64,000 bases of DNA from Odiellus spinosus. Taxonomy: Eukaryota; Arthropoda; Arachnida; Opiliones; Phalangiidae. The notes under the pieces are model-generated. The model was given only the letters and a program-made list of their open reading frames with translations, made no database searches and had not been told where the DNA came from. A program made the position numbers and the translations under genes. The stretch spans positions 18,873,434-18,937,433 of the forward strand of contig OY987227.1 in assembly GCA_963920705.1 (NCBI GenBank), in the 5' to 3' direction. Positions 1 to 64,000 of this stretch are shown here, in pieces. Each line of letters starts with the position of its first letter. Within the stretch, counting starts at the first letter, position 1.

Positions 1-540
1 AGGGGGTGTATTTATCGATCGGTCGTTTTTACAGGGGGTGTATTTATCGATCGTTCGTTTTTACAGGGGGTGTGTTTATCGATCGGTCGTTTTTACAGCG
101 GGTGTATTTATCGATCGGTCGTTTTTACAGGGGGTGTATTTATCGATCGGTCGTTTTTACAGGGGGTGTATTTATCGATCGGTCGTTTTTACAGGGGGTG
201 TATTTATCGATCGGTCGTTTTTACAGGGGGTGTATTTATCGATCGGTCGTTTTTACAGGGGGTGTATTTATCGATCGGTCGTTTTTACAGGGGGTGTATT
301 TATAGATCGGTCGTTTTTACAGGGGGTGTATTTATCGATCGGTCGTTTTTACAGGGGTGTGTTTATCGATCGGTCGTTTTTACAGGGGGTGTATTTACGA
401 TCGGTCGTTTTTACAGGGGTGTGTTTATCGATGGGCCGTTTTTACAGGGGGTGTATTTATCGATCGGTCGTTTTTACAGGGGGTGTATTTATCGATCGGT
501 CGTTTTTACAGGGGTGTGTTTATCGATCGGTCGTTTTTAC

Positions 541-3500
541 AGGGGGTGTATTTATCGATCAGTCGTTTTTACAGGGGGTGTATTTATCGATCGGTCGTTT
601 TTAGGGGAGTGTATTTATCGATCGGTCGTTTTTACAGGGGGTGTGTTTATCGATCAGTCGTTTTTACAGGGGTGTGTTTATCGATCGGTCGTTTTTACAG
701 GGGGTGTGTTTATCGATCGGTCGTTTTTACAGGGGGTGTATTTATCGCTCGGTCGTTTTTACAGGGGGTGTATTTATCGATCGGTCGTTTTTACAGGGGG
801 TATATTTATCGATCGGTAGTTTTTACAGGGGGTGTATTTATCGATCGGTCGTTTTTACAGGGGGTGTATTTATCGATCGTTCGTTTTTACAGGGGGTGTA
901 TTTATCGATCGGTCGTTCTTACGGGGGGTGTATTTATAGATCGGTCGTTTTTATAGGGGGTGTATTTATCGATCGGTCGTTTTTACAGGGGGTGTATTTA
1001 TCGATCGGTCGTTTTTACAGGGGTGTGTTTATCGATCGGTCGTTTTTACAGGGGTGTGTTTATCGATCGGTCGTTTTTACAGCGGGTGTATTTATCGATC
1101 GGTCGTTTTTACAGGGGGTGTATTTATCGATCGGTCGTTTTTACAGGGGGTGTGTTTATCGATCGGTCGTTTTTACAGGGGTGTCTTTATCGATCGGTCG
1201 TTTTTACAGGGGGTGTGTTTATCGATCGGTCGTTTTTACAGGGGGTGTATTTATCGATCGGTCGTTTTTAGAGGGGGTGTATTTATCGATCGGTCGTTTT
1301 TACAGGGGGTGTGTTTATCGATCGGTCGTTTTTACAGCGGGTGTATTTATCGATCGGTCGTTTTTACAGGGGGTGTATTTTTCGATCGGTCGTTTTTACA
1401 GGGGGTGTATTTACGATCGGTTGTTTTTATAGGGGTGTGTTTATCGATGGGTCGTTTTTACAAGGGGTGTATTTATCGATGGGTCGTTTTTACAGGGGGT
1501 GTATTTATCGATCGGTCGTTTTTAGAGGGGATGTATTTATCGATCGGTCGTTTTTACAGGGGGTGTGTTTATCGATCGGTCGTTTTTACAGGGGTGTGTT
1601 TATCGATCGGTCGTTTTTACAGGGGTGTGTTTATCGATCGGTCGTTTTTACAGGGGGTGTATTTATCGATCGGTCGTTTTTACAGGGGGTGTATTTATCG
1701 ATCGATCGTTTTTACAGGGGGTGTATTTATCGATCGGTCGTTTTTACAGGGGGTGTATTTATCGATCGGTCGTTTTTACAGGGGGTGTATTTATCGATCG
1801 GTCGTTTTTACAGGGGTGTGTTTATCGATCGGTCGTTTTTACAGGGGGTGTATTTATCGATCGGTCGTTTTTACAGGGGGTGTATTTATCGATCGGTCGT
1901 TTTTACAGGGAGTGTATTTATCGATCGGTCGTTTTTACAGGGGGTGTATTTATCGATCGGTCGTTTTTGCAGGGGGTGTATTTATCGATCGGTCGTTCTT
2001 ACAGGGGGTGTATTTATCGATCGGTCGTTTTTACAGGGGGTGTATTTATCGATCGGTCGTTTTTACAGGGGGTGTATTTATCGATCGGTCGTTTTTACAG
2101 GGGGTGTGTTTATCGATCGGTCGTTTTTACAGGGGGTGTGTTTATCGATCGGTCGTTTTTACAGCGGGTGTATTTATCGATCGGTCGTTTTTACAGGGGG
2201 TGTATTTATCGATCGGTCGTTTTTACAGGGGGTGTATTTATCGATCGGTCGTTTTTACAGGGGGTGTATTTATCGATCGGTCGTTTTTACAGGGGGTGTA
2301 TTTATCGATCGGTCGTTTTTACAGGGGGTGTATTTATCGATCGGTCGTTTTTACAGGGGGTGTATTTATAGATCGGTCGTTTTTACAGGGGGTGTATTTA
2401 TCGATCGGTCGTTTTTACAGGGGTGTGTTTATCGATCGGTCGTTTTTACAGGGGGTGTGTTTATCGATCGGTCGTTTTTACAGGGGGTGTATTTATCGAT
2501 CGGTCGTTTTTACAGGGGGTGTGTTTATCGATCGGTCGTTTTTACAGGGGGTGTATTTATCGATCGGTCGTTTTTACAGGGGGTGAATTTATCGATCGGT
2601 CGTTTTTACAGGGGGTGTATTTATCGATCGGTCGTTTTTACAGGGGGTGTATTTACGATCGGTCGTTTTTACAGGGGGTGTATTTATCGATCGGTCGTTT
2701 TTACAGGGGGTGTATTTATCGATCAGTCGTTTTTACAGGGGGTGTATTTATCGATCGGTCGTTTTTAGGGGAGTGTATTTATCGATCGGTCGTTTTTACA
2801 GGGGGTGTGTTTATCGATCAGTCGTTTTTACAGGGGTGTGTTTATCGATCGGTCGTTTTTACAGGGGGTGTGTTTATCGATCGGTCGTTTTTACAGGGGG
2901 TGTATTTATCGCTCGGTCGTTTTTACAGGGGGTGTATTTATCGATCGGTCGTTTTTACAGGGGGTATATTTATCGATCGGTCGTTTTTACAGGGGGTGTA
3001 TTTATCGATCGGTCGTTTTTACAGGGGGTGTATTTATCGATCGTTCGTTTTTACAGGGGGTGTATTTATCGATCGGTCGTTCTTACGGGGGGTGTATTTA
3101 TAGATCGGTCGTTTTTATAGGGGGTGTATTTATCGATCGGTCGTTTTTACAGGGGGTGTATTTATCGATCGGTCGTTTTTACAGGGGTGTGTTTATCGAT
3201 CGGTCGTTTTTACAGGGGTGTGTTTATCGATCGGTCGTTTTTACAGCGGGTGTATTTATCGATCGGTCGTTTTTACAGGGGGTGTATTTATCGATCGGTC
3301 GTTTTTACAGGGGGTGTGTTTATCGATCGGTCGTTTTTACAGGGGTGTCTTTATCGATCGGTCGTTTTTACAGGGGGTGTGTTTATCGATCGGTCGTTTT
3401 TACAGGGGGTGTATTTATCGATCGGTCGTTTTTAGAGGGGGTGTATTTATCGATCGGTCGTTTTTACAGGGGGTGTGTTTATCGATCGGTCGTTTTTACA

Positions 3501-4850
3501 GCGGGTGTATTTATCGATCGGTCGTTTTTACAGGGGGTGTATTTTTCGATCGGTCGTTTTTACAGGGGGTGTATTTACGATCGGTTGTTTTTATAGGGGT
3601 GTGTTTATCGATGGGTCGTTTTTACAAGGGGTGTATTTATCGATGGGTCGTTTTTACAGGGGGTGTATTTATCGATCGGTCGTTTTTAGAGGGGATGTAT
3701 TTATCGATCGGTCGTTTTTACAGGGGGTGTGTTTATCGATCGGTCGTTTTTACAGGGGTGTGTTTATCGATCGGTCGTTTTTACAGGGGTGTGTTTATCG
3801 ATCGGTCGTTTTTACAGGGGGTGTATTTATCGATCGGTCGTTTTTACAGGGGGTGTATTTATCGATCGATCGTTTTTACAGGGGGTGTATTTATCGATCG
3901 GTCGTTTTTACAGGGGGTGTATTTATCGATCGGTCGTTTTTACAGGGGGTGTATTTATCGATCGGTCGTTTTTACAGGGGTGTGTTTATCGATCGGTCGT
4001 TTTTACAGGGGGTGTATTTATCGATCGGTCGTTTTTACAGGGGGTGTATTTATCGATCGGTCGTTTTTACAGGGAGTGTATTTATCGATCGGTCGTTTTT
4101 ACAGGGGGTGTATTTATCGATCGGTCGTTTTTGCAGGGGGTGTATTTATCGATCGGTCGTTCTTACAGGGGGTGTATTTATCGATCGGTCGTTTTTACAG
4201 GGGGTGTATTTATCGATCGGTCGTTTTTACAGGGGGTGTATTTATCGATCGGTCGTTTTTACAGGGGGTGTGTTTATCGATCGGTCGTTTTTACAGGGGG
4301 TGTGTTTATCGATCGGTCGTTTTTACAGCGGGTGTATTTATCGATCGGTCGTTTTTACAGGGGGTGTATTTATCGATCGGTCGTTTTTACAGGGGGTGTA
4401 TTTATCGATCGGTCGTTTTTACAGGGGGTGTATTTATCGATCGGTCGTTTTTACAGGGGGTGTATTTATCGATCGGTCGTTTTTACAAGGGGTGTATTTA
4501 TCGATCGGTCGTTTTTACAGGGGGTGTATTTATAGATCGGTCGTTTTTACAGGGGGTGTATTTATCGATCGGTCGTTTTTACAGGGGTGTGTTTATCGAT
4601 CGGTCGTTTTTACAGGGGGTGTGTTTATCGATCGGTCGTTTTTACAGGGGGTGTATTTATCGATCGGTCGTTTTTACAGGGGGTGTGTTTATCGATCGGT
4701 CGTTTTTACAGGGGGTGTATTTATCGATCGGTCGTTTTTACAGGGGGTGAATTTATCGATCGGTCGTTTTTACAGGGGGTGTATTTATCGATCGGTCGTT
4801 TTTACAGGGGGTGTATTTACGATCGGTCGTTTTTACAGGGGGTGTATTTA
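541..4850 (+). repeat. Higher-order repeat, about 2,164 bp in tandem, within the left arm
   Basis: The order of variant monomers from about 541 to 2,704 recurs at 2,705 to about 4,850 with a constant offset of 2,164 bp. Marker monomers show the register: the TTTTTAGGGGAGTG junction at 600 and 2,764, the TGTCTTTATCG variant near 1,183 and 3,347, the monomer with GATCGGTTG near 1,415 and 3,579, and the TGAATTTATC variant at 2,585 and 4,749. The copies differ at only a few bases, for example CAGGGGG against CAAGGGG near 2,330 and 4,494. A further partial copy with indels lies at about 7,290-8,000. This indicates recent segmental amplification. Confidence 0.9.
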
Positions 4851-5634
4851 TCGATCGTTCGTTTTTACAGGGGGTGTATTTATCGATCGGTCGTTCTTAC
4901 GGGGGGTGTATTTATAGATCGGTCGTTTTTACAGGGGTGTGTTTATCGATCGGTCGTTTTTACAGGGGGTGTATTTATCGATCGGTCGTTTTTACAGGGG
5001 GTGTATTTATCGATCGGTCGTTTTTAGGGGAGTGTATTTATCGATCGGTCGTTTTTACAGGGGTGTGTTTATCGATCGGTTGTTTTTACAGGGGGTGTGT
5101 TTATCGATCGGTCGTTTTTACAGGGGGTGTGTTTATCGATCGGTCGTTTTTACAGGGGTGTGTTTATCGATCGGTCGTTTTTACAGGGGGTGTGTTTATC
5201 GATCGGTCGTTTTTACAGGGGGTGTATTTATCGCTCGGTCGTTTTTACAGGGGGTGTATTTATCGATCGGTCGTTTTTACAGGGGGTATATTTATCGATC
5301 GGTCGTTTTTACAGGGGGTGTATTTATCGATCGGTCGTTTTTACAGGGGGTGTATTTATCGATCGTTCGTTTTTACAGGGGGTGTGTTTATCGATCGGTC
5401 GTTTTTACAGCGGGTGTATTTATCGATCGGTCGTTTTTACAGGGGGTGTATTTATCGATCGGTCGTTTTTACAGGGGGTGTATTTATCGATCGGTCGTTT
5501 TTACAGGGGGTGTATTTATCGATCGGTCGTTTTTACAGGGGGTGTATTTATCGATCGGTCGTTTTTACAGGGGGTGTATTTATCGATCGGTCGTTTTTAC
5601 AGGGGGTGTATTTATCGATCGGTCGTTTTTACAG

Positions 5635-6490
5635 GGGTGTGTTTATCGATCGGTCGTTTTTACAGGGGGTGTATTTACGATCGGTCGTTTTTACAGGGGT
5701 GTGTTTATCGATGGGCCGTTTTTACAGGGGGTGTATTTATCGATCGGTCGTTTTTACAGGGGGTGTATTTATCGATCGGTCGTTTTTACAGGGGTGTGTT
5801 TATCGATCGGTCGTTTTTACAGGGGGTGTATTTATCGATCGGTCGTTTTTACAGGGGGTGTATTTATCGATCGGTCGTTTTTAGGGGAGTGTATTTATCG
5901 ATCGGTCGTTTTTACAGGGGGTGTGTTTATCGATCAGTCGTTTTTACAGGGGTGTGTTTATCGATCGGTCGTTTTTACAGGGGGTGTGTTTATCGATCGG
6001 TCGTTTTTACAGGGGGTGTATTTATCGATCGGTCGTTTTTACAGGGGGTGTATTTATAGATCGGTCGTTTTTACAGGGGGTGTATTTATCGATCGGTCGT
6101 TTTTACAGGGGTGTGTTTATCGATCGGTCGTTTTTACAGGGGGTGTATTTACGATCGGTCGTTTTTACAGGGGTGTGTTTATCGATGGGCCGTTTTTACA
6201 GGGGGTGTATTTATCGATCGGTCGTTTTTACAGGGGGTGTATTTATCGATCGGTCGTTTTTACAGGGGTGTGTTTATCGATCGGTCGTTTTTACAGGGGG
6301 TGTATTTATCGATCGGTCGTTTTTACAGGGGGTGTATTTATCGATCGGTCGTTTTTAGGGGAGTGTATTTATCGATCGGTCGTTTTTACAGGGGGTGTGT
6401 TTATCGATCAGTCGTTTTTACAGGGGTGTGTTTATCGATCGGTCGTTTTTACAGGGGGTGTGTTTATCGATCGGTCGTTTTTACAGGGGG
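5635..6490 (+). repeat. Higher-order repeat of about 474 bp (two adjacent copies and one distant copy)
   Basis: A run of diagnostic monomers, comprising a 31-mer, then TGTATTTACGATCGG, then GATGGGCCG, then two normal monomers, begins at about 357, 5,637 and 6,111. The second and third copies are adjacent at a 474-bp offset (about 5,635-6,016 and 6,109-6,490). The first is 5,280 bp upstream. The same segment therefore spread at two distances within the arm. Boundaries are approximate because flanking monomers are nearly identical. Confidence 0.75.
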
Positions 6491-8480
6491 TGTATTTATC
6501 GCTCGGTCGTTTTTACAGGGGGTATATTTATCGATCGGTCGTTTTTACAGGGGGTGTATTTATCGATCGGTCGTTTTTACAGGGGGTGTATTTATCGATC
6601 GTTCGTTTTTACAGGGGGTGTATTTATCGATCGGTCGTTCTTACGGGGGGTGTATTTATAGATCGGTCGTTTTTATAGGGGGTGTATTTATCGATCGGTC
6701 GTTTTTACAGGGGGTGTATTTATCGATCGGTCGTTTTTACAGGGGGTGTATTTATCGATCGGTCGTTTTTACAGGGGTGTGTTTATCGATCGGTCGTTTT
6801 TACAGGGGTGTGTTTATCGATCGGTCGTTTTTACAGCGGGTGTATTTATCGATCGGTCGTTTTTACAGGGGGTGTATTTATCGATCGGTCGTTTTTACAG
6901 GGGGTGTATTTATCGATCGGTCGTTTTTACAGGGGGTGTATTTATCGATCGGTCGTTTTTACAGGGGGTGTATTTATCGATCGGTCGTTTTTACAGGGGG
7001 TGTATTTATTGATCGGTCGTTTTTACAGGGGGTGTATTTATCGATAGGTCGTTTTTACAGGGGATGTATTTTTAGATCGGTCGTTTTTACAGGGGGTGTA
7101 TTTATCGATCGGTCGTTTTTACAGGGGTGTGTTTATCGATCGGTCGTTTTTACAGGGGGTGTATTTATCGATCGGTCGTTTTTACAGGGGGTGTATTTAT
7201 CGATCGGTCGTTTTTACAGGGGGTGTATTTATCGATCGGTCGTTTTTAGAGGGGGTGTATTTATCGATCGGTCGTTTTTACAGGGGGTGTGTCTATCGAT
7301 CGGTCGTTTTTACAGGGGTGTCTTTATCGATCGGTCGTTTTTACAGGGGGTGTGTTTATCGATCGGTCGTTTTTACAGGGGGTGTATTTATCGATCGGTC
7401 GTTTTTACAGGGGGTGTATTTATCGATCGGTCGTTTTTACAGCGGGTGTATTTATCGATCGGTCGTTTTTACAGGGGGTGTATTTTTCGATCGGTCGTTT
7501 TTACAGGGGGTGTATTTACGATCGGTTGTTTTTATAGGGGTGTGTTTATCGATGGGTCGTTTTTACAAGGGGTGTATTTATCGATGGGTCGTTTTTACAG
7601 GGGGTGTATTTATCGATCGGTCGTTTTTAGAGGGGATGTATTTATCGATCGGTCGTTTTTACAGGGGGTGTGTTTATCGATCGGTCGTTTTTACAGGGGT
7701 GTGTTTATCGATCGGTCGTTTTTACAGGGGTGTGTTTATCGATCGGTCGTTTTTACAGGGGGTGTATTTATCGATCGGTCGTTTTTACAGGGGGTGTATT
7801 TATCGATCGATCGTTTTTACAGGGGGTGTATTTATCGATCGGTCGTTTTTACAGGGGGTGTATTTATCGATCGGTCGTTTTTACAGGGGGTTTATTTATC
7901 GATCGGTCGTTTTTACAGGGGTGTGTTTATCGATCGGTCGTTTTTACAGGGGGTGTATTTATCGATCGGTCGTTTTTACAGGGGGTGTATTTATCGATCG
8001 GTCGTTTTTACAGGGAGTGTATTTATCGATCGGTCGTTTTTACAGGGGGTGTATTTATCGATCGGTCGTTTTTACAGGGGGTGTATTTATCGATCGGTCG
8101 TTTTTACAGGGGGTGTTTATCGATCGGTCGTTTTTTACAGGGGGTGTATTTATCGATCGGTCGTTTTTACAGGGAGTGTATTTATCGATCGGTCGTTTTT
8201 ACAGGGGGTGTATTTATCGATCGGTCGTTTTTACAGGGGGTGTATTTATCGATCGGTCGTTTTTACAGGGGGGTGTTTATCGATCGGTCGTTTTTACAGG
8301 GGGTGTATTTATCGATCGGTCGTTTTTACAGGGAGTGTATTTATCGATCGGTCGTTTTTACAGGGGGTGTATTTATCGATCGGTCGTTTTTACAGGGGGT
8401 GTATTTATAGATCGGTCGTTTTTACAGGGGGTGTATTTATCGATCGGTCGTTTTTACAGGGGTGTGTTTATCGATCGGTC

Positions 8481-8520
8481 GTTTTTACAGGGGGTGTAAA
8501 TACACCCTCTGTAAAAACGA
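8481..8520. repeat. Inversion point of the satellite (palindrome centre)
   Basis: At 8,491-8,508 the G-rich monomer end GGGGGTGT runs through AAAT directly into ACACCCTCTG, the C-rich complement of the same satellite. To the left every monomer reads G-rich on the plus strand; to the right every monomer reads C-rich. No unique spacer is present, only about four bases between arms, so the 21-kb array is a near-perfect giant palindrome. It may be a real inverted junction or an assembly fold-back in an unresolvable repeat; the sequence alone cannot tell. Confidence 0.9.
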
Positions 8521-11014
8521 CCGATCGATAAATACACCCCCTGTAAAAACGACCGATCGATAAATACTCCCCTGTAAACGACCGATCGATAAACACCCCC
8601 TGTAAAAACGACCGATCGATAAATACACCCCCTGTAAAAACGACCGATCGATAAATACACCCCCTGTAAAAACGACCGATCGATAAATACACCCCCTGTA
8701 AAAACGACCGATCGATAAACACACCCCTGTAAAAACGACCGATCGATAAACACACCCCCTGTAAAAACGACCGATCGATAAACACCCCCTGTAAAAACGA
8801 CCGATCGATAAATACACCCCCTGTAAAAACGACCGATCGATAAATACACCCCCTGTAAAAACGACCGATCGATAAATACACCCCCTGTAAAAACGACCGA
8901 TCGATAAACACCCCCCTGTAAAAACGACCGATCGATAAACACCCCCCTGTAAAAACGACCGATCGATAAACACCCCCCTGTAAAAACGACCGATCGATAA
9001 ACACACCCCTGTAAAAACGACCGATCGATAAACACACCCCTGTAAAAACGACCGATCGATAAACACACCCCTGTAAAAACGACCGATCGATAAACACACC
9101 CCCTGTAAAAACGACCGATCGATAAATACACCCCCTGTAAAAACGACCGATCGATAAATACACCCCCTGTAAAAACGACCCATCGATAAACACACCCCTG
9201 TAAAAACGACCGATCGTAAATACACCCACTGTAAAAACGACCGATCGATAAATACACCCCCTGTAAAAACGACCGATCGATAAATACACCCCCTGTAAAA
9301 ACGACCGATCAATAAATACACCCCCTGTAAAAACGACCGATCGATAAACACACCCCCTGTAAAAACGACCGATCGATAAACACACCCCCTGTAAAAACGA
9401 CCGATCGATAAACACACCCCCTGTAAAAACGACCGATCGATAAACACACCCCCTATAAAAACGACCGATCGATAAATACACCCCCTGTAAAAACGACCGA
9501 TCGATAAATACACCCCCTGTAAAAACGACCGATCGATAAATACACCCCCTGTAAAAACGACCGATCGATAAAAACACCCCATGTAAAAACGACCGATCGA
9601 TAAATACACCCCCTGTAAAAACGACCGATCGATAAATACACCCCCTGTAAAAACGACCGATCAATAAATACACCCCCTGTAAAAACGACCGATCGATAAA
9701 CACACCCCCTGTAAAAACGACCGATCGATAAACACACCCCCTGTAAAAACGACCGATCGATAAACACACCCCTGTAAAAACGACCGATCGATAAACACAC
9801 CCCCTATAAAAACGACCGATCGATAAATAAACCCCCTGTAAAAACGACCGATCGATAAATACACCCCCTGTAAAAACGACCGATCGATAAATACACCCCC
9901 TGTAAAAACGACCGATCGATAAAAACACCCTATGTAAAAACGACCGATCGATAAATACACCCGCTGTAAAAACGACCGATCGATAAACACACCCCCTGTA
10001 AAAACGACCGATCGATAAACACACCCCCTGTAAAAACGACCGAAAGATAAATACACCCCCTGTAAAAACGACCGATCGATAAATACACCCCCTGTAAAAA
10101 CGACCGATCGATAAATACACCCCCTGTAAAAACGACCGATCGATAAATACACCCCCTGTAAGAACGACCGATCGATAAATACACCCCCTGTAAAAACGAA
10201 CGATCGATAAATACACCCCCTGTAAAAACGACCGATCGATAAATACACCCCCTGTAAAAACGACCGATTGATAAATACACCCCCTGTAAAAACGACCGAT
10301 CGATAAATACACCCCCTGTAAAAACGACCGATCGATAAATACACCCCCTGTAAAAACGACCGATCGATAAATACACCCCCTGTAAAAACGATCGATCGAT
10401 AAATACACCCCCTGTAAAAACGACCGATCGATAAATACACCCCCTGTAAAAGGACCGATCGATAAATACACCCCCTGTAAAAACGACCGATCGATAAATA
10501 CACCCCCTGTAAAAACGACCGATCGATAAATACACCCCCTTTAAAAACGACCGATCGATAAATACACCCCCTGTAAAAACGACCGATCGATAAATACACC
10601 CCCTGTAAAAACGACCGATCGATAAATACACCCCCTGTAAAAACGACCGATCGATAAATACAACCCCTGTAAAAGCAACCGATCGATAAATACACCCCCT
10701 GTAAAAACGACCGATCGATAAATACACCCCCTGTAAAAACGACCGATCGATAAATACACCCCCTGTAAAAACGACCGATCGATAAATACACCCCCAGTAA
10801 AAACGACCGATCGATAAATACACCCCCTGTAAAAACGACCGATCGATAAATACACCCCCTGTAAAAACGACCGATCGATAAATACACCCCCTGTAAAAAC
10901 GACCGATCGATAAATACACCCCCTGTAAAAACGACCGATCGATAAATACACCCCCTGTAAAAACGACCGATCGATAAATACACCCCCTGTAAAAACGACC
11001 GATCGATAAATACA

Positions 11015-12930
11015 CCCCCTGTAAGAACGACCGATCGATAAATACACCCCCTGTAAAAACGAACGATCGATAAATACACCCCTGTAAAAACGAGCGATCG
11101 ATAAATACACCCCCTGTAAAAACGACCGATCGCTAAATACACCCCCTGTAAAAACGACCGATCGATAAATAAACCCCCTGTAAAAACGACCGATCGATAA
11201 ATACACCCCTGTAAAAACGACCGATCGATAAATACACCCCCTGTAAGAACGACCGATCGATAAATACACCCCCTGTAAAAACGAACGATCGATAAATACA
11301 CCCCCTGTAAAAACGACCGATCGATAAACACACACCCTGTAAAAACGACCGATCGATAAACACACCCCCTGTAAAAACGACCGATCGATAAATACACCCC
11401 CTGTAAAAACGACCGATCGATAAATACACCCCCTGTAAAAACGACCGATCGATAAATACAACCCCTGTAAGAACTACCGATCGATAAATACACCCCCTGT
11501 AATAACGAACGATCGATAAATACACCCCCTGTAAAAAAGACCGATCGATAAATACACCCCCTGTAAAAACGACCGATCGATAAATACACCCCCTGTAAAA
11601 ACGACCGATCGATAAATACACCCCCTGTAAAAACGACCGATCGATAAATACACCCCCTGTAAAAACGACCGATCGATAAATACACCCCCTGTAAAAACGA
11701 CCGATCGATAAATACACCCCTGTAAAAACGACCGATCGATAAACACACCCCCTGTAAAAACGACCGATCGATAAACACACCCCCTGTAAAAACGACCGAT
11801 CGATAAACACACCCCCTGTAAAAACGACCGATCGATAAATACACCCCCTGTAAAAACGACCGATCGATAAATACACCCCCTGTAAAAACGACCGATCGAT
11901 AAATACACCCCCTGTAAAAACGACCGATCGATAAATACACCCCCTGTAAAAACGACCGATCGATAAATACACCCCCTGTAAAAACGACCGATCGATAAAT
12001 ACACCCCCTGTAAAAACGACCGATCGATAAATACACCCCCTGTAAGAACGACCGATCGATAAATACACCCCCTGTAAAAACGAACGATCGATAAATACAC
12101 CCCTGTAAAAACGACCGATCGATAAATACACCCCCTGTAAAAACGACCGATCGCTAAATACACCCCCTGTAAAAACGACCGATCGATAAATACACCCCCT
12201 GTAAAAACGACCGATCGATAAATACACCCCTGTAAAAACGACCGATCGATAAATACACCCCCTGTAAGAACGACCGATCGATAAATACACCCCCTGTAAA
12301 AACGAACGATCGATAAATACACCCCCTGTAAAAACGACCGATCGATAAACACACCCCCTGTAAAAACGACCGATCGATAAACACACCCCCTGTAAAAACG
12401 ACCGATCGATAAATACACCCCCTGTAAAAACGACCGATCGATAAATACACCCCCTGTAAAAACGACCGATCGATAAATACAACCCCTGTAAGAACTACCG
12501 ATCGATAAATACACCCCCTGTAATAACGAACGATCGATAAATACACCCCCTGTAAAAAAGACCGATCGATAAATACACCCCCTGTAAAAACGACCGATCG
12601 ATAAATACACCCCCTGTAAAAACGACCGATCGATAAATACACCCCCTGTAAAAACGACCGATCGATAAATACACCCCCTGTAAAAACGACCGATCGATAA
12701 ATACACCCCCTGTAAAAACGACCGATCGATAAATACACCCCCTGTAAAAACGACCGATCGATAAACACACCCCCTGTAAAAACGACCGATCGATAAACAC
12801 ACCCCCTGTAAAAACGACCGATCGATAAACACACCCCCTGTAAAAACGACCGATCGATAAATACACCCCCTGTAAAAACGACCGATCGATAAATACACCC
12901 CCTGTAAAAACGACCGATCGATAAATACAC
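11015..12930 (-). repeat. Higher-order repeat, about 1,021 bp in tandem, within the right arm
   Basis: Marker monomers recur at a constant 1,021-bp offset. The rare pair GTAAGAACTACCG and TAATAACGAACG sits at about 11,467-11,512 and again at 12,488-12,533. The triplet of AAACACACC monomers at about 11,735-11,815 recurs at 12,756-12,836. Only scattered substitutions separate the copies, indicating a recent tandem duplication of about 32 monomers. Confidence 0.85.
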
Positions 12931-15599
12931 CCCCTGTAAGAACGACCGATCGATAAATACACCCCCTGCAATAACGAACGATCGATAAATACACCCCCTG
13001 TAAAAACGACCGATCGATAAATACACCCCTGTAAAAACGACCGATCGATAAATACACCCCCTGTAAAAACGACCGATCGATAAATACACCCCCTGTAAAA
13101 ACGACCGATCGATAAATACACCCCCTGTAAAAACGACCGATCGATAAATACACCCCCTGTAAAAACGACCGATCGATAAATACACCCCCTGTAAAAACGA
13201 CCGATCGATAAATACACCCCCTGTAAAAACGACCGATCGATAAATACACCCCGTGTAAAAACGACCGATCGATAAACACACCCCCTGTAAAAACGACCGA
13301 TCGATAAACACACCCCCTGTAAAAACGACCGATCGATAAACACACCCCCTGTAAAAACGACCGATCGATAAACACACCCCCTGTAAAAACGACCGATCGA
13401 TAAATACACCCCCTGTAAAAACGACCGATCGATAAATACACCCCCTGTAAAAACGACCGATCGATAAATACACCCCCTGTAAAAACGACCGATCGATAAA
13501 TACACCCCCTGTAAAAACGACCGATCGATAAATACACCCCCTGTAAAAACGACCGATCGATAAACACACCCCCTGTAAAAACGACCGATCGATAAACACA
13601 CCCCCTGTAAAAACGACCGATCGATAAACACACCCCCTGTAAAAACGACCGATCGATAAATACACCCCCTGTAAAAACGACCGATCGATAAATACACCCC
13701 CTGTAAAAACGACCGATCGATAAATACACCCCCTGTAAAAACGACCGATCGATAAACACACCCCCTGTAAAAAAGATCGATCGATAAACACAACCCTGTA
13801 AAAACGACCGATCGATAAACACACCCCCTGTAAAAACGACCGATCGATAAATACACCCCCTGTAAAAACGACCGATCGATAAATACACCCCCTGTAAAAA
13901 CGACCGATCGATAAATACACCCCCTGTAAAAACGACCGATCGATAAATACACCCCCTGTAAAAACGACCGATCAATAAATACACCCCCTGCAAAAACGAC
14001 CGATCGATAAATACACCCCCTGTAAAAACGACCGATCGATAAATACACCCCCTGTAAAAACGACCGATCGATAAACACACCCCCTGTAAAAACGACCGAT
14101 CGATAAACACACGCCCTGTAAAAACGACCGATCGATAAACACACCCCCTGTAAAAACGACCGATCGATAAATACACCCCCTGTAAAAACGACCGATCGAT
14201 AAATACACCCCCTGGAAAAACGACCGATCGATAAATACACCCGCTGTAAAAACGACCGATCGATAAACACACCCCCTGTAAAAAAGATCGATCGATAAAC
14301 ACAACCCTGTAAAAACGACCGATCGATAAACACACCCCCTGTAAAAACGACCGATCGATATATACACCCCCTGTAAAAACGACCGATCGATAAATACACC
14401 CCCTGTAAAAACGACCGATCGATAAATACACCCCCTGTAAAAACGACCGATCGATAAATACACCCCCTGTAAAAACGACCGATCGATAAATACACCCCCT
14501 GCAAAAACGACCGATCGATAATTACACCCCCTGTAAAAACGACCGATCGATATATACACCCCCTGTAAAAACGACCGATCGATAAACACACCCCCTGTAA
14601 AAACGACCGATCGATAAACACACCCCCTGTAAAAACGACCGATCGATAAATACACCCCCTGTAAAAACGACCGATCGATAAACACACCCCCTGTAAAAAC
14701 GACCGATCGATAAACACACCCCCTGTAAAAACGACCTATCGATAAATACACCCCCTGTAAAAACGACCGATCGATAAATACACCCCCTGTAAAAACGACC
14801 GATCGATAAATACACCCCCTGTAAAAACGACCGATCGATAAATACACCCCCTGTAAAAACGACCGATCGATAAATACACCCCCTGTAAAAACGACCGATC
14901 GATAAATACACCCCCTGTAAAAACGACCGATCGATAAATACACCCCCTGTAAAAACGACCGATCGATAAATACACCCCCTGTAAAAACGACCGATCGATA
15001 AATACACCCCCTGTAAAAACGACCGATCGATAAATACACCCCCTGTAAAAACGACCGATCGATAAACACACCCCCTGTAAAAACGACCGATCGATAAACA
15101 CACCCCCTTTAAAAACGACCGATCGATAAATACACCCCCTGTAAAAACGACCGATCGATAAATACACCCCCTGTAGAAACGACCGATCGATAAATACACC
15201 CGCTGTAAAAACGACCGATCGATAAATACACCCCCTGTAAAAACGACCGATCGATAAATACACCCCCTGTAAAAACGACCGATCGATAAATACACCCCCT
15301 TTAAAAACGAACGATCGATAAATACACCACCTGTAAAAACGACCGATCGATAAATACACCCCCTGTAAAAACGACCGATCGATAAATACACCCTTGTAAA
15401 AACGACCGATCGATAAATACACCCCCTGTAAAAACGACCGATCGATAAATACACCCCCTGTAAAAACGACCGATCGATAAATACACCCCCTGTAAAAACG
15501 ACCGATCGATAAATACACCCCCTGTAAAAACGACCGATCGATAAACACACCCCCTGTAAAAACGACCGATCGATAAACACACCCCCTGTAAGAACGACC

Positions 15600-18500
15600 G
15601 ATCGATAAATACACCCCCTGTAAAAACGAACGATCAATAAATACACCCCTGTAAAAACGACCGATCGATAAATACACCCCCTGTAAAAACGACCGATCGA
15701 TAAATACACCCCCTGTAAAAACGACCGATCGATAAATACACCCCTGTAAAAACGACCGATCGATAAATACACCCCCTAAAAAACGACCGATCGATAAATA
15801 CACCCCCTGTAAAAACGACCGATCGCTAAATACACCCCCTGTAAAAACGACCGATCGATAAATACACCCCCTGTAAAAACGACCGATCGATAAATACACC
15901 ACTGTAAAACCGACCGATCGATAAATACACCCCCTGTAAAAACGACCGATCGATAAATACACCCCCTGTAAAAACGACCGATCGATAAACACACCCCCTG
16001 TAAAAACGACCGATCGATAAATACACCCCCTCTAAAAACGACCGATCGATAAATACACCCCCTGTAAAAACGACCGATCGATAAATACACCCCCTGTAAA
16101 AACGACCGATCGATAAATACACCCCCTGTAAAAACGACCGATCGATAAACACACCCCTGTAAAAACGACCGATCGATAAATACACCCCCTGTAAAAACGA
16201 CCGATCGATAAATACACCCCCTGTAAAAACGACCGATCGATAAATACACCCCCTGTAAAAACGACCGATCGATAAATACACCCCCTGTAAAAACGACCGA
16301 TCGATAAATACACCCCCTGTAAAAACGACCGATCGATAAATACACCCCCTGTAAAAACGACCGATCGATAAATACACCCCCTGTAAAAACGACCGATCGA
16401 TAAATACACCCCCTGTAAAAACGACCGATCGATAAATACACCCCCTGTAAAAACGACCGATCGATAAATACACCCCTGTAAAAACGACCGATCGATAAAT
16501 ACACCCCCTGTAAAAACGACCGATCGCTAAATGCAACCCCTGTAAAAACGACCGATCGATAAATACACCCCTGTAAAAACGACCGATCGATAAATACACC
16601 CCCTGTAAAAACGACCGATCGATAAATACACCCCTGTAAAAACGACCGATCGATAAATACACCCCCTGTAAAAACGACCGATCGCTAAATGCAACCCCTG
16701 TAAAAACGACCGATCGATAAATACACCCCTGTAAAAACGACCGATCGATAAATACACCCCCTGTAAAAACGACCGATCGATAAATACACCCCCTGTAAAA
16801 ACGACCGATCGATAAATACACCCCCTGTAAAAACGACCGATCGATAAATACACCCCCTGAAAAACGACCGATCGATAAATACACCCCCTGTAAAAACGAC
16901 CGATCGATAAATACACCCCCTGTAAAAACGACCGATCGATAAATACACCCCCTGTAAAAACGACCGATCGATAAACACACCCCCTGTAAAAACGACCGAT
17001 CGATAAACACACCCCCTGTAAGAACGACCGATCGATAAATACACCCCCTGTAAAAACGAACGATCGATAAATACACCCCTGTAAAAACGACCGATCGATA
17101 AATACACCCCCTGTAAAAACGACCGATCGCTAAATGCAACCCCTGTAAAAACGACCGATCGATAAATACACCCCTGTAAAAACGACCGATCGATAAATAC
17201 ACCCCCTGTAAAAACGACCGATCGCTAAATGCAACCCCTGTAAAAACGACCGATCGATAAATACACCCCTGTAAAAACGACCGATCGATAAATACACCCC
17301 CTGTAAAAACGACCGATCGATAAATACACCCCTGTAAAAACGACCGATCGATAAATACACCCCCTGTAAAAACGACCGATCGCTAAATGCAACCCCTGTA
17401 AAAACGACCGATCGATAAATACACCCCTGTAAAAACGACCGATCGATAAATACACCCCCTGTAAAAACGACCGATCGATAAATACACCCCCTGTAAAAAC
17501 GACCGATCGATAAATACACCCCCTGTAAAAACGACCGATCGATAAATACACCCCCTGAAAAACGACCGATCGATAAATACACCCCCTGTAAAAACGACCG
17601 ATCGATAAATACACCCCCTGTAAAAACGACCGATCGATAAATACACCCCCTGTAAAAACGACCGATCGATAAACACACCCCCTGTAAAAACGACCGATCG
17701 ATAAACACACCCCCTGTAAGAACGACCGATCGATAAATACACCCCCTGTAAAAACGAACGATCGATAAATACACCCCTGTAAAAACGACCGATCGATAAA
17801 TACACCCCCTGTAAAAACGACCGATCGCTAAATGCAACCCCTGTAAAAACGACCGATCGATAAATACACCCCTGTAAAAACGACCGATCGATAAATACAC
17901 CCCCTGTAAAAACGACCGATCGATAAATACACCCCCTGTAAAAACGACCGATCGATAAATACACCCCCTGAAAAACGACCGATCGATAAATACACCCCCT
18001 GTAAAAACGACCGATCGATAAATACACCCCCTGTAAAAACGACCGATCGATAAATACACCCCCTGTAAAAACGACCGATCGATAAACACACCCCCTGTAA
18101 AAACGACCGATCGATAAACACACCCCCTGTAAGAACGACCGATCGATAAATACACCCCCTGTAAAAACGAACGATCAATAAATACACCCCTGTAAAAACG
18201 ACCGATCGATAAATACACCCCCTGTAAAAACGACCGATCGATAAATACACCCCCTGTAAAAACGACCGATCGATAAATACACCCCTGTAAAAACGACCGA
18301 TCGATAAATACACCCCCTGTAAAAACGACCGATCGATAAATACACCCCCTGTAAAAACGACCGATCGCTAAATACACCCCCTGTAAAAACGACCGATCGA
18401 TAAATACACCCCCTGTAAAAACGACCGATCGATAAATACACCACTGTAAAACCGACCGATCGATAAATACACCCCCTGTAAAAACGACCGATCGATAAAT

Positions 18501-19220
18501 ACACCCCCTGTAAAAACGACCGATCGATAAACACACCCCCTGTAAAAACGACCGATCGATAAATACACCCCCTCTAAAAACGACCGATCGATAAATACAC
18601 CCCCTGTAAAAACGACCGATCGATAAATACACCCCCTGTAAAAACGACCGATCGATAAATACACCCCCTGTAAAAACGACCGATCGATAAACACACCCCT
18701 GTAAAAACGACCGATCGATAAATACACCCCCTGTAAAAACGACCGATCGATAAATACACCCCCTGTAAAAACGACCGATCGATAAATACACCCCCTGTAA
18801 AAACGACCGATCGATAAATACACCCCCTGTAAAAACGACCGATCGATAAATACACCCCCTGTAAAAACGACCGATCGATAAATACACCCCCTGTAAAAAC
18901 GACCGATCGATAAATACACCCCCTGTAAAAACGACCGATCGATAAATACACCCCCTGTAAAAACGACCGATCGATAAATACACCCCTGTAAAAACGACCG
19001 ATCGATAAATACACCCCCTGTAAAAACGACCGATCGCTAAATGCAACCCCTGTAAAAACGACCGATCGATAAATACACCCCTGTAAAAACGACCGATCGA
19101 TAAATACACCCCCTGTAAAAACGACCGATCGATAAATACACCCCTGTAAAAACGACCGATCGATAAATACACCCCCTGTAAAAACGACCGATCGCTAAAT
19201 GCAACCCCTGTAAAAACGAC
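15600..19220 (-). repeat. Complex higher-order repeats of about 413, 698 and 2,510-2,542 bp
   Basis: The segment around 15.6-16.7 kb recurs at about 18.15-19.2 kb, with an offset of 2,542 bp that drops to 2,510 bp, one monomer less. Between them a block carrying the CTAAATGCAACCCC monomer and a CCCCCTGAAAAACG deletion monomer repeats at 698 bp (16,527 to 17,225) and then at about 413 bp (17,710 to 18,123). Overlapping periods of this kind are what repeated unequal exchange would leave. Exact breakpoints need a dot plot. Confidence 0.75.
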
Positions 19221-20989
19221 CGATCGATAAATACACCCCTGTAAAAACGACCGATCGATAAATACACCCCCTGTAAAAACGACCGATCGATAAATACACC
19301 CCCTGTAAAAACGACCGATCGATAAATACACCCCCTGAAAAACGCCCGATCGATAAATACACCCCCTGTAAAAACGACCGATCGATAAATACACCCCCTG
19401 TAAAAACGACCGATCGATAAACACACCCCTGTAAAAACGATCGATCGATAAATACACCCCCTGTAAAAACGACCGATCGATAAATACACCCCCTGTAAAA
19501 ACGACCGATTGATAAATACACCCCCTGTAAAAACGACCGATCGATAAATACACCCCCTGTAAAAACGACCGATCGATAAATACACCCCCTGTAAAAACGA
19601 CCGATCGATAAATACACCCCCTGTAAAAACGACCGATCGATAAATACACCCCCTGTAAAAACGACCGATCGATAAATACACCCCCTGTAAAAACGACCGA
19701 TCGATAAATACACCCCCTGTAAAAACGACCGATCGATAAATACACCCCCTGTAAAAACGACCGATTGATAAATACACCCCCTGTAAAAACGACCGATCGA
19801 TAAATACACCCCCTGTAAAAACGACCGATCGATAAATACACCCCCTGTAAAAACGACCGATCGATAAATACACCCCCTGTAAAAACGACCGATCGATAAA
19901 TACACCCCCTGTAAAAACGACCGATCGATAAATACACCCCCTGTAAAAACGACCGATCGATAAATACACCCCCTGTAAAAACGACCGATCGATAAATACA
20001 CCCCCTGTAAAAACGACCGATCGATAAATACACCCCCTGTAAAAACGACCGATCGATAATTACACCCCCTGAAAAACGACCGATCGATAAATACACCCCC
20101 TGTAAAAACGACCGATCGATAAATACACCCCCTGTAAAAACGACCGATCGATAAACACACCCATGTAAAAACGATCGATCGATAAATACACCCCCTGTAA
20201 AAACGACCGATCGATAAATACACCCCCTGTAAAAACGACCGATTGATAAATACACCCCCTGTAAAAACGACCGATCGATAAATACACCCCCTGTAAAAAC
20301 GACCGATCGATAAATACACCCCCCTGTAAAAACGACCGATTGATAAATACACCCCCTGTAAAAACGACCGATCGATAAATACACCCCCTGTAAAAACGAC
20401 CGATCGATAAATACACCCCCTGTAAAAACGACCGATCGATAAATACACCCCCTGTAAAAACGACCGATCGATAAATACACCCCCTGTAAAAACGACCGAT
20501 CGATAAATACACCCCCTGTAAAAACGACCGATCGATAAATACACCCCCTGTAAAAACGACCGATCGATAAATACACCCCCTGTAAAAACGACCGATTGAT
20601 AAATACACAACCTGTAAAAACGACCGATCGATAAATACACCCCCTGTAAAAACGACCGATCGATAAATACACCCCCTGTAAAAACGACCGATCGATAAAT
20701 ACACCCCCTGTAAAAACGACCGATCGATAAATACACCCCCTGTAAAACGACCGATCGATAAATACACCCCCTGTAAAAACGACCGATCGATAAATACACC
20801 CCCTGTAAAAACGACCGATCGATAAATACACCCCCTGTAAAAACGACCGATCGATAAATACACCCCCTGTAAAAACGACCGATCGATAAACACACCCCCT
20901 GTAAAAACGACCGATCGATAAACACACCCCCTGTAAAAACGACCGATCGATAAATACACCCCCTGTAAAAACGACCGATCGATAAATAT

Positions 20990-21121
20990 ACAGAAAAAAG
21001 TTTATATCTTATTCTTAGATTGCGGTCTAAAGGGACTATTTTCAATGGGATGTATATTCATTCATTTTTATTAAGAAAAACATTTTTCGGTCCATTGGGA
21101 TTCGGTCGAATGGGAGAATAC
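20990..21121. other. Unique spacer between two satellites
   Basis: About 130 bp of AT-rich non-repetitive sequence separates the end of the 32-bp satellite from the start of the 11-bp satellite. It contains no recognisable gene, terminal repeat or target-site duplication. Its interest is positional: it is the only unique anchor between two unrelated arrays. Confidence 0.7.
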
Positions 21122-23366
21122 CTTGAGATGGGGTTGAGATGGGGTTGAGATGGGGTTGAGATGGGGTTGAGATGGGGTTGAGATGGGGTTGAGATGGGGT
21201 TGAGATGGGGTTGAGATGGGGTTGAGATGGGGTTGAGATGGGGTTGAGATGGGGTTGAGATGGGGTTGAGATGGGGTTGAGATGGGGTTGAGATGGGGTT
21301 GAGATGGGGTTGAGATGGGGTTGAGATGGGGTTGAGATGGGGTTGAGATGGGGTTGAGATGGGGTTGAGATGGGGTTGAGATGGGGTTGAGATGGGGTTG
21401 AGATGGGGTTGAGATGGGGTTGAGATGGGGTTGAGATGGGGTTGAGATGGGGTTGAGATGGGGTTGAGATGGGGTTGAGATGGGGTTGAGATGGGGTTGA
21501 GATGGGGTTGAGATGGGGTTGAGATGGGGTTGAGGTGGGGTTGAGGTGGGGTTGAGGTGGGGTTGAGGTGGGGTTTGAGATGGGGTTTGAGATGGGGTTT
21601 GAGATGGGGTTTGAGATGGGGTTTGAGATGGGGTTTGAGATGGGGTTTGAGATGGGGTTTGAGATGGGGTTTGAGATGGGGTTTGAGATGGGGTTTGAGA
21701 TGGGGTTTGAGATGGGGTTTGAGATGGGGTTTGAGATGGGGTTTGAGATGGGGTTTGAGATGGGGTTTGAGATGGGGTTTGAGATGGGGTTTGAGATGGG
21801 GTTTGAGATGGGGTTTGAGATGGGGTTTGAGATGGGGTTTGAGATGGGGTTTGAGATGGGGTTTGAGATGGGGTTTGAGATGGGGTTTGAGATGGGGTTT
21901 GAGATGGGGTTTGAGATGGGGTTTGAGATGGGGTTTGAGATGGGGTTTGAGATGGGGTTTGAGATGGGGTTTGAGATGGGGTTTGAGATGGGGTTTGAGA
22001 TGGGGTTTGAGATGGGGTTTGAGATGGGGTTTGAGATGGGGTTTGAGATGGGGTTGAGATGGGGTTGAGATGGGGTTGAGATGGGGTTGAGATGGGGTTG
22101 AGATGGGGTTGAGATGGGGTTGAGATGGGGTTGAGATGGGGTTGAGATGGGGTTGAGATGGGGTTGAGATGGGGTTGAGATGGGGTTGAGATGGGGTTGA
22201 GATGGGGTTGAGATGGGGTTGAGATGGGGTTGAGATGGGGTTGAGATGGGGTTGAGATGGGGTTGAGATGGGGTTGAGATGGGGTTGAGATGGGGTTGAG
22301 ATGGGGTTGAGATGGGGTTGAGATGGGGTTGAGATGGGGTTGAGATGGGGTTGAGATGGGGTTGAGATGGGGTTGAGATGGGGTTGAGATGAGGTTGAGA
22401 TGGGGTTGAGATGGGGTTGAGATGGGGTTGAGATGGGGTTGAGATGGGGTTGAGATGGGGTTGAGATGGGGTTGAGATGGGGTTGAGATGGGGTTGAGAT
22501 GGGGTTGAGATGGGGTTGAGATGGGGTTGAGATGGGGTTGAGATGGGGTTGAGATGGGGTTGAGATGGGGTTGAGATGGGGTTGAGATGGGGTTGAGATG
22601 GGGTTGAGATGGGGTTGAGATGGGGTTGAGATGGGGTTGAGATGGGGTTGAGATCGGGTTGAGATCGGGTTGAGATCGGGTTGAGATCGGGTTGAGATCG
22701 GGTTGAGATCGGGTTGAGATCGGGTTGAGATCGGGTTGAGATCGGGTTGAGATCGGGTTGAGATCGGGTTGAGATCGGGTTGAGATCGGGTTGAGATCGG
22801 GTTGAGATCGGGTTGAGATCGGGTTGAGATCGGGTTGAGATCGGGTTGAGATCGGGTTGAGATCGGGTTGAGATCGGGTTGAGATCGGGTTGAGATCGGG
22901 TTGAGATCGGGTTGAGATCGGGTTGAGATCGGGTTGAGATCGGGTTGAGATCGGGTTGAGATCGGGTTGAGATCGGGTTGAGATCGGGTTGAGATCGGGT
23001 TGAGATCGGGTTGAGATGGGGTTGAGATGGGGTTGAGATGGGGTTGAGATCGGGTTGAGATCGGGTTGAGATCGGGTTGAGATCGGGTTGAGATCGGGTT
23101 GAGATGGGGTTGAGATGGGGTTGAGATCGGGTTGAGATGGGGTTGAGATCGGGTTGAGATCGGGTTGAGATCGGGTTGAGATCGGGTTGAGATCGGGTTG
23201 AGATCGGGTTGAGATCGGGTTGAGATCGGGTTGAGATCGGGTTGAGATCGGGTTGAGATCGGGTTGAGATCGGGTTGAGATCGGGTTGAGATCGGGTTGA
23301 GATCGGGTTGAGATCGGGTTGAGATCGGGTTGAGATGGGGTTGAGATGGGGTTGAGATGGGGTTGA
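21122..23366 (+). repeat. G-rich 11-bp satellite array (GAGATGGGGTT family)
   Basis: A tandem array of GAGATGGGGTT, about 200 units, organised in homogeneous blocks. From 21,122 to about 21,530 the unit is canonical, followed by four GAGGTGGGG units. From about 21,573 to 22,053 every unit is 12 bp (one extra T). From 22,054 to about 22,650 the 11-bp unit returns. From about 22,652 to 23,335 the G is replaced by C (GAGATCGGGTT), apart from two small reversions near 23,014-23,050 and 23,100-23,145. The array closes with canonical units. G4 or G3 runs recur every 11 bp with 7-nt loops, so the plus strand can form G-quadruplexes. It is stop-free on both strands in places, giving artificial frames. 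Confidence 0.97.
21573..22053 (+). repeat. 12-bp subblock inside the 11-bp satellite
   Basis: About 40 consecutive units read TTTGAGATGGGG, 12 bp each, without interruption, and are flanked on both sides by 11-bp units. A single extra T was evidently fixed in one unit and then amplified as a block. Because 12 is divisible by three, two overlapping plus-strand frames give pure four-residue repeats (MGFE and GLRW); these are artefacts of the period. Confidence 0.95.
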
Positions 23367-24487
23367 AAGAAGACGAAAGTTTTTCGATTCGATGACGTAT
23401 TTCGTCTTCTTGCACGACGCCGACGCCTACGCCAACGCCGCAGTGAATACAGTAGCTAGACCCCACTAGGGTTGGGTCTAGCTAAAAAGTGGGCCAGCGA
23501 CGCTCATACATATATAGCAACAAATACACTAGTCTCACTAGAAGACATATTCCAAACTCAATGCTTAGCCATCTTGTTTACTAGCTATTTTATGTGGAGC
23601 ACAATTTGAGAAATTTGAGATTAACTCTAGAGATTTTTTGCCAAAAGATGCAATTACAAGCTTGAAGAGTGAATTGGAAGAGTTAATTTGAACATCCGAA
23701 ATGATTTGAAAACGGTTTCAATGTCTCTAGTGTGAACTTACCTTTTGACAAGGTCCGAATCGAGTCAGGTTGCTTTTTTCTTAAATTGAAAAAGCCTCGG
23801 TTCTGAGGCCCCCCTTAGTCGCTCCTTGTCGTTATATAGTGGGTGGAAATTAATGCGGCATTTCCGCCCCCATGATTCTAAGGTTCCAGGGACATTGCCA
23901 ATCTCAAAAACTAGTCTGCTAGCAAAAACTGAGCTGCTAAAAAAATACAAGTTGAAAAATGTTCTTTATTTAATTTATACAGATATTTACGGTTACTTTA
24001 AGTATATATTGCATTATATAGGGCTTTTATATTTAATCATTTTAATCAAAATTTTACGAGTTTCACCTGTTATAACAAATTTTTTGACACTGATCTTTGC
24101 TGAAAAAATTATTGGCCGTAGAGCAACATCCGCCATAGACAAATTCTTCACACTGAGAAGATTCCCGGTTGTACCTGTACCTTTTAAAGAAAGCCATGCA
24201 AGTTATGGACCGTGTCTCCGATTTCTTTATCTCACAGACGTCACCTATTTAAGGATTAAGTAAATAATGTTTATTAATTTACCCCGAATTTCTAATTTAA
24301 GAATAATTGTCAATAACAATTAATAAGGCTTAAAATACGTTGTTAATCGATCTCGTTGTCAATTCAATTAGAAAACATGGCGTTTGAGTTATAATTATAA
24401 AAAGAGGGGCAGGCGTAAAGCCCCGTTTTTCAAGCATATGCTTTTCCACGAGAAGCTTATATGATATATATCAAATTTATTTAAGCC
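23367..24487. other. Gene-free flank with a short hairpin and fold-back remnants
   Basis: No gene is supported here. A small inverted repeat, CTAGACCCCACTAGGGTTGGGTCTAG, is split as CTAGACCC at 23,455-23,462 and GGGTCTAG at 23,474-23,481. Sequence at 23,697-23,745 (ATTTGAAAACGGTTTCAATG followed by TAGTGTGAACTTA) resembles one end of the fold-back family at 24,488 and 40,486. Open frames of 61 and 145 codons at 23,765-24,263 overlap on opposite strands, show no domain and lie in sequence that looks like decayed transposon. Confidence 0.4.
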
Positions 24488-25117
24488 GCGTTCATATTAG
24501 ACCTTGGAGTGGATTCAAACCGTTTCAAAACGATTCAAAGTTTCACTGCAGTCGTGTGAACGGAAAACCGGTTTCGTTGAATCGATTTGAATCGATTTCT
24601 GGAATTGTTTCGGGAACCAGTTTCATACCGATTCGGCTTCAACAACCTACGGATGAAACTACAATAAATCGGTTTATGAAGATCATATGTGAAGAGTTGG
24701 CGCTCAAATCGACTCAGAGCGATTTATATATCGGTTTGATTTTATCAATTAAATTCGAATGAGATACGAGTGTGTGAACGTATCTTTAGATATCCGCTTC
24801 TCCTTCACTCGAACTGTGTCAATGTTGCTTAAAAGAAAAGCTTGATTTAGGCTTCACCTCGGTTTCGACGCAAAAGCTCGATTCTTTAGACATCAGAATA
24901 TCGGAATGTAAGGGGCATATTTTACGTTCATATTAGGCCTTGGAATCTTTATAAATCGATTTATTGTACCTTCACCCATCGGGTGTTGAAACCGAATCGG
25001 TATGAAGCTGATTACCGAAGCAGTTTCGAGAAATCGAATCAATACGTTTCGAGAAAAGACTGTTTCCTGTTTTGAAACGGTTTAAGTCGATTCCAACTTT
25101 CCAAGGCCTATTAGAGA
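24488..25117. mobile_element. Two adjacent fold-back (MITE-like) elements
   Basis: The first begins GTTCATATTAGACCTTGGAG and continues into TTCAAACCGTTTCAAAACG; a GTGTGTGAACG near 24,770 may be its other end. The second begins GTTCATATTAGGCCTTGGAA at about 24,929 and ends TTCCAAGGCCTATTAGAG at about 25,117, a clear terminal inverted repeat. Their interiors are also inverted copies of one another (ATACCGATTCGGCTTCAAC against GTTGAAACCGAATCGGTAT). No coding capacity is visible. A related copy lies at 40,486-40,634. Short non-autonomous element is an inference from structure. Confidence 0.65.
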
Positions 25118-25524
25118 GGGGCTGTAAAAGCCAATATCGTTCACTATGTACTAAATGGAATATGTAATTGATTACGTATTTATCATTACCAAAGGCTACA
25201 TTACGTAGTCGCGTAACAATGTACAGATTTTACGAATGAGAACAACCCTTCGGTTTTCTGTCTCGCGCTAAATCATGAATGAGATTAATTTCGGGGGCTA
25301 TTGTTAACTTAAAGGCGGACAAAAACATTGAGTTGTGAATATATTTTCTTCTAGAGATCCATTTAGATTTTGAAAATACATCTTCATCATTTGTTTATTG
25401 CGCTCGCCACTTATATTATTTATAATATGTGATAAAGTTGACTATTTAAAAAAAACTTGGTTCGCGAGATATTACTGGGAAATGAAAAGGAACTCTAAAT
25501 ATTCAAAACTCAATGGACAAAATA

Positions 25525-28410
25525 TTATCCGATTGAATGGAAACTCTTACCAGAATTGGAGCGTTTGCAGCGAGCTTGACAATCCTGCCATGTTCGAAAT
25601 CTATTGTCGTTACCACCCTTTCCTCTAAACGTAAAAGGCAAACATTTTCGTTCATTGGCATCGTAATAATAATTTACAAAGGTCTCGGCCCCATCTCCTT
25701 CGGAAACTTGCAGAAAGCAAATGTCATGGCCAGACTGCAAAGTTCCTTAAAAAAAAAAAATAAAAAAAAAAAAAAAAAAAATTAATATCCACTGGTTTAA
25801 TTAAAAAATATATATATTTAGTCACTAATACCCTCTTCAGACAAGACGTAATTAGCCCGGTTTAATCAGATTTAACCGAGTTTTAATCAACTGAAAAAAA
25901 TATATAAACCACGGTTAAATCTGATTAAACCGCCTCGTCTGAAAAGGGTACGCAGCGCATGAACATAGAGGTTTAACCGAAAGCGGTTTATATAACAAAT
26001 TTAGCCTATTTAAAATTTCAAACGTTTGAAAACTAGGTAAATTAAAGACCATGTCATGTCGTTCAATAGGAAGACCTCCGAGATCTTTAAAAATTTACTT
26101 TTATCTTTAAATTTTGTACATAATCTATTTGTAAAGAATGTTTCAATCAGTAACAAGCTGAGGGCGATATCAAAATAATTTTATTTATTGCTAATAACTG
26201 AATTTAAAATATGTTAACGAGCTATTGATTGTCACTACCTTGAAAGCGAAAAAAGGAAAGGTTACGCGTATAGCCTTCCTATTTTTAATCATTTACGGGA
26301 AGCACTGGACACTAAAATAGATGAAGCAAACACTTAAAAGTCAAAACTGGCTGGAAAAAATTCGTGATAAAATAACGAGGGGGTAGACACTACTGAAATC
26401 GCTGTACAAAGTGCATGGAGTTTCAATTATTACGACCTTCGAATTCAGCCAAAATTTGTACACCTGCATTTCCAAGATATAAAGATATAGTTTTTTTTTT
26501 CCCGTTTGATGACAGATTCTTAATGAAAAGTTAAAATATAAGTCGGCACTTTATGGATTAAGGGATTAAGTACTATTTCGTTAAAGACCGCAAGAAAGCA
26601 ACGTCATCACGTGCCAGAACGCGCGAGAATTAACTGTTGGCTTCACAATAGCCACGCGACCATATGGATGACGTAGTATTGCGGGGAGTTTACGTTTTAA
26701 ATATTTCGAAAATAGCGATTGTAAAATATTTACGTTGACAAAAAAATTTAATTTTTACTGGTGGGGTATTTTTTCTATTATTGTATATAGGCGGTTGTTT
26801 AACGATCTTTCCGAAAATGAGACTCAAATTCCATTTCGAACAGTTCATGAAAATTCCGTGACAGCCTCACTTTAAGAGGTTGTAACAAAAAATCTGTTTT
26901 CAAGCTGAAATTTGTAAGATGAAAGTATATTAAAGTATTTAGAAAATTGCGAATTTCGCAGTCCTAAACATTATTTCCGAGAATGTAAAAAGCTTTTGGG
27001 AATACAAATCGGGACGCTTTTTCCAAGGGTCTTATTCGATTTTGAATTTGCCGTATAATTCGTCAATTGTTTGTTAGAATACGAAAGCCTATAATTTATA
27101 ATATACATTGAAGGGAGGGCAACCTTGAAGAAATGACCCATAGCTTTAGGCACGTACGCTTAAGTAACAAATATCCAATGCTAAAATACACAGAGATTAA
27201 ATAAATGGTGGGAAACTTTGGAACTCGCTTTAATATACTTTCCGTTTCGATTTTAAAACAGACACTGGAAACTGCGACAAAAAACGTCCTTGATATGACG
27301 GGGATTTTTGTAAGATAGCCTAGAGGTTAAAAATCATAAGAAAATATTTACCTCCACTCGATACACTGGCGCAAGATTTTTCGCAATCTTTTTCAGTTTC
27401 AAAATTATTGACATTGCCTCTACATCCACCATAGTTGAAAGTTTGGCACATTTTCGAGGTTGCGTTAAAGAAATAACGTTGAATTTCTGATTTGCACGGA
27501 CCTTTCACCGGTTGAAGATCGCAAAAAGAAAGTAATGGTTCTTCTCCGCACAATGGTTCTAAATAAAATATAAATAATTAACCAAGTGTTTCTTATATCA
27601 ACGGGGCAATTTCACACAGTATTCAGTGATTTTTCTGGAGAGAAATGCGTAGAATATAATTAATCTTTTTCTATATACTATAAGATATATATTTCAATTA
27701 ATAACAAGATAAAGCATACCGTACATACGGTATTGCTTTAGACCAGATTAGAGTTAGACCGTGGGCCCCCGACTCGCAGTACCGTGGGCCAAAACCCTAT
27801 CATAGCCCAACATTATTTCTAAGGCCGCTTGGAGTTTGCATCGTTTCGGCTTTGGCATTTACGATTTAGAAACAATTTGAATCCTGACCATAATTACAAT
27901 CCAATAAAAACGCATTGCAAGAGTGAAAATACAGTAAACAATACAGCGATTGTTTGGCAAAATTATATGGGCATATTGTGGATTTTGGCCGCCAAGGACC
28001 AGTAGTTTCGTGTGACTCCAGCGGGGAGTGCAGTCTATGCCTTTTAAATAAAAACTTGGAGAAACGACGTAATGTATACCTGATTATAATCCGATTAAAA
28101 ATGTTTATATCTTCCACGGTACATTGATTATATATTATTTTGTTTAAGAACCGCCTACAAAATTTGGAAGCTTACTGTGGATTAATTCGCAATGTTAATA
28201 TTCATTTAATAAAAATAACTTAAGCAATTAAACAAATCATAAATCCGTTTCCATTCGCGGTAAGAGAAAAATGAATATTTTACAATTCAAATCGCTGAAC
28301 CCTGCAATAATCATAATTTCTTAATGAGGAAATTACATACCATCCGCTAATACACCCAGAAATTGAAACGCAAGAGTGAAAACGGCCGAAAATATTGGTG
28401 TGGCAATCAT
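25525..28410 (-). CDS. Secreted two-domain Kunitz (BPTI-type) protein, 165 aa, spliced
   Basis: Exons: 28,341-28,410 (ATG, signal peptide), 27,352-27,558 and 25,525-25,745; introns are phase 1, as is usual for Kunitz exons. The coding sum is 498 bp. Residues 1-22 are a hydrophobic signal peptide beginning MIATPIFSAVF. Domain 1 (about 36-86) has all six Kunitz cysteines; the reactive loop GPCKSE puts Lys at P1, suggesting a trypsin-like target. Domain 2 (about 102-152) keeps four cysteines, but Gly and Lys replace the second and fourth, so the reactive-loop disulfide is absent. An AATAAA on the minus strand at 25,395-25,400 fits termination at 25,525. However, a strong donor (GTAAGAGT, exon end 25,551) could instead splice to an unseen further exon. 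Probably an extracellular protease inhibitor; target unknown. Confidence 0.85.
25829..25950. mobile_element. Short MITE with about 45-bp inverted ends
   Basis: The left end TACCCTCTTCAGACAAGACG is followed by CGGTTTAATCAGATTTAACCG. The right end reads CGGTTAAATCTGATTAAACCG, then CGTCTGAAAAGGGTA, the near-perfect reverse complement. A 122-bp hairpin results. TA at each outer edge is compatible with a TA target, but could equally be part of the inverted repeat. It lies inside the last intron of the Kunitz gene. Confidence 0.75.
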
Positions 28411-28448
28411 GATTGTTTGAACTCCGTATCTGCCAGAGTGAATCTGCG

Positions 28449-28479
28449 ACTGAAACTTATTTTACCTTCGATATTTATA
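28449..28479 (-). promoter_or_regulatory. TATA plus Inr core promoter of the Kunitz gene
   Basis: On the minus strand TATAAATA occupies 28,479-28,472, and the arthropod initiator TCAGT occupies 28,453-28,449. Taking the A at 28,451 as +1, the TATA box starts at -28, the expected spacing. The ATG follows 41 bp downstream of +1, giving a short intron-free leader. Both motifs are seen directly; use as a promoter is inferred. Confidence 0.7.
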
Positions 28480-30411
28480 AGCAGAAAAAAAACTCGCGAA
28501 AATAACTTACTAAGTTCAAACGGGATATACCTTTCGAAAAACTAGGTTGTAAAATTAAACTGACAAAAGACACTCATCCATAACGTTAACAACAATTTAA
28601 TTGTCAATAGCCTCTATATGTCAATAAACTAAAGTAAATTATTTTAAAGGGACACTAGCCAGATTTGGTGAAAACACTTCTATTGTGCAGAGAGAAATCT
28701 TATACCTAGATGAAATATACGTTCCCCAGATTCTCTAGAAACTAAACATTGAAGGTCTTTTTGGATATAATTTGTAAACTTTTTGTGTGGGTGCGAGTGA
28801 TTTTTTAAACATGTATGTTTGAGAATATTGAAATTGAAAGTTGTAAAATTCCCTTATATGGATTTTTTGTTAATTCGAGGAAATTTTTTGTGGGACCAGA
28901 AATTCCAGGCTTGAATTTACTGAGCGCGGGCTATTATTTGAAAATTAAATGGCAGTCAATTTCAATACGACACAGCGTATTTTTTAGCTCCTTTTACCAT
29001 CTTCTGTTTGTTAGTAAACCATAAAAACGGCCATTCTCTGGAATTTCAAGCCAAGATAATTAGATAAAGCTTTCTAAACAAGCGCTGGCTAACGAGACGT
29101 CAGCGAAAAAAACCACATTATTCACGGCCTTTAGGCGTAATTAAAAGCATAAGAAATGAAAAGCTCCCAGATCTAATTTATGGCGAGTGTCAATGCTATG
29201 AATGGTGTTATTAAGTTGATTTTAGTATAATAATAAGGTTTAACCACTTCCCTAAAATCTGTATACACCAATTACGCGATTAAGTAACTGATTACAGTGT
29301 TATGTAATGCTAAATACGTATTCCGTTAGGTAATCACCTCTGGATAACAAAACCACGATAAAATAAAGAATTGCGTGGTACTATTCCTTTAAAAAAATTA
29401 CGTTTATTTATAATACGCTTTCGGAATTCGAAGCGGTTTGGTTTATTTTTTTCATTTTCATTTAAATTAAGTAATCAACCCTGATCAGATACATAACTAA
29501 TTAAGGGGAGTAATATAGCATAATCTACGGTTATATTTAAATATTAATGAGTCACCGTACAAAGGTTATTAGTCTGGCTGATTAGTTTATCCTATCGGTT
29601 TATCATTCGAGAGCTTTTAAATGAGAAAAAATACGAAGTGACCTCCGTTTAAGCAGACGTATTACTTATAATCGAGGTAGTGGTTAAATTCATTCTGCCC
29701 TATATTAATGTTACTGACACGACGTATGCAAATTATACCAGAAAACATATTTTGACACACGCTCCTTTTAAATGGGTGGATGAAATATTTATGCAATATG
29801 ATCCTATAATTATCTAATTTTTAAAAGGCAGACGCGAATGTTTACGAAGGCATTCCCATTAAATCATTTCGTAAGAATAACTTAACTGTTCAGTAAAAAC
29901 AGCTTTATTAGTTTCAGATTGATATTTCTTTTGTAAACTGCCATTGATCTAGTTTATTACAAACATTAATAGTCCAGGTTTATCAGAACTAATTGAGAGG
30001 ACTTTCTTGGCCCTAGGTAAATGAGTTTCATATTCATACGCGGATTTTCAAGCGTAAGTTATATTTCAACTTCTACTCGCGCTTAAAAAACTTTCCTAAT
30101 TATACGAATATTACTTGTCGGTTTCAAAAGGAAAGTTTTAGAAATTTAAAATTCATATATTTTTAAAACCATTAAAACTTATATTGACAGCATTTTCCCC
30201 AACTAGGAAAAAAAAACCTTAATACAAAATAGGATATTCTTTACTTTCGTCGAAATAATAATTTTAAACTTTCGAAATTTTTATCTCGAAAGTTTGGCAA
30301 TTATACATTATATTCTTATAGTCGGAAGATTATAATCGAGCTTCAAAAATAATTTTAAAGTGTGAACTAAGCTTAATGGGATATTAGACTCTAGAAACAA
30401 GTTATTTTAAT
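28480..30411. other. Intergenic, no gene seen
   Basis: AT-rich sequence with only short, domain-free open frames (for example 28,815-29,024). No RNA gene, coding exon with good splice sites or complete mobile element was recognised. It probably contains upstream regulatory sequence of the Kunitz gene, but no specific site can be supported. Confidence 0.5.
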
Positions 30412-31478
30412 CGACTTGGACTGTTAAAAAATCGATTTAGACTTAAAAAATCGATTTAGACTGTTAAAAATCAATTTAGACTGTTAAAAATCGATTTAGA
30501 CTGTTAAAAATCGATTTAGGCTGTTAAAAATCGATTTAGACTGTTAAAAATCGATTTAGACTGTTAAAAATCGATTTAGACTGTTAAAAATCGATTTAGA
30601 CTGTTAAAAATCGATTTAGACTGTTAAAAATCGATTTAGACTGTTAAAAATCGATTTAGACTGTTAAAAATCGATTTAGACTGTTAAAAATCGATTTAGA
30701 CTGTTAAAAATCGATTTAGACTGTTAAAAATCGATTTAGACTGTTAAAAATCGATTTAGACTGTTAAAAATCGATTTAGACTGTTAAAAAATCGATTTAG
30801 ACTGTTAAAAAATCGATTTACACTGTTAAAAAATCGATTTACACTGTTAAAAAATCGATTTAGACTGTTAAAAAATCGATTTAGACTGTTAAAAAATCGA
30901 TTTAGACTGTTAAAAAATCGATTTAGACTGTTAAAAAATCGATTTAGACTGTTAAAAAATCGATTTAGACTGTTAAAAAATCGATTTAGACTGTTAAAAA
31001 ATCGATTTAGACTGTTAAAAAATCGATATAGACTGTTAAAAAATCGATATAGACTGTTAAAAAATCGATATACTGTTAAAAAATCGATATAGACTGTTAA
31101 AAAATCGATATAGACTTAAAAAAATCGATATAGACTTAAAAAAATCGATATAGACTTAAAAAAATCGATATAGACTTAAAAAAATCGATATAGACTTAAA
31201 AAAATCGATATAGACTTAAAAAAATCGATATAGACTTAAAAAAATCGATATAGACTTAAAAAAATCGATATAGACTTAAAAAAATCGATATAGACTTAAA
31301 AAAATCGATATAGACTGTTAAAAAATCGATATAGACTGTTAAAAAATCGATATAGACTGTTAAAAAATCGATATAGACTTAAAAAATCGATAGACTTAAA
31401 AAATCGATATAGACTTAAAAAATCGATATAGACTTAAAAAATCGATATAGACTTAAAAAAAATCGATTTAGACTGTTA
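30412..31478. repeat. A-rich 20/21-bp satellite (ATCGATTT / ATCGATAT family)
   Basis: A tandem array of about 50 units in blocks. The first block is exactly 20 bp (CTGTTAAAAATCGATTTAGA); from about 30,781 one extra A makes 21 bp. From about 31,021 ATCGATTT becomes ATCGATAT. From about 31,110 the CTGTT is shortened to CTT and the A run lengthens, again 20 bp; the CTGTT form returns briefly at 31,310-31,380. The ATCGAT core is palindromic. It shares ATCGAT with the 32-bp satellite but is otherwise unrelated. No coding potential: stops occur in all frames. Confidence 0.97.
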
Positions 31479-34062
31479 CAATGTAAGTAAAAACATAAAA
31501 CTCTGCATAGGTTTCGCTGTTAATTGAAAGTTTCGAAATTAGGTTCGTAGAAATTTCATAATGAAAAAAAGGCCAGAATTTCTGCTGCCAATGTAAGCTC
31601 GTCTTTGAAATGGCGCATGACACAAACTCGTTTGTTAAAAATAGCGCGTGCTTTTAAAGTTAAATGGGTTCACGCAAAATTTTCGATTCCTCAAGAATGT
31701 GATAGTTAAAATGGATTATTTAAGCAATAAAGCTAGGCTTAGTTCGTGACTTTGATAATTAATTTTGAAAATGTCTGCGAAACTTTGGACGAGTTTTGTT
31801 TTTACGCGTATTTAAACAGCCCAAATAGAGTAAAAATAACTTGTTTAAGTAGTCTAGTATTCCAGCCCCGTAATATTATGGACAACTCCCTCAACAAGCC
31901 TCTATACTCATCGATAAAATTCAGACATCAATTAAATTTGTGATAAACTTTGAAACCCGATATCAGCCCCACAAATATTTAGATGTAAAAATAAAAGGAA
32001 TTAGTCCTACCTTTTGCAGAGCGCAGTCTTAGTTGATTACTTGTTTTTCAAAGGAAATTGACCCCTATGAAAGATAAATTATTATTATTATTTTGAAGAA
32101 AATATAAATTGGTTTTAATTAAATGATTAAAAAAAATTTAGTTAAAATAAAAAAGCAAACTAACCGGAGTCCAAAGATATTTGGAAATTTAGTTAAGAAA
32201 AGTAGCAGAAATAATAAAATTAATAAAAAGGTATATTAAAACAATTTCGACAATAAATTTCATCAAGGAATTGAAGAAATTATTCGCAACTGTTAATGTT
32301 TATTAAAAAAAACGCGAGAAGAATACTAATCAGCAGACGTACCTCTCGGCAATACTTTATCGGCATCGCTATTTACTTCAACGCAGGAAATCTAAATCAC
32401 AATAATTAAATTCTTCTAATATAATGGTAAGAGGTTGTGAAAAAACCATTTGGAGAGTGTATCGGTAGAAGTATCACAAACGACCTTCGAAATAGGTCAT
32501 AAATCATGTTTTTTCTTAAACATTTCTTACTAAAGGATCGTGTTGCAAATATATTCGGAAAATTTTTCCTGGTACAAGAAACTTCGACGGTATTTTTTTC
32601 CTTTTTACACAACTTTTCTCCTCCAGACGATCGATTTCTATTCAGAATTGGACAAAAAAAACCAATTGATAGAAAATAAATTTCCCACTTTGGTTTTAAA
32701 AACAATAGCCAAAGAAAATGTTTAATATATTGCGTCACGGAACGACCAAAAAGGATTGATATTTTGAATTTTTATACAAAAACCCACTTTTGAGGGATTT
32801 TTCCTAGAACCTAAACCACAGACCAGGTGAATAAAGTAACTAAGGATTAAGAATACAATGAGTTAGTTTATAAAATAGGTTCTTATAAAATTATAATCAC
32901 GAGTGAAACAATAAAGGTATACACTAGCGTCAGTGTTCTTGCTAATTGCGTCATTCCACGTCTTATCATGCAACCACAGGTTTGCCGATCCAATTTTGGT
33001 TGGTTGCATGACTGGACGATTTCACGTGGACTGACCCAACTATAATGTTTTTGGTTTCAAACTTATCATTGCATACTTTTGTATTAAAATATGATATTGA
33101 ATTGAAAATTACAAGAGATCTTGTATCATAAAAACAGCAAAGATAATAATAATGTTTCGCAAACAAAATTTCAGACAGAGGCAAAGCCTACATGTCGTGG
33201 TCATTAGACAACACCGAGATATAAGAACTCTGGCATGTACTCTTGTTTGCAAATGATAAGGATAAGACTATTTCTGGGAGTGTGATGAGTGTTTGTACAG
33301 GGAACTTACAACATTTGAAAAACTAATTTCCCCTCACCAACTTAGTGTCATTGAAGTTAATCATTTAGTATTCTTACTTCATAAATTTCGCTGATTACCA
33401 AATTAGCCCAATTTTTAAGAGTTTTCCTGATTTTTGGACATCATTCATATTAGCTGAAAATTCTAGATTTGGATGAACAATGTTTTATGCGAAAGTGCCC
33501 TAAATAACCATGAATTTTCTTTCAGAAAATCACTGGAGCTATGGGCAAAGTTTTAAGGGGGCCCATAACATTTGAATTTTGGTATGAGAAATCATGGAGC
33601 GGGGGTCATGACCACACATCATAAGTGGGGCAAAATTTGAGATGAGAAAAGTAACATATTTCTTCACGAATGAAGAAATTCATTAATTTTCATTAGGATT
33701 GAGTAAAAACAAGTTTGGAATTATTTTAAACAACAATGCAAAATTTTATTTTATATATTGTAAAATCAATATAAATGTTTTACGTTTTGATCTATATAAA
33801 AATAGCATATGTTACGGCACCGGTTAATCATAAATGGAACCCCTGATTTTTTATCTTAATTTATACCAAAAAAATAAATCCCAGTTTAGGTAGAAAAATA
33901 CCTTTCTATGAACGCAAGAATAGATCAATACGTCATATAGCTTTATACTTGGTGAATGCGATATGATTAAGTGGAATGCAACTTTTTGATCTCCACGCTC
34001 GATGGGAAAAAGTTAAGGAAGAATTATATACTAATTAAAAAATACCCCTAAAATTTGATTAC
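31479..34062. other. Intergenic, no gene seen
   Basis: AT-rich DNA with only short overlapping frames on both strands (31,746-31,943; 32,406-32,738; 32,966-33,184). None has a recognisable domain, good splice junctions or biased codon use. No transposon ends were identified. Confidence 0.5.
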
Positions 34063-34989
34063 TCATAGTAAAAGTTTGGGATTCGTACAAATCTGAGAAA
34101 TACTACAAAAAAAAAAAAAACTACTCCAGCCTTTGGATAAATAGTAAAACTAAACTACATAATTTGTAGTAAGCGTAGTTCAAAACCCGAAAATAATAGG
34201 GAAAAAGAGAATATTTATAATAATATTTATTTTTCAACAAATTGTTGAAGGCAACCACTGAGGCATAGCCTAAAAAATAGGTCAAAATAATGACCAAATT
34301 CTAAAGAGATGAACAAATTCAAAATAGGGTCCAATGAAAAGCTAAATAAGATCTTTGTCATCACTTATTAATCACCTTTTAATATTATTAATTTATTTCC
34401 CGATCGATTTTTACTGAATTCTTCCTTTCATGGCAAGAATTTTTGGTATTTTGACCCACCCAAAGTGAAGAAGTTCAAACTTTTAAGATTTTCCCTAGAA
34501 TTATCGAAAATTGGGTGTTTTGGGGGATAAATATTCAGATTTTAGTGTCTCTTAGGGGCCCAGAAATAAAATTTAGGGACTTTTATGTATTTTAAAGACC
34601 TAGTGAGAGCTCTGTTGTGAGTACAGTTAAAAATCCACGCATTTGTTGGTGTTAGCTTGTAACTATGCAATTACTCATGCAATTTGTTTTTTGCCAAAAA
34701 TAAAAAATAATATTTCACACCATAGTTTATTTTGGTAAAATAGTGGGGGATTTAAAAACAAGTTCCAGGGAAGTATTTCCAAGGAAATAGTTTTTTTAAA
34801 ATCATAAAAATTGAGTAATAAATCTATATTTACTAGTTTATGATAAACATTAAGAAACTATTTATTTTTAAGAACTTCCTACTCTGTAAGATTTAATTTT
34901 TAATTTAATAAAATACGTTGATATTAAAACTAGCATAAAACTTTAAAAAAAAATTATATTCTTGTACGAATCCCAAGATTTTACTATGA
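34063..34989. mobile_element. Candidate non-autonomous element with about 28-bp inverted ends
   Basis: TCATAGTAAAAGTTTGGGAT followed by TCGTACAA at 34,063-34,090 is repeated in inverse orientation at 34,962-34,989 (TTGTACGAATCCCAAGATTT then TACTATGA), with two mismatches. About 870 bp of AT-rich, non-coding DNA lies between. No target-site duplication was found. It abuts the 3' end of the SDR gene and supplies an AATAAA (34,866-34,861, minus strand) that could serve as that gene's poly(A) signal. Status as a transposon is inferred from the inverted ends. Confidence 0.5.
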
Positions 34990-35077
34990 ATCTTTTGTAT
35001 AGAGACGATTCAAGTAATTGCTTAGTACTATTGGTAAAAATAAATTGTGAAAATACATATAGGGAGAGTCTCAAGTA

Positions 35078-36245
35078 TCAAACTTTAACATTGGTGTAAT
35101 ACTCTACAGAACGTTTTTGCGATTCTTCTGCGTTATACAAAGGGGTGTAATTTAATCTGAGAGTGGATTTACTGCGATTGAAAAAAATTGTGCTACACAA
35201 GTAGGCAATTAGACCGGGAGGAGGAATTTTGGTATTAATTTTGTAGATAGGGCGGATAAGTTTCAAGATGAGGGTAAAGAGGAGCAAACTCAAATAAATT
35301 AACCAATAGGGCAAAACGTAATCACTAAGCTTATCCTTGTGAGCTTCGACGTAAGGTCGAATATTTTCGTACAAATCAATGATGGGGGTATCATCAGTGA
35401 GATAAAACTCCTCTCCGGAGATAGATTCATCTACAGCCAATCTTTCTTTGGCTTTGATATGGCCCCAGGCAGCGTTACCAACGTACATAATTTGTAAACG
35501 CTCGTCCAAACTATGGATTCTAGTTACGGAACCATTCTCTTTCGCTTTTCTCAACATGGCCGTTACAAAATTTTTATCTTGTTCTCCATAAAAGGGAGAA
35601 CATCTCAAAGCCAGCGCTCTTAATTTCGCTATAAAAGGGGTACAAAAAATACAAATATTTAATTTTTTCCCTTTGATGGCGAAAATAGGGGTCATAGATA
35701 TAAAACAAACACTTACTTTTGCCATCTTCAGTCACAGTTCCTCCTGATGCTCCAGTTTTGAGCACTAATTCTTCCGCCTTGGCTTTAGTTTCGGCGTAAG
35801 GACCCAAGGGAAATTTCTTAGGAACGACGGTAGTACTTTCCATTCCGTAAAATATGTGCTCTCCGCTGAACATTATATCGACTGTGCTGGTGTAAACTAA
35901 ACGTGGAACGTTGTTCTTAATGCAAGCGTCAATTACGTTTCTCGTTCCATCCAAGTTAGTAGAATGTAGTTTCTCATGATCGGGAAACATGCTAAGATCA
36001 ACGGCAGCGGCTGTATGGATCACGCAGTCAACACCAACAGTAGCCTCAATGAGAGCCGCCTTGTCTCTAATATCTCCAACAATTTTCTTGATTGGTTTCT
36101 TCTCATCGTGATTCAGTTTGTTTTCGTAAGGCACCAAATCGAAAACCCTAATCTCTTTAACAGTGTCATCTTTTTCTTGTAGTAGCTTGACAATAAACTG
36201 TCCCAAACATCCACTGCCACCCGTAACTAGTACAACTTCAGTCAT
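35078..36245 (-). CDS. 3-beta-hydroxysteroid dehydrogenase/isomerase-like SDR, 359 aa, two exons
   Basis: Exon 1 is 35,717-36,245 and exon 2 is 35,078-35,628, joined by an 88-bp phase-1 intron (GTAAGT ... TTATAG). The sum is 1,080 bp. The extended-SDR NAD(P)-binding motif TGGSGCLG is at residues 8-15, the catalytic Ser at 120 (YTSTVD) and the catalytic YAETK at Tyr150/Lys154. The 3-beta-HSD family signature YVGNAAW lies near residue 226. A hydrophobic segment at about 280-300 predicts a membrane anchor, usual for the family in the ER or mitochondrial membrane. Substrate cannot be deduced; insects have several such enzymes acting on sterols or other alcohols. A pyrimidine-rich stretch ending in AG at 36,257-36,258, just upstream of the ATG, suggests a 5'-UTR intron. 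All catalytic residues are present. Confidence 0.93.
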
Positions 36246-36258
36246 CGTTAATGATACT

Positions 36259-36980
36259 AAAAATTTTAAATAAAAAATATGGAAAATGCTTAAGTTCGTA
36301 CAAGAAATTAGAACAATCCTTTAAAAATGCCACGTCAGAATTTTTTAACAAATAATTTTTTAAGCCTTGGTTTTTAGAAAATCAATGAAAATTTTAAAGT
36401 ACTTAATGATGACTTTATAAAAAAATATTTCCAAGTAATAGCAACGCACCTTCTAAAAGCTAGAAAGAACCGAGTCTGAGAGACTGAGATTGAAATCGAG
36501 CCTTCGAGGAAACGAAAAACCTAATAAGCGATAGACTGTTCTAGAAATTGTCCTCACTGAGGCTCACTCTTCTGTGAAAAAAAAATCCAATAACAACTTA
36601 GCAAGACGTTAGACGTAAATGTGGCCTTGGGTTTTCCGGTTTTCTAACGGGTTCCATAGAGCAGTCTGGGTAGTTTACGATAAATATTGTTATGGCTACA
36701 GGCACTGGGGCTTAAGAAGTTTTTTTTGACCTCTTGGGCGCCCTTTATTAATGTAAACTACTCTTGCTTTCGGATTTACGCGCGAAATTTGAACAAAACT
36801 TTGATAAGCTAAATTATTTTCAGTTCAGCGTCAACGTCAACGTCAAAGTAACGGACCCTTAAAACCAATAGAAGAGCCAGTTTCTTTTGCACATTGACTG
36901 TTCATTTAATTAAAATGTTTACATTTTTAATATTAATATGTTTTTTGTTCATTGATGATATTTGTTATACTACGTATAAT
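36259..36980. other. Spacer between the divergent SDR and HYLS1 genes
   Basis: About 720 bp without coding sequence. Together with the MITE at 36,981 it forms the first part of the 1.5-kb region between the SDR start (minus) and the HYLS1 start (plus). It presumably holds the SDR promoter and 5' UTR exon, but no TATA box at a convincing position was seen. Confidence 0.4.
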
Positions 36981-37219
36981 CAGGGACGGAAATAAGCACA
37001 AGTCACTGGTCATTTGTCCGATAAATTTTCCAAATGTCCGATAACTTTTTATTATTAAGAGGGGGTCACTGGACAAATGTCCGATAAAAAAAACTACTTT
37101 TCAATACAGGAAATGTAGCATTGTCCGATAATTTTGTTAAATGTCCGATAACTTTAGAATTTTAAAAGGGGGTTACTGGACATTTGTCCCATAAGAAAAA
37201 TTTCTTATTTCCGTCCCTG
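36981..37219. mobile_element. hAT-type MITE, complete, with 8-bp target-site duplication
   Basis: The 239-bp element has perfect 16-bp terminal inverted repeats, CAGGGACGGAAATAAG and CTTATTTCCGTCCCTG. It is flanked by the identical 8-bp direct repeat CGTATAAT at 36,973-36,980 and 37,220-37,227. Eight-bp duplications and CAG-starting ends are typical of hAT transposons. The interior repeats GTCACTGGACAAATGTCCG-like modules. No coding capacity. The intact ends and duplication suggest relatively recent insertion. Related copies lie at 37,544, 42,151, 42,333 and 63,140. Confidence 0.92.
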
Positions 37220-37543
37220 CGTATAATATATCATTATTGGTTAAAGTAGGTCATTTCCTATTGTCTAAATGTTGAAATCTGAGGAAAACTTAGTTTTTAT
37301 TTTAGAAGATATGGAAGGAAAATCTACATTTATAAATTTTTGTTTCTAGCATAACGTGTAAATTTAATGGCGTTTTTCTTTGGACTGTTCATACTGCTCC
37401 CGGAGCACTCCAAAAACCATAGATGTAATATTCTTTGGAGTGTTCAGAGCTTTCACAAATGGAAAATTAGTGGCCATTTAAAAAAAAAAAAAAAAAAAAA
37501 AAAGGCATACTTTGCCTAAACCCCTCTCAAAAATTAAAAGATA

Positions 37544-37609
37544 CGAGTATGATAAATTTCGAAAATTTATCGGACACTGTCCAGTGTGCTATGCTTATTT
37601 CCGTTCCTG
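37544..37609. mobile_element. Truncated copy of the same hAT MITE
   Basis: The segment TTATCGGACACTGTCCAGTG followed by CTTATTTCCGTTCCTG matches the right end of the 36,981 element. No matching left end is present nearby; instead a 25-nt A run lies just upstream. It is a right-end fragment about 170 bp before the HYLS1 start codon. Confidence 0.7.
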
Positions 37610-37779
37610 CTTTTAATAAATCTGCAATTTTAAATTTCGTGGGGAATTTGTTGATGTTAGGCTTAGCGCCTGCGGGCCATGGCGAAAAGTAACGCGAAAT
37701 ATAAACGATAATTAAACTTGCACGATAGTTTAAATACGTTTGTAAATTATTATAAAACACTTAGTAGCTGTATTTTAAA

Positions 37780-39433
37780 ATGAATAATTCGATTACGGAT
37801 GAAGAATTACGCGACGAACTGGAGAAAATGGGGTATACTGGCATATCTGAGGAATTGTTTGTTAAATTCAAAAAAGGTGTCATTAACTCTAAATTTTCTT
37901 GTGCTTAGACAATAGCCACTACAATATCATATGTTATTTCAGATTTAGACAAATTAATGGCTGAGGATCGAGAGTCTAGCTTGGGTTCTAGCACTAGCAG
38001 TTCCCCATCTCAATTTGCTCAAAATGAGCGTGATAAAAAACCATCAATGGATCAGAATAGCAGCTATTTAAATGATTTAGTAACCAACTTTATATTAGTT
38101 TTGTAGGCCAATATAAATATATAACAGATCCTTCTTTTTTTATTGTAAGATCCCAGGAAACAAAGTTTCCAATAATATACCACCTAAACCTACTACACAA
38201 ACAAAAAAGACCTCCACTTCTAGTAGTAATAGTAGAGTTATTAAAAGAAAAACCCTAAGGTATGATATAAATAAACTTTACTATCCCTAAATTAAAAACC
38301 AACAAATTTTACATCTAGGCATAATGCAAATGGAAAGTCTTACGTTGAGGAAGTTTCTTTCACCAGCGTTTTATGCGGTAAATATGATTTTTAATCTTTT
38401 GTTAGATCTTCCCTAACTAAAACCAAAATTTCACTAGAATCTAACGAAACCTCGAGGGGTGAATATCATCAAACTAGTGATAATTATCAACCACTTTACG
38501 ACAGAAAAGTACTAAATTTAATGATAATATTGCCTATTTTACTAATCAAACTTGCTTTTATAATTTTTTTTTATCATTTAACAGATTTCACGATCTACGG
38601 GAAATTTATTTGAACTCTCTAAAAGTATTTAAATATAATTAGGTACAACTAGTTGTCAAAAACTAATTGCCAATGAAATTTTTATCACCTATAGAAAAAC
38701 TACCTACCGTTTTTCCAATGGTGCCATATGGTTCCAAGCAATGCGACCCAGTTACTCTGTATCATCAATATCGCAAATATTGGGAAAGTCATAAAACTCC
38801 TTCGGAAAAAAATCATAAAGCTCTTCGTTGGAATATCAGAGAACAAATGCTAGATTATGATCCAATAGCGGAGGTTCAGTTTTTATCCATTTAACAGGGT
38901 TTCGAACAAACAGGGAAAACCTGGAAAAAAAATTAGTTGAAAAAATCTGGGAAAACATGGAAATTAATGACAAAACAATTAACAGCACTCAAAACTGTTG
39001 CAACCCCCCCCCCCCCCCCCCCCAAAGAAAAAAAATCCCTTGTTTATTTTCTAAGCCCTATTTTTCCAATGTTTTTCCATAGGCTTTATAAATATTGCCC
39101 TTACCTAAAAAAGTTAGCCTTCAGGAACTCATTCATTATCTCGAGAAGTCTTAAAGACTTCCCGAAGACTTTTGTAGTGTTCGTGAGAACTTCTTCAGAT
39201 TAGACTAACTTTTTTCGGTAAGGGTGGAAGTAGGCTGGAAAACCTGTAAATATCAGGGAAATTATTTTTTTAAATCTTGTACAAACCCTGATTTAATTAA
39301 TAATTGATTGTTTAACTAACCCAATTTTTTTACGCAGTTTTCTTTGAAACAAATGCCCAATATCTTTCACATTCCTCGTGAAAGAAGGAGCAACATATAC
39401 CGATGGAACTCGTGTTCAAATTTGAACTATTGA
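37780..39433 (+). CDS. HYLS1: HYLS1 centriolar/ciliogenesis protein, 262 aa, eight exons
   Basis: Exons: 37,780-37,876; 37,943-38,079; 38,150-38,259; 38,319-38,377; 38,438-38,508; 38,585-38,624; 38,695-38,873; 39,338-39,433 (sum 789 bp, phases consistent). Most introns are 60-76 bp. HYLS1 is a core centriole protein needed for cilium formation in animals. The identification rests on the C-terminal HYLS1 region: CDPVTLYHQYRKYWESH, then ALRWNIREQML (about 200-222), and a final PNIFHIPRERRS box. The N-terminal LEKMGYTGISEEL also fits. The middle is Ser/Asn-rich and low complexity. The length is close to that of other animal homologues as I recall them. Weak donors (GTACTA after exon 5, GTTCAG after exon 7) make those junctions less certain. 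The last intron carries a MITE. The gene converges on mRpL4. Confidence 0.88.
38895..39290. mobile_element. MITE within the last HYLS1 intron
   Basis: CAGGGTTTCGAACAA at 38,895 is mirrored by TTGTACAAACCCTG ending at 39,290, and ATTTAA directly repeats on both sides (38,889-38,894 and 39,291-39,296). Inside are a run of C (39,004-39,023) and a nested hairpin, CTTACCTAAAAAAGTTAG against CTAACTTTTTTCGGTAAG, at about 39,102-39,222. The insertion explains why this intron (464 bp) is much longer than the others. The CAGGG ends resemble hAT elements, but the duplication is only six bases. Confidence 0.65.
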
Positions 39434-39454
39434 TTTTAGTTACTTAAAATGATC

Positions 39455-39460
39455 AATAAA
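39455..39460 (+). terminator. Poly(A) signal of HYLS1
   Basis: AATAAA 22 bp after the HYLS1 stop codon; a second one lies at 39,481. Cleavage here would end the transcript at roughly 39,475-39,500, inside the short gap before the mRpL4 3' end. Confidence 0.6.
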
Positions 39461-39533
39461 ATTTCAAATTTCGAATAATCAATAAAATTAGAAATTATGC
39501 GTGTTAAAACATTCAGATTTGATAGAAATAAAA

Positions 39534-39539
39534 TTTATT
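39534..39539 (-). terminator. Poly(A) signal of mRpL4
   Basis: TTTATT on the plus strand is AATAAA on the minus strand, 34 bp after the mRpL4 stop codon. The expected cleavage site, about 39,505-39,520, comes within a few tens of bases of the HYLS1 3' end, so the two mRNAs nearly touch or overlap. Confidence 0.6.
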
Positions 39540-39572
39540 TTCTAAACCATTCTCCAGTTATTTAAAAAATCA

Positions 39573-42033
39573 TTAGTAGGTTTTAAATCTTTTTATGACA
39601 TTATGAATGTCAAGCCTATGAAGCTGATACAAAAGTCTTTCTTCAATTTTCTCCAAAGCGCTCAAAGTAATCACTAATGTCTCGTGTTTGAGCATACTGT
39701 AGACATTTAAGCCTTTATAAAAATATAAATATGATGTAATCATTCAACCTGACTACGAAAGATTTTCTATCAATTGCCGGGCTTCCAGCAAAACCCGAAC
39801 AATAAAAACCAAATACAGACCAATTTTCAATGAAACTTGGATCTTTATTTAAAGCCAAGTAATGCTTGCCTTTTAGGACAGTTAGGTGGAGCAGGAAGCC
39901 CAGCCATAAATTTCAATACAGGATTATATAGAGCACAAAATTTTGTTTTATAGGATAATATAGGAGTAAAATTATCTCAAATGAAGGATTTTGTCGGGTA
40001 AATTTCAGCGTAAATACCTGATAATTTTATTTTCTAGTTAGAAGTGAACTACTTCCTACAAACAGAGGCTAGAGGGGTCAAACACTTTAGAACTCAGGTG
40101 CACAAAATGTTTCAACTCTTTGCACTACCAAAACTGGACTCAAGAGTTCGAATTTTTTGAACATCCCCCTCGCAGTGGCTCAAATGAAATTAGATGTCTT
40201 TAACTAACCAAATGTTTTAGGGCTGGCTAGATGCTACTAATGCACCCACCCATGAAAAATATGTTGCGTTGTAGCCAGGACTTGAACCCACGACCTTCGG
40301 CTTACAGCGCGGCAACTACCATCACTTATCAAGGCTCTCATTTATTTATGACATCATAGCACCCCCTCTCAGCTCTCAGTGATAGTTTGAGACTGCTGCA
40401 TATGAAATCGATCTTTCGAAATATCGGTATAGGTTTTCAAACTACTGGTAATTTACAATATTGGTTTCAGCCCAATACAAAAGCTACGTTCACGTTAGAC
40501 ACTTTGAAACCATTTTGAAAAAATACCATTTTCTGACAAAGAATCTCTACAGTTGACCACAATATTTTCTATTTTGAGCTTTTGAACTTTCCAAAATTGT
40601 TTAAAACGGTTTCAAAGTCTTCAGTATGAAAGGGTCTTAGGTTCTTAACTGTAGAAACTTAATTTTCTTGGGTCGATAAGTAAAAGGCTTAAGAGCTAAA
40701 AACATTTACCATAAACTGGCATTAGATTAAAATGAGGTATTTCATCCATCGCTGCAGAAATATTTTTAGGCATTAAATCGGTGCTAAAATTGTTATTTAA
40801 TTATTATTAATCTTGTAGATTATTTACTAGATAATATTTACTGAAAGTTTCTTACTCGTCAACAAATAAAACTGATATCCCCCACTGACGATGGTTTGCC
40901 AAATCCTCCAAATACTGGAAGCAAAAATATTTTGTACTTTTGTTTTAAATTTTACAATCACCTAATGATTAAGTGAACAAATTCAAATTACCTTCGGGTC
41001 ATCGGTTGAAATTTCTAGATTATCCACTATTTTTAAATCATTTTGGGCTAATTTTACAGAAAGGGCGGTAGTCAAACCTTTCACTCTGGTATAAAAGGGT
41101 AACATGTAGAAATAAGTTTCAGGTCCTCTGGGACCATGAGCAATACCACCTTAAAACACAAAATTTTAATTTTATCCCATAAATTTCGGATATAGAATTA
41201 AAAATTCTGACCATTTTTGAATAATGGGGAACGTATACTTCCGTGTCGAGCTCGGCCCAAACCTTTTTGGGGCCATGGTTTTCTACCACCACCTCGCTTT
41301 TCTGCCCTAGATTTGGCAAAATCCCATCTCTAGAATTTTAGCAAGATATTCTCAACTTGCACCAGTTTTAAAATCTTAAAATTAAGATTAGAAACTTTAC
41401 AAACCACTTGGCGATATTTTCTTTGCCATTTTACATTATCATTTAGAATATCCATTCTAAAAAAATTGAAAAATATTTATTTTCCTAATAACTAGGACAC
41501 TTTGGTTTTATGTAAAATTTGTACCTGGGATACTCGGCAAAAACCTCAGGGTGAAGATCAACTACACCTAACTTCTCGCATTCTATTGTATCAAGATTTT
41601 CCACCCAAGCTTGTCGGGGCTTAAGATATTTATGAGGCAAGTGAAGATCTCGGGAAGTGATAATGGGGAGAGGTGGTCTATTTATGTTAATTTCTGCATC
41701 AATTAAAAGTGTAATTAATTACACTTATGATAAAGAAGCATCCAATCCTTGTTTTCAACTTACGGGAATTTGGATCAATAACGTTAACATTTGGTTCTTT
41801 GGTGATAGAATCCTCATTTGAAACAGTAGTTATGGATTTTACCCACATGATATTCTTAAAATTAAGTTTTTAGATCAATTAAGAATAAAACACTTCTAAG
41901 CCTTGGTTAATCGGGTAGTAGTTTCAATTACTAAGTTACTTTTAACAAGAAATTGTCTTCTTACCTGTAAGTTTTGTGTGTTGAATGCTCGTAGACATTT
42001 CCGTAGGTTGCGTTTTAATATATTAATTAACAT
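39573..42033 (-). CDS. mRpL4: Mitochondrial large-subunit ribosomal protein uL4m, 309 aa, nine exons
   Basis: Exons (minus, 5' to 3'): 42,033-41,965; 41,854-41,764; 41,693-41,525; 41,456-41,405; 41,329-41,212; 41,149-40,992; 40,914-40,856; 40,783-40,710; 39,712-39,573. The sum is 930 bp and every phase fits. Residues 1-23 ([17 protein letters not shown]...) are basic and lack acidic residues, as in mitochondrial targeting peptides. Diagnostic uL4 motifs follow: [59 protein letters not shown]. It is a core protein of the mitoribosome large subunit. In exon 5 a second frame is also open (41,119-41,319) and is a shadow. The 997-bp last intron holds a SINE-like sequence and a fold-back element. 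Divergent from Rpb7, convergent with HYLS1. Confidence 0.95.
40190..40340 (-). mobile_element. Possible tRNA-derived SINE fragment in the mRpL4 intron
   Basis: On the minus strand GGTTCAAGTCC (40,288-40,278) matches the Pol III B box, preceded by GCTGTAAGCCGAAGGTCGTG. A candidate, weak A-box region (TGGTAGTTGCCGC) lies about 35 bp upstream. The sequence does not fold into a complete tRNA cloverleaf. No tail or target-site duplication was found. Called from the B box and tRNA-like layout only. Confidence 0.35.
40486..40634. mobile_element. Fold-back element related to those at 24.5-25.1 kb
   Basis: ACGTTCACGTTAGACACTTT continues to GAAACCATTTTG and is mirrored by AAACGGTTTCAAAGTCTTCA then GTATGAAAGG. 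This is the same GTTCA...TAGAC...TTTGAAACC terminal pattern as the copies near 24.5 kb. Located within the last mRpL4 intron. Non-coding. Confidence 0.55.
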
Positions 42034-42150
42034 TTTAAAATATTTCCCAGCGCTTATGCACAATCACAAGCACTCGCAGGCGCCGTATAAAGTTATTGTC
42101 TTGTCTTCACTCTTCACCAATACGGCGTCTGCTTAAATTTCTAAAACAAT

Positions 42151-42282
42151 TAGGGGCGGTAATAAGCACAGGGCAGTGGACAGTATCTAATAAATTTCCT
42201 ATGTAAAAAATTTCACTTTCGATTGAGGTCACTCGACATTTGTAGGACTACGATTAGAAAAATAATTTTATTTCCGTTTCTG
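42151..42282. mobile_element. Degenerate hAT MITE copy between mRpL4 and Rpb7
   Basis: The left end AGGGGCGGTAATAAGCACA and right end TTATTTCCGTTTCTG match the complete element at 36,981 with several substitutions. The interior keeps GTCACTCGACATTTGTAGGA, related to the GTCACTGGACAAATGTCC module. No target-site duplication remains. Confidence 0.65.
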
Positions 42283-42332
42283 AAACTAAGAAGGATCAGA
42301 TCCTTCTTGCTGAAACCAATGGTAAATAGCCG

Positions 42333-42530
42333 GGAGTCGGAGACGAAAATAAACTAGACAGGTTTATTGGACAATCTCTAGTGACCCCGTTTTTATAAAA
42401 TAATAATTTATAAAATAGGTATTTTCATTTCCTACTGCTCTTTAAAAAATATATATTTTAAAACAAATAATAGTTTAGACAATTTGCAAACTTATTGTAC
42501 AATGTCTAGTCCTTATTTCCGCCCGTGGTA
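42333..42530. mobile_element. Second degenerate hAT MITE copy between mRpL4 and Rpb7
   Basis: The left end GTCGGAGACGAAAATAAACT and right end GTCCTTATTTCCGCCCGTG are weaker matches to the same family, with ATTGGACAATCTCTAGTGAC inside. The two copies fill about half of the 650-bp divergent spacer, ending roughly 150 bp before the Rpb7 start codon. Confidence 0.55.
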
Positions 42531-42683
42531 CTGTTAAAAAATGGCCACCGCAATAAATCATAAATTTACGTTACAAGAACCACTCCAGTAATTAAAAGTT
42601 AATTAACAAGTTAAAAAAGACTAAATTGATAGATATAAGACTTTTGCTAACATTTATATTGTTGCGGGCAGCTACATTCAAAA

Positions 42684-43568
<885 letters not shown>

Positions 43569-43600
43569 ACAATCTCATATTTTGTTGTACATTACGATTG

Positions 43601-43606
43601 AATAAA
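43601..43606 (+). terminator. Poly(A) signal of Rpb7
   Basis: AATAAA beginning 33 bp after the Rpb7 stop codon; the only close copy downstream. Confidence 0.7.
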
Positions 43607-43896
43607 TAACTTTTATCTTACCTTTATCTTTTACGTGTACTGATTATTGAACAGTTTTATATATACATTGTTTCCGCACACCTTCTTTCCTAGCTTGCAT
43701 TGATTGCAGGTTTGACAGTTTTTCGATAAGACCACTACTGATTTGCTAGCTTTTCTTTCTCTGCTTCGTGGAGAAACTGGCAATTAACCTTCCAGTAAAA
43801 GCTGTTTCACATGCCTAAAGATAACAAGATGATGAAGTCCACAAGAGAAGCCAATAAAATTGGGATTTTATAAGTTTAGAAATACTTCTAGACCTT

Positions 43897-44142
43897 TTGA
43901 TTTTTAAAGTTTTACGATTTTTTTGTCTTTTTCAACTCTACTACTACCACTACCAAATCCTTGGACATTATAAGTTCCTATATCCAACCCCAGGTATGTA
44001 TACTAAAAAGGCTAAAGGATCCACTCCCAATTTTTTCACACACTGCGATGGTGGTGCCTTTTCCCGGATGAGTTTTTCTGAAACTAAAATTCATGCTACT
44101 TTGGGTCTGGGAAGGAATATTAGAACTATGGAATTTACATAA
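43897..44142 (+). pseudogene. Unassigned open segment, possibly a decayed exon
   Basis: The plus frame ends in a stop and carries PTPGMYTKK and SFSETKIHATLG; the minus strand also stays open across 43,978-44,196 with NFSFRKTHPGKG. Both short PG-containing stretches faintly recall sperm-tail PG-rich repeat proteins. However, no frame continues on both sides, there is no matching splice partner, and I cannot decide the strand. AACCCCAGGTATGT at 43,986-43,999 is a good donor-like sequence on the plus strand. Listed because it is the only coding-like stretch between Rpb7 and the BTB gene. Confidence 0.2.
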
Positions 44143-44202
44143 AAGATAAGTGTTCATTTCATCTTGAGTTGACAGCGAAAGCAAATCTATTCTCACTTTA
44201 TC

Positions 44203-44367
44203 TTTAAAGGCCCTATCTGCTCTGAAACCTGCCCCTTTAAAATGCTCTTCCCTTACGCACGCAGCCTAGCTTTGACAGTACAATTTCTTTTGTACAACGT
44301 CGTCTGCTAAGCTAGAAAAGAAGGCGACTTTAATGGGGATTTGAAAATCGCAGATAGTCCCTTTAAA
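44203..44367. mobile_element. TTAA-flanked MITE
   Basis: TTTAAAGGCCCTATCTGC at 44,203-44,220 is mirrored by GCAGATAGTCCCTTTAAA at 44,350-44,367, with two mismatches. TTAA sits at each end inside the repeat, as in piggyBac-like insertions, but the AGG...CCT ends are not the standard piggyBac termini. The 165-bp interior includes GGCGACTTTAATGGGGATTT facing AAACCTGCCCCTTTAAAATG, extending the inverted arms. Non-coding. Confidence 0.6.
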
Positions 44368-46082
44368 TCAACAAATCATAAAGATAAAGGACACCTATCA
44401 TTTTACATTCTGCTAACTCAAAAACTCTGCTTGGTAAATATTAAATTAGTTATTCAAGTTCTCCAAGTAGCGAAATTGACGGCAAAATAGAAAGGTTTAA
44501 TTGTGATCATAGCTCTTTCAAAATTCGATTGAAAAAGTTAAAAAAAACTAAAAATACTATCAGAAGTTATTTAGTTTCGTGATGAAATCAACAAAAACAA
44601 AATTACTTATTTAATCATGTACTAGTTTTAGTACTATTCAAACGTATAGTCTGTTCCACCTCCAGTTGGCATCAAAGGCAAACGCTTTATCTCTAGGATT
44701 TGTGGCATAGCTCTATGTATATCGTGATACCTCAAACTGATTTTATGTTTAAGTCCACCTTGGGTTTGCAGTACGCACCAAGGCTGCCTCACTATGTCCA
44801 AGTTAATAAATCATAGAGCTAAAGGATAGGTTGGCATTGTGCGTACTGCCAATTTACACTAGTTCAATATTCCACTTCGCTTTCTCAGCCAACGATTTCT
44901 ATAGGAAGTAATCATAAATGCACGAATCAAACTCCTGTTCAAAATCTGTTGGCTAAAACTACTTTTTTTACTCTCTACGGCTTAACGTATTAATCCACCT
45001 CTGTTCTAATCATTATTGTAAATTATTCTTGAACAAGATAGAGCGAGTTTCACATAGTGAAATAAAATTTCCTTGTGTGGCAGAAACAGTTTTTGCCATT
45101 AGAGAGATAGTGTTCGCTACACGAAACATTTTCTTATCCCTTCTAATGACCATTAGACTAATTGCTGAAATTCTAATAAACCTATTTATCAAGGTAGTCT
45201 TTGATTAGGAAAAGGGCAAGAACGGATCTGTCCAAGCCTTCCCTCGTAGTCTTAGGTAAGAGTGACGCAGATAAAATAGCTTCCCTATAAGCTTTCTCTC
45301 CCTTTGCACCCAGTTTCTATAGCAACCTCTCCACTGACCAAAGCAATTCGGAGATCGGATAATCGCTTATTGGGGTTAGGAGGTCGACAATCTTTTTGGA
45401 GTACAAATTAGTAGAAATTTATTAGAGCAATTATTTTTCGCTCCATTATAGTTATGCCCGGCTGAATAAAGGGGCAGAAAAGTTTTTAACAAAACAACAC
45501 ATTTTTATTTTCAATGTATATAAATTTCGATGTAAACATCTCGGAAGGCCTATTTTAATCGATTCTATAATTAATTTAATTAAACTAGTAGAATTTTTGA
45601 AATTTAAATTATCGCGTATTCTACAGTTTAATCGTGATTAGCACCAAAAACCTAAAATTTAATTTCGGCAGTATTATCGAAGTGTGCCCCAAAATTCTTA
45701 AAGTTGACATTATTAAAATCATGTTTTTATCCGCTTAGGGGGCAAGCTTAGTTACAAATTGTTAGTGAATAAATTTAAGAAAGATGTTTTAAAGTTATAT
45801 GATTGAGAGATTTTATAAAATGAGTTTTTAATTGTTTTTATATATTTTCTGAAAATGTTATGTTAGAAAGACGAAGAGAGTGCGATTCTTTGCTTTGCCA
45901 ACCATAAACCTTTCAACAATTGCTGCCTTTTTTAAAGGCCTGATACTTTCAACTTTGGATTAAAACCTTGTTAACCATTTCTCTTTGATAAAAATATATC
46001 CCTTACCTCGACCTTCGCAATTTCGGAAGATATCAACTTCCAATTCGTAATTTTTAGAGAATCAAGGGGATAACCCCGCTGA
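44368..46082. other. Intergenic plus probable 3' UTR of the BTB gene
   Basis: No gene is seen. A short inverted pair, GCAGTACGCAC at about 44,771 and GTGCGTACTGC at about 44,840, encloses about 55 bp. On the minus strand, AATAAA-equivalents (TTTATT on the plus strand at about 45,418 and 45,505) lie 0.6-0.7 kb beyond the BTB stop and could end its transcript. Confidence 0.4.
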
Positions 46083-47911
46083 TCAATAATAAAAAAATAT
46101 TTCGGAAAATTCCATTATGTCCGTCATATTACCCAACTGTCCTCTCTGGAAAGAACTAAACTGGAAGGTGACTCCGTTCACGCTATCGTCCTTTTTCCTG
46201 TTCTTCAAGGAGGGTATGACGACGTCCTCGGCTAAGAACTTCCCTAGTTGTAATTCGAGTTCCCCTTCGACCCCTTTTCGAACGTAAAACGGCTTCTTCA
46301 AGGTGATTTTAACGTCCTTGTCTTTGGCCAGAACGAACGTGACGTCGGTGTCTTCGTGTTCCATCTTACCGTCCTGTATTTGGTAGGTGTAACGCAGGAC
46401 GCCGTCGTACTTGGGTTGTCGAACCGAATAGAAACCAGAGTCCAATCTGGCCGGGAACCCTAGTCCCGTTAAAAAAATGTCGTGGTTAAGGACCATAAAT
46501 CGCAGACCGACGATCCTCAAAGGTCGGACGGGCGAATGGTAAGCGCTGGCTTTGTACCTCCGACAACTGAAAAATTCAGGAGGGACGGATCTCTTGACAG
46601 TGTCAGAGGACAAACCGCGGGGCATGGGGACGATTCCAGGGACGGCTAAGTTCATAAAGACGTGAAAACACTCGTCTTTGCTCAGCAAACCGCTTTTGGC
46701 CGGGCCTTTGCTGAATTCTTCGGGCGACATGGTCAAGAAACGGATATGAGGTAAGGTGGTCTCCAAACTGCGTCGCAAGTTCTCGACGTCCGGTTCGGCG
46801 TTCCTCTTGGCGCACTCCTCCTCGGCCCACATATATAACGCGTTGTATAAGGAAAATTCCGAGTAAAGATTCAAGTAAGGCCGCCGGACGATCATTTCCA
46901 AGGTCGAAACGCTGACGTTGTTGAAACTGGGTGATGTCAAGACGTGATAGGTTTGACGGTCGATGACGTTCAAGCATTGATAGATGAGATAATGAGCTTC
47001 CAAGACGATCGAAAACTCGTAGACTTGGCAAACGGTTTTGGGCGTGACGCTTTTCTCCAAGAAATTAAAACATTCTCGGAGAAGGTGAGGGAGAATGTAT
47101 TTTTTAGCGGCGTACGCCGTCAACATAGCATCTTCCACAGTTTGCAAGTTTAACGTGTCCGTGTAGGCGTATCTGTTTCCGATTAAGAGGAAATGGAAAT
47201 CAGCGAGCACCAAGGGCTACACTTATAATCTAGAAAATGATTATTTTGAAAATAAAATGAATTTAAATAAATTGGCTAAAATACCCGTTTAAAATCGTGA
47301 CGGGGCTTAATTTTAAATATTCAGGGTCATTCCTTTAAGCAGATTGCCATCAAGCACGCGACAAATCTCTCTAACACGCTACCGGTAATCGAGCGTAGTT
47401 TACCTGGTGTGAATATTAAGCGATCACCAAATGCAATTAAAGCTATTATAACGAACATGTCTAAATTTTGCGAAGCTACTACAGGTACATCAAAAGTAAT
47501 ATAAAAGTAGTAAAATTATCGTGAATCTTACATCGTGCTATCAAGGGTATAGAAATTCACTATTCCTTATACATATGCTTGTTGTTGTGTAATAAACATA
47601 TTAAACAATATTATTAGTATAAATAAAAACTTGCCTGAGAAGATTTTCGAAGCCAATTGGAGCGATGTCGGTAATTCGAATAACTTTGGACTTGTCCGCC
47701 ATATCACCGTAGAACATAGCCTCGAAGACGGGACTTGTCATAGCCAAGAGAACCCTATGTCCGACGTATTTCTTGGAGGAGTTGGGCGGTCCCACAATGA
47801 ACGTGACATCAGTGAATGACTTGTTCTGCAGGAGGGACGACGTTCTCTGAAGTACCTTTTCACTGTCCATCATCGCGAGATCATTCAGTTTCCCATTTAA
47901 CCCCCTACATA
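46083..47911 (-). CDS. BTB-BACK-PHR domain protein (BTBD1/2/3/6 family), 442 aa from the internal ATG
   Basis: Exons 47,635-47,873 (ATG; open back to 47,911) and 46,083-47,172. Family members are adaptors of Cullin-3 ubiquitin ligases. The BTB domain spans about residues 15-115 (SFTDVTFIVG, VGHRVLLAMTSPVFEAMFYG, LLRYAYTDTLNL), BACK about 115-240 (CFNFLEKSVTPKTVCQVYEF), and PHR about 290-440 (SAYHSPVRPLRIVGLRFMV to the C terminus). IRFLTMSPEEF and SGLLSKDE are typical of this family. The intron donor is GC, not GT: CTCAG|GCAAGT joined to AAACAG|ATACG. This is the only join that restores LLRYAYTD and the frame. An acceptor CCCCGCAG before 47,911 keeps the frame open upstream of the ATG, so this exon probably continues from a distant 5' exon (53,151-53,343), for 519 aa in total. 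Confidence 0.92.
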
Positions 47912-50785
47912 CTGCGGGGAGACACGGAGGACAGAGGCTGCTATTTTACGCTTATTAATTGTACATCGTGTTTTTTAACTCTCCCTTTAGATTTTCAAGA
48001 TAAATCATTTCAATTCCTAAACCTCATAGATAACGTAACGCAATTTAACTAAATATAATTTTTGTTAATTATATAAGGCAATAGGCGTGTTATGCTAATG
48101 TTAATAATTATAAAAAATAGGCTTATCGTAGAAGCGTTCAACCATGGCAAAAAACGGAGTCCGATTCAATTGGGGGAATCAATTTGGAGGGGGTAGATAA
48201 GAAATTGATAAATTAATTGATTCTAAATCTACAAAAAGTTGCTTAAAAATGATACAATTTGGAACTCGAACGCAAACGGGTGACGCCGTATGACGAATGT
48301 TTAGAATAACTAAACCCTAATTGATTCCATTTGTATGTACTATATACAAGAAGGAATTAATGAAAGCTGAGAACATAGGAATGGGTTCCGGGAAGTCCTA
48401 CAAGTCTTAACTATATTGACGAGGTAAGAGCGAAAAAGCGCAAAAACTAGATATCTCGAAACTAAGGCTCACCTCTATATTCAAAAGTTCTTATGTTTCA
48501 TTAATGGGTTCTTGCTACATCTCAAATACGCCAATGCTAGCTTAACATATACGCTCAAACGTTTTGAGCATAGGTATATCTACTTATAATCATCTTTGGA
48601 CTTATCAACACTCTGCTCATATATTGTTACGATATTTAAATAATCATCATCGAAATACAGGTAGAGATAGCGAAAAACGTTAAGGTAAACTGTGGTCACG
48701 GCTTTGTTCCTTCTCCCGCTTCCATTGTGCAATAAATAACTTACCCCTTTTCCCTCTAATTAAAAACCTCGGCAAATACGAATTAGATAAACCTAACCGA
48801 AGTCAAATTGCGGAAAGATAGAAAACACGAATTCACGTACCCAAGTTACTCGGTTTGTAGGGGGTATGCGGTGTCGGACCAACCGGCACAAAAACCACGC
48901 CAGGCGTGTCCATCCGAATTCTTCGAACTGAACCGTCACTCCACTCGGGACTTTTCGGACTTCTCCGAAAGCGAGAGGGGGAGATTACTACGGGACAGCC
49001 AGTTCACCGATAGCTATAGGGTGGGGTGGGTCCTAGCTATTAAGGTAAAAGGGAGTCAGTGCTCGTAAAGAGCGACTAAGGAGAAAAACGGTAGAAGGCT
49101 TCTTCTCGGTAGCGCCGCCAAACGGTACTTAAACGCGTGAATACTCTTTGTTCCAACTTTCATTAATTAACGCCTTTCATAGAAGTACAACACCAATACG
49201 CGGTTGCCTAAAATGTATCCTGGGTAATATGGGAGGGGGTCTGATGACCTGGTTTCCAAGAACGGTCCCTCCCCTCAAATAGCTGGGTGTATAGCTCTTT
49301 TTATAAAAACTAAGAGCGTAGTTTTATGATAAGTTTTTAACTTCCGGTCAGCGGAAATTATAATCACCATAGTTTCACGTCACTTCCGAAAGATCTTTTT
49401 GCGCGTAGGCGGACAGCCATTATAATATAATTTCGAAAGGTTACGGAATTGGCTTAACCCGATTGGTTGGTTCAACAAAACGACGACCCCGATATACTTA
49501 AGAACTTTAACCTTCTTAGGGTCAAACCAATAGGTTAAACGGAACTCGATATGGCAGGGCGTGTACTTTTTATAAAAGGTTTCTTGAGCCGGACGTTTCC
49601 GGTATATAACGTTAACTTGTCTAACACTATAGATTAAACGTTGCTAAAGTTAGACGACCTCGAAAGAACCTCGACACGTTGGTATAACCGCAACCGCAAA
49701 AAGTACTTCATCCAACTTATACAAACTTCCCGTGTACTAATAACATGTCGAAATAAATTAACGGGTTACATATCGCCAAAAAAAATTGGATCACGTTCTA
49801 CTTAAATCTATTAATTTTCAATTGGAACCATTGGGGGGCATTAAGGTCACCCGTTTTCATTCGGGACCATGCAAGGGCCGAGGTGTAAGAGTCGTAAAAA
49901 CACTGTATACTAAGCCATTCGGCTCATTAACGAATGGTTTATAGTTTATAAGTGGTACAAATGGACCTTCGTCATCGTAAACGATAAATATAGCTACGTG
50001 CTTATCTACGAGTGTCCTCAATATGGGAACTTGACTAAGCTAAAAAAAATACTTCACTGCCTCACCCAAGTTTTTCTTTGTGGTACCGTTATACCCCTCT
50101 CATTTTAATTACTTTGACTGATAAATAAAAACGGACTGAAAGTAGGCTAATAGGAAATTTGGATTCGAGAGACAAAGATAATTTTGGACAGAGTATAAGA
50201 GTGAATGTTTTTGCATTAGGATATAATTCTTCCCTAAGTTGACATACGAAGTTAATTAAAGAGACCATTTAGACGGTTAACGTGATATTTTTAATAGCTC
50301 GAATATGTGACTCAAAGCCTTTTAAAAACTCACCTAACGTTTCTCGTTAATTTGCAGTTAATTAACAACTTTGCTATTTGAACCATCTAAGCCTAAATCC
50401 TTTTCAAAATTTACCAAACCTTTCTGCCTAATTTGCAGTTAATTAATAAAGAACTTCTCTATTTGAGCACTCTAAGTCTAATCCTTTTACAAACTGGTAA
50501 AAATGTACTTTGAAATAAATATGAAACTAATTAAACACCGTTTAAAAACTATCATGTGTTTTAGGTCTCGGGTAGTCCAAGGTACCAATAAATATATCTG
50601 TAAAGTAGTTTTCCTCGATATTTTTTTAGTTTGGTAAATTTTGATGTTTTTTTTTATCATTTAAATCGATTAAAAACTACACGTTACTCATATTCATTAT
50701 CATTTTAGATGATAAAAGAAAGTGATAATTGCTTATTGTAACCGGTATCATTTAAAAAATATTACACATAAGCAGAAAAACTAGC

Positions 50786-50828
<43 letters not shown>

Positions 50829-53150
50829 AAGTAAACTAGTGGGAGAAATCAAAGGTTAACATGATAAACTTCTGCAGTTATGCAGAATCCAGTTGGAAGC
50901 TAGGCTACATATTTATCCTTTTGAAACTACTTGAGAGGGAACCTACAGCTTTTTATCCGCCATGTGCAGCAGGAAAAGCCCGTTTGGGTAACTTCCTTAG
51001 AGCATTTTCTATTGAACGCCTGTAAAAGTGTTCTACTTACTGAATAGCAATGTTCGGGGTAAAGTTACCGACCAGGGGCTAATACCAATATTAGACTTAG
51101 AAATGGCAAATAATTAGTACCAGAAGCGTACCTTCTCCTTTCGGGAGAAGATAATAAAAATGTTAAAAACGGAGAAACATGAATATCTCTTAATAAAGAA
51201 TTTAGTAACTCGTGGACTAGCAGCGTACGATTAGTCAGTAACAAAAAAAAAAAAAAAAAAAGGTTAGTAACATTCTGGGTTCGTATAAAAAGGTCTATCG
51301 GCTTCCACTAGCTTGCAAAATGTCCAAGCATTAAGTGGCGCACTGTTTTAAAGTCTAACCTGAGCGAAGATTCAATGAATGTCGAACGTAAAATTGTTAT
51401 TTTACATATTAACATATTGAATCCAAAATCTCTACAAAACTCTTCAAAGCTAGAAATATTTAACTAGATTTATCTAAACTATATTGAATTAAATTAATTG
51501 GAAGGTTAATGAAAAATTAACGATTCAAAGTTTTGAATGAATTATTTCAAATGAAAAGGACTGTAAACTTAAAATTGGACAAATCTAAATTCTCTATTAA
51601 GTAACTAAGTGAATATAACATTAAAATCATCTTTGAATGCGCCACTGCACCACAATGAGAAATAGGTACGAATAATGACGTTTATTGCAGTTTTATTTCC
51701 CCTCAAAATTGTCTTTTACTCTATATTGTGGGCGGTCTTAGTGTAGGTGTGAATCAATCCATTCTAGAAAAATCTACTTAGATATGTATGGACTAGAGTA
51801 ACCTTGATACGGTAGCGGTTTATTGGTTTAATTATTAGTGACGGATAGCGATCTCTTCCCCCAAAATTGGACAGCCTCTCATTCTCATTTTCATGAAAGA
51901 GAGGATGAAAAAGAATATATAATTTTCCATTGATTCTTTACACCAAACATTTAGACATTCTTGACATGAAATTATCGAACGCGTTTCAGAATTTAATTAA
52001 TTTTTTCGAAATTAAATACGCTCTTACAGTAATTATTCTGGTGCTTATACCATTTACACTGACCACTTTTATTTGCAATTTGCGTATAATTATCGAAATA
52101 TCTTTCGCCAAAATGCTTTATAAAGCGTACCATTTGGGGGTACTGTAAGTGTAAAGATTCCAATTCAAAAACAATCTATTTTCCTTTTCTTTCTCCCTTG
52201 AAAAGGTTGACTAAAGGAATCTTTTTAACATTTTTCAACCAAAAATGAGACTGATAAAAAAGGCAAGAATCACGCTCTTCAAATACTCTAAGTTAAAGCG
52301 TGTCCCCTGCAATAGATCACGGTGAAGATTCACTCTGTAACAATACAGAATTGCATAGAGAGCGAGAGGGAAAAGGAGTAAAGGCATAATTGATTGGATA
52401 GGCGTAGGAACATTACGCGATTATTCTCTAAGGAGAAACTTCATGGAAAATCGAGATAAAACATTTCCACCCCCACCATCTAGTATTAATATTATACTTT
52501 ACTTGGAAAATGACACCCAGTACCCTTTATTCCACGATTTATAGAGAAACATTGTTAATAGGGACATACTAGAAACATTAAAAGGTATATAAAAGATATT
52601 AATTAGCGCGTAACGGAGATGTTATGACAACCGAAGGTGGGGGCATGGCTTATCTATTTAAAAATCGTGAGATAAACGTGTTTTTAGCCCTTTCACGGAA
52701 CGCCTAGATGGTTGATACACTTCTACCGATTAAACCGGGAATTTGACATATAATTATGGAAAAATATTTTAATTTTGATATACTAACTTTAGTTAAACTT
52801 AGCACCCACACTATAGAACAGACAGAATTAAAAATCATGGGTCTCCTGCTAATTAACTGAACCATCGATTTAATTTAAATTTAAAGTTTCACAATGAAAT
52901 TAACAAAATGTAGTCTAAATTTACTATCAAGCTTTGGTTTGAAGAAGCTTTGATAGTACAGATAATCGCAAAGAGTCCAGCGAAACTAGGCTTAACGGTG
53001 ACAAATATTATTAGCCCAAATTTATATCAAAACCAATGTTTACCAATGTCCCCGAATGATTTTAAAAGGGAAAGGGTACAAGCTCTATAACTACGCATTC
53101 GAAACGAGCGACGAATTATAAAATAAAATAGGTTTTTGAGCGTACCTTAC
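47912..53150 (-). other. Large probable first intron of the BTB gene
   Basis: If the 5' exon at 53,151-53,343 is correct, these 5.2 kb are one intron. They hold no recognised gene. Notable items are poly-A tracts at 50,787-50,827 (41 nt) and about 51,243-51,260, a GC-richer patch at 48,800-49,130 with an 86-codon frame of no recognised family, and a short inverted repeat ACTATCAA/TTGATAGT near 52,922-52,955. No complete transposon ends were found. Confidence 0.4.
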
Positions 53151-53343
53151 TGACGAGCAGTGGCCTGGAGACTGGAATGTGGGTTTGCAGCTCTCCGGGA
53201 ATATAGGTAGACGTTCCCGTAGCTCCACCTAGAATCGCCCTTAATCGGGAAGACTTATTTTGCTTGTATCTGACCACTGGCTGCCCCACCAGGAGAACGG
53301 GCGGCAAGCGAGGGCTGGGTTCATCTCCGTCTGTTTCACACAT
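53151..53343 (-). CDS. Candidate 5' coding exon of the BTB gene
   Basis: ATG at 53,343-53,341 opens a 64-codon stretch (MCETDGDEPSPRLPPVLLVG...) ending at a donor GTCA|GTAAGG, phase 1. Joining it to the acceptor CCCCGCAG|TATGTAGG at 47,911 gives an uninterrupted frame into the BTB exon (total 1,560 bp, 519 codons plus stop). The peptide is basic and proline-rich with no domain. Codon and base composition are clearly richer in GC than the surroundings. An alternative donor (AAG|GTACGC, exon end 53,146) is phase 0 and would not join in frame. It could be an unrelated exon; transcript evidence is lacking. Confidence 0.5.
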
Positions 53344-53380
53344 CACCGCTCAAGCTCGAATGAATGATTTTCGGAACACA

Positions 53381-53392
53381 CTCTCTCTCTCC
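53381..53392. promoter_or_regulatory. CT/GA-repeat (GAGA-factor-like) sites by the BTB 5' exon
   Basis: CTCTCTCTCTCC lies 38 bp upstream of the candidate start codon, and GAGAGAGAGAAG lies at 53,697-53,708. GAGA-type repeats are common in insect promoters bound by GAGA factor. Binding here is inferred only from sequence. Confidence 0.4.
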
Positions 53393-53708
53393 TCCAGTCC
53401 CAGTCAAGGTAGCGCCCAGCTATTCGAAAGGGGTAACGGTAACCCCCAATTCCTAGTACATGACCAGCAGGACGCGGGGTAGCTAGTTTCTCGTTAGTCA
53501 ATATTTAACCTCTTTAACGGTGGCTTGACCTCGCTGCAAAACAACGAATTAAACTAATTAAAAATTCCCTTTTAATACGTGGGTTCAACTAATTTTGAAA
53601 CCAACGACCCGATTTTTAAATTGAATCATTTAGGCACTAATACCATTCAACTATAGTAACAGTTTATCCTTCGATCGGGATGTCCCGTTCGTGGGAAGAG
53701 AGAGAGAA

Positions 53709-55797
53709 GCCAACCGAACCAGCTTAAAGTAAACTTAGCAATCTAAATAATATTAGTTTCTCGAGGGGGTGATTTTCCCGCGAACTCGTCCGTCGCGCTT
53801 TTTTGGGTTGCTATAGTGACGGGGGTGGGAGCCAAGCTCGACGATTCTGCGCCTTAATTGACACTGTTTAGTAATTGCGAGGTTTTTAGCATCGGAAACT
53901 CTGTACGGGGCAAAGTACCTTAGTGGGGGGATCACGGGGGAATCTCTCCGACCAATAATCTTGTGTCCGTGAGGGGTGGACACTGGTGGGTGTCGGATAA
54001 TTTGAAAAAAGAGGGGTTCATCGTCGCTGGCTCGACCTAGACCTAAAGCGAAATAAATTAACTGTAATTCAATGAAGATTATTACTTCAGCATTAGCAGA
54101 TTAACATTTTCCGGCGAAATTTAGTCAAGGACTCGGAGTTACTCTTTCGGACGGATGGCATATACATGTATATAACGAAAGCGCTCAGCCATGTCCGTTG
54201 TAAAGTTCTCTCGCTCTGGGGAAATGATTTTGATCACTAAAGTTTTATAAACTATTATTTTCTTTTCGATTAGTTTGGGCATTATCGTGCTAACTCGCAC
54301 ATTTCATTATGGATAAACTCTTAACACAGTGCGCAAATAGAAAGCGAAAAATCTCATCTATAATAATGGAGCGGATTCAAAATGAATTATATTATATCAG
54401 TTGGGTTTTACTATACAATGAGCATGCCTGAACCAATTAAAATTGATTCGCGTAATCCATTAATTATAGCTAAAATATATTGACGGATTTCTATTGACAC
54501 GGTTTCAATAGTCAAAAGAGTAGAAAGTAATTATGGTCATTTCGGTACTATTTCTGTAGTCATTATAAAACCTATTTGAGTAAGAATGTAGTCAAAGCTT
54601 GAAATATTCCACGGAAAATAGGGACTAAGCTGCTATAAAATATGGAATCGGTCTTCGTATTCCTTTAAAATGTTTTACATACAAATTTACTTGCATGATT
54701 TTTGCTTGGGCATAGTGATAAACTATAGTCATAGACCTCAGACAAATTTTGGAAAAAAAACCTTTTTTCGTGGCCTAATTCTCACTATCAAGCTACCAAC
54801 AGAGTTGAACTAAAACTAGAACGCATATTCCTGTAGATTCGTATTCTATTTCATAATAAAAGATGACAGATCACCTTGCCATACATAAAAACGATTTCGT
54901 AATTACCATCGTCAAATTATCAGATATCCAATAACCTAAACGAGGCTCTATGTCCCACATAACACCTCCAGATTATTGGGGCAGCTCGCTTAAATTCGAG
55001 TTAACGAGTATATAAGCTGATCGCTACTCTTAAAGTATACAGAATTTCGTTACCTATATATGAACAGCTTTGTAGAAAAGTAACGTTGGTTCAACACGCT
55101 TTTTTATTTCCAAGACGCAACTGGACAGTTGTACATGGTACAGCCTTCTCAATGAAAGTCCAATCGTCAAACCTAATAAGAAGAAAAGACAGAACAGTAA
55201 TAACGCATTAGCGGAAAATGAGAAACGAAAGTATGTCACCAATTTTTTTATCGGCTGACACCCCCTATTTTTTGGGACGGAACAAAAACCGTGTTTACTT
55301 TATAATGGGTCAAATGAGGGAAAAAGAGATGTCGGTGTAAAAATTGTCCGAAAACCTTGGTCCTTCAAAAGTTACGGAGGCATTATGGGGAAAGACCCCA
55401 CGTGTAAGCAATTTGAATATTAATCTCCCTCCCCTGGCAAATTTAAAGAGATAGTTTCACTTATAATTGTAAAGCGCGAACTAGGCGAGAAATTCTTCAA
55501 AACTGGGCTATATAGGGGAGGCAGTGATTATAGGAACAAAATAATACGGCTGCCCTACCATCGCCTATGAAAGAGACGAATGAAATCACGAAATAAGAAT
55601 GCTAAACTTTGGTCAGTCCTAAAAGTGATAGAATAAATTTTGTAGAACCTTTTTATAGTTTTAAATATAGTGTCGTAAAGTTTAGCTATTGTTAACTTAA
55701 TCGTCCAAGATGATGTGGGAAATAAATATCTCTTAAAGGGAGAATGCAACCTAACAAAGAGATTTTTTTATCGATTCCATATCGTTTAAAATAGGAC
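53709..55797. other. Intergenic, no gene seen
   Basis: Mixed sequence upstream of the BTB gene. Open frames at 53,753-53,983 and 55,054-55,242 have no recognised domain or splice context. The base composition is GC-richer up to about 54,000 and AT-rich after that. No element boundaries were found. Confidence 0.4.
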
Positions 55798-56048
55798 TAA
55801 TCCACCAGTAAAAATTTACAAACAAACCCGGAAAATAGGCTTAGCTAGATTCATTGATATGCTGAATTTCTTCAAATTGATGTGTCAGCAACCAATGAGA
55901 CCTCCAATAACATTCGATTTGGTCACTAACCCTCCAATGCCAAGAAATTCAGGATCTCCACGAATACAGCTAAGCCTATTTCCCGGAGAAATTTTAAATT
56001 TATTTCTAATTTAATATTTGTTTGTAATAATCTTTCACTGGTGGATTA
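55798..56048. mobile_element. Tc1/mariner-like MITE with TA duplication
   Basis: ATCCACCAGT at 55,800-55,809 and ACTGGTGGAT at 56,037-56,046 are perfect terminal inverted repeats, each flanked by TA. Subterminal inverted segments include ATTTACAAACAAA against TTTGTTTGTAAT, and CCCGGAAAATAGGCTTAGCT against AGCTAAGCCTATTTCCCGG. The element has no coding capacity. TA target sites and this size fit a Tc1/mariner-derived MITE. Confidence 0.75.
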
Positions 56049-57065
56049 CGTTAATTTAAACGATAAGGCATCGATGAAAAAAATCACTCAATATAGTTGC
56101 CTTCTGCCTTTAAGATCTTATCGAAAAGAACTATACTATGGTCTTCAAAATGGCCTTGACCCTTTAGATCAGTAATAGGATTTGTCAAATTTGATATGAA
56201 ACTAACACTTTAAGCCTAACCCCAATAGGAGGGAGGAAGACGGTTTCGACACTATTAACCTAATGAGAATCCGTCCTTTCAGGCCCACCTTTCGGGGGTT
56301 ATTGTAGCACGCGTCTAGGGAAAACTAAAGCAAAATCCCCGAATCTTCTCCCTAATCGACCGATTTCGCTAGCTTTACTTTTATCTACTTTCAAGGTAGC
56401 CAAGTTGAGCTTAACTCCGTTTCGGCTTCGTATATCAAAACGAGGCTGTTTCCAGCGAAAGAAAGGGGGTTTTAAAGTAATTTTTATTTTGTTTTTTACT
56501 CCGAGAGTATGGGCTACTTGCAACTAGGAAGCCACGCCCAGCTCGGACTTCATTAAAATTCTGAACGAATTTGTCGCTGAGCGAAAGCAATTCAGAATTT
56601 ACGTTTCGGGTAGGCTTAAGGTTGAGAATAATAGTTTCGAGGTGGTGAGATTTTTTTGGTGAATGACCTTGATACTACTACGCGTAATTAGGATTTTTCG
56701 CTTAGAAACGGGTAGGTTTTGATTGTCGTGTAACAATACAATGGCGCGGTTATATGCAAGCCTGACGTTTAAATCACCAAAATTTATTGGAATTTTTCAA
56801 TGAAAAGTTTGGAATGCGAGTTTTTAAATTGACAAAAACATGTTATTTTCATCATATTTAAAATAGTTTAGGTTAAAAAGTTCTAATTTCCAAACCGTAC
56901 AACTGGTAATCAACGATCTTTTCTTGAATTACAATTAGATAATAAAATAATTGTATGCCAAGGTGCTATTCCGCAAATGTAATATTCCACACTATATTTT
57001 TAAAGGGAATAAAAAGGTGAAGTGCAGTATGATCTCAACGACCCGATTGAGCTGGCTCAACGTCT
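56049..57065. other. Intergenic, no gene seen
   Basis: No domain-bearing frame. The 74-codon frame at 56,299-56,523 (minus) has no recognised family or splice partner. This lies between the 3' end of the Notch-ligand gene and the 5' side of the BTB gene. Confidence 0.4.
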
Positions 57066-57214
57066 CATATTATTTCAGCCTTCAACAGCGATTGTAATGT
57101 CCTAACACTAAAAAATAAGCCGGCGTTTGACTCCTAAGGTCTTGGGCATGAAACGCCGGCACATTATTTTTATGTTAGGGCATTACAATCGCTGTTGAAT
57201 GCTGAAATAATATG
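57066..57214. repeat. 149-bp near-perfect hairpin, arms of about 63 bp
   Basis: The left arm is 57,066-57,128 (CATATTATTTCAGCCTTCAA ... GCCGGCGTTT), the loop is 57,129-57,150 (22 nt), and the right arm is 57,151-57,214 (AAACGCCGGC ... GCTGAAATAATATG). Only about six positions differ, and one of these is a G-U pair in RNA. No clear target-site duplication flanks it. It may be a MITE or a hairpin small-RNA precursor; sequence alone does not separate these. It lies about 2 kb beyond the Serrate stop codon, possibly in its long 3' UTR or just after. Confidence 0.8.
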
Positions 57215-59159
57215 ATTGGCCCGAGTTTATTCTTACATTCAAATTTAACCAAACTTTAGAAATTAACATCAAAAACGTGTCTAATACGTTTTGTTTGCAT
57301 AGTGATTTCGAAAATAAATTCAAAAGCTCTTCCATTTTAAGCTCCAAGTTTCCCTAAAATATTTGTGTGTATATATATTTTTTTGCCCTTTAACCCATCG
57401 TTGTAACTATTTGTAGCATCTTTCAACCCGAATTCAAGCAAATTACATATAGAGCGATTGCGAATTGCGGTAGATGCCTAAAATGTTAAATAATTAAAAT
57501 GAACATAGTCAACAAAATTTTCATTTGAAGATGAGATTTATTTTTTGTTGCACAAATGGCGATCTTTTTCTATCAGTTTTTTTTTTGTCTCACAGGATTT
57601 TTGCAGAAATGTTTACAGTAAAATCGGATAAATTTTAGAGATAGCCAGCGCTTTATCTTATATCTATAACCATTGACTTTTTACTTCATTTCTAAGCCTA
57701 CTTTCCTTAAAGTTTTGTTAGAGTCAGGAATATTTTTAAGTATGTTTGGAAGAAAGTTTTATATTAGGAAATAAGGCGAATATTTCTTCATTAAAAATTT
57801 AAAGGTCACTTAAATGTTTTCAATAATTTAAATAGAATTCTCTTTTTTTTTTCAGTTAAAAAGGAAAGGCACTCTCGTTTTAATAAGATGTAAAAATTAA
57901 AAATCCATATAAAAAGACGATAATCACAAATTTCTTTCGTGTACAATCGTGGATATTTATATAAAGCTTCAAGCCCCTTTCATTAAATATTCAAGAATGG
58001 ACGTACGAATGAATTTGTGATTTTATATCAAAGAAATAATATTTCATCTATTATTAAATCATTCACTAATCCATTCTGCTTTTTTTCATATCAAAATATA
58101 AATACAGCGCTTTTTCTTTTTCATCTTTAAAATAAAATCCGTGAAATTAAAAAACACTTCTCGTCGCTTTTCGAATCTTATAATATAAATTAATGATTAA
58201 AAAATGTACACGTTGATGTAACTGTAATACTATTTACATATTTACATAATTTTATATACGTAAAATCGTTCGAAAAAAAAAGAAAATTTAAACTTTTAAG
58301 TCCCTTTTTGCTTTGCATTTCTCGCGAGCTACTAAAATATTAATATAATTGTCATATCGTTACGTATTAAAGTTGTTTTGTAAGAATCAAAACAACGGCG
58401 CAAAAGGATAGACTAATTTTTCTTTCTTTTTTTCGAAATGAACAGTTTCAAAAACCATTCAGAAATAAAAATTGTCTTTTTGTGTAAAAAAAAGTTCATG
58501 GGTTTTAGGAAAACGCGATTTCATTGGAGAATAGACTAAGTCCGCGCCTATAACGCACTAACAGACTCATATTACGACAAGTAACGAGTTACTGGTATTA
58601 TTAATATCCCCTTTTGTTAGCGTGTCAATTTTTTTTGGTTATTTTGAAGTTTTTTTTTAAATAAATTAGCGTTTTAGTCTCCTCAACGTACTATATATAC
58701 AACATGACGCATTTCAGAACGGAAATATTCGAAAGTTTCATTTCATTTTGAATTTTGGAATGATTTTTTAGGGAGGTTTTTGTATCTTTTCAGCACGTTT
58801 GCTATTTTCAGGAACAACGTATTTTTTTATAGTTAACCATCCATTTGGTCAGACTTGATTAAATTTTATAACGGCCTCCTGGGTTTTTTGAATAGGGGGG
58901 GGAAAATGTTTGTGGTGAATAAAATAATAGTTCAGAGAGACGTTTATAGGAGGAGAATTTAAACACGTATGAGATCTATTTATCTTGTTTTGTTTCAGGA
59001 AATAAATAAAATGTTTTTTCTTTCATCTTCACCGTTTTAACGTTATCTTCTCAGCACAATGACTTTGGCGCGGATGCAATCTTCGCGTTGCGCGCGCTCT
59101 TTTTTTATATTTAAATCACTTTTTTTAATTTTTAACTTTAATTAATAATAAAACACAAA
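57215..59159 (-). other. AT-rich tract, probable 3' UTR of the Notch-ligand gene
   Basis: Very AT-rich, with many T and A runs and no coding frame. It directly follows the Serrate stop codon on the minus strand. The first clear minus-strand AATAAA is at 57,542-57,537, about 1.6 kb past the stop. A long 3' UTR is plausible but the true end is not determined. Confidence 0.4.
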
Positions 59160-62100
59160 CTAGACAATGACTTCTTTGTCCGATAGTCTCCTCTGTTGCG
59201 TCGCCCTTAAATTATTGTCTTTCGCCACGTCTTTAACACTGACTATGGCTGGCGTAGTGTTCTTTTGGGCTTCGGGTGATTGCGCTTTGTAAATCCTACT
59301 AGGGATATTCGATTTACCCGGATCGAACTCTATTTCGATCATTTCGGTTGACTCGCTCCTTACCAGAGGGCACAAGTTCTCTTTAACCACTGGCACGGGT
59401 GAAGGACGCTTATTGGGATGTCCCCCTACTAAATTAGGGATGGATGTTGGTCCCACCACAGCGGGGGAACCACTAACCGCCACGACTGAAGTGGCCGCGT
59501 GTAAAGGGTTTCGATATCTCCTTAGATTCTCTTCGTTCTGATTATTCGATTTCTCCTCGCTCTCTAAATGTTCTAATTTACCACTAATGGTATGATGGGG
59601 CATACGCCCACTTTCTCTCCTGTTTTTCCCACCACCGACGCCAATCCCTAGATGGGAATGCGTCCGACCGCCGCCGCGACATTGCGTCCGGAAATACCAA
59701 TACCCGACGGCTCCCGTCACAACTAACAGAATAAGAGCCAGCAGAGATACCATGACTGGAACCAAAACGCTTCGACCAGCTGTTTAAAAATAATGGTAAC
59801 AATTAGCAACTTGCGCCATTATAGACTAAAAATGTTAGACCATTGAACCTATTGGAAACAAGGCTAAAAACATTTATAATGTAACTTACCAGCGTTATTT
59901 TCGGGGCTGATCCTGGAAGTTTCAACTTTGACCTCAATAACGGCTGCTAGGGCGACACTGTCCGATAGTTTCCTGCTAATGAGATCGGCCATTCTTTTGG
60001 CTGCCTCGCTTAAGACTTGAAACGTGTGTATAGAGGGTTCTGCTGTGGAAGACTGAAGTGAAAAAATTGGTTAGACTCTTGAAAAAAAATAAGCAGTAGT
60101 AATAAAACTAAAATACAGTATATAAAAAAATCGTAAAACACTTACCACAGTAACTTCGACCGTATCATCTTCGTTCATTTTAACACCACATTGAACAATG
60201 ATGGGAAACGTGTGAGTGAAGTTATGAAGAATAGGAAATTTCCTAAGTTGGACGCACACTTCTTCTATGGTAACATCCTGAAACATTAGAAAACAAAACT
60301 TTTTTAGATCCCGCAACAAGAGACTAAATATTAGTTAAAAAATATTTGATAAGTTATCAAAACTTACAGAGGGCATTTTACTCTTGTCAAACAAGAGCGT
60401 TATCTTTGCGCAGTTGTTGCTAAGAGTGGCGCTATTAGGTTCGCATTCGTTGTTTAGTTTGTAAGGAGAGGTCAGCATAGGGTCGTATGCGTCGTGACCG
60501 ATTCGTGTACAAATACCCCTGGGTTTACATGGGGGTGTAAAACAATCCAAGGCACTCTGACGATGAATGGGGGAACATATGTGATTAGGCGGACACTGGT
60601 TCGTTCCGTCCACTGGATTCTGGTATGGAACGCAGTTGGGATGACCGCACCAAACCTACGAGTGTTACAAAGGTATTATAAGTAAAGTTTCGCAAGAAAA
60701 ACAGGCTACAATAGAAAATTAATCTAAAAAAATCGATCTTATACCTGAGTGCAAGTCACATGTCCTCGATTACATCTACAAGTATTGCATTCTCCTTTTT
60801 GCCAAGTGCTGCCATCGGGTTGAGAATTACCATCCCATATGCAAGAACCGGCGCTTACTATCGGAATGACTAAAGAAAATGCAATTACGTTAGATACGTA
60901 GTTACAATTTTACTAAACAGAAGATACTTTGGGATCTAAATAACTTACTATCATTGCAAAACCTTCCGCCTTTACCAGGTGGACACAGGCAAGTAACGTT
61001 ATTGATTTCGTCTACGCAGGTACTGCCATCGGCGCATGGATTGCTATTACATTCGTTTTTATTGATCCGGCATTTTGGTCCTGTAAACCCAGGCGCGCAT
61101 TCGCACAGGTACCAGTTCACTCCGTCGATACAACGTCCTCCGTTCATACACGGATTTGGCGAGCAGTCATCAACGTCTAAAGAGTCAAGGGCAGAAGTGG
61201 TTAGACACAATTGAAATAACCCAAATTGTGTAAAACGAGAGATAGAAAAATTACTCACTGTGTTGACACTGGTGCCCGTCGTAACCTTCGCGACAAACGC
61301 AATTATAAGAGTTTCCAACCGTGACGCAAGTCGCTCCATTTTTACACGGATTTGACCGACAACTCGGATTATTAGCTGTTAAAGATTCATTAATATTAAT
61401 TAAGTTTAAGTTTGATCATGAATTTGTAAGTCAAAGAAATTATTAGTAATAAACTTACATATTTGACAAGTCTTTCCTTGAAAACCATCTTTGCAATGAC
61501 ACATAAATGTGTCGCCAACATCGACGCAACTACCACCATTCTGGCAAGTCGTGATATCGCAGTGCGTATGCCCTGTTTAAGATTTATAAAGAGGAATTTG
61601 CTTAGAAAAACGTTTCTCGTCAACAAAATATTGATGATTGTATCGTTAAATAAGGTCGTGAAGTGACAATTCTAAGAAATGTTATGCCAAATATATGTTC
61701 ACTTGAGCTTTGCCGAGTAAGAATAATTCCAGAGTAAATAATTGTATGAACGAATTTAAACAAACAATCATTTTAGTGAAACGCATATTTTCCTTCGACC
61801 TTATACCACTAACTATACAGAAAAAGTAACACTTACTTAGATTGCAAATTTTTCCTTTCCACGGATGTTTACACTCGCAGGTAAAGTCATTGATGGAATC
61901 GATGCATACACCATCGTGTCTGCAGGGGTTCGGATCGCACTCGTTTTTATCTAAAAACAAAGTAAAAGGACAAAATTAGGCATTGTGTCTAGAGCACGTT
62001 GCCAATCAACAACAATATTGAACGGTCGATATCTTCGCGAGAAATATTTTAATTACAGTTCAGCCAAATATTTGGGAAGTTCAGTAGCCCTCAATTTATT

Positions 62101-63743
62101 AACAATTAAGACTACAAGGGAGTCTCGGGATTAATAAAAAAAATTGAAACAGCGTAGCGAAACGGTAGTTTTTGTGCAAGATCATAACTTATCGAACTTC
62201 TCCCCGTAACTTAATTTCTACCTTCGGGTACAAATTACCTAGACACCGATTTTGGTTGATTCTTACTACATACATCTACAAACATTAATAAGCGGTGTGT
62301 TCTTTCGCGAAGAAGAAAATTTAAGGGGAGCCCTTCATTGCTTCTCGATAACAATAATTACTTTTTGTAAAAGTCAGACAAGATAGCTAGAAGCTTAATA
62401 AAATTTTAGTTTTTCTTATGTTTACCAATTTTTTTATAACTTTCATGAGATTTTATTTTCAACGAATAGAAAAGGTATTATTAATGCATTCCCCCCACCT
62501 AACGCAGCTTACTGTCCATTCGACTGAAGCTCATGAATTAATGTTGAGGGAATGAGATAATAATGGTAGGTTTCGGCTTAGAAAAATCCATTCCATTCAG
62601 TTTTGTATAGTTTGCTTTTAAAAATATTGAACTAACTGCGCTAGTCAAGTCTGAGCATTTTTTTTTTATCTTCTCAATATCTTTCAGGTGAAACGGTGAA
62701 GTAAAGTGGAATGGGGAGGGGTAGGTTTCACCTTTCGCATCCAGTGGAGTTTAAAAAAGCGTTCCGCTACTTGTAAGATATGTCTAGAGACAGAGAGAGA
62801 GTGCATGCACTTATGGGTGTGGTATGTTAGGTAGAAATACGAAGCTACGTTTGGCTTGCCGATATAGAAGCCGCGGGATGGGTTCTATATGGTAACCCCG
62901 TTGCAGGAGGTAATTGCCAACTTCTTTTCTGCAGGGATCTGGTAGCGAATTTAACCTCTAACCTTCTGTATTTCGCTTTTTTTAAAACATCCCCCTATCC
63001 ATCCAATTTAACAGTATTCCAGTAAGTATATGAAGGATTTGAAAAACGTATCGACAAGGTGAGGAGATAAAAGGATAATTTTTCAAACGAATATTTGATT
63101 TATAAACGAGGTAATGGCATTGCTGTTGTTCAAGTGCAACAGGGATAAACTAGTCATTGCTTAATAACATTCATGAACCTAAGATTTTGTGAAATCTACC
63201 TTGTTGTTATGACTAATATTTGCACTCACATCGACAAATTTTCAAAATATTCCATAATTTTTCAATTTTTGATTGGGTTACTGAACAATTGTCCAATTAG
63301 CGAAGAACTAACCTCTATTGAAACATTTGTACACCTAATTACTGAAGAACTGCGTGACTAACCCAAAATATAGACTGATTACGCGAATATTTTCAAGTTT
63401 TATAAGTAAAGCTCCTTAATGGCCTAGAAACAATTGGCAATGCACTCTTACATGAATTCTCAAATTGCTCGATAATATTTTCGTTGTAACTGGACAATTG
63501 TTCGTTTTAAAAAATCTTATTTGCGTCCCTGAACTCAGAAGCTACTTTACAATAGTTTTCTAGTACCAACTAGTACTCAAAAATAGTTTTATGGTAATTA
63601 AAACAACGTTTTTGAAGATTCCGACTTACTTATATTGCAAACAGCACCATCCCAGCCATCAGGACAAACGCAATGAAAAGTGTTGACGCCATCAACGCAA
63701 GTACCACCGTTTTGACAAGGATTCGATATACAATCATTGATAT
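59160..63743 (-). CDS. Ser: Serrate/Jagged Notch ligand, C-terminal part (about 671 aa visible)
   Basis: Visible exons, 5' to 3': 63,743-63,630; 61,950-61,837; 61,572-61,459; 61,375-61,259; 61,176-60,949; 60,869-60,745; 60,655-60,368; 60,277-60,146; 60,052-59,890; 59,779-59,160. All junctions keep frame; the N-terminal part (signal, MNNL, DSL, first EGFs) lies beyond the right edge. It encodes six EGF repeats in five phase-1 exons, e.g. [20 protein letters not shown]. Next is a cysteine-rich VWC-like module ([37 protein letters not shown]). The Jagged-type juxtamembrane region follows ([30 protein letters not shown]). Then come one transmembrane helix ([17 protein letters not shown]) and a cytoplasmic tail of about 180 residues. 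The VWC module separates Serrate/Jagged from Delta. The C terminus DKEVIV fits a PDZ-binding motif, like Jagged1's. Confidence 0.94.
61951..63629 (-). other. Serrate intron of 1.68 kb
   Basis: Between EGF exons 63,630-63,743 and 61,837-61,950. No further EGF exon (cysteine pattern with phase-1 borders) was found inside. A hAT MITE-like copy occupies its distal part (63,140-63,531). Sequence at 62,860-62,890 (GATATAGAAGCC / GGGTTCTATATGG) makes only a weak hairpin. Confidence 0.6.
63140..63531. mobile_element. hAT MITE-related copy in the Serrate intron
   Basis: The right end CTTATTTGCGTCCCTG (63,516-63,531) matches the 36,981 family with one change. GTAACTGGACAATTGTTCG and GGGTTACTGAACAATTGTCC are the internal module in both orientations. 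The left end is uncertain (CAGGGATAAACTAGTCATTG at 63,140 has a deletion relative to the family). No target-site duplication found. Confidence 0.5.
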
Positions 63744-64000
63744 CTATAAAAGAAAAAAAGAGACGGCAAAACATTAAGCAAAGAATAACACATTATTTAT
63801 TCGATCATTAAGAGTGGGGGCTACTAGAAAAAAATTCCCCACTCAATGTTTTAAAACCTTTCTCGCTTCAAAAACAAGAAAGAAAACACATAATGGAACA
63901 GTTACATCAATAATATAAAAACATTCATTCCTTTATATTGTCGGTGTATTACAAAGTATAGACACAAGAAAAAAAATCGCGAGGGTTGAAGCCAAAAAGT
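63744..64000 (-). other. Serrate intron running off the window
   Basis: AT-rich sequence upstream of the acceptor TTTTATAG that precedes the exon starting at 63,743. No exon is visible before the window ends. Confidence 0.6.

Follow-up and report, generated by a model that had tools for sequence, protein, structure and literature searches.

Satellites are usually described as head-to-tail arrays in which inversions are incidental. A different arrangement is found in foldback transposons. The FB element of Drosophila melanogaster carries 27-31-bp repeats in mirrored tandem blocks with unequal arms, and its published account gives conserved inverted ends of 467-479 bp and a 9-bp target duplication (PMC7642927). 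Tetris, a foldback transposon of Drosophila virilis, has tandem repeats within its inverted arms, is also described in longer satellite-like arrays and is reported to have fed a satellite (PMC4079207), and in Galileo the tandem repeats of the inverted arms expand independently on each side (PMC3573991). Inverted copies also originate at short inverted repeats in the ODIRA process (PMC4689423), and the instability of CEB1, a G-rich minisatellite, varies with which strand is the leading template (PMC7063842).

Here we describe an array of Odiellus spinosus. A single 32-bp satellite forms about 22 such two-armed arrays, scattered along chromosome-scale contigs, and in each the two arms direct their G-rich strands towards a switch at the centre.

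The array in the window

The window is the whole stretch of 64,000 nucleotides that was analysed (C3:18,873,434-18,937,433, in a genome of 443 Mb and 286 contigs; other loci are named by contig and position in Mb). A 31/32-bp satellite occupies positions 1-20,988, with a change of strand at 8,498/8,499, as seen with TRF and by direct reading (Table 1). TRF gave a period of 32 in both parts, with 267.3 copies and 95% matches at 1-8,498, and with 392.2 copies of the reverse-complement unit and 96% matches at 8,497-20,988. This agrees with the sequence-only reading, which had proposed a single satellite with a single switch and almost zero spacer. The same reading gave a 21-kb array with arms of 8.5 and 12.5 kb; the satellite and the right arm stand, but the left arm had been clipped by the window edge. 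In the 200 kb of upstream contig (TRF, unit blocks) this arm starts near -5,271, outside the window, so the array measures about 26.26 kb, with arms of about 13.77 kb (left) and 12.49 kb (right). No further blocks of at least three satellite units were found in the 264 kb examined around it. The unit forms long homogeneous tandem arrays at several places, as satellite DNA does.

Table 1. Coordinates of the array, its central switch and its right-hand neighbours (window positions).
Feature	Position	Strand	Basis or detail
Left arm of the 32-bp satellite	1..8498, upstream to about -5,271	+ (G-rich strand on +)	TRF, unit blocks
Strand switch (8,498/8,499)	8460..8540		40-bp stem, 2 mismatches, 2-nt loop
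Right arm of the 32-bp satellite	8499..20988	- (G-rich strand on -)	TRF, unit blocks
Non-repetitive 134-bp spacer, outer edge of right arm	20989..21122		read directly
Array of the 11-bp unit TTGAGATGGGG, 200 copies, blocks of variants	21123..23366	+	TRF, variant runs
122-bp end of an abundant interspersed repeat, outward-facing, truncated at the array	23367..23488	+	repeat matches

The minus strand of the window contains 3-beta-HSD-like stretches at 35.1-36.3 kb, a BACK domain at 46.1-47.2 kb and EGF domains at 60.9-61.4 kb, indicating that the array sits in gene-bearing DNA. Rfam and tRNA scans of the window were empty.

Folded as single-stranded DNA, the segment 8,460-8,540 reaches -42.1 kcal/mol (z -14.3), and none of 200 shuffles was as low. 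This prediction supports a potential of the switch centre to form a hairpin or a cruciform. The sequence-only reading had further suggested that the inverted arms could block replication or, if transcribed, might give a fold-back RNA for siRNA or piRNA pathways. A single 32-mer, with one G-run per unit, folds poorly alone.

The two outer edges of the array differ from each other. The right side ends in the 122-bp repeat end listed in Table 1 (at least 42 matches, from 1446 first-look candidates of which 40 were scored; copies were read) and the left side in another dispersed repeat, some 88 bp long (at least 45 matches, 160 candidates, 40 scored). The 122-bp end is also found, again facing outwards, at C14:12.52 left and C14:11.39 right, that is, at three of the seven boundaries reached; the others are different, and it was discarded as a general array boundary. 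At C8 and C2, outward-facing pairs of this end are bordered by inverted sequence and not by a target duplication, and ten interior probes at C2 contained no 32-bp satellite. No outer end is common to the seven boundaries, and no target duplication was found at the window array, which is one locus with undefined element ends. The left boundary has no word of 8 or more bases in common with positions 23,440-23,560, and the longest word that it has in common with the right spacer, of 10 bases, lies away from the edge. Units related to the 11-bp TTGAGATGGGG flank other arrays of the 32-bp satellite as well.

Polarity of the strand switches along the genome

The genome was searched by sequence patterns, and switches were sought with exact 11-base anchors. 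Over the whole genome, exact matches to a 42-base repeat number 2,985 on one strand and 6,098 on the other; at the density seen in the window, this would correspond to some 0.7 Mb of satellite. Convergent switches, with units pointing at each other, were found at 23 loci including the window (15 at gap 0-30 and eight at gap 31-61), whereas the same anchors gave no divergent switch, with units pointing away, at gap 0-30 and only one at gap 31-61. The sole divergent switch, at C14:12.52 Mb, adjoins one of the 23 convergent ones, and the pair makes up a mini-inversion, some two units long, inside a plus array. With this mini-inversion left out, there are 22 clean convergent switches versus no divergent one (two-sided binomial, 4.8e-7, a value that presupposes independent loci and may not hold if they have a shared ancestry). 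The junction strings are distinct in 21 of the 23 cases, and overlap at the junctions is weak, with few exact cases.

The polarity was also read away from the switches. Twenty probes at -14, -6, +6 and +14 kb of five loci, scored by eye for satellite or edge units, gave five left plus, eight right minus and seven neither. At ten more loci, 20 probes at ±1 kb scored by script gave nine left plus, nine right minus and two undecided; the latter two carry edge units that have the expected sense by eye. Polarity is kept in the unit-bearing probes of these 15 other loci, with left arms plus and right arms minus, the probed set leaving aside six of the 22 clean loci (C1:24.43, C5:10.37, C5:21.17, C12:9.97, C13:17.57 and C14:15.81). 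Among the matches listed, plus matches extend as far as the switch at C1:24.43. At C1:19.96, the first 100 places listed include plus matches only, and thus this array may be one-armed.

With looser 10-base anchors, for which only the opposite sense was counted, 13 opposite-sense matches of related sequence appeared. One of them is the mini-inversion, and the five others that were read are short AT-rich hairpins without the CGATCGGTCG core. One of the remaining seven, C12:9,965,997, lies 3.2 kb from the switch at C12:9,969,220, so the C12 locus may not be clean. Searches with the outer 18-23-bp units gave one convergent match, outside repeat context, and no divergent one; the switch belongs to the 32-bp layer. 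The polarity rule is claimed for the 32-bp unit only.

These results bear on the possible assembly fold-back that had been suspected at the switch. A folded read or contig would yield mirrored arms. Compared outward from the switch, the arms of the window are 94.5% identical over 1,500 bases. Against 25 random segments of the right arm, the same left segment has an identity of 94.8-96.2% (mean 95.4%), and against 25 segments of the left arm one of 94.5-95.7% (mean 95.1%). Identity at the switch is therefore no higher than with random right-arm segments, and the switch is not a mirror. There are no runs of informative unit variants in common between the arms, with nine such runs within the left arm and one within the right, and 17 of 22 recurrent unit variants are private to one arm; in these counts some units are merged by the segmentation. 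When the left flank (44.7 kb) was compared with the right one (43 kb) by BLAST, no inverted copy adjoined the array edges; the matches were a 246-bp same-strand one, an 82-bp inverted one at 79% and distant from the edges, a 32-bp inverted one, and poly-A type.

That a fold-back or chimeric join in the assembly produced the switch appears highly improbable to us. The tight palindrome at the centre would agree with it, and the perfect inverted copies at C8 indicate that such structures, real or not, are present in the assembly, but the window arms are not mirror copies and their outer edges have no adjoining inverted copy. Moreover, an artefact should yield both polarities, and all 22 clean switches have the same one. 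The suspicion is not supported: 22 further loci (21 when the mini-inversion is set aside) have a switch of the same sense, so that a recurrent two-armed structure seems a better description than an assembly error.

Growth of the arms and origin of the two-armed form

The longest exact repeat measures 1,505 bp inside the left arm and 783 bp inside the right one; between the arms it is 272 bp, and between loci 213-239 bp. The longer repeats within arms suggest that growth proceeds mainly by same-strand duplication. Among the non-consensus 64-mers, 20% of those of the left arm and 18% of those of the right arm recur in the opposite arm. In the comparison with two other loci, the C1 stretch contained 0.3-0.6% of the non-consensus 64-mers of the window arms and the C14 stretch 3.2-4.4%, the contrast with C14 being moderate. 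In the reverse view, 11-17% of the 64-mers of the C14 stretch, which has only 2.9 kb, are present in the window arms, and the closeness of the arms is therefore relative. The shared 64-mers and exact repeats suggest that the window arms either derive from one local source or undergo some sequence exchange.

Our best reading, still a tentative one, is a foldback-like architecture with tandem repeats in inverted arms that are now growing separately. An inverted, foldback-type pair of short related repeats would have been the origin of the two-armed form, which may have dispersed, or formed repeatedly, with its polarity retained. Each arm would then have been enlarged by same-strand slippage or unequal exchange, and some exchange between the arms of one locus would maintain their relatedness. 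Small deletions at the hairpin-prone centre could generate new switch sequences and leave the polarity unchanged. In this view the array works as the inverted arms of tandem repeats do in foldback elements, but on the scale of a satellite. An inherited polarity, separate growth of the arms and trimming of the centre would explain most of the observations, although some arrays seem to be one-armed, as C1:19.96 does among the places listed, which speaks against this foldback reading. The differing ends at the seven boundaries, the target duplication not found at the window array and the opposite-sense matches of the looser anchors count against it as well.

Additional information comes from the outer zones, which at many loci consist of shorter related repeats with the 32-mer inside. 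From the left edge of the window array inwards, 17-18-bp repeats with a G-run are followed by a 22-bp form and then by the 32-mer. The outer layers are 19-bp and then 31-bp repeats at C1:19.96, mixed with 32-bp ones further in, 16-bp and then 23-bp at C14:12.52, 18-bp at C6:9.25, and about 24-bp and then 31-bp at C12:14.35; outer repeats are also present at C15:12.13, C1:25.61, C14:11.39 right and C14:10.21 right. At the window left edge and at these eight loci they have the same sense relative to the centre as the 32-mer inside. The right window arm is without an outer layer of the 18-22-bp type and borders on the 134-bp spacer, beyond which lies the 11-bp array. A 12-bp unit at C15:8.55 passes inward through a series of steps (TTTTAATATCGA x17, TTTTAACATCGA x1, TTTTAACGTCGA x27, TTTTCACGTCGA x8), after which the forms alternate, and this series looks directional. 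However, the TTGAGATGGGG array (21,123-23,366) reverts to earlier variants, so growth cannot be called directional in general.

The main rival to the foldback reading, to which we give less credit, is a sorting by replication direction, in which only one of the two orientations to the replication fork would let the unit expand or survive. Small inversions would supply both orientations, and arrays spanning a change of fork direction would sort into facing half-arrays. The 22 to 0 polarity and the seemingly one-armed C1:19.96 array (among the places listed) fit such a process, as does the relatedness of the window arms to each other; the mini-inversion is its possible raw material, and there is a precedent in CEB1, a G-rich minisatellite whose instability depends on the leading-template strand (PMC7063842). 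Sorting alone nevertheless leaves unexplained the outer repeat layers on both sides, and the single G-run and poor folding of the isolated 32-mer do not favour it. Somewhat less probable again is that the satellite acts as a sequence-level replication compass, the unit being stable in one fork orientation and the switch being an origin or a fork-merging site. If this is true, such sites could be read from the assembly alone.

The stepwise series at C15:8.55 would also be expected if break ends had been extended along the G-rich 3' strand by satellite copying and then joined, as in a telomere fusion. We consider this quite unlikely. It predicts the observed polarity and layer order, and the junctions vary, some with short overlaps. 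Nevertheless, junction overlap is weak, the window arms have variants in common that independent extensions need not have, and the reversions in the TTGAGATGGGG array imply that growth is not always stepwise. Furthermore, contig ends do not carry the 32-bp unit. TTAGG ends are associated with arthropods, and among the 20 contig ends read TTAGG was found at nine, the 32-bp unit at none, and one end reads N. The 32-bp unit was discarded as a telomere repeat on these counts, and an interstitial fusion made of the telomere repeat of the species does not describe the array.

If one switch per array, in the same sense at about 22 loci, is true, the growth of its arrays is linked to an ancestry in mobile elements or else to a process with strand polarity, such as replication, and both readings are testable with existing kinds of data. 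The same-sense switches are accompanied by varied junction sequences that are mostly different among loci. Among the titles listed from the open-licence PMC literature, none describes same-sense strand switches in satellites, which is no proof of absence. The present case also advises caution, in that strand switches in satellites should not be dismissed as assembly errors.

Comparison with known systems

A telomere-telomere fusion of the human 2q13 type consists of a G-rich array followed by a C-rich array with a tight junction. The window array is alike in these respects and differs in that the 32-bp unit is not the TTAGG repeat of the contig ends of this genome. ODIRA, as far as its published account goes, is similar to the present case in the origin of inverted copies at short inverted repeats, but it yields inverted triplications with junctions of both senses, whereas a single sense was found with the 32-bp unit.

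The described foldback transposons are closer. In Galileo the arm repeats vary independently on each side, as is proposed for the window array, but this element belongs to the P-superfamily and is described with defined ends and with internal repeats, two or three in number, that measure about 210 bp (PMC3573991). Tetris resembles the 32-bp satellite in its tandem repeats within inverted arms and in its satellite-like arrays, and differs in its repeats of about 220 bp, its flanking domains and its 8-10-bp target duplications (PMC4079207).

With respect to FB, a conserved inverted terminal sequence at both outer ends was not seen across the seven boundaries. Membership in FB fails, since common ends, as given in the account of that element, were not found here; that no target duplication was found at the one locus examined, the window array, also speaks against it. 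The arms here measure about 13 kb. Inverted arms of tandem short repeats are nevertheless present at the 23 convergent loci, and the window array and FB are alike in having short tandem repeats mirrored around a middle, with arms of unequal length.

Repeats flanking the main array

The outer left edge of the main array carries a dispersed repeat, part of whose copies occur as close inverted pairs. On the right side, beyond the 11-bp array, lies the terminus of an abundant interspersed repeat, with a hairpin at its tip and a short stretch of A. The copies of this repeat have several hundred upstream bases in common, and these contain units of about 52 bp. On contig C2, two such ends face outward at a spacing of 32 kb, and their inverted flank is identical over 63 bases; the 32-bp satellite was not found with the 10 probes taken from the interior of this pair.

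Coordinates of the repeats and arrays (L numbers, stretches read; C numbers, contigs of the assembly; negative positions, upstream of the window start)
Feature	Position	Stretches read	Size or unit
Dispersed repeat, outer left edge	window about -6,768 to -6,681 (L001:3,233-3,320)	L001, holding the left-arm start	about 88 bp
Interspersed repeat terminus	window 23,367-23,488		122 bp
Tandem array	window 30,409-31,478		20-bp unit AATCGATTTAGACTGTTAAA, 52.9 copies
Outward-facing pair of 122-bp ends	C2:30,601,490-30,634,174	L049, L134-L141, L144-L146	
Perfect inverted repeat	C8:6,557,978-6,560,036	L046, L142, L143	454 bp at either end
Stepwise array	C15:8,548,900-8,549,990	L113	12-bp unit
Opposite-sense hairpins (examples)	C3:11,245,499; C4:5,961,410		ACACCCCCTGTAAAA..TTTTACAGGGGGTGT

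Arrays and inverted repeats on other contigs

The middle of the inverted repeat on C8 is a 14-bp tandem array, and a 61-base probe taken from 4 kb to the left of its centre was found again, inverted, on the right. This perfect inverted repeat reflects either an inverted duplication of recent origin or a fold-back in the assembly. In the array on C15, successive forms of the unit, followed from the edge towards the interior, mostly differ by a single base, and this series may record directional growth.

As for the contig ends, 9 of the 20 that were read (L090-L109) carry TTAGG arrays, and three of the others, the starts of C8, C12 and C15, carry a satellite of about 23 bp that resembles ATTTGTGAATCTATACTTGGGAA.

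Hairpins of opposite sense

Hairpins of the form ACACCCCCTGTAAAA..TTTTACAGGGGGTGT, whose sense is opposite to that of the satellite arrays, were found at 13 places in the assembly, and two of those inspected are near identical to each other. These hairpins are possibly seeds or relatives of the 32-bp satellite.
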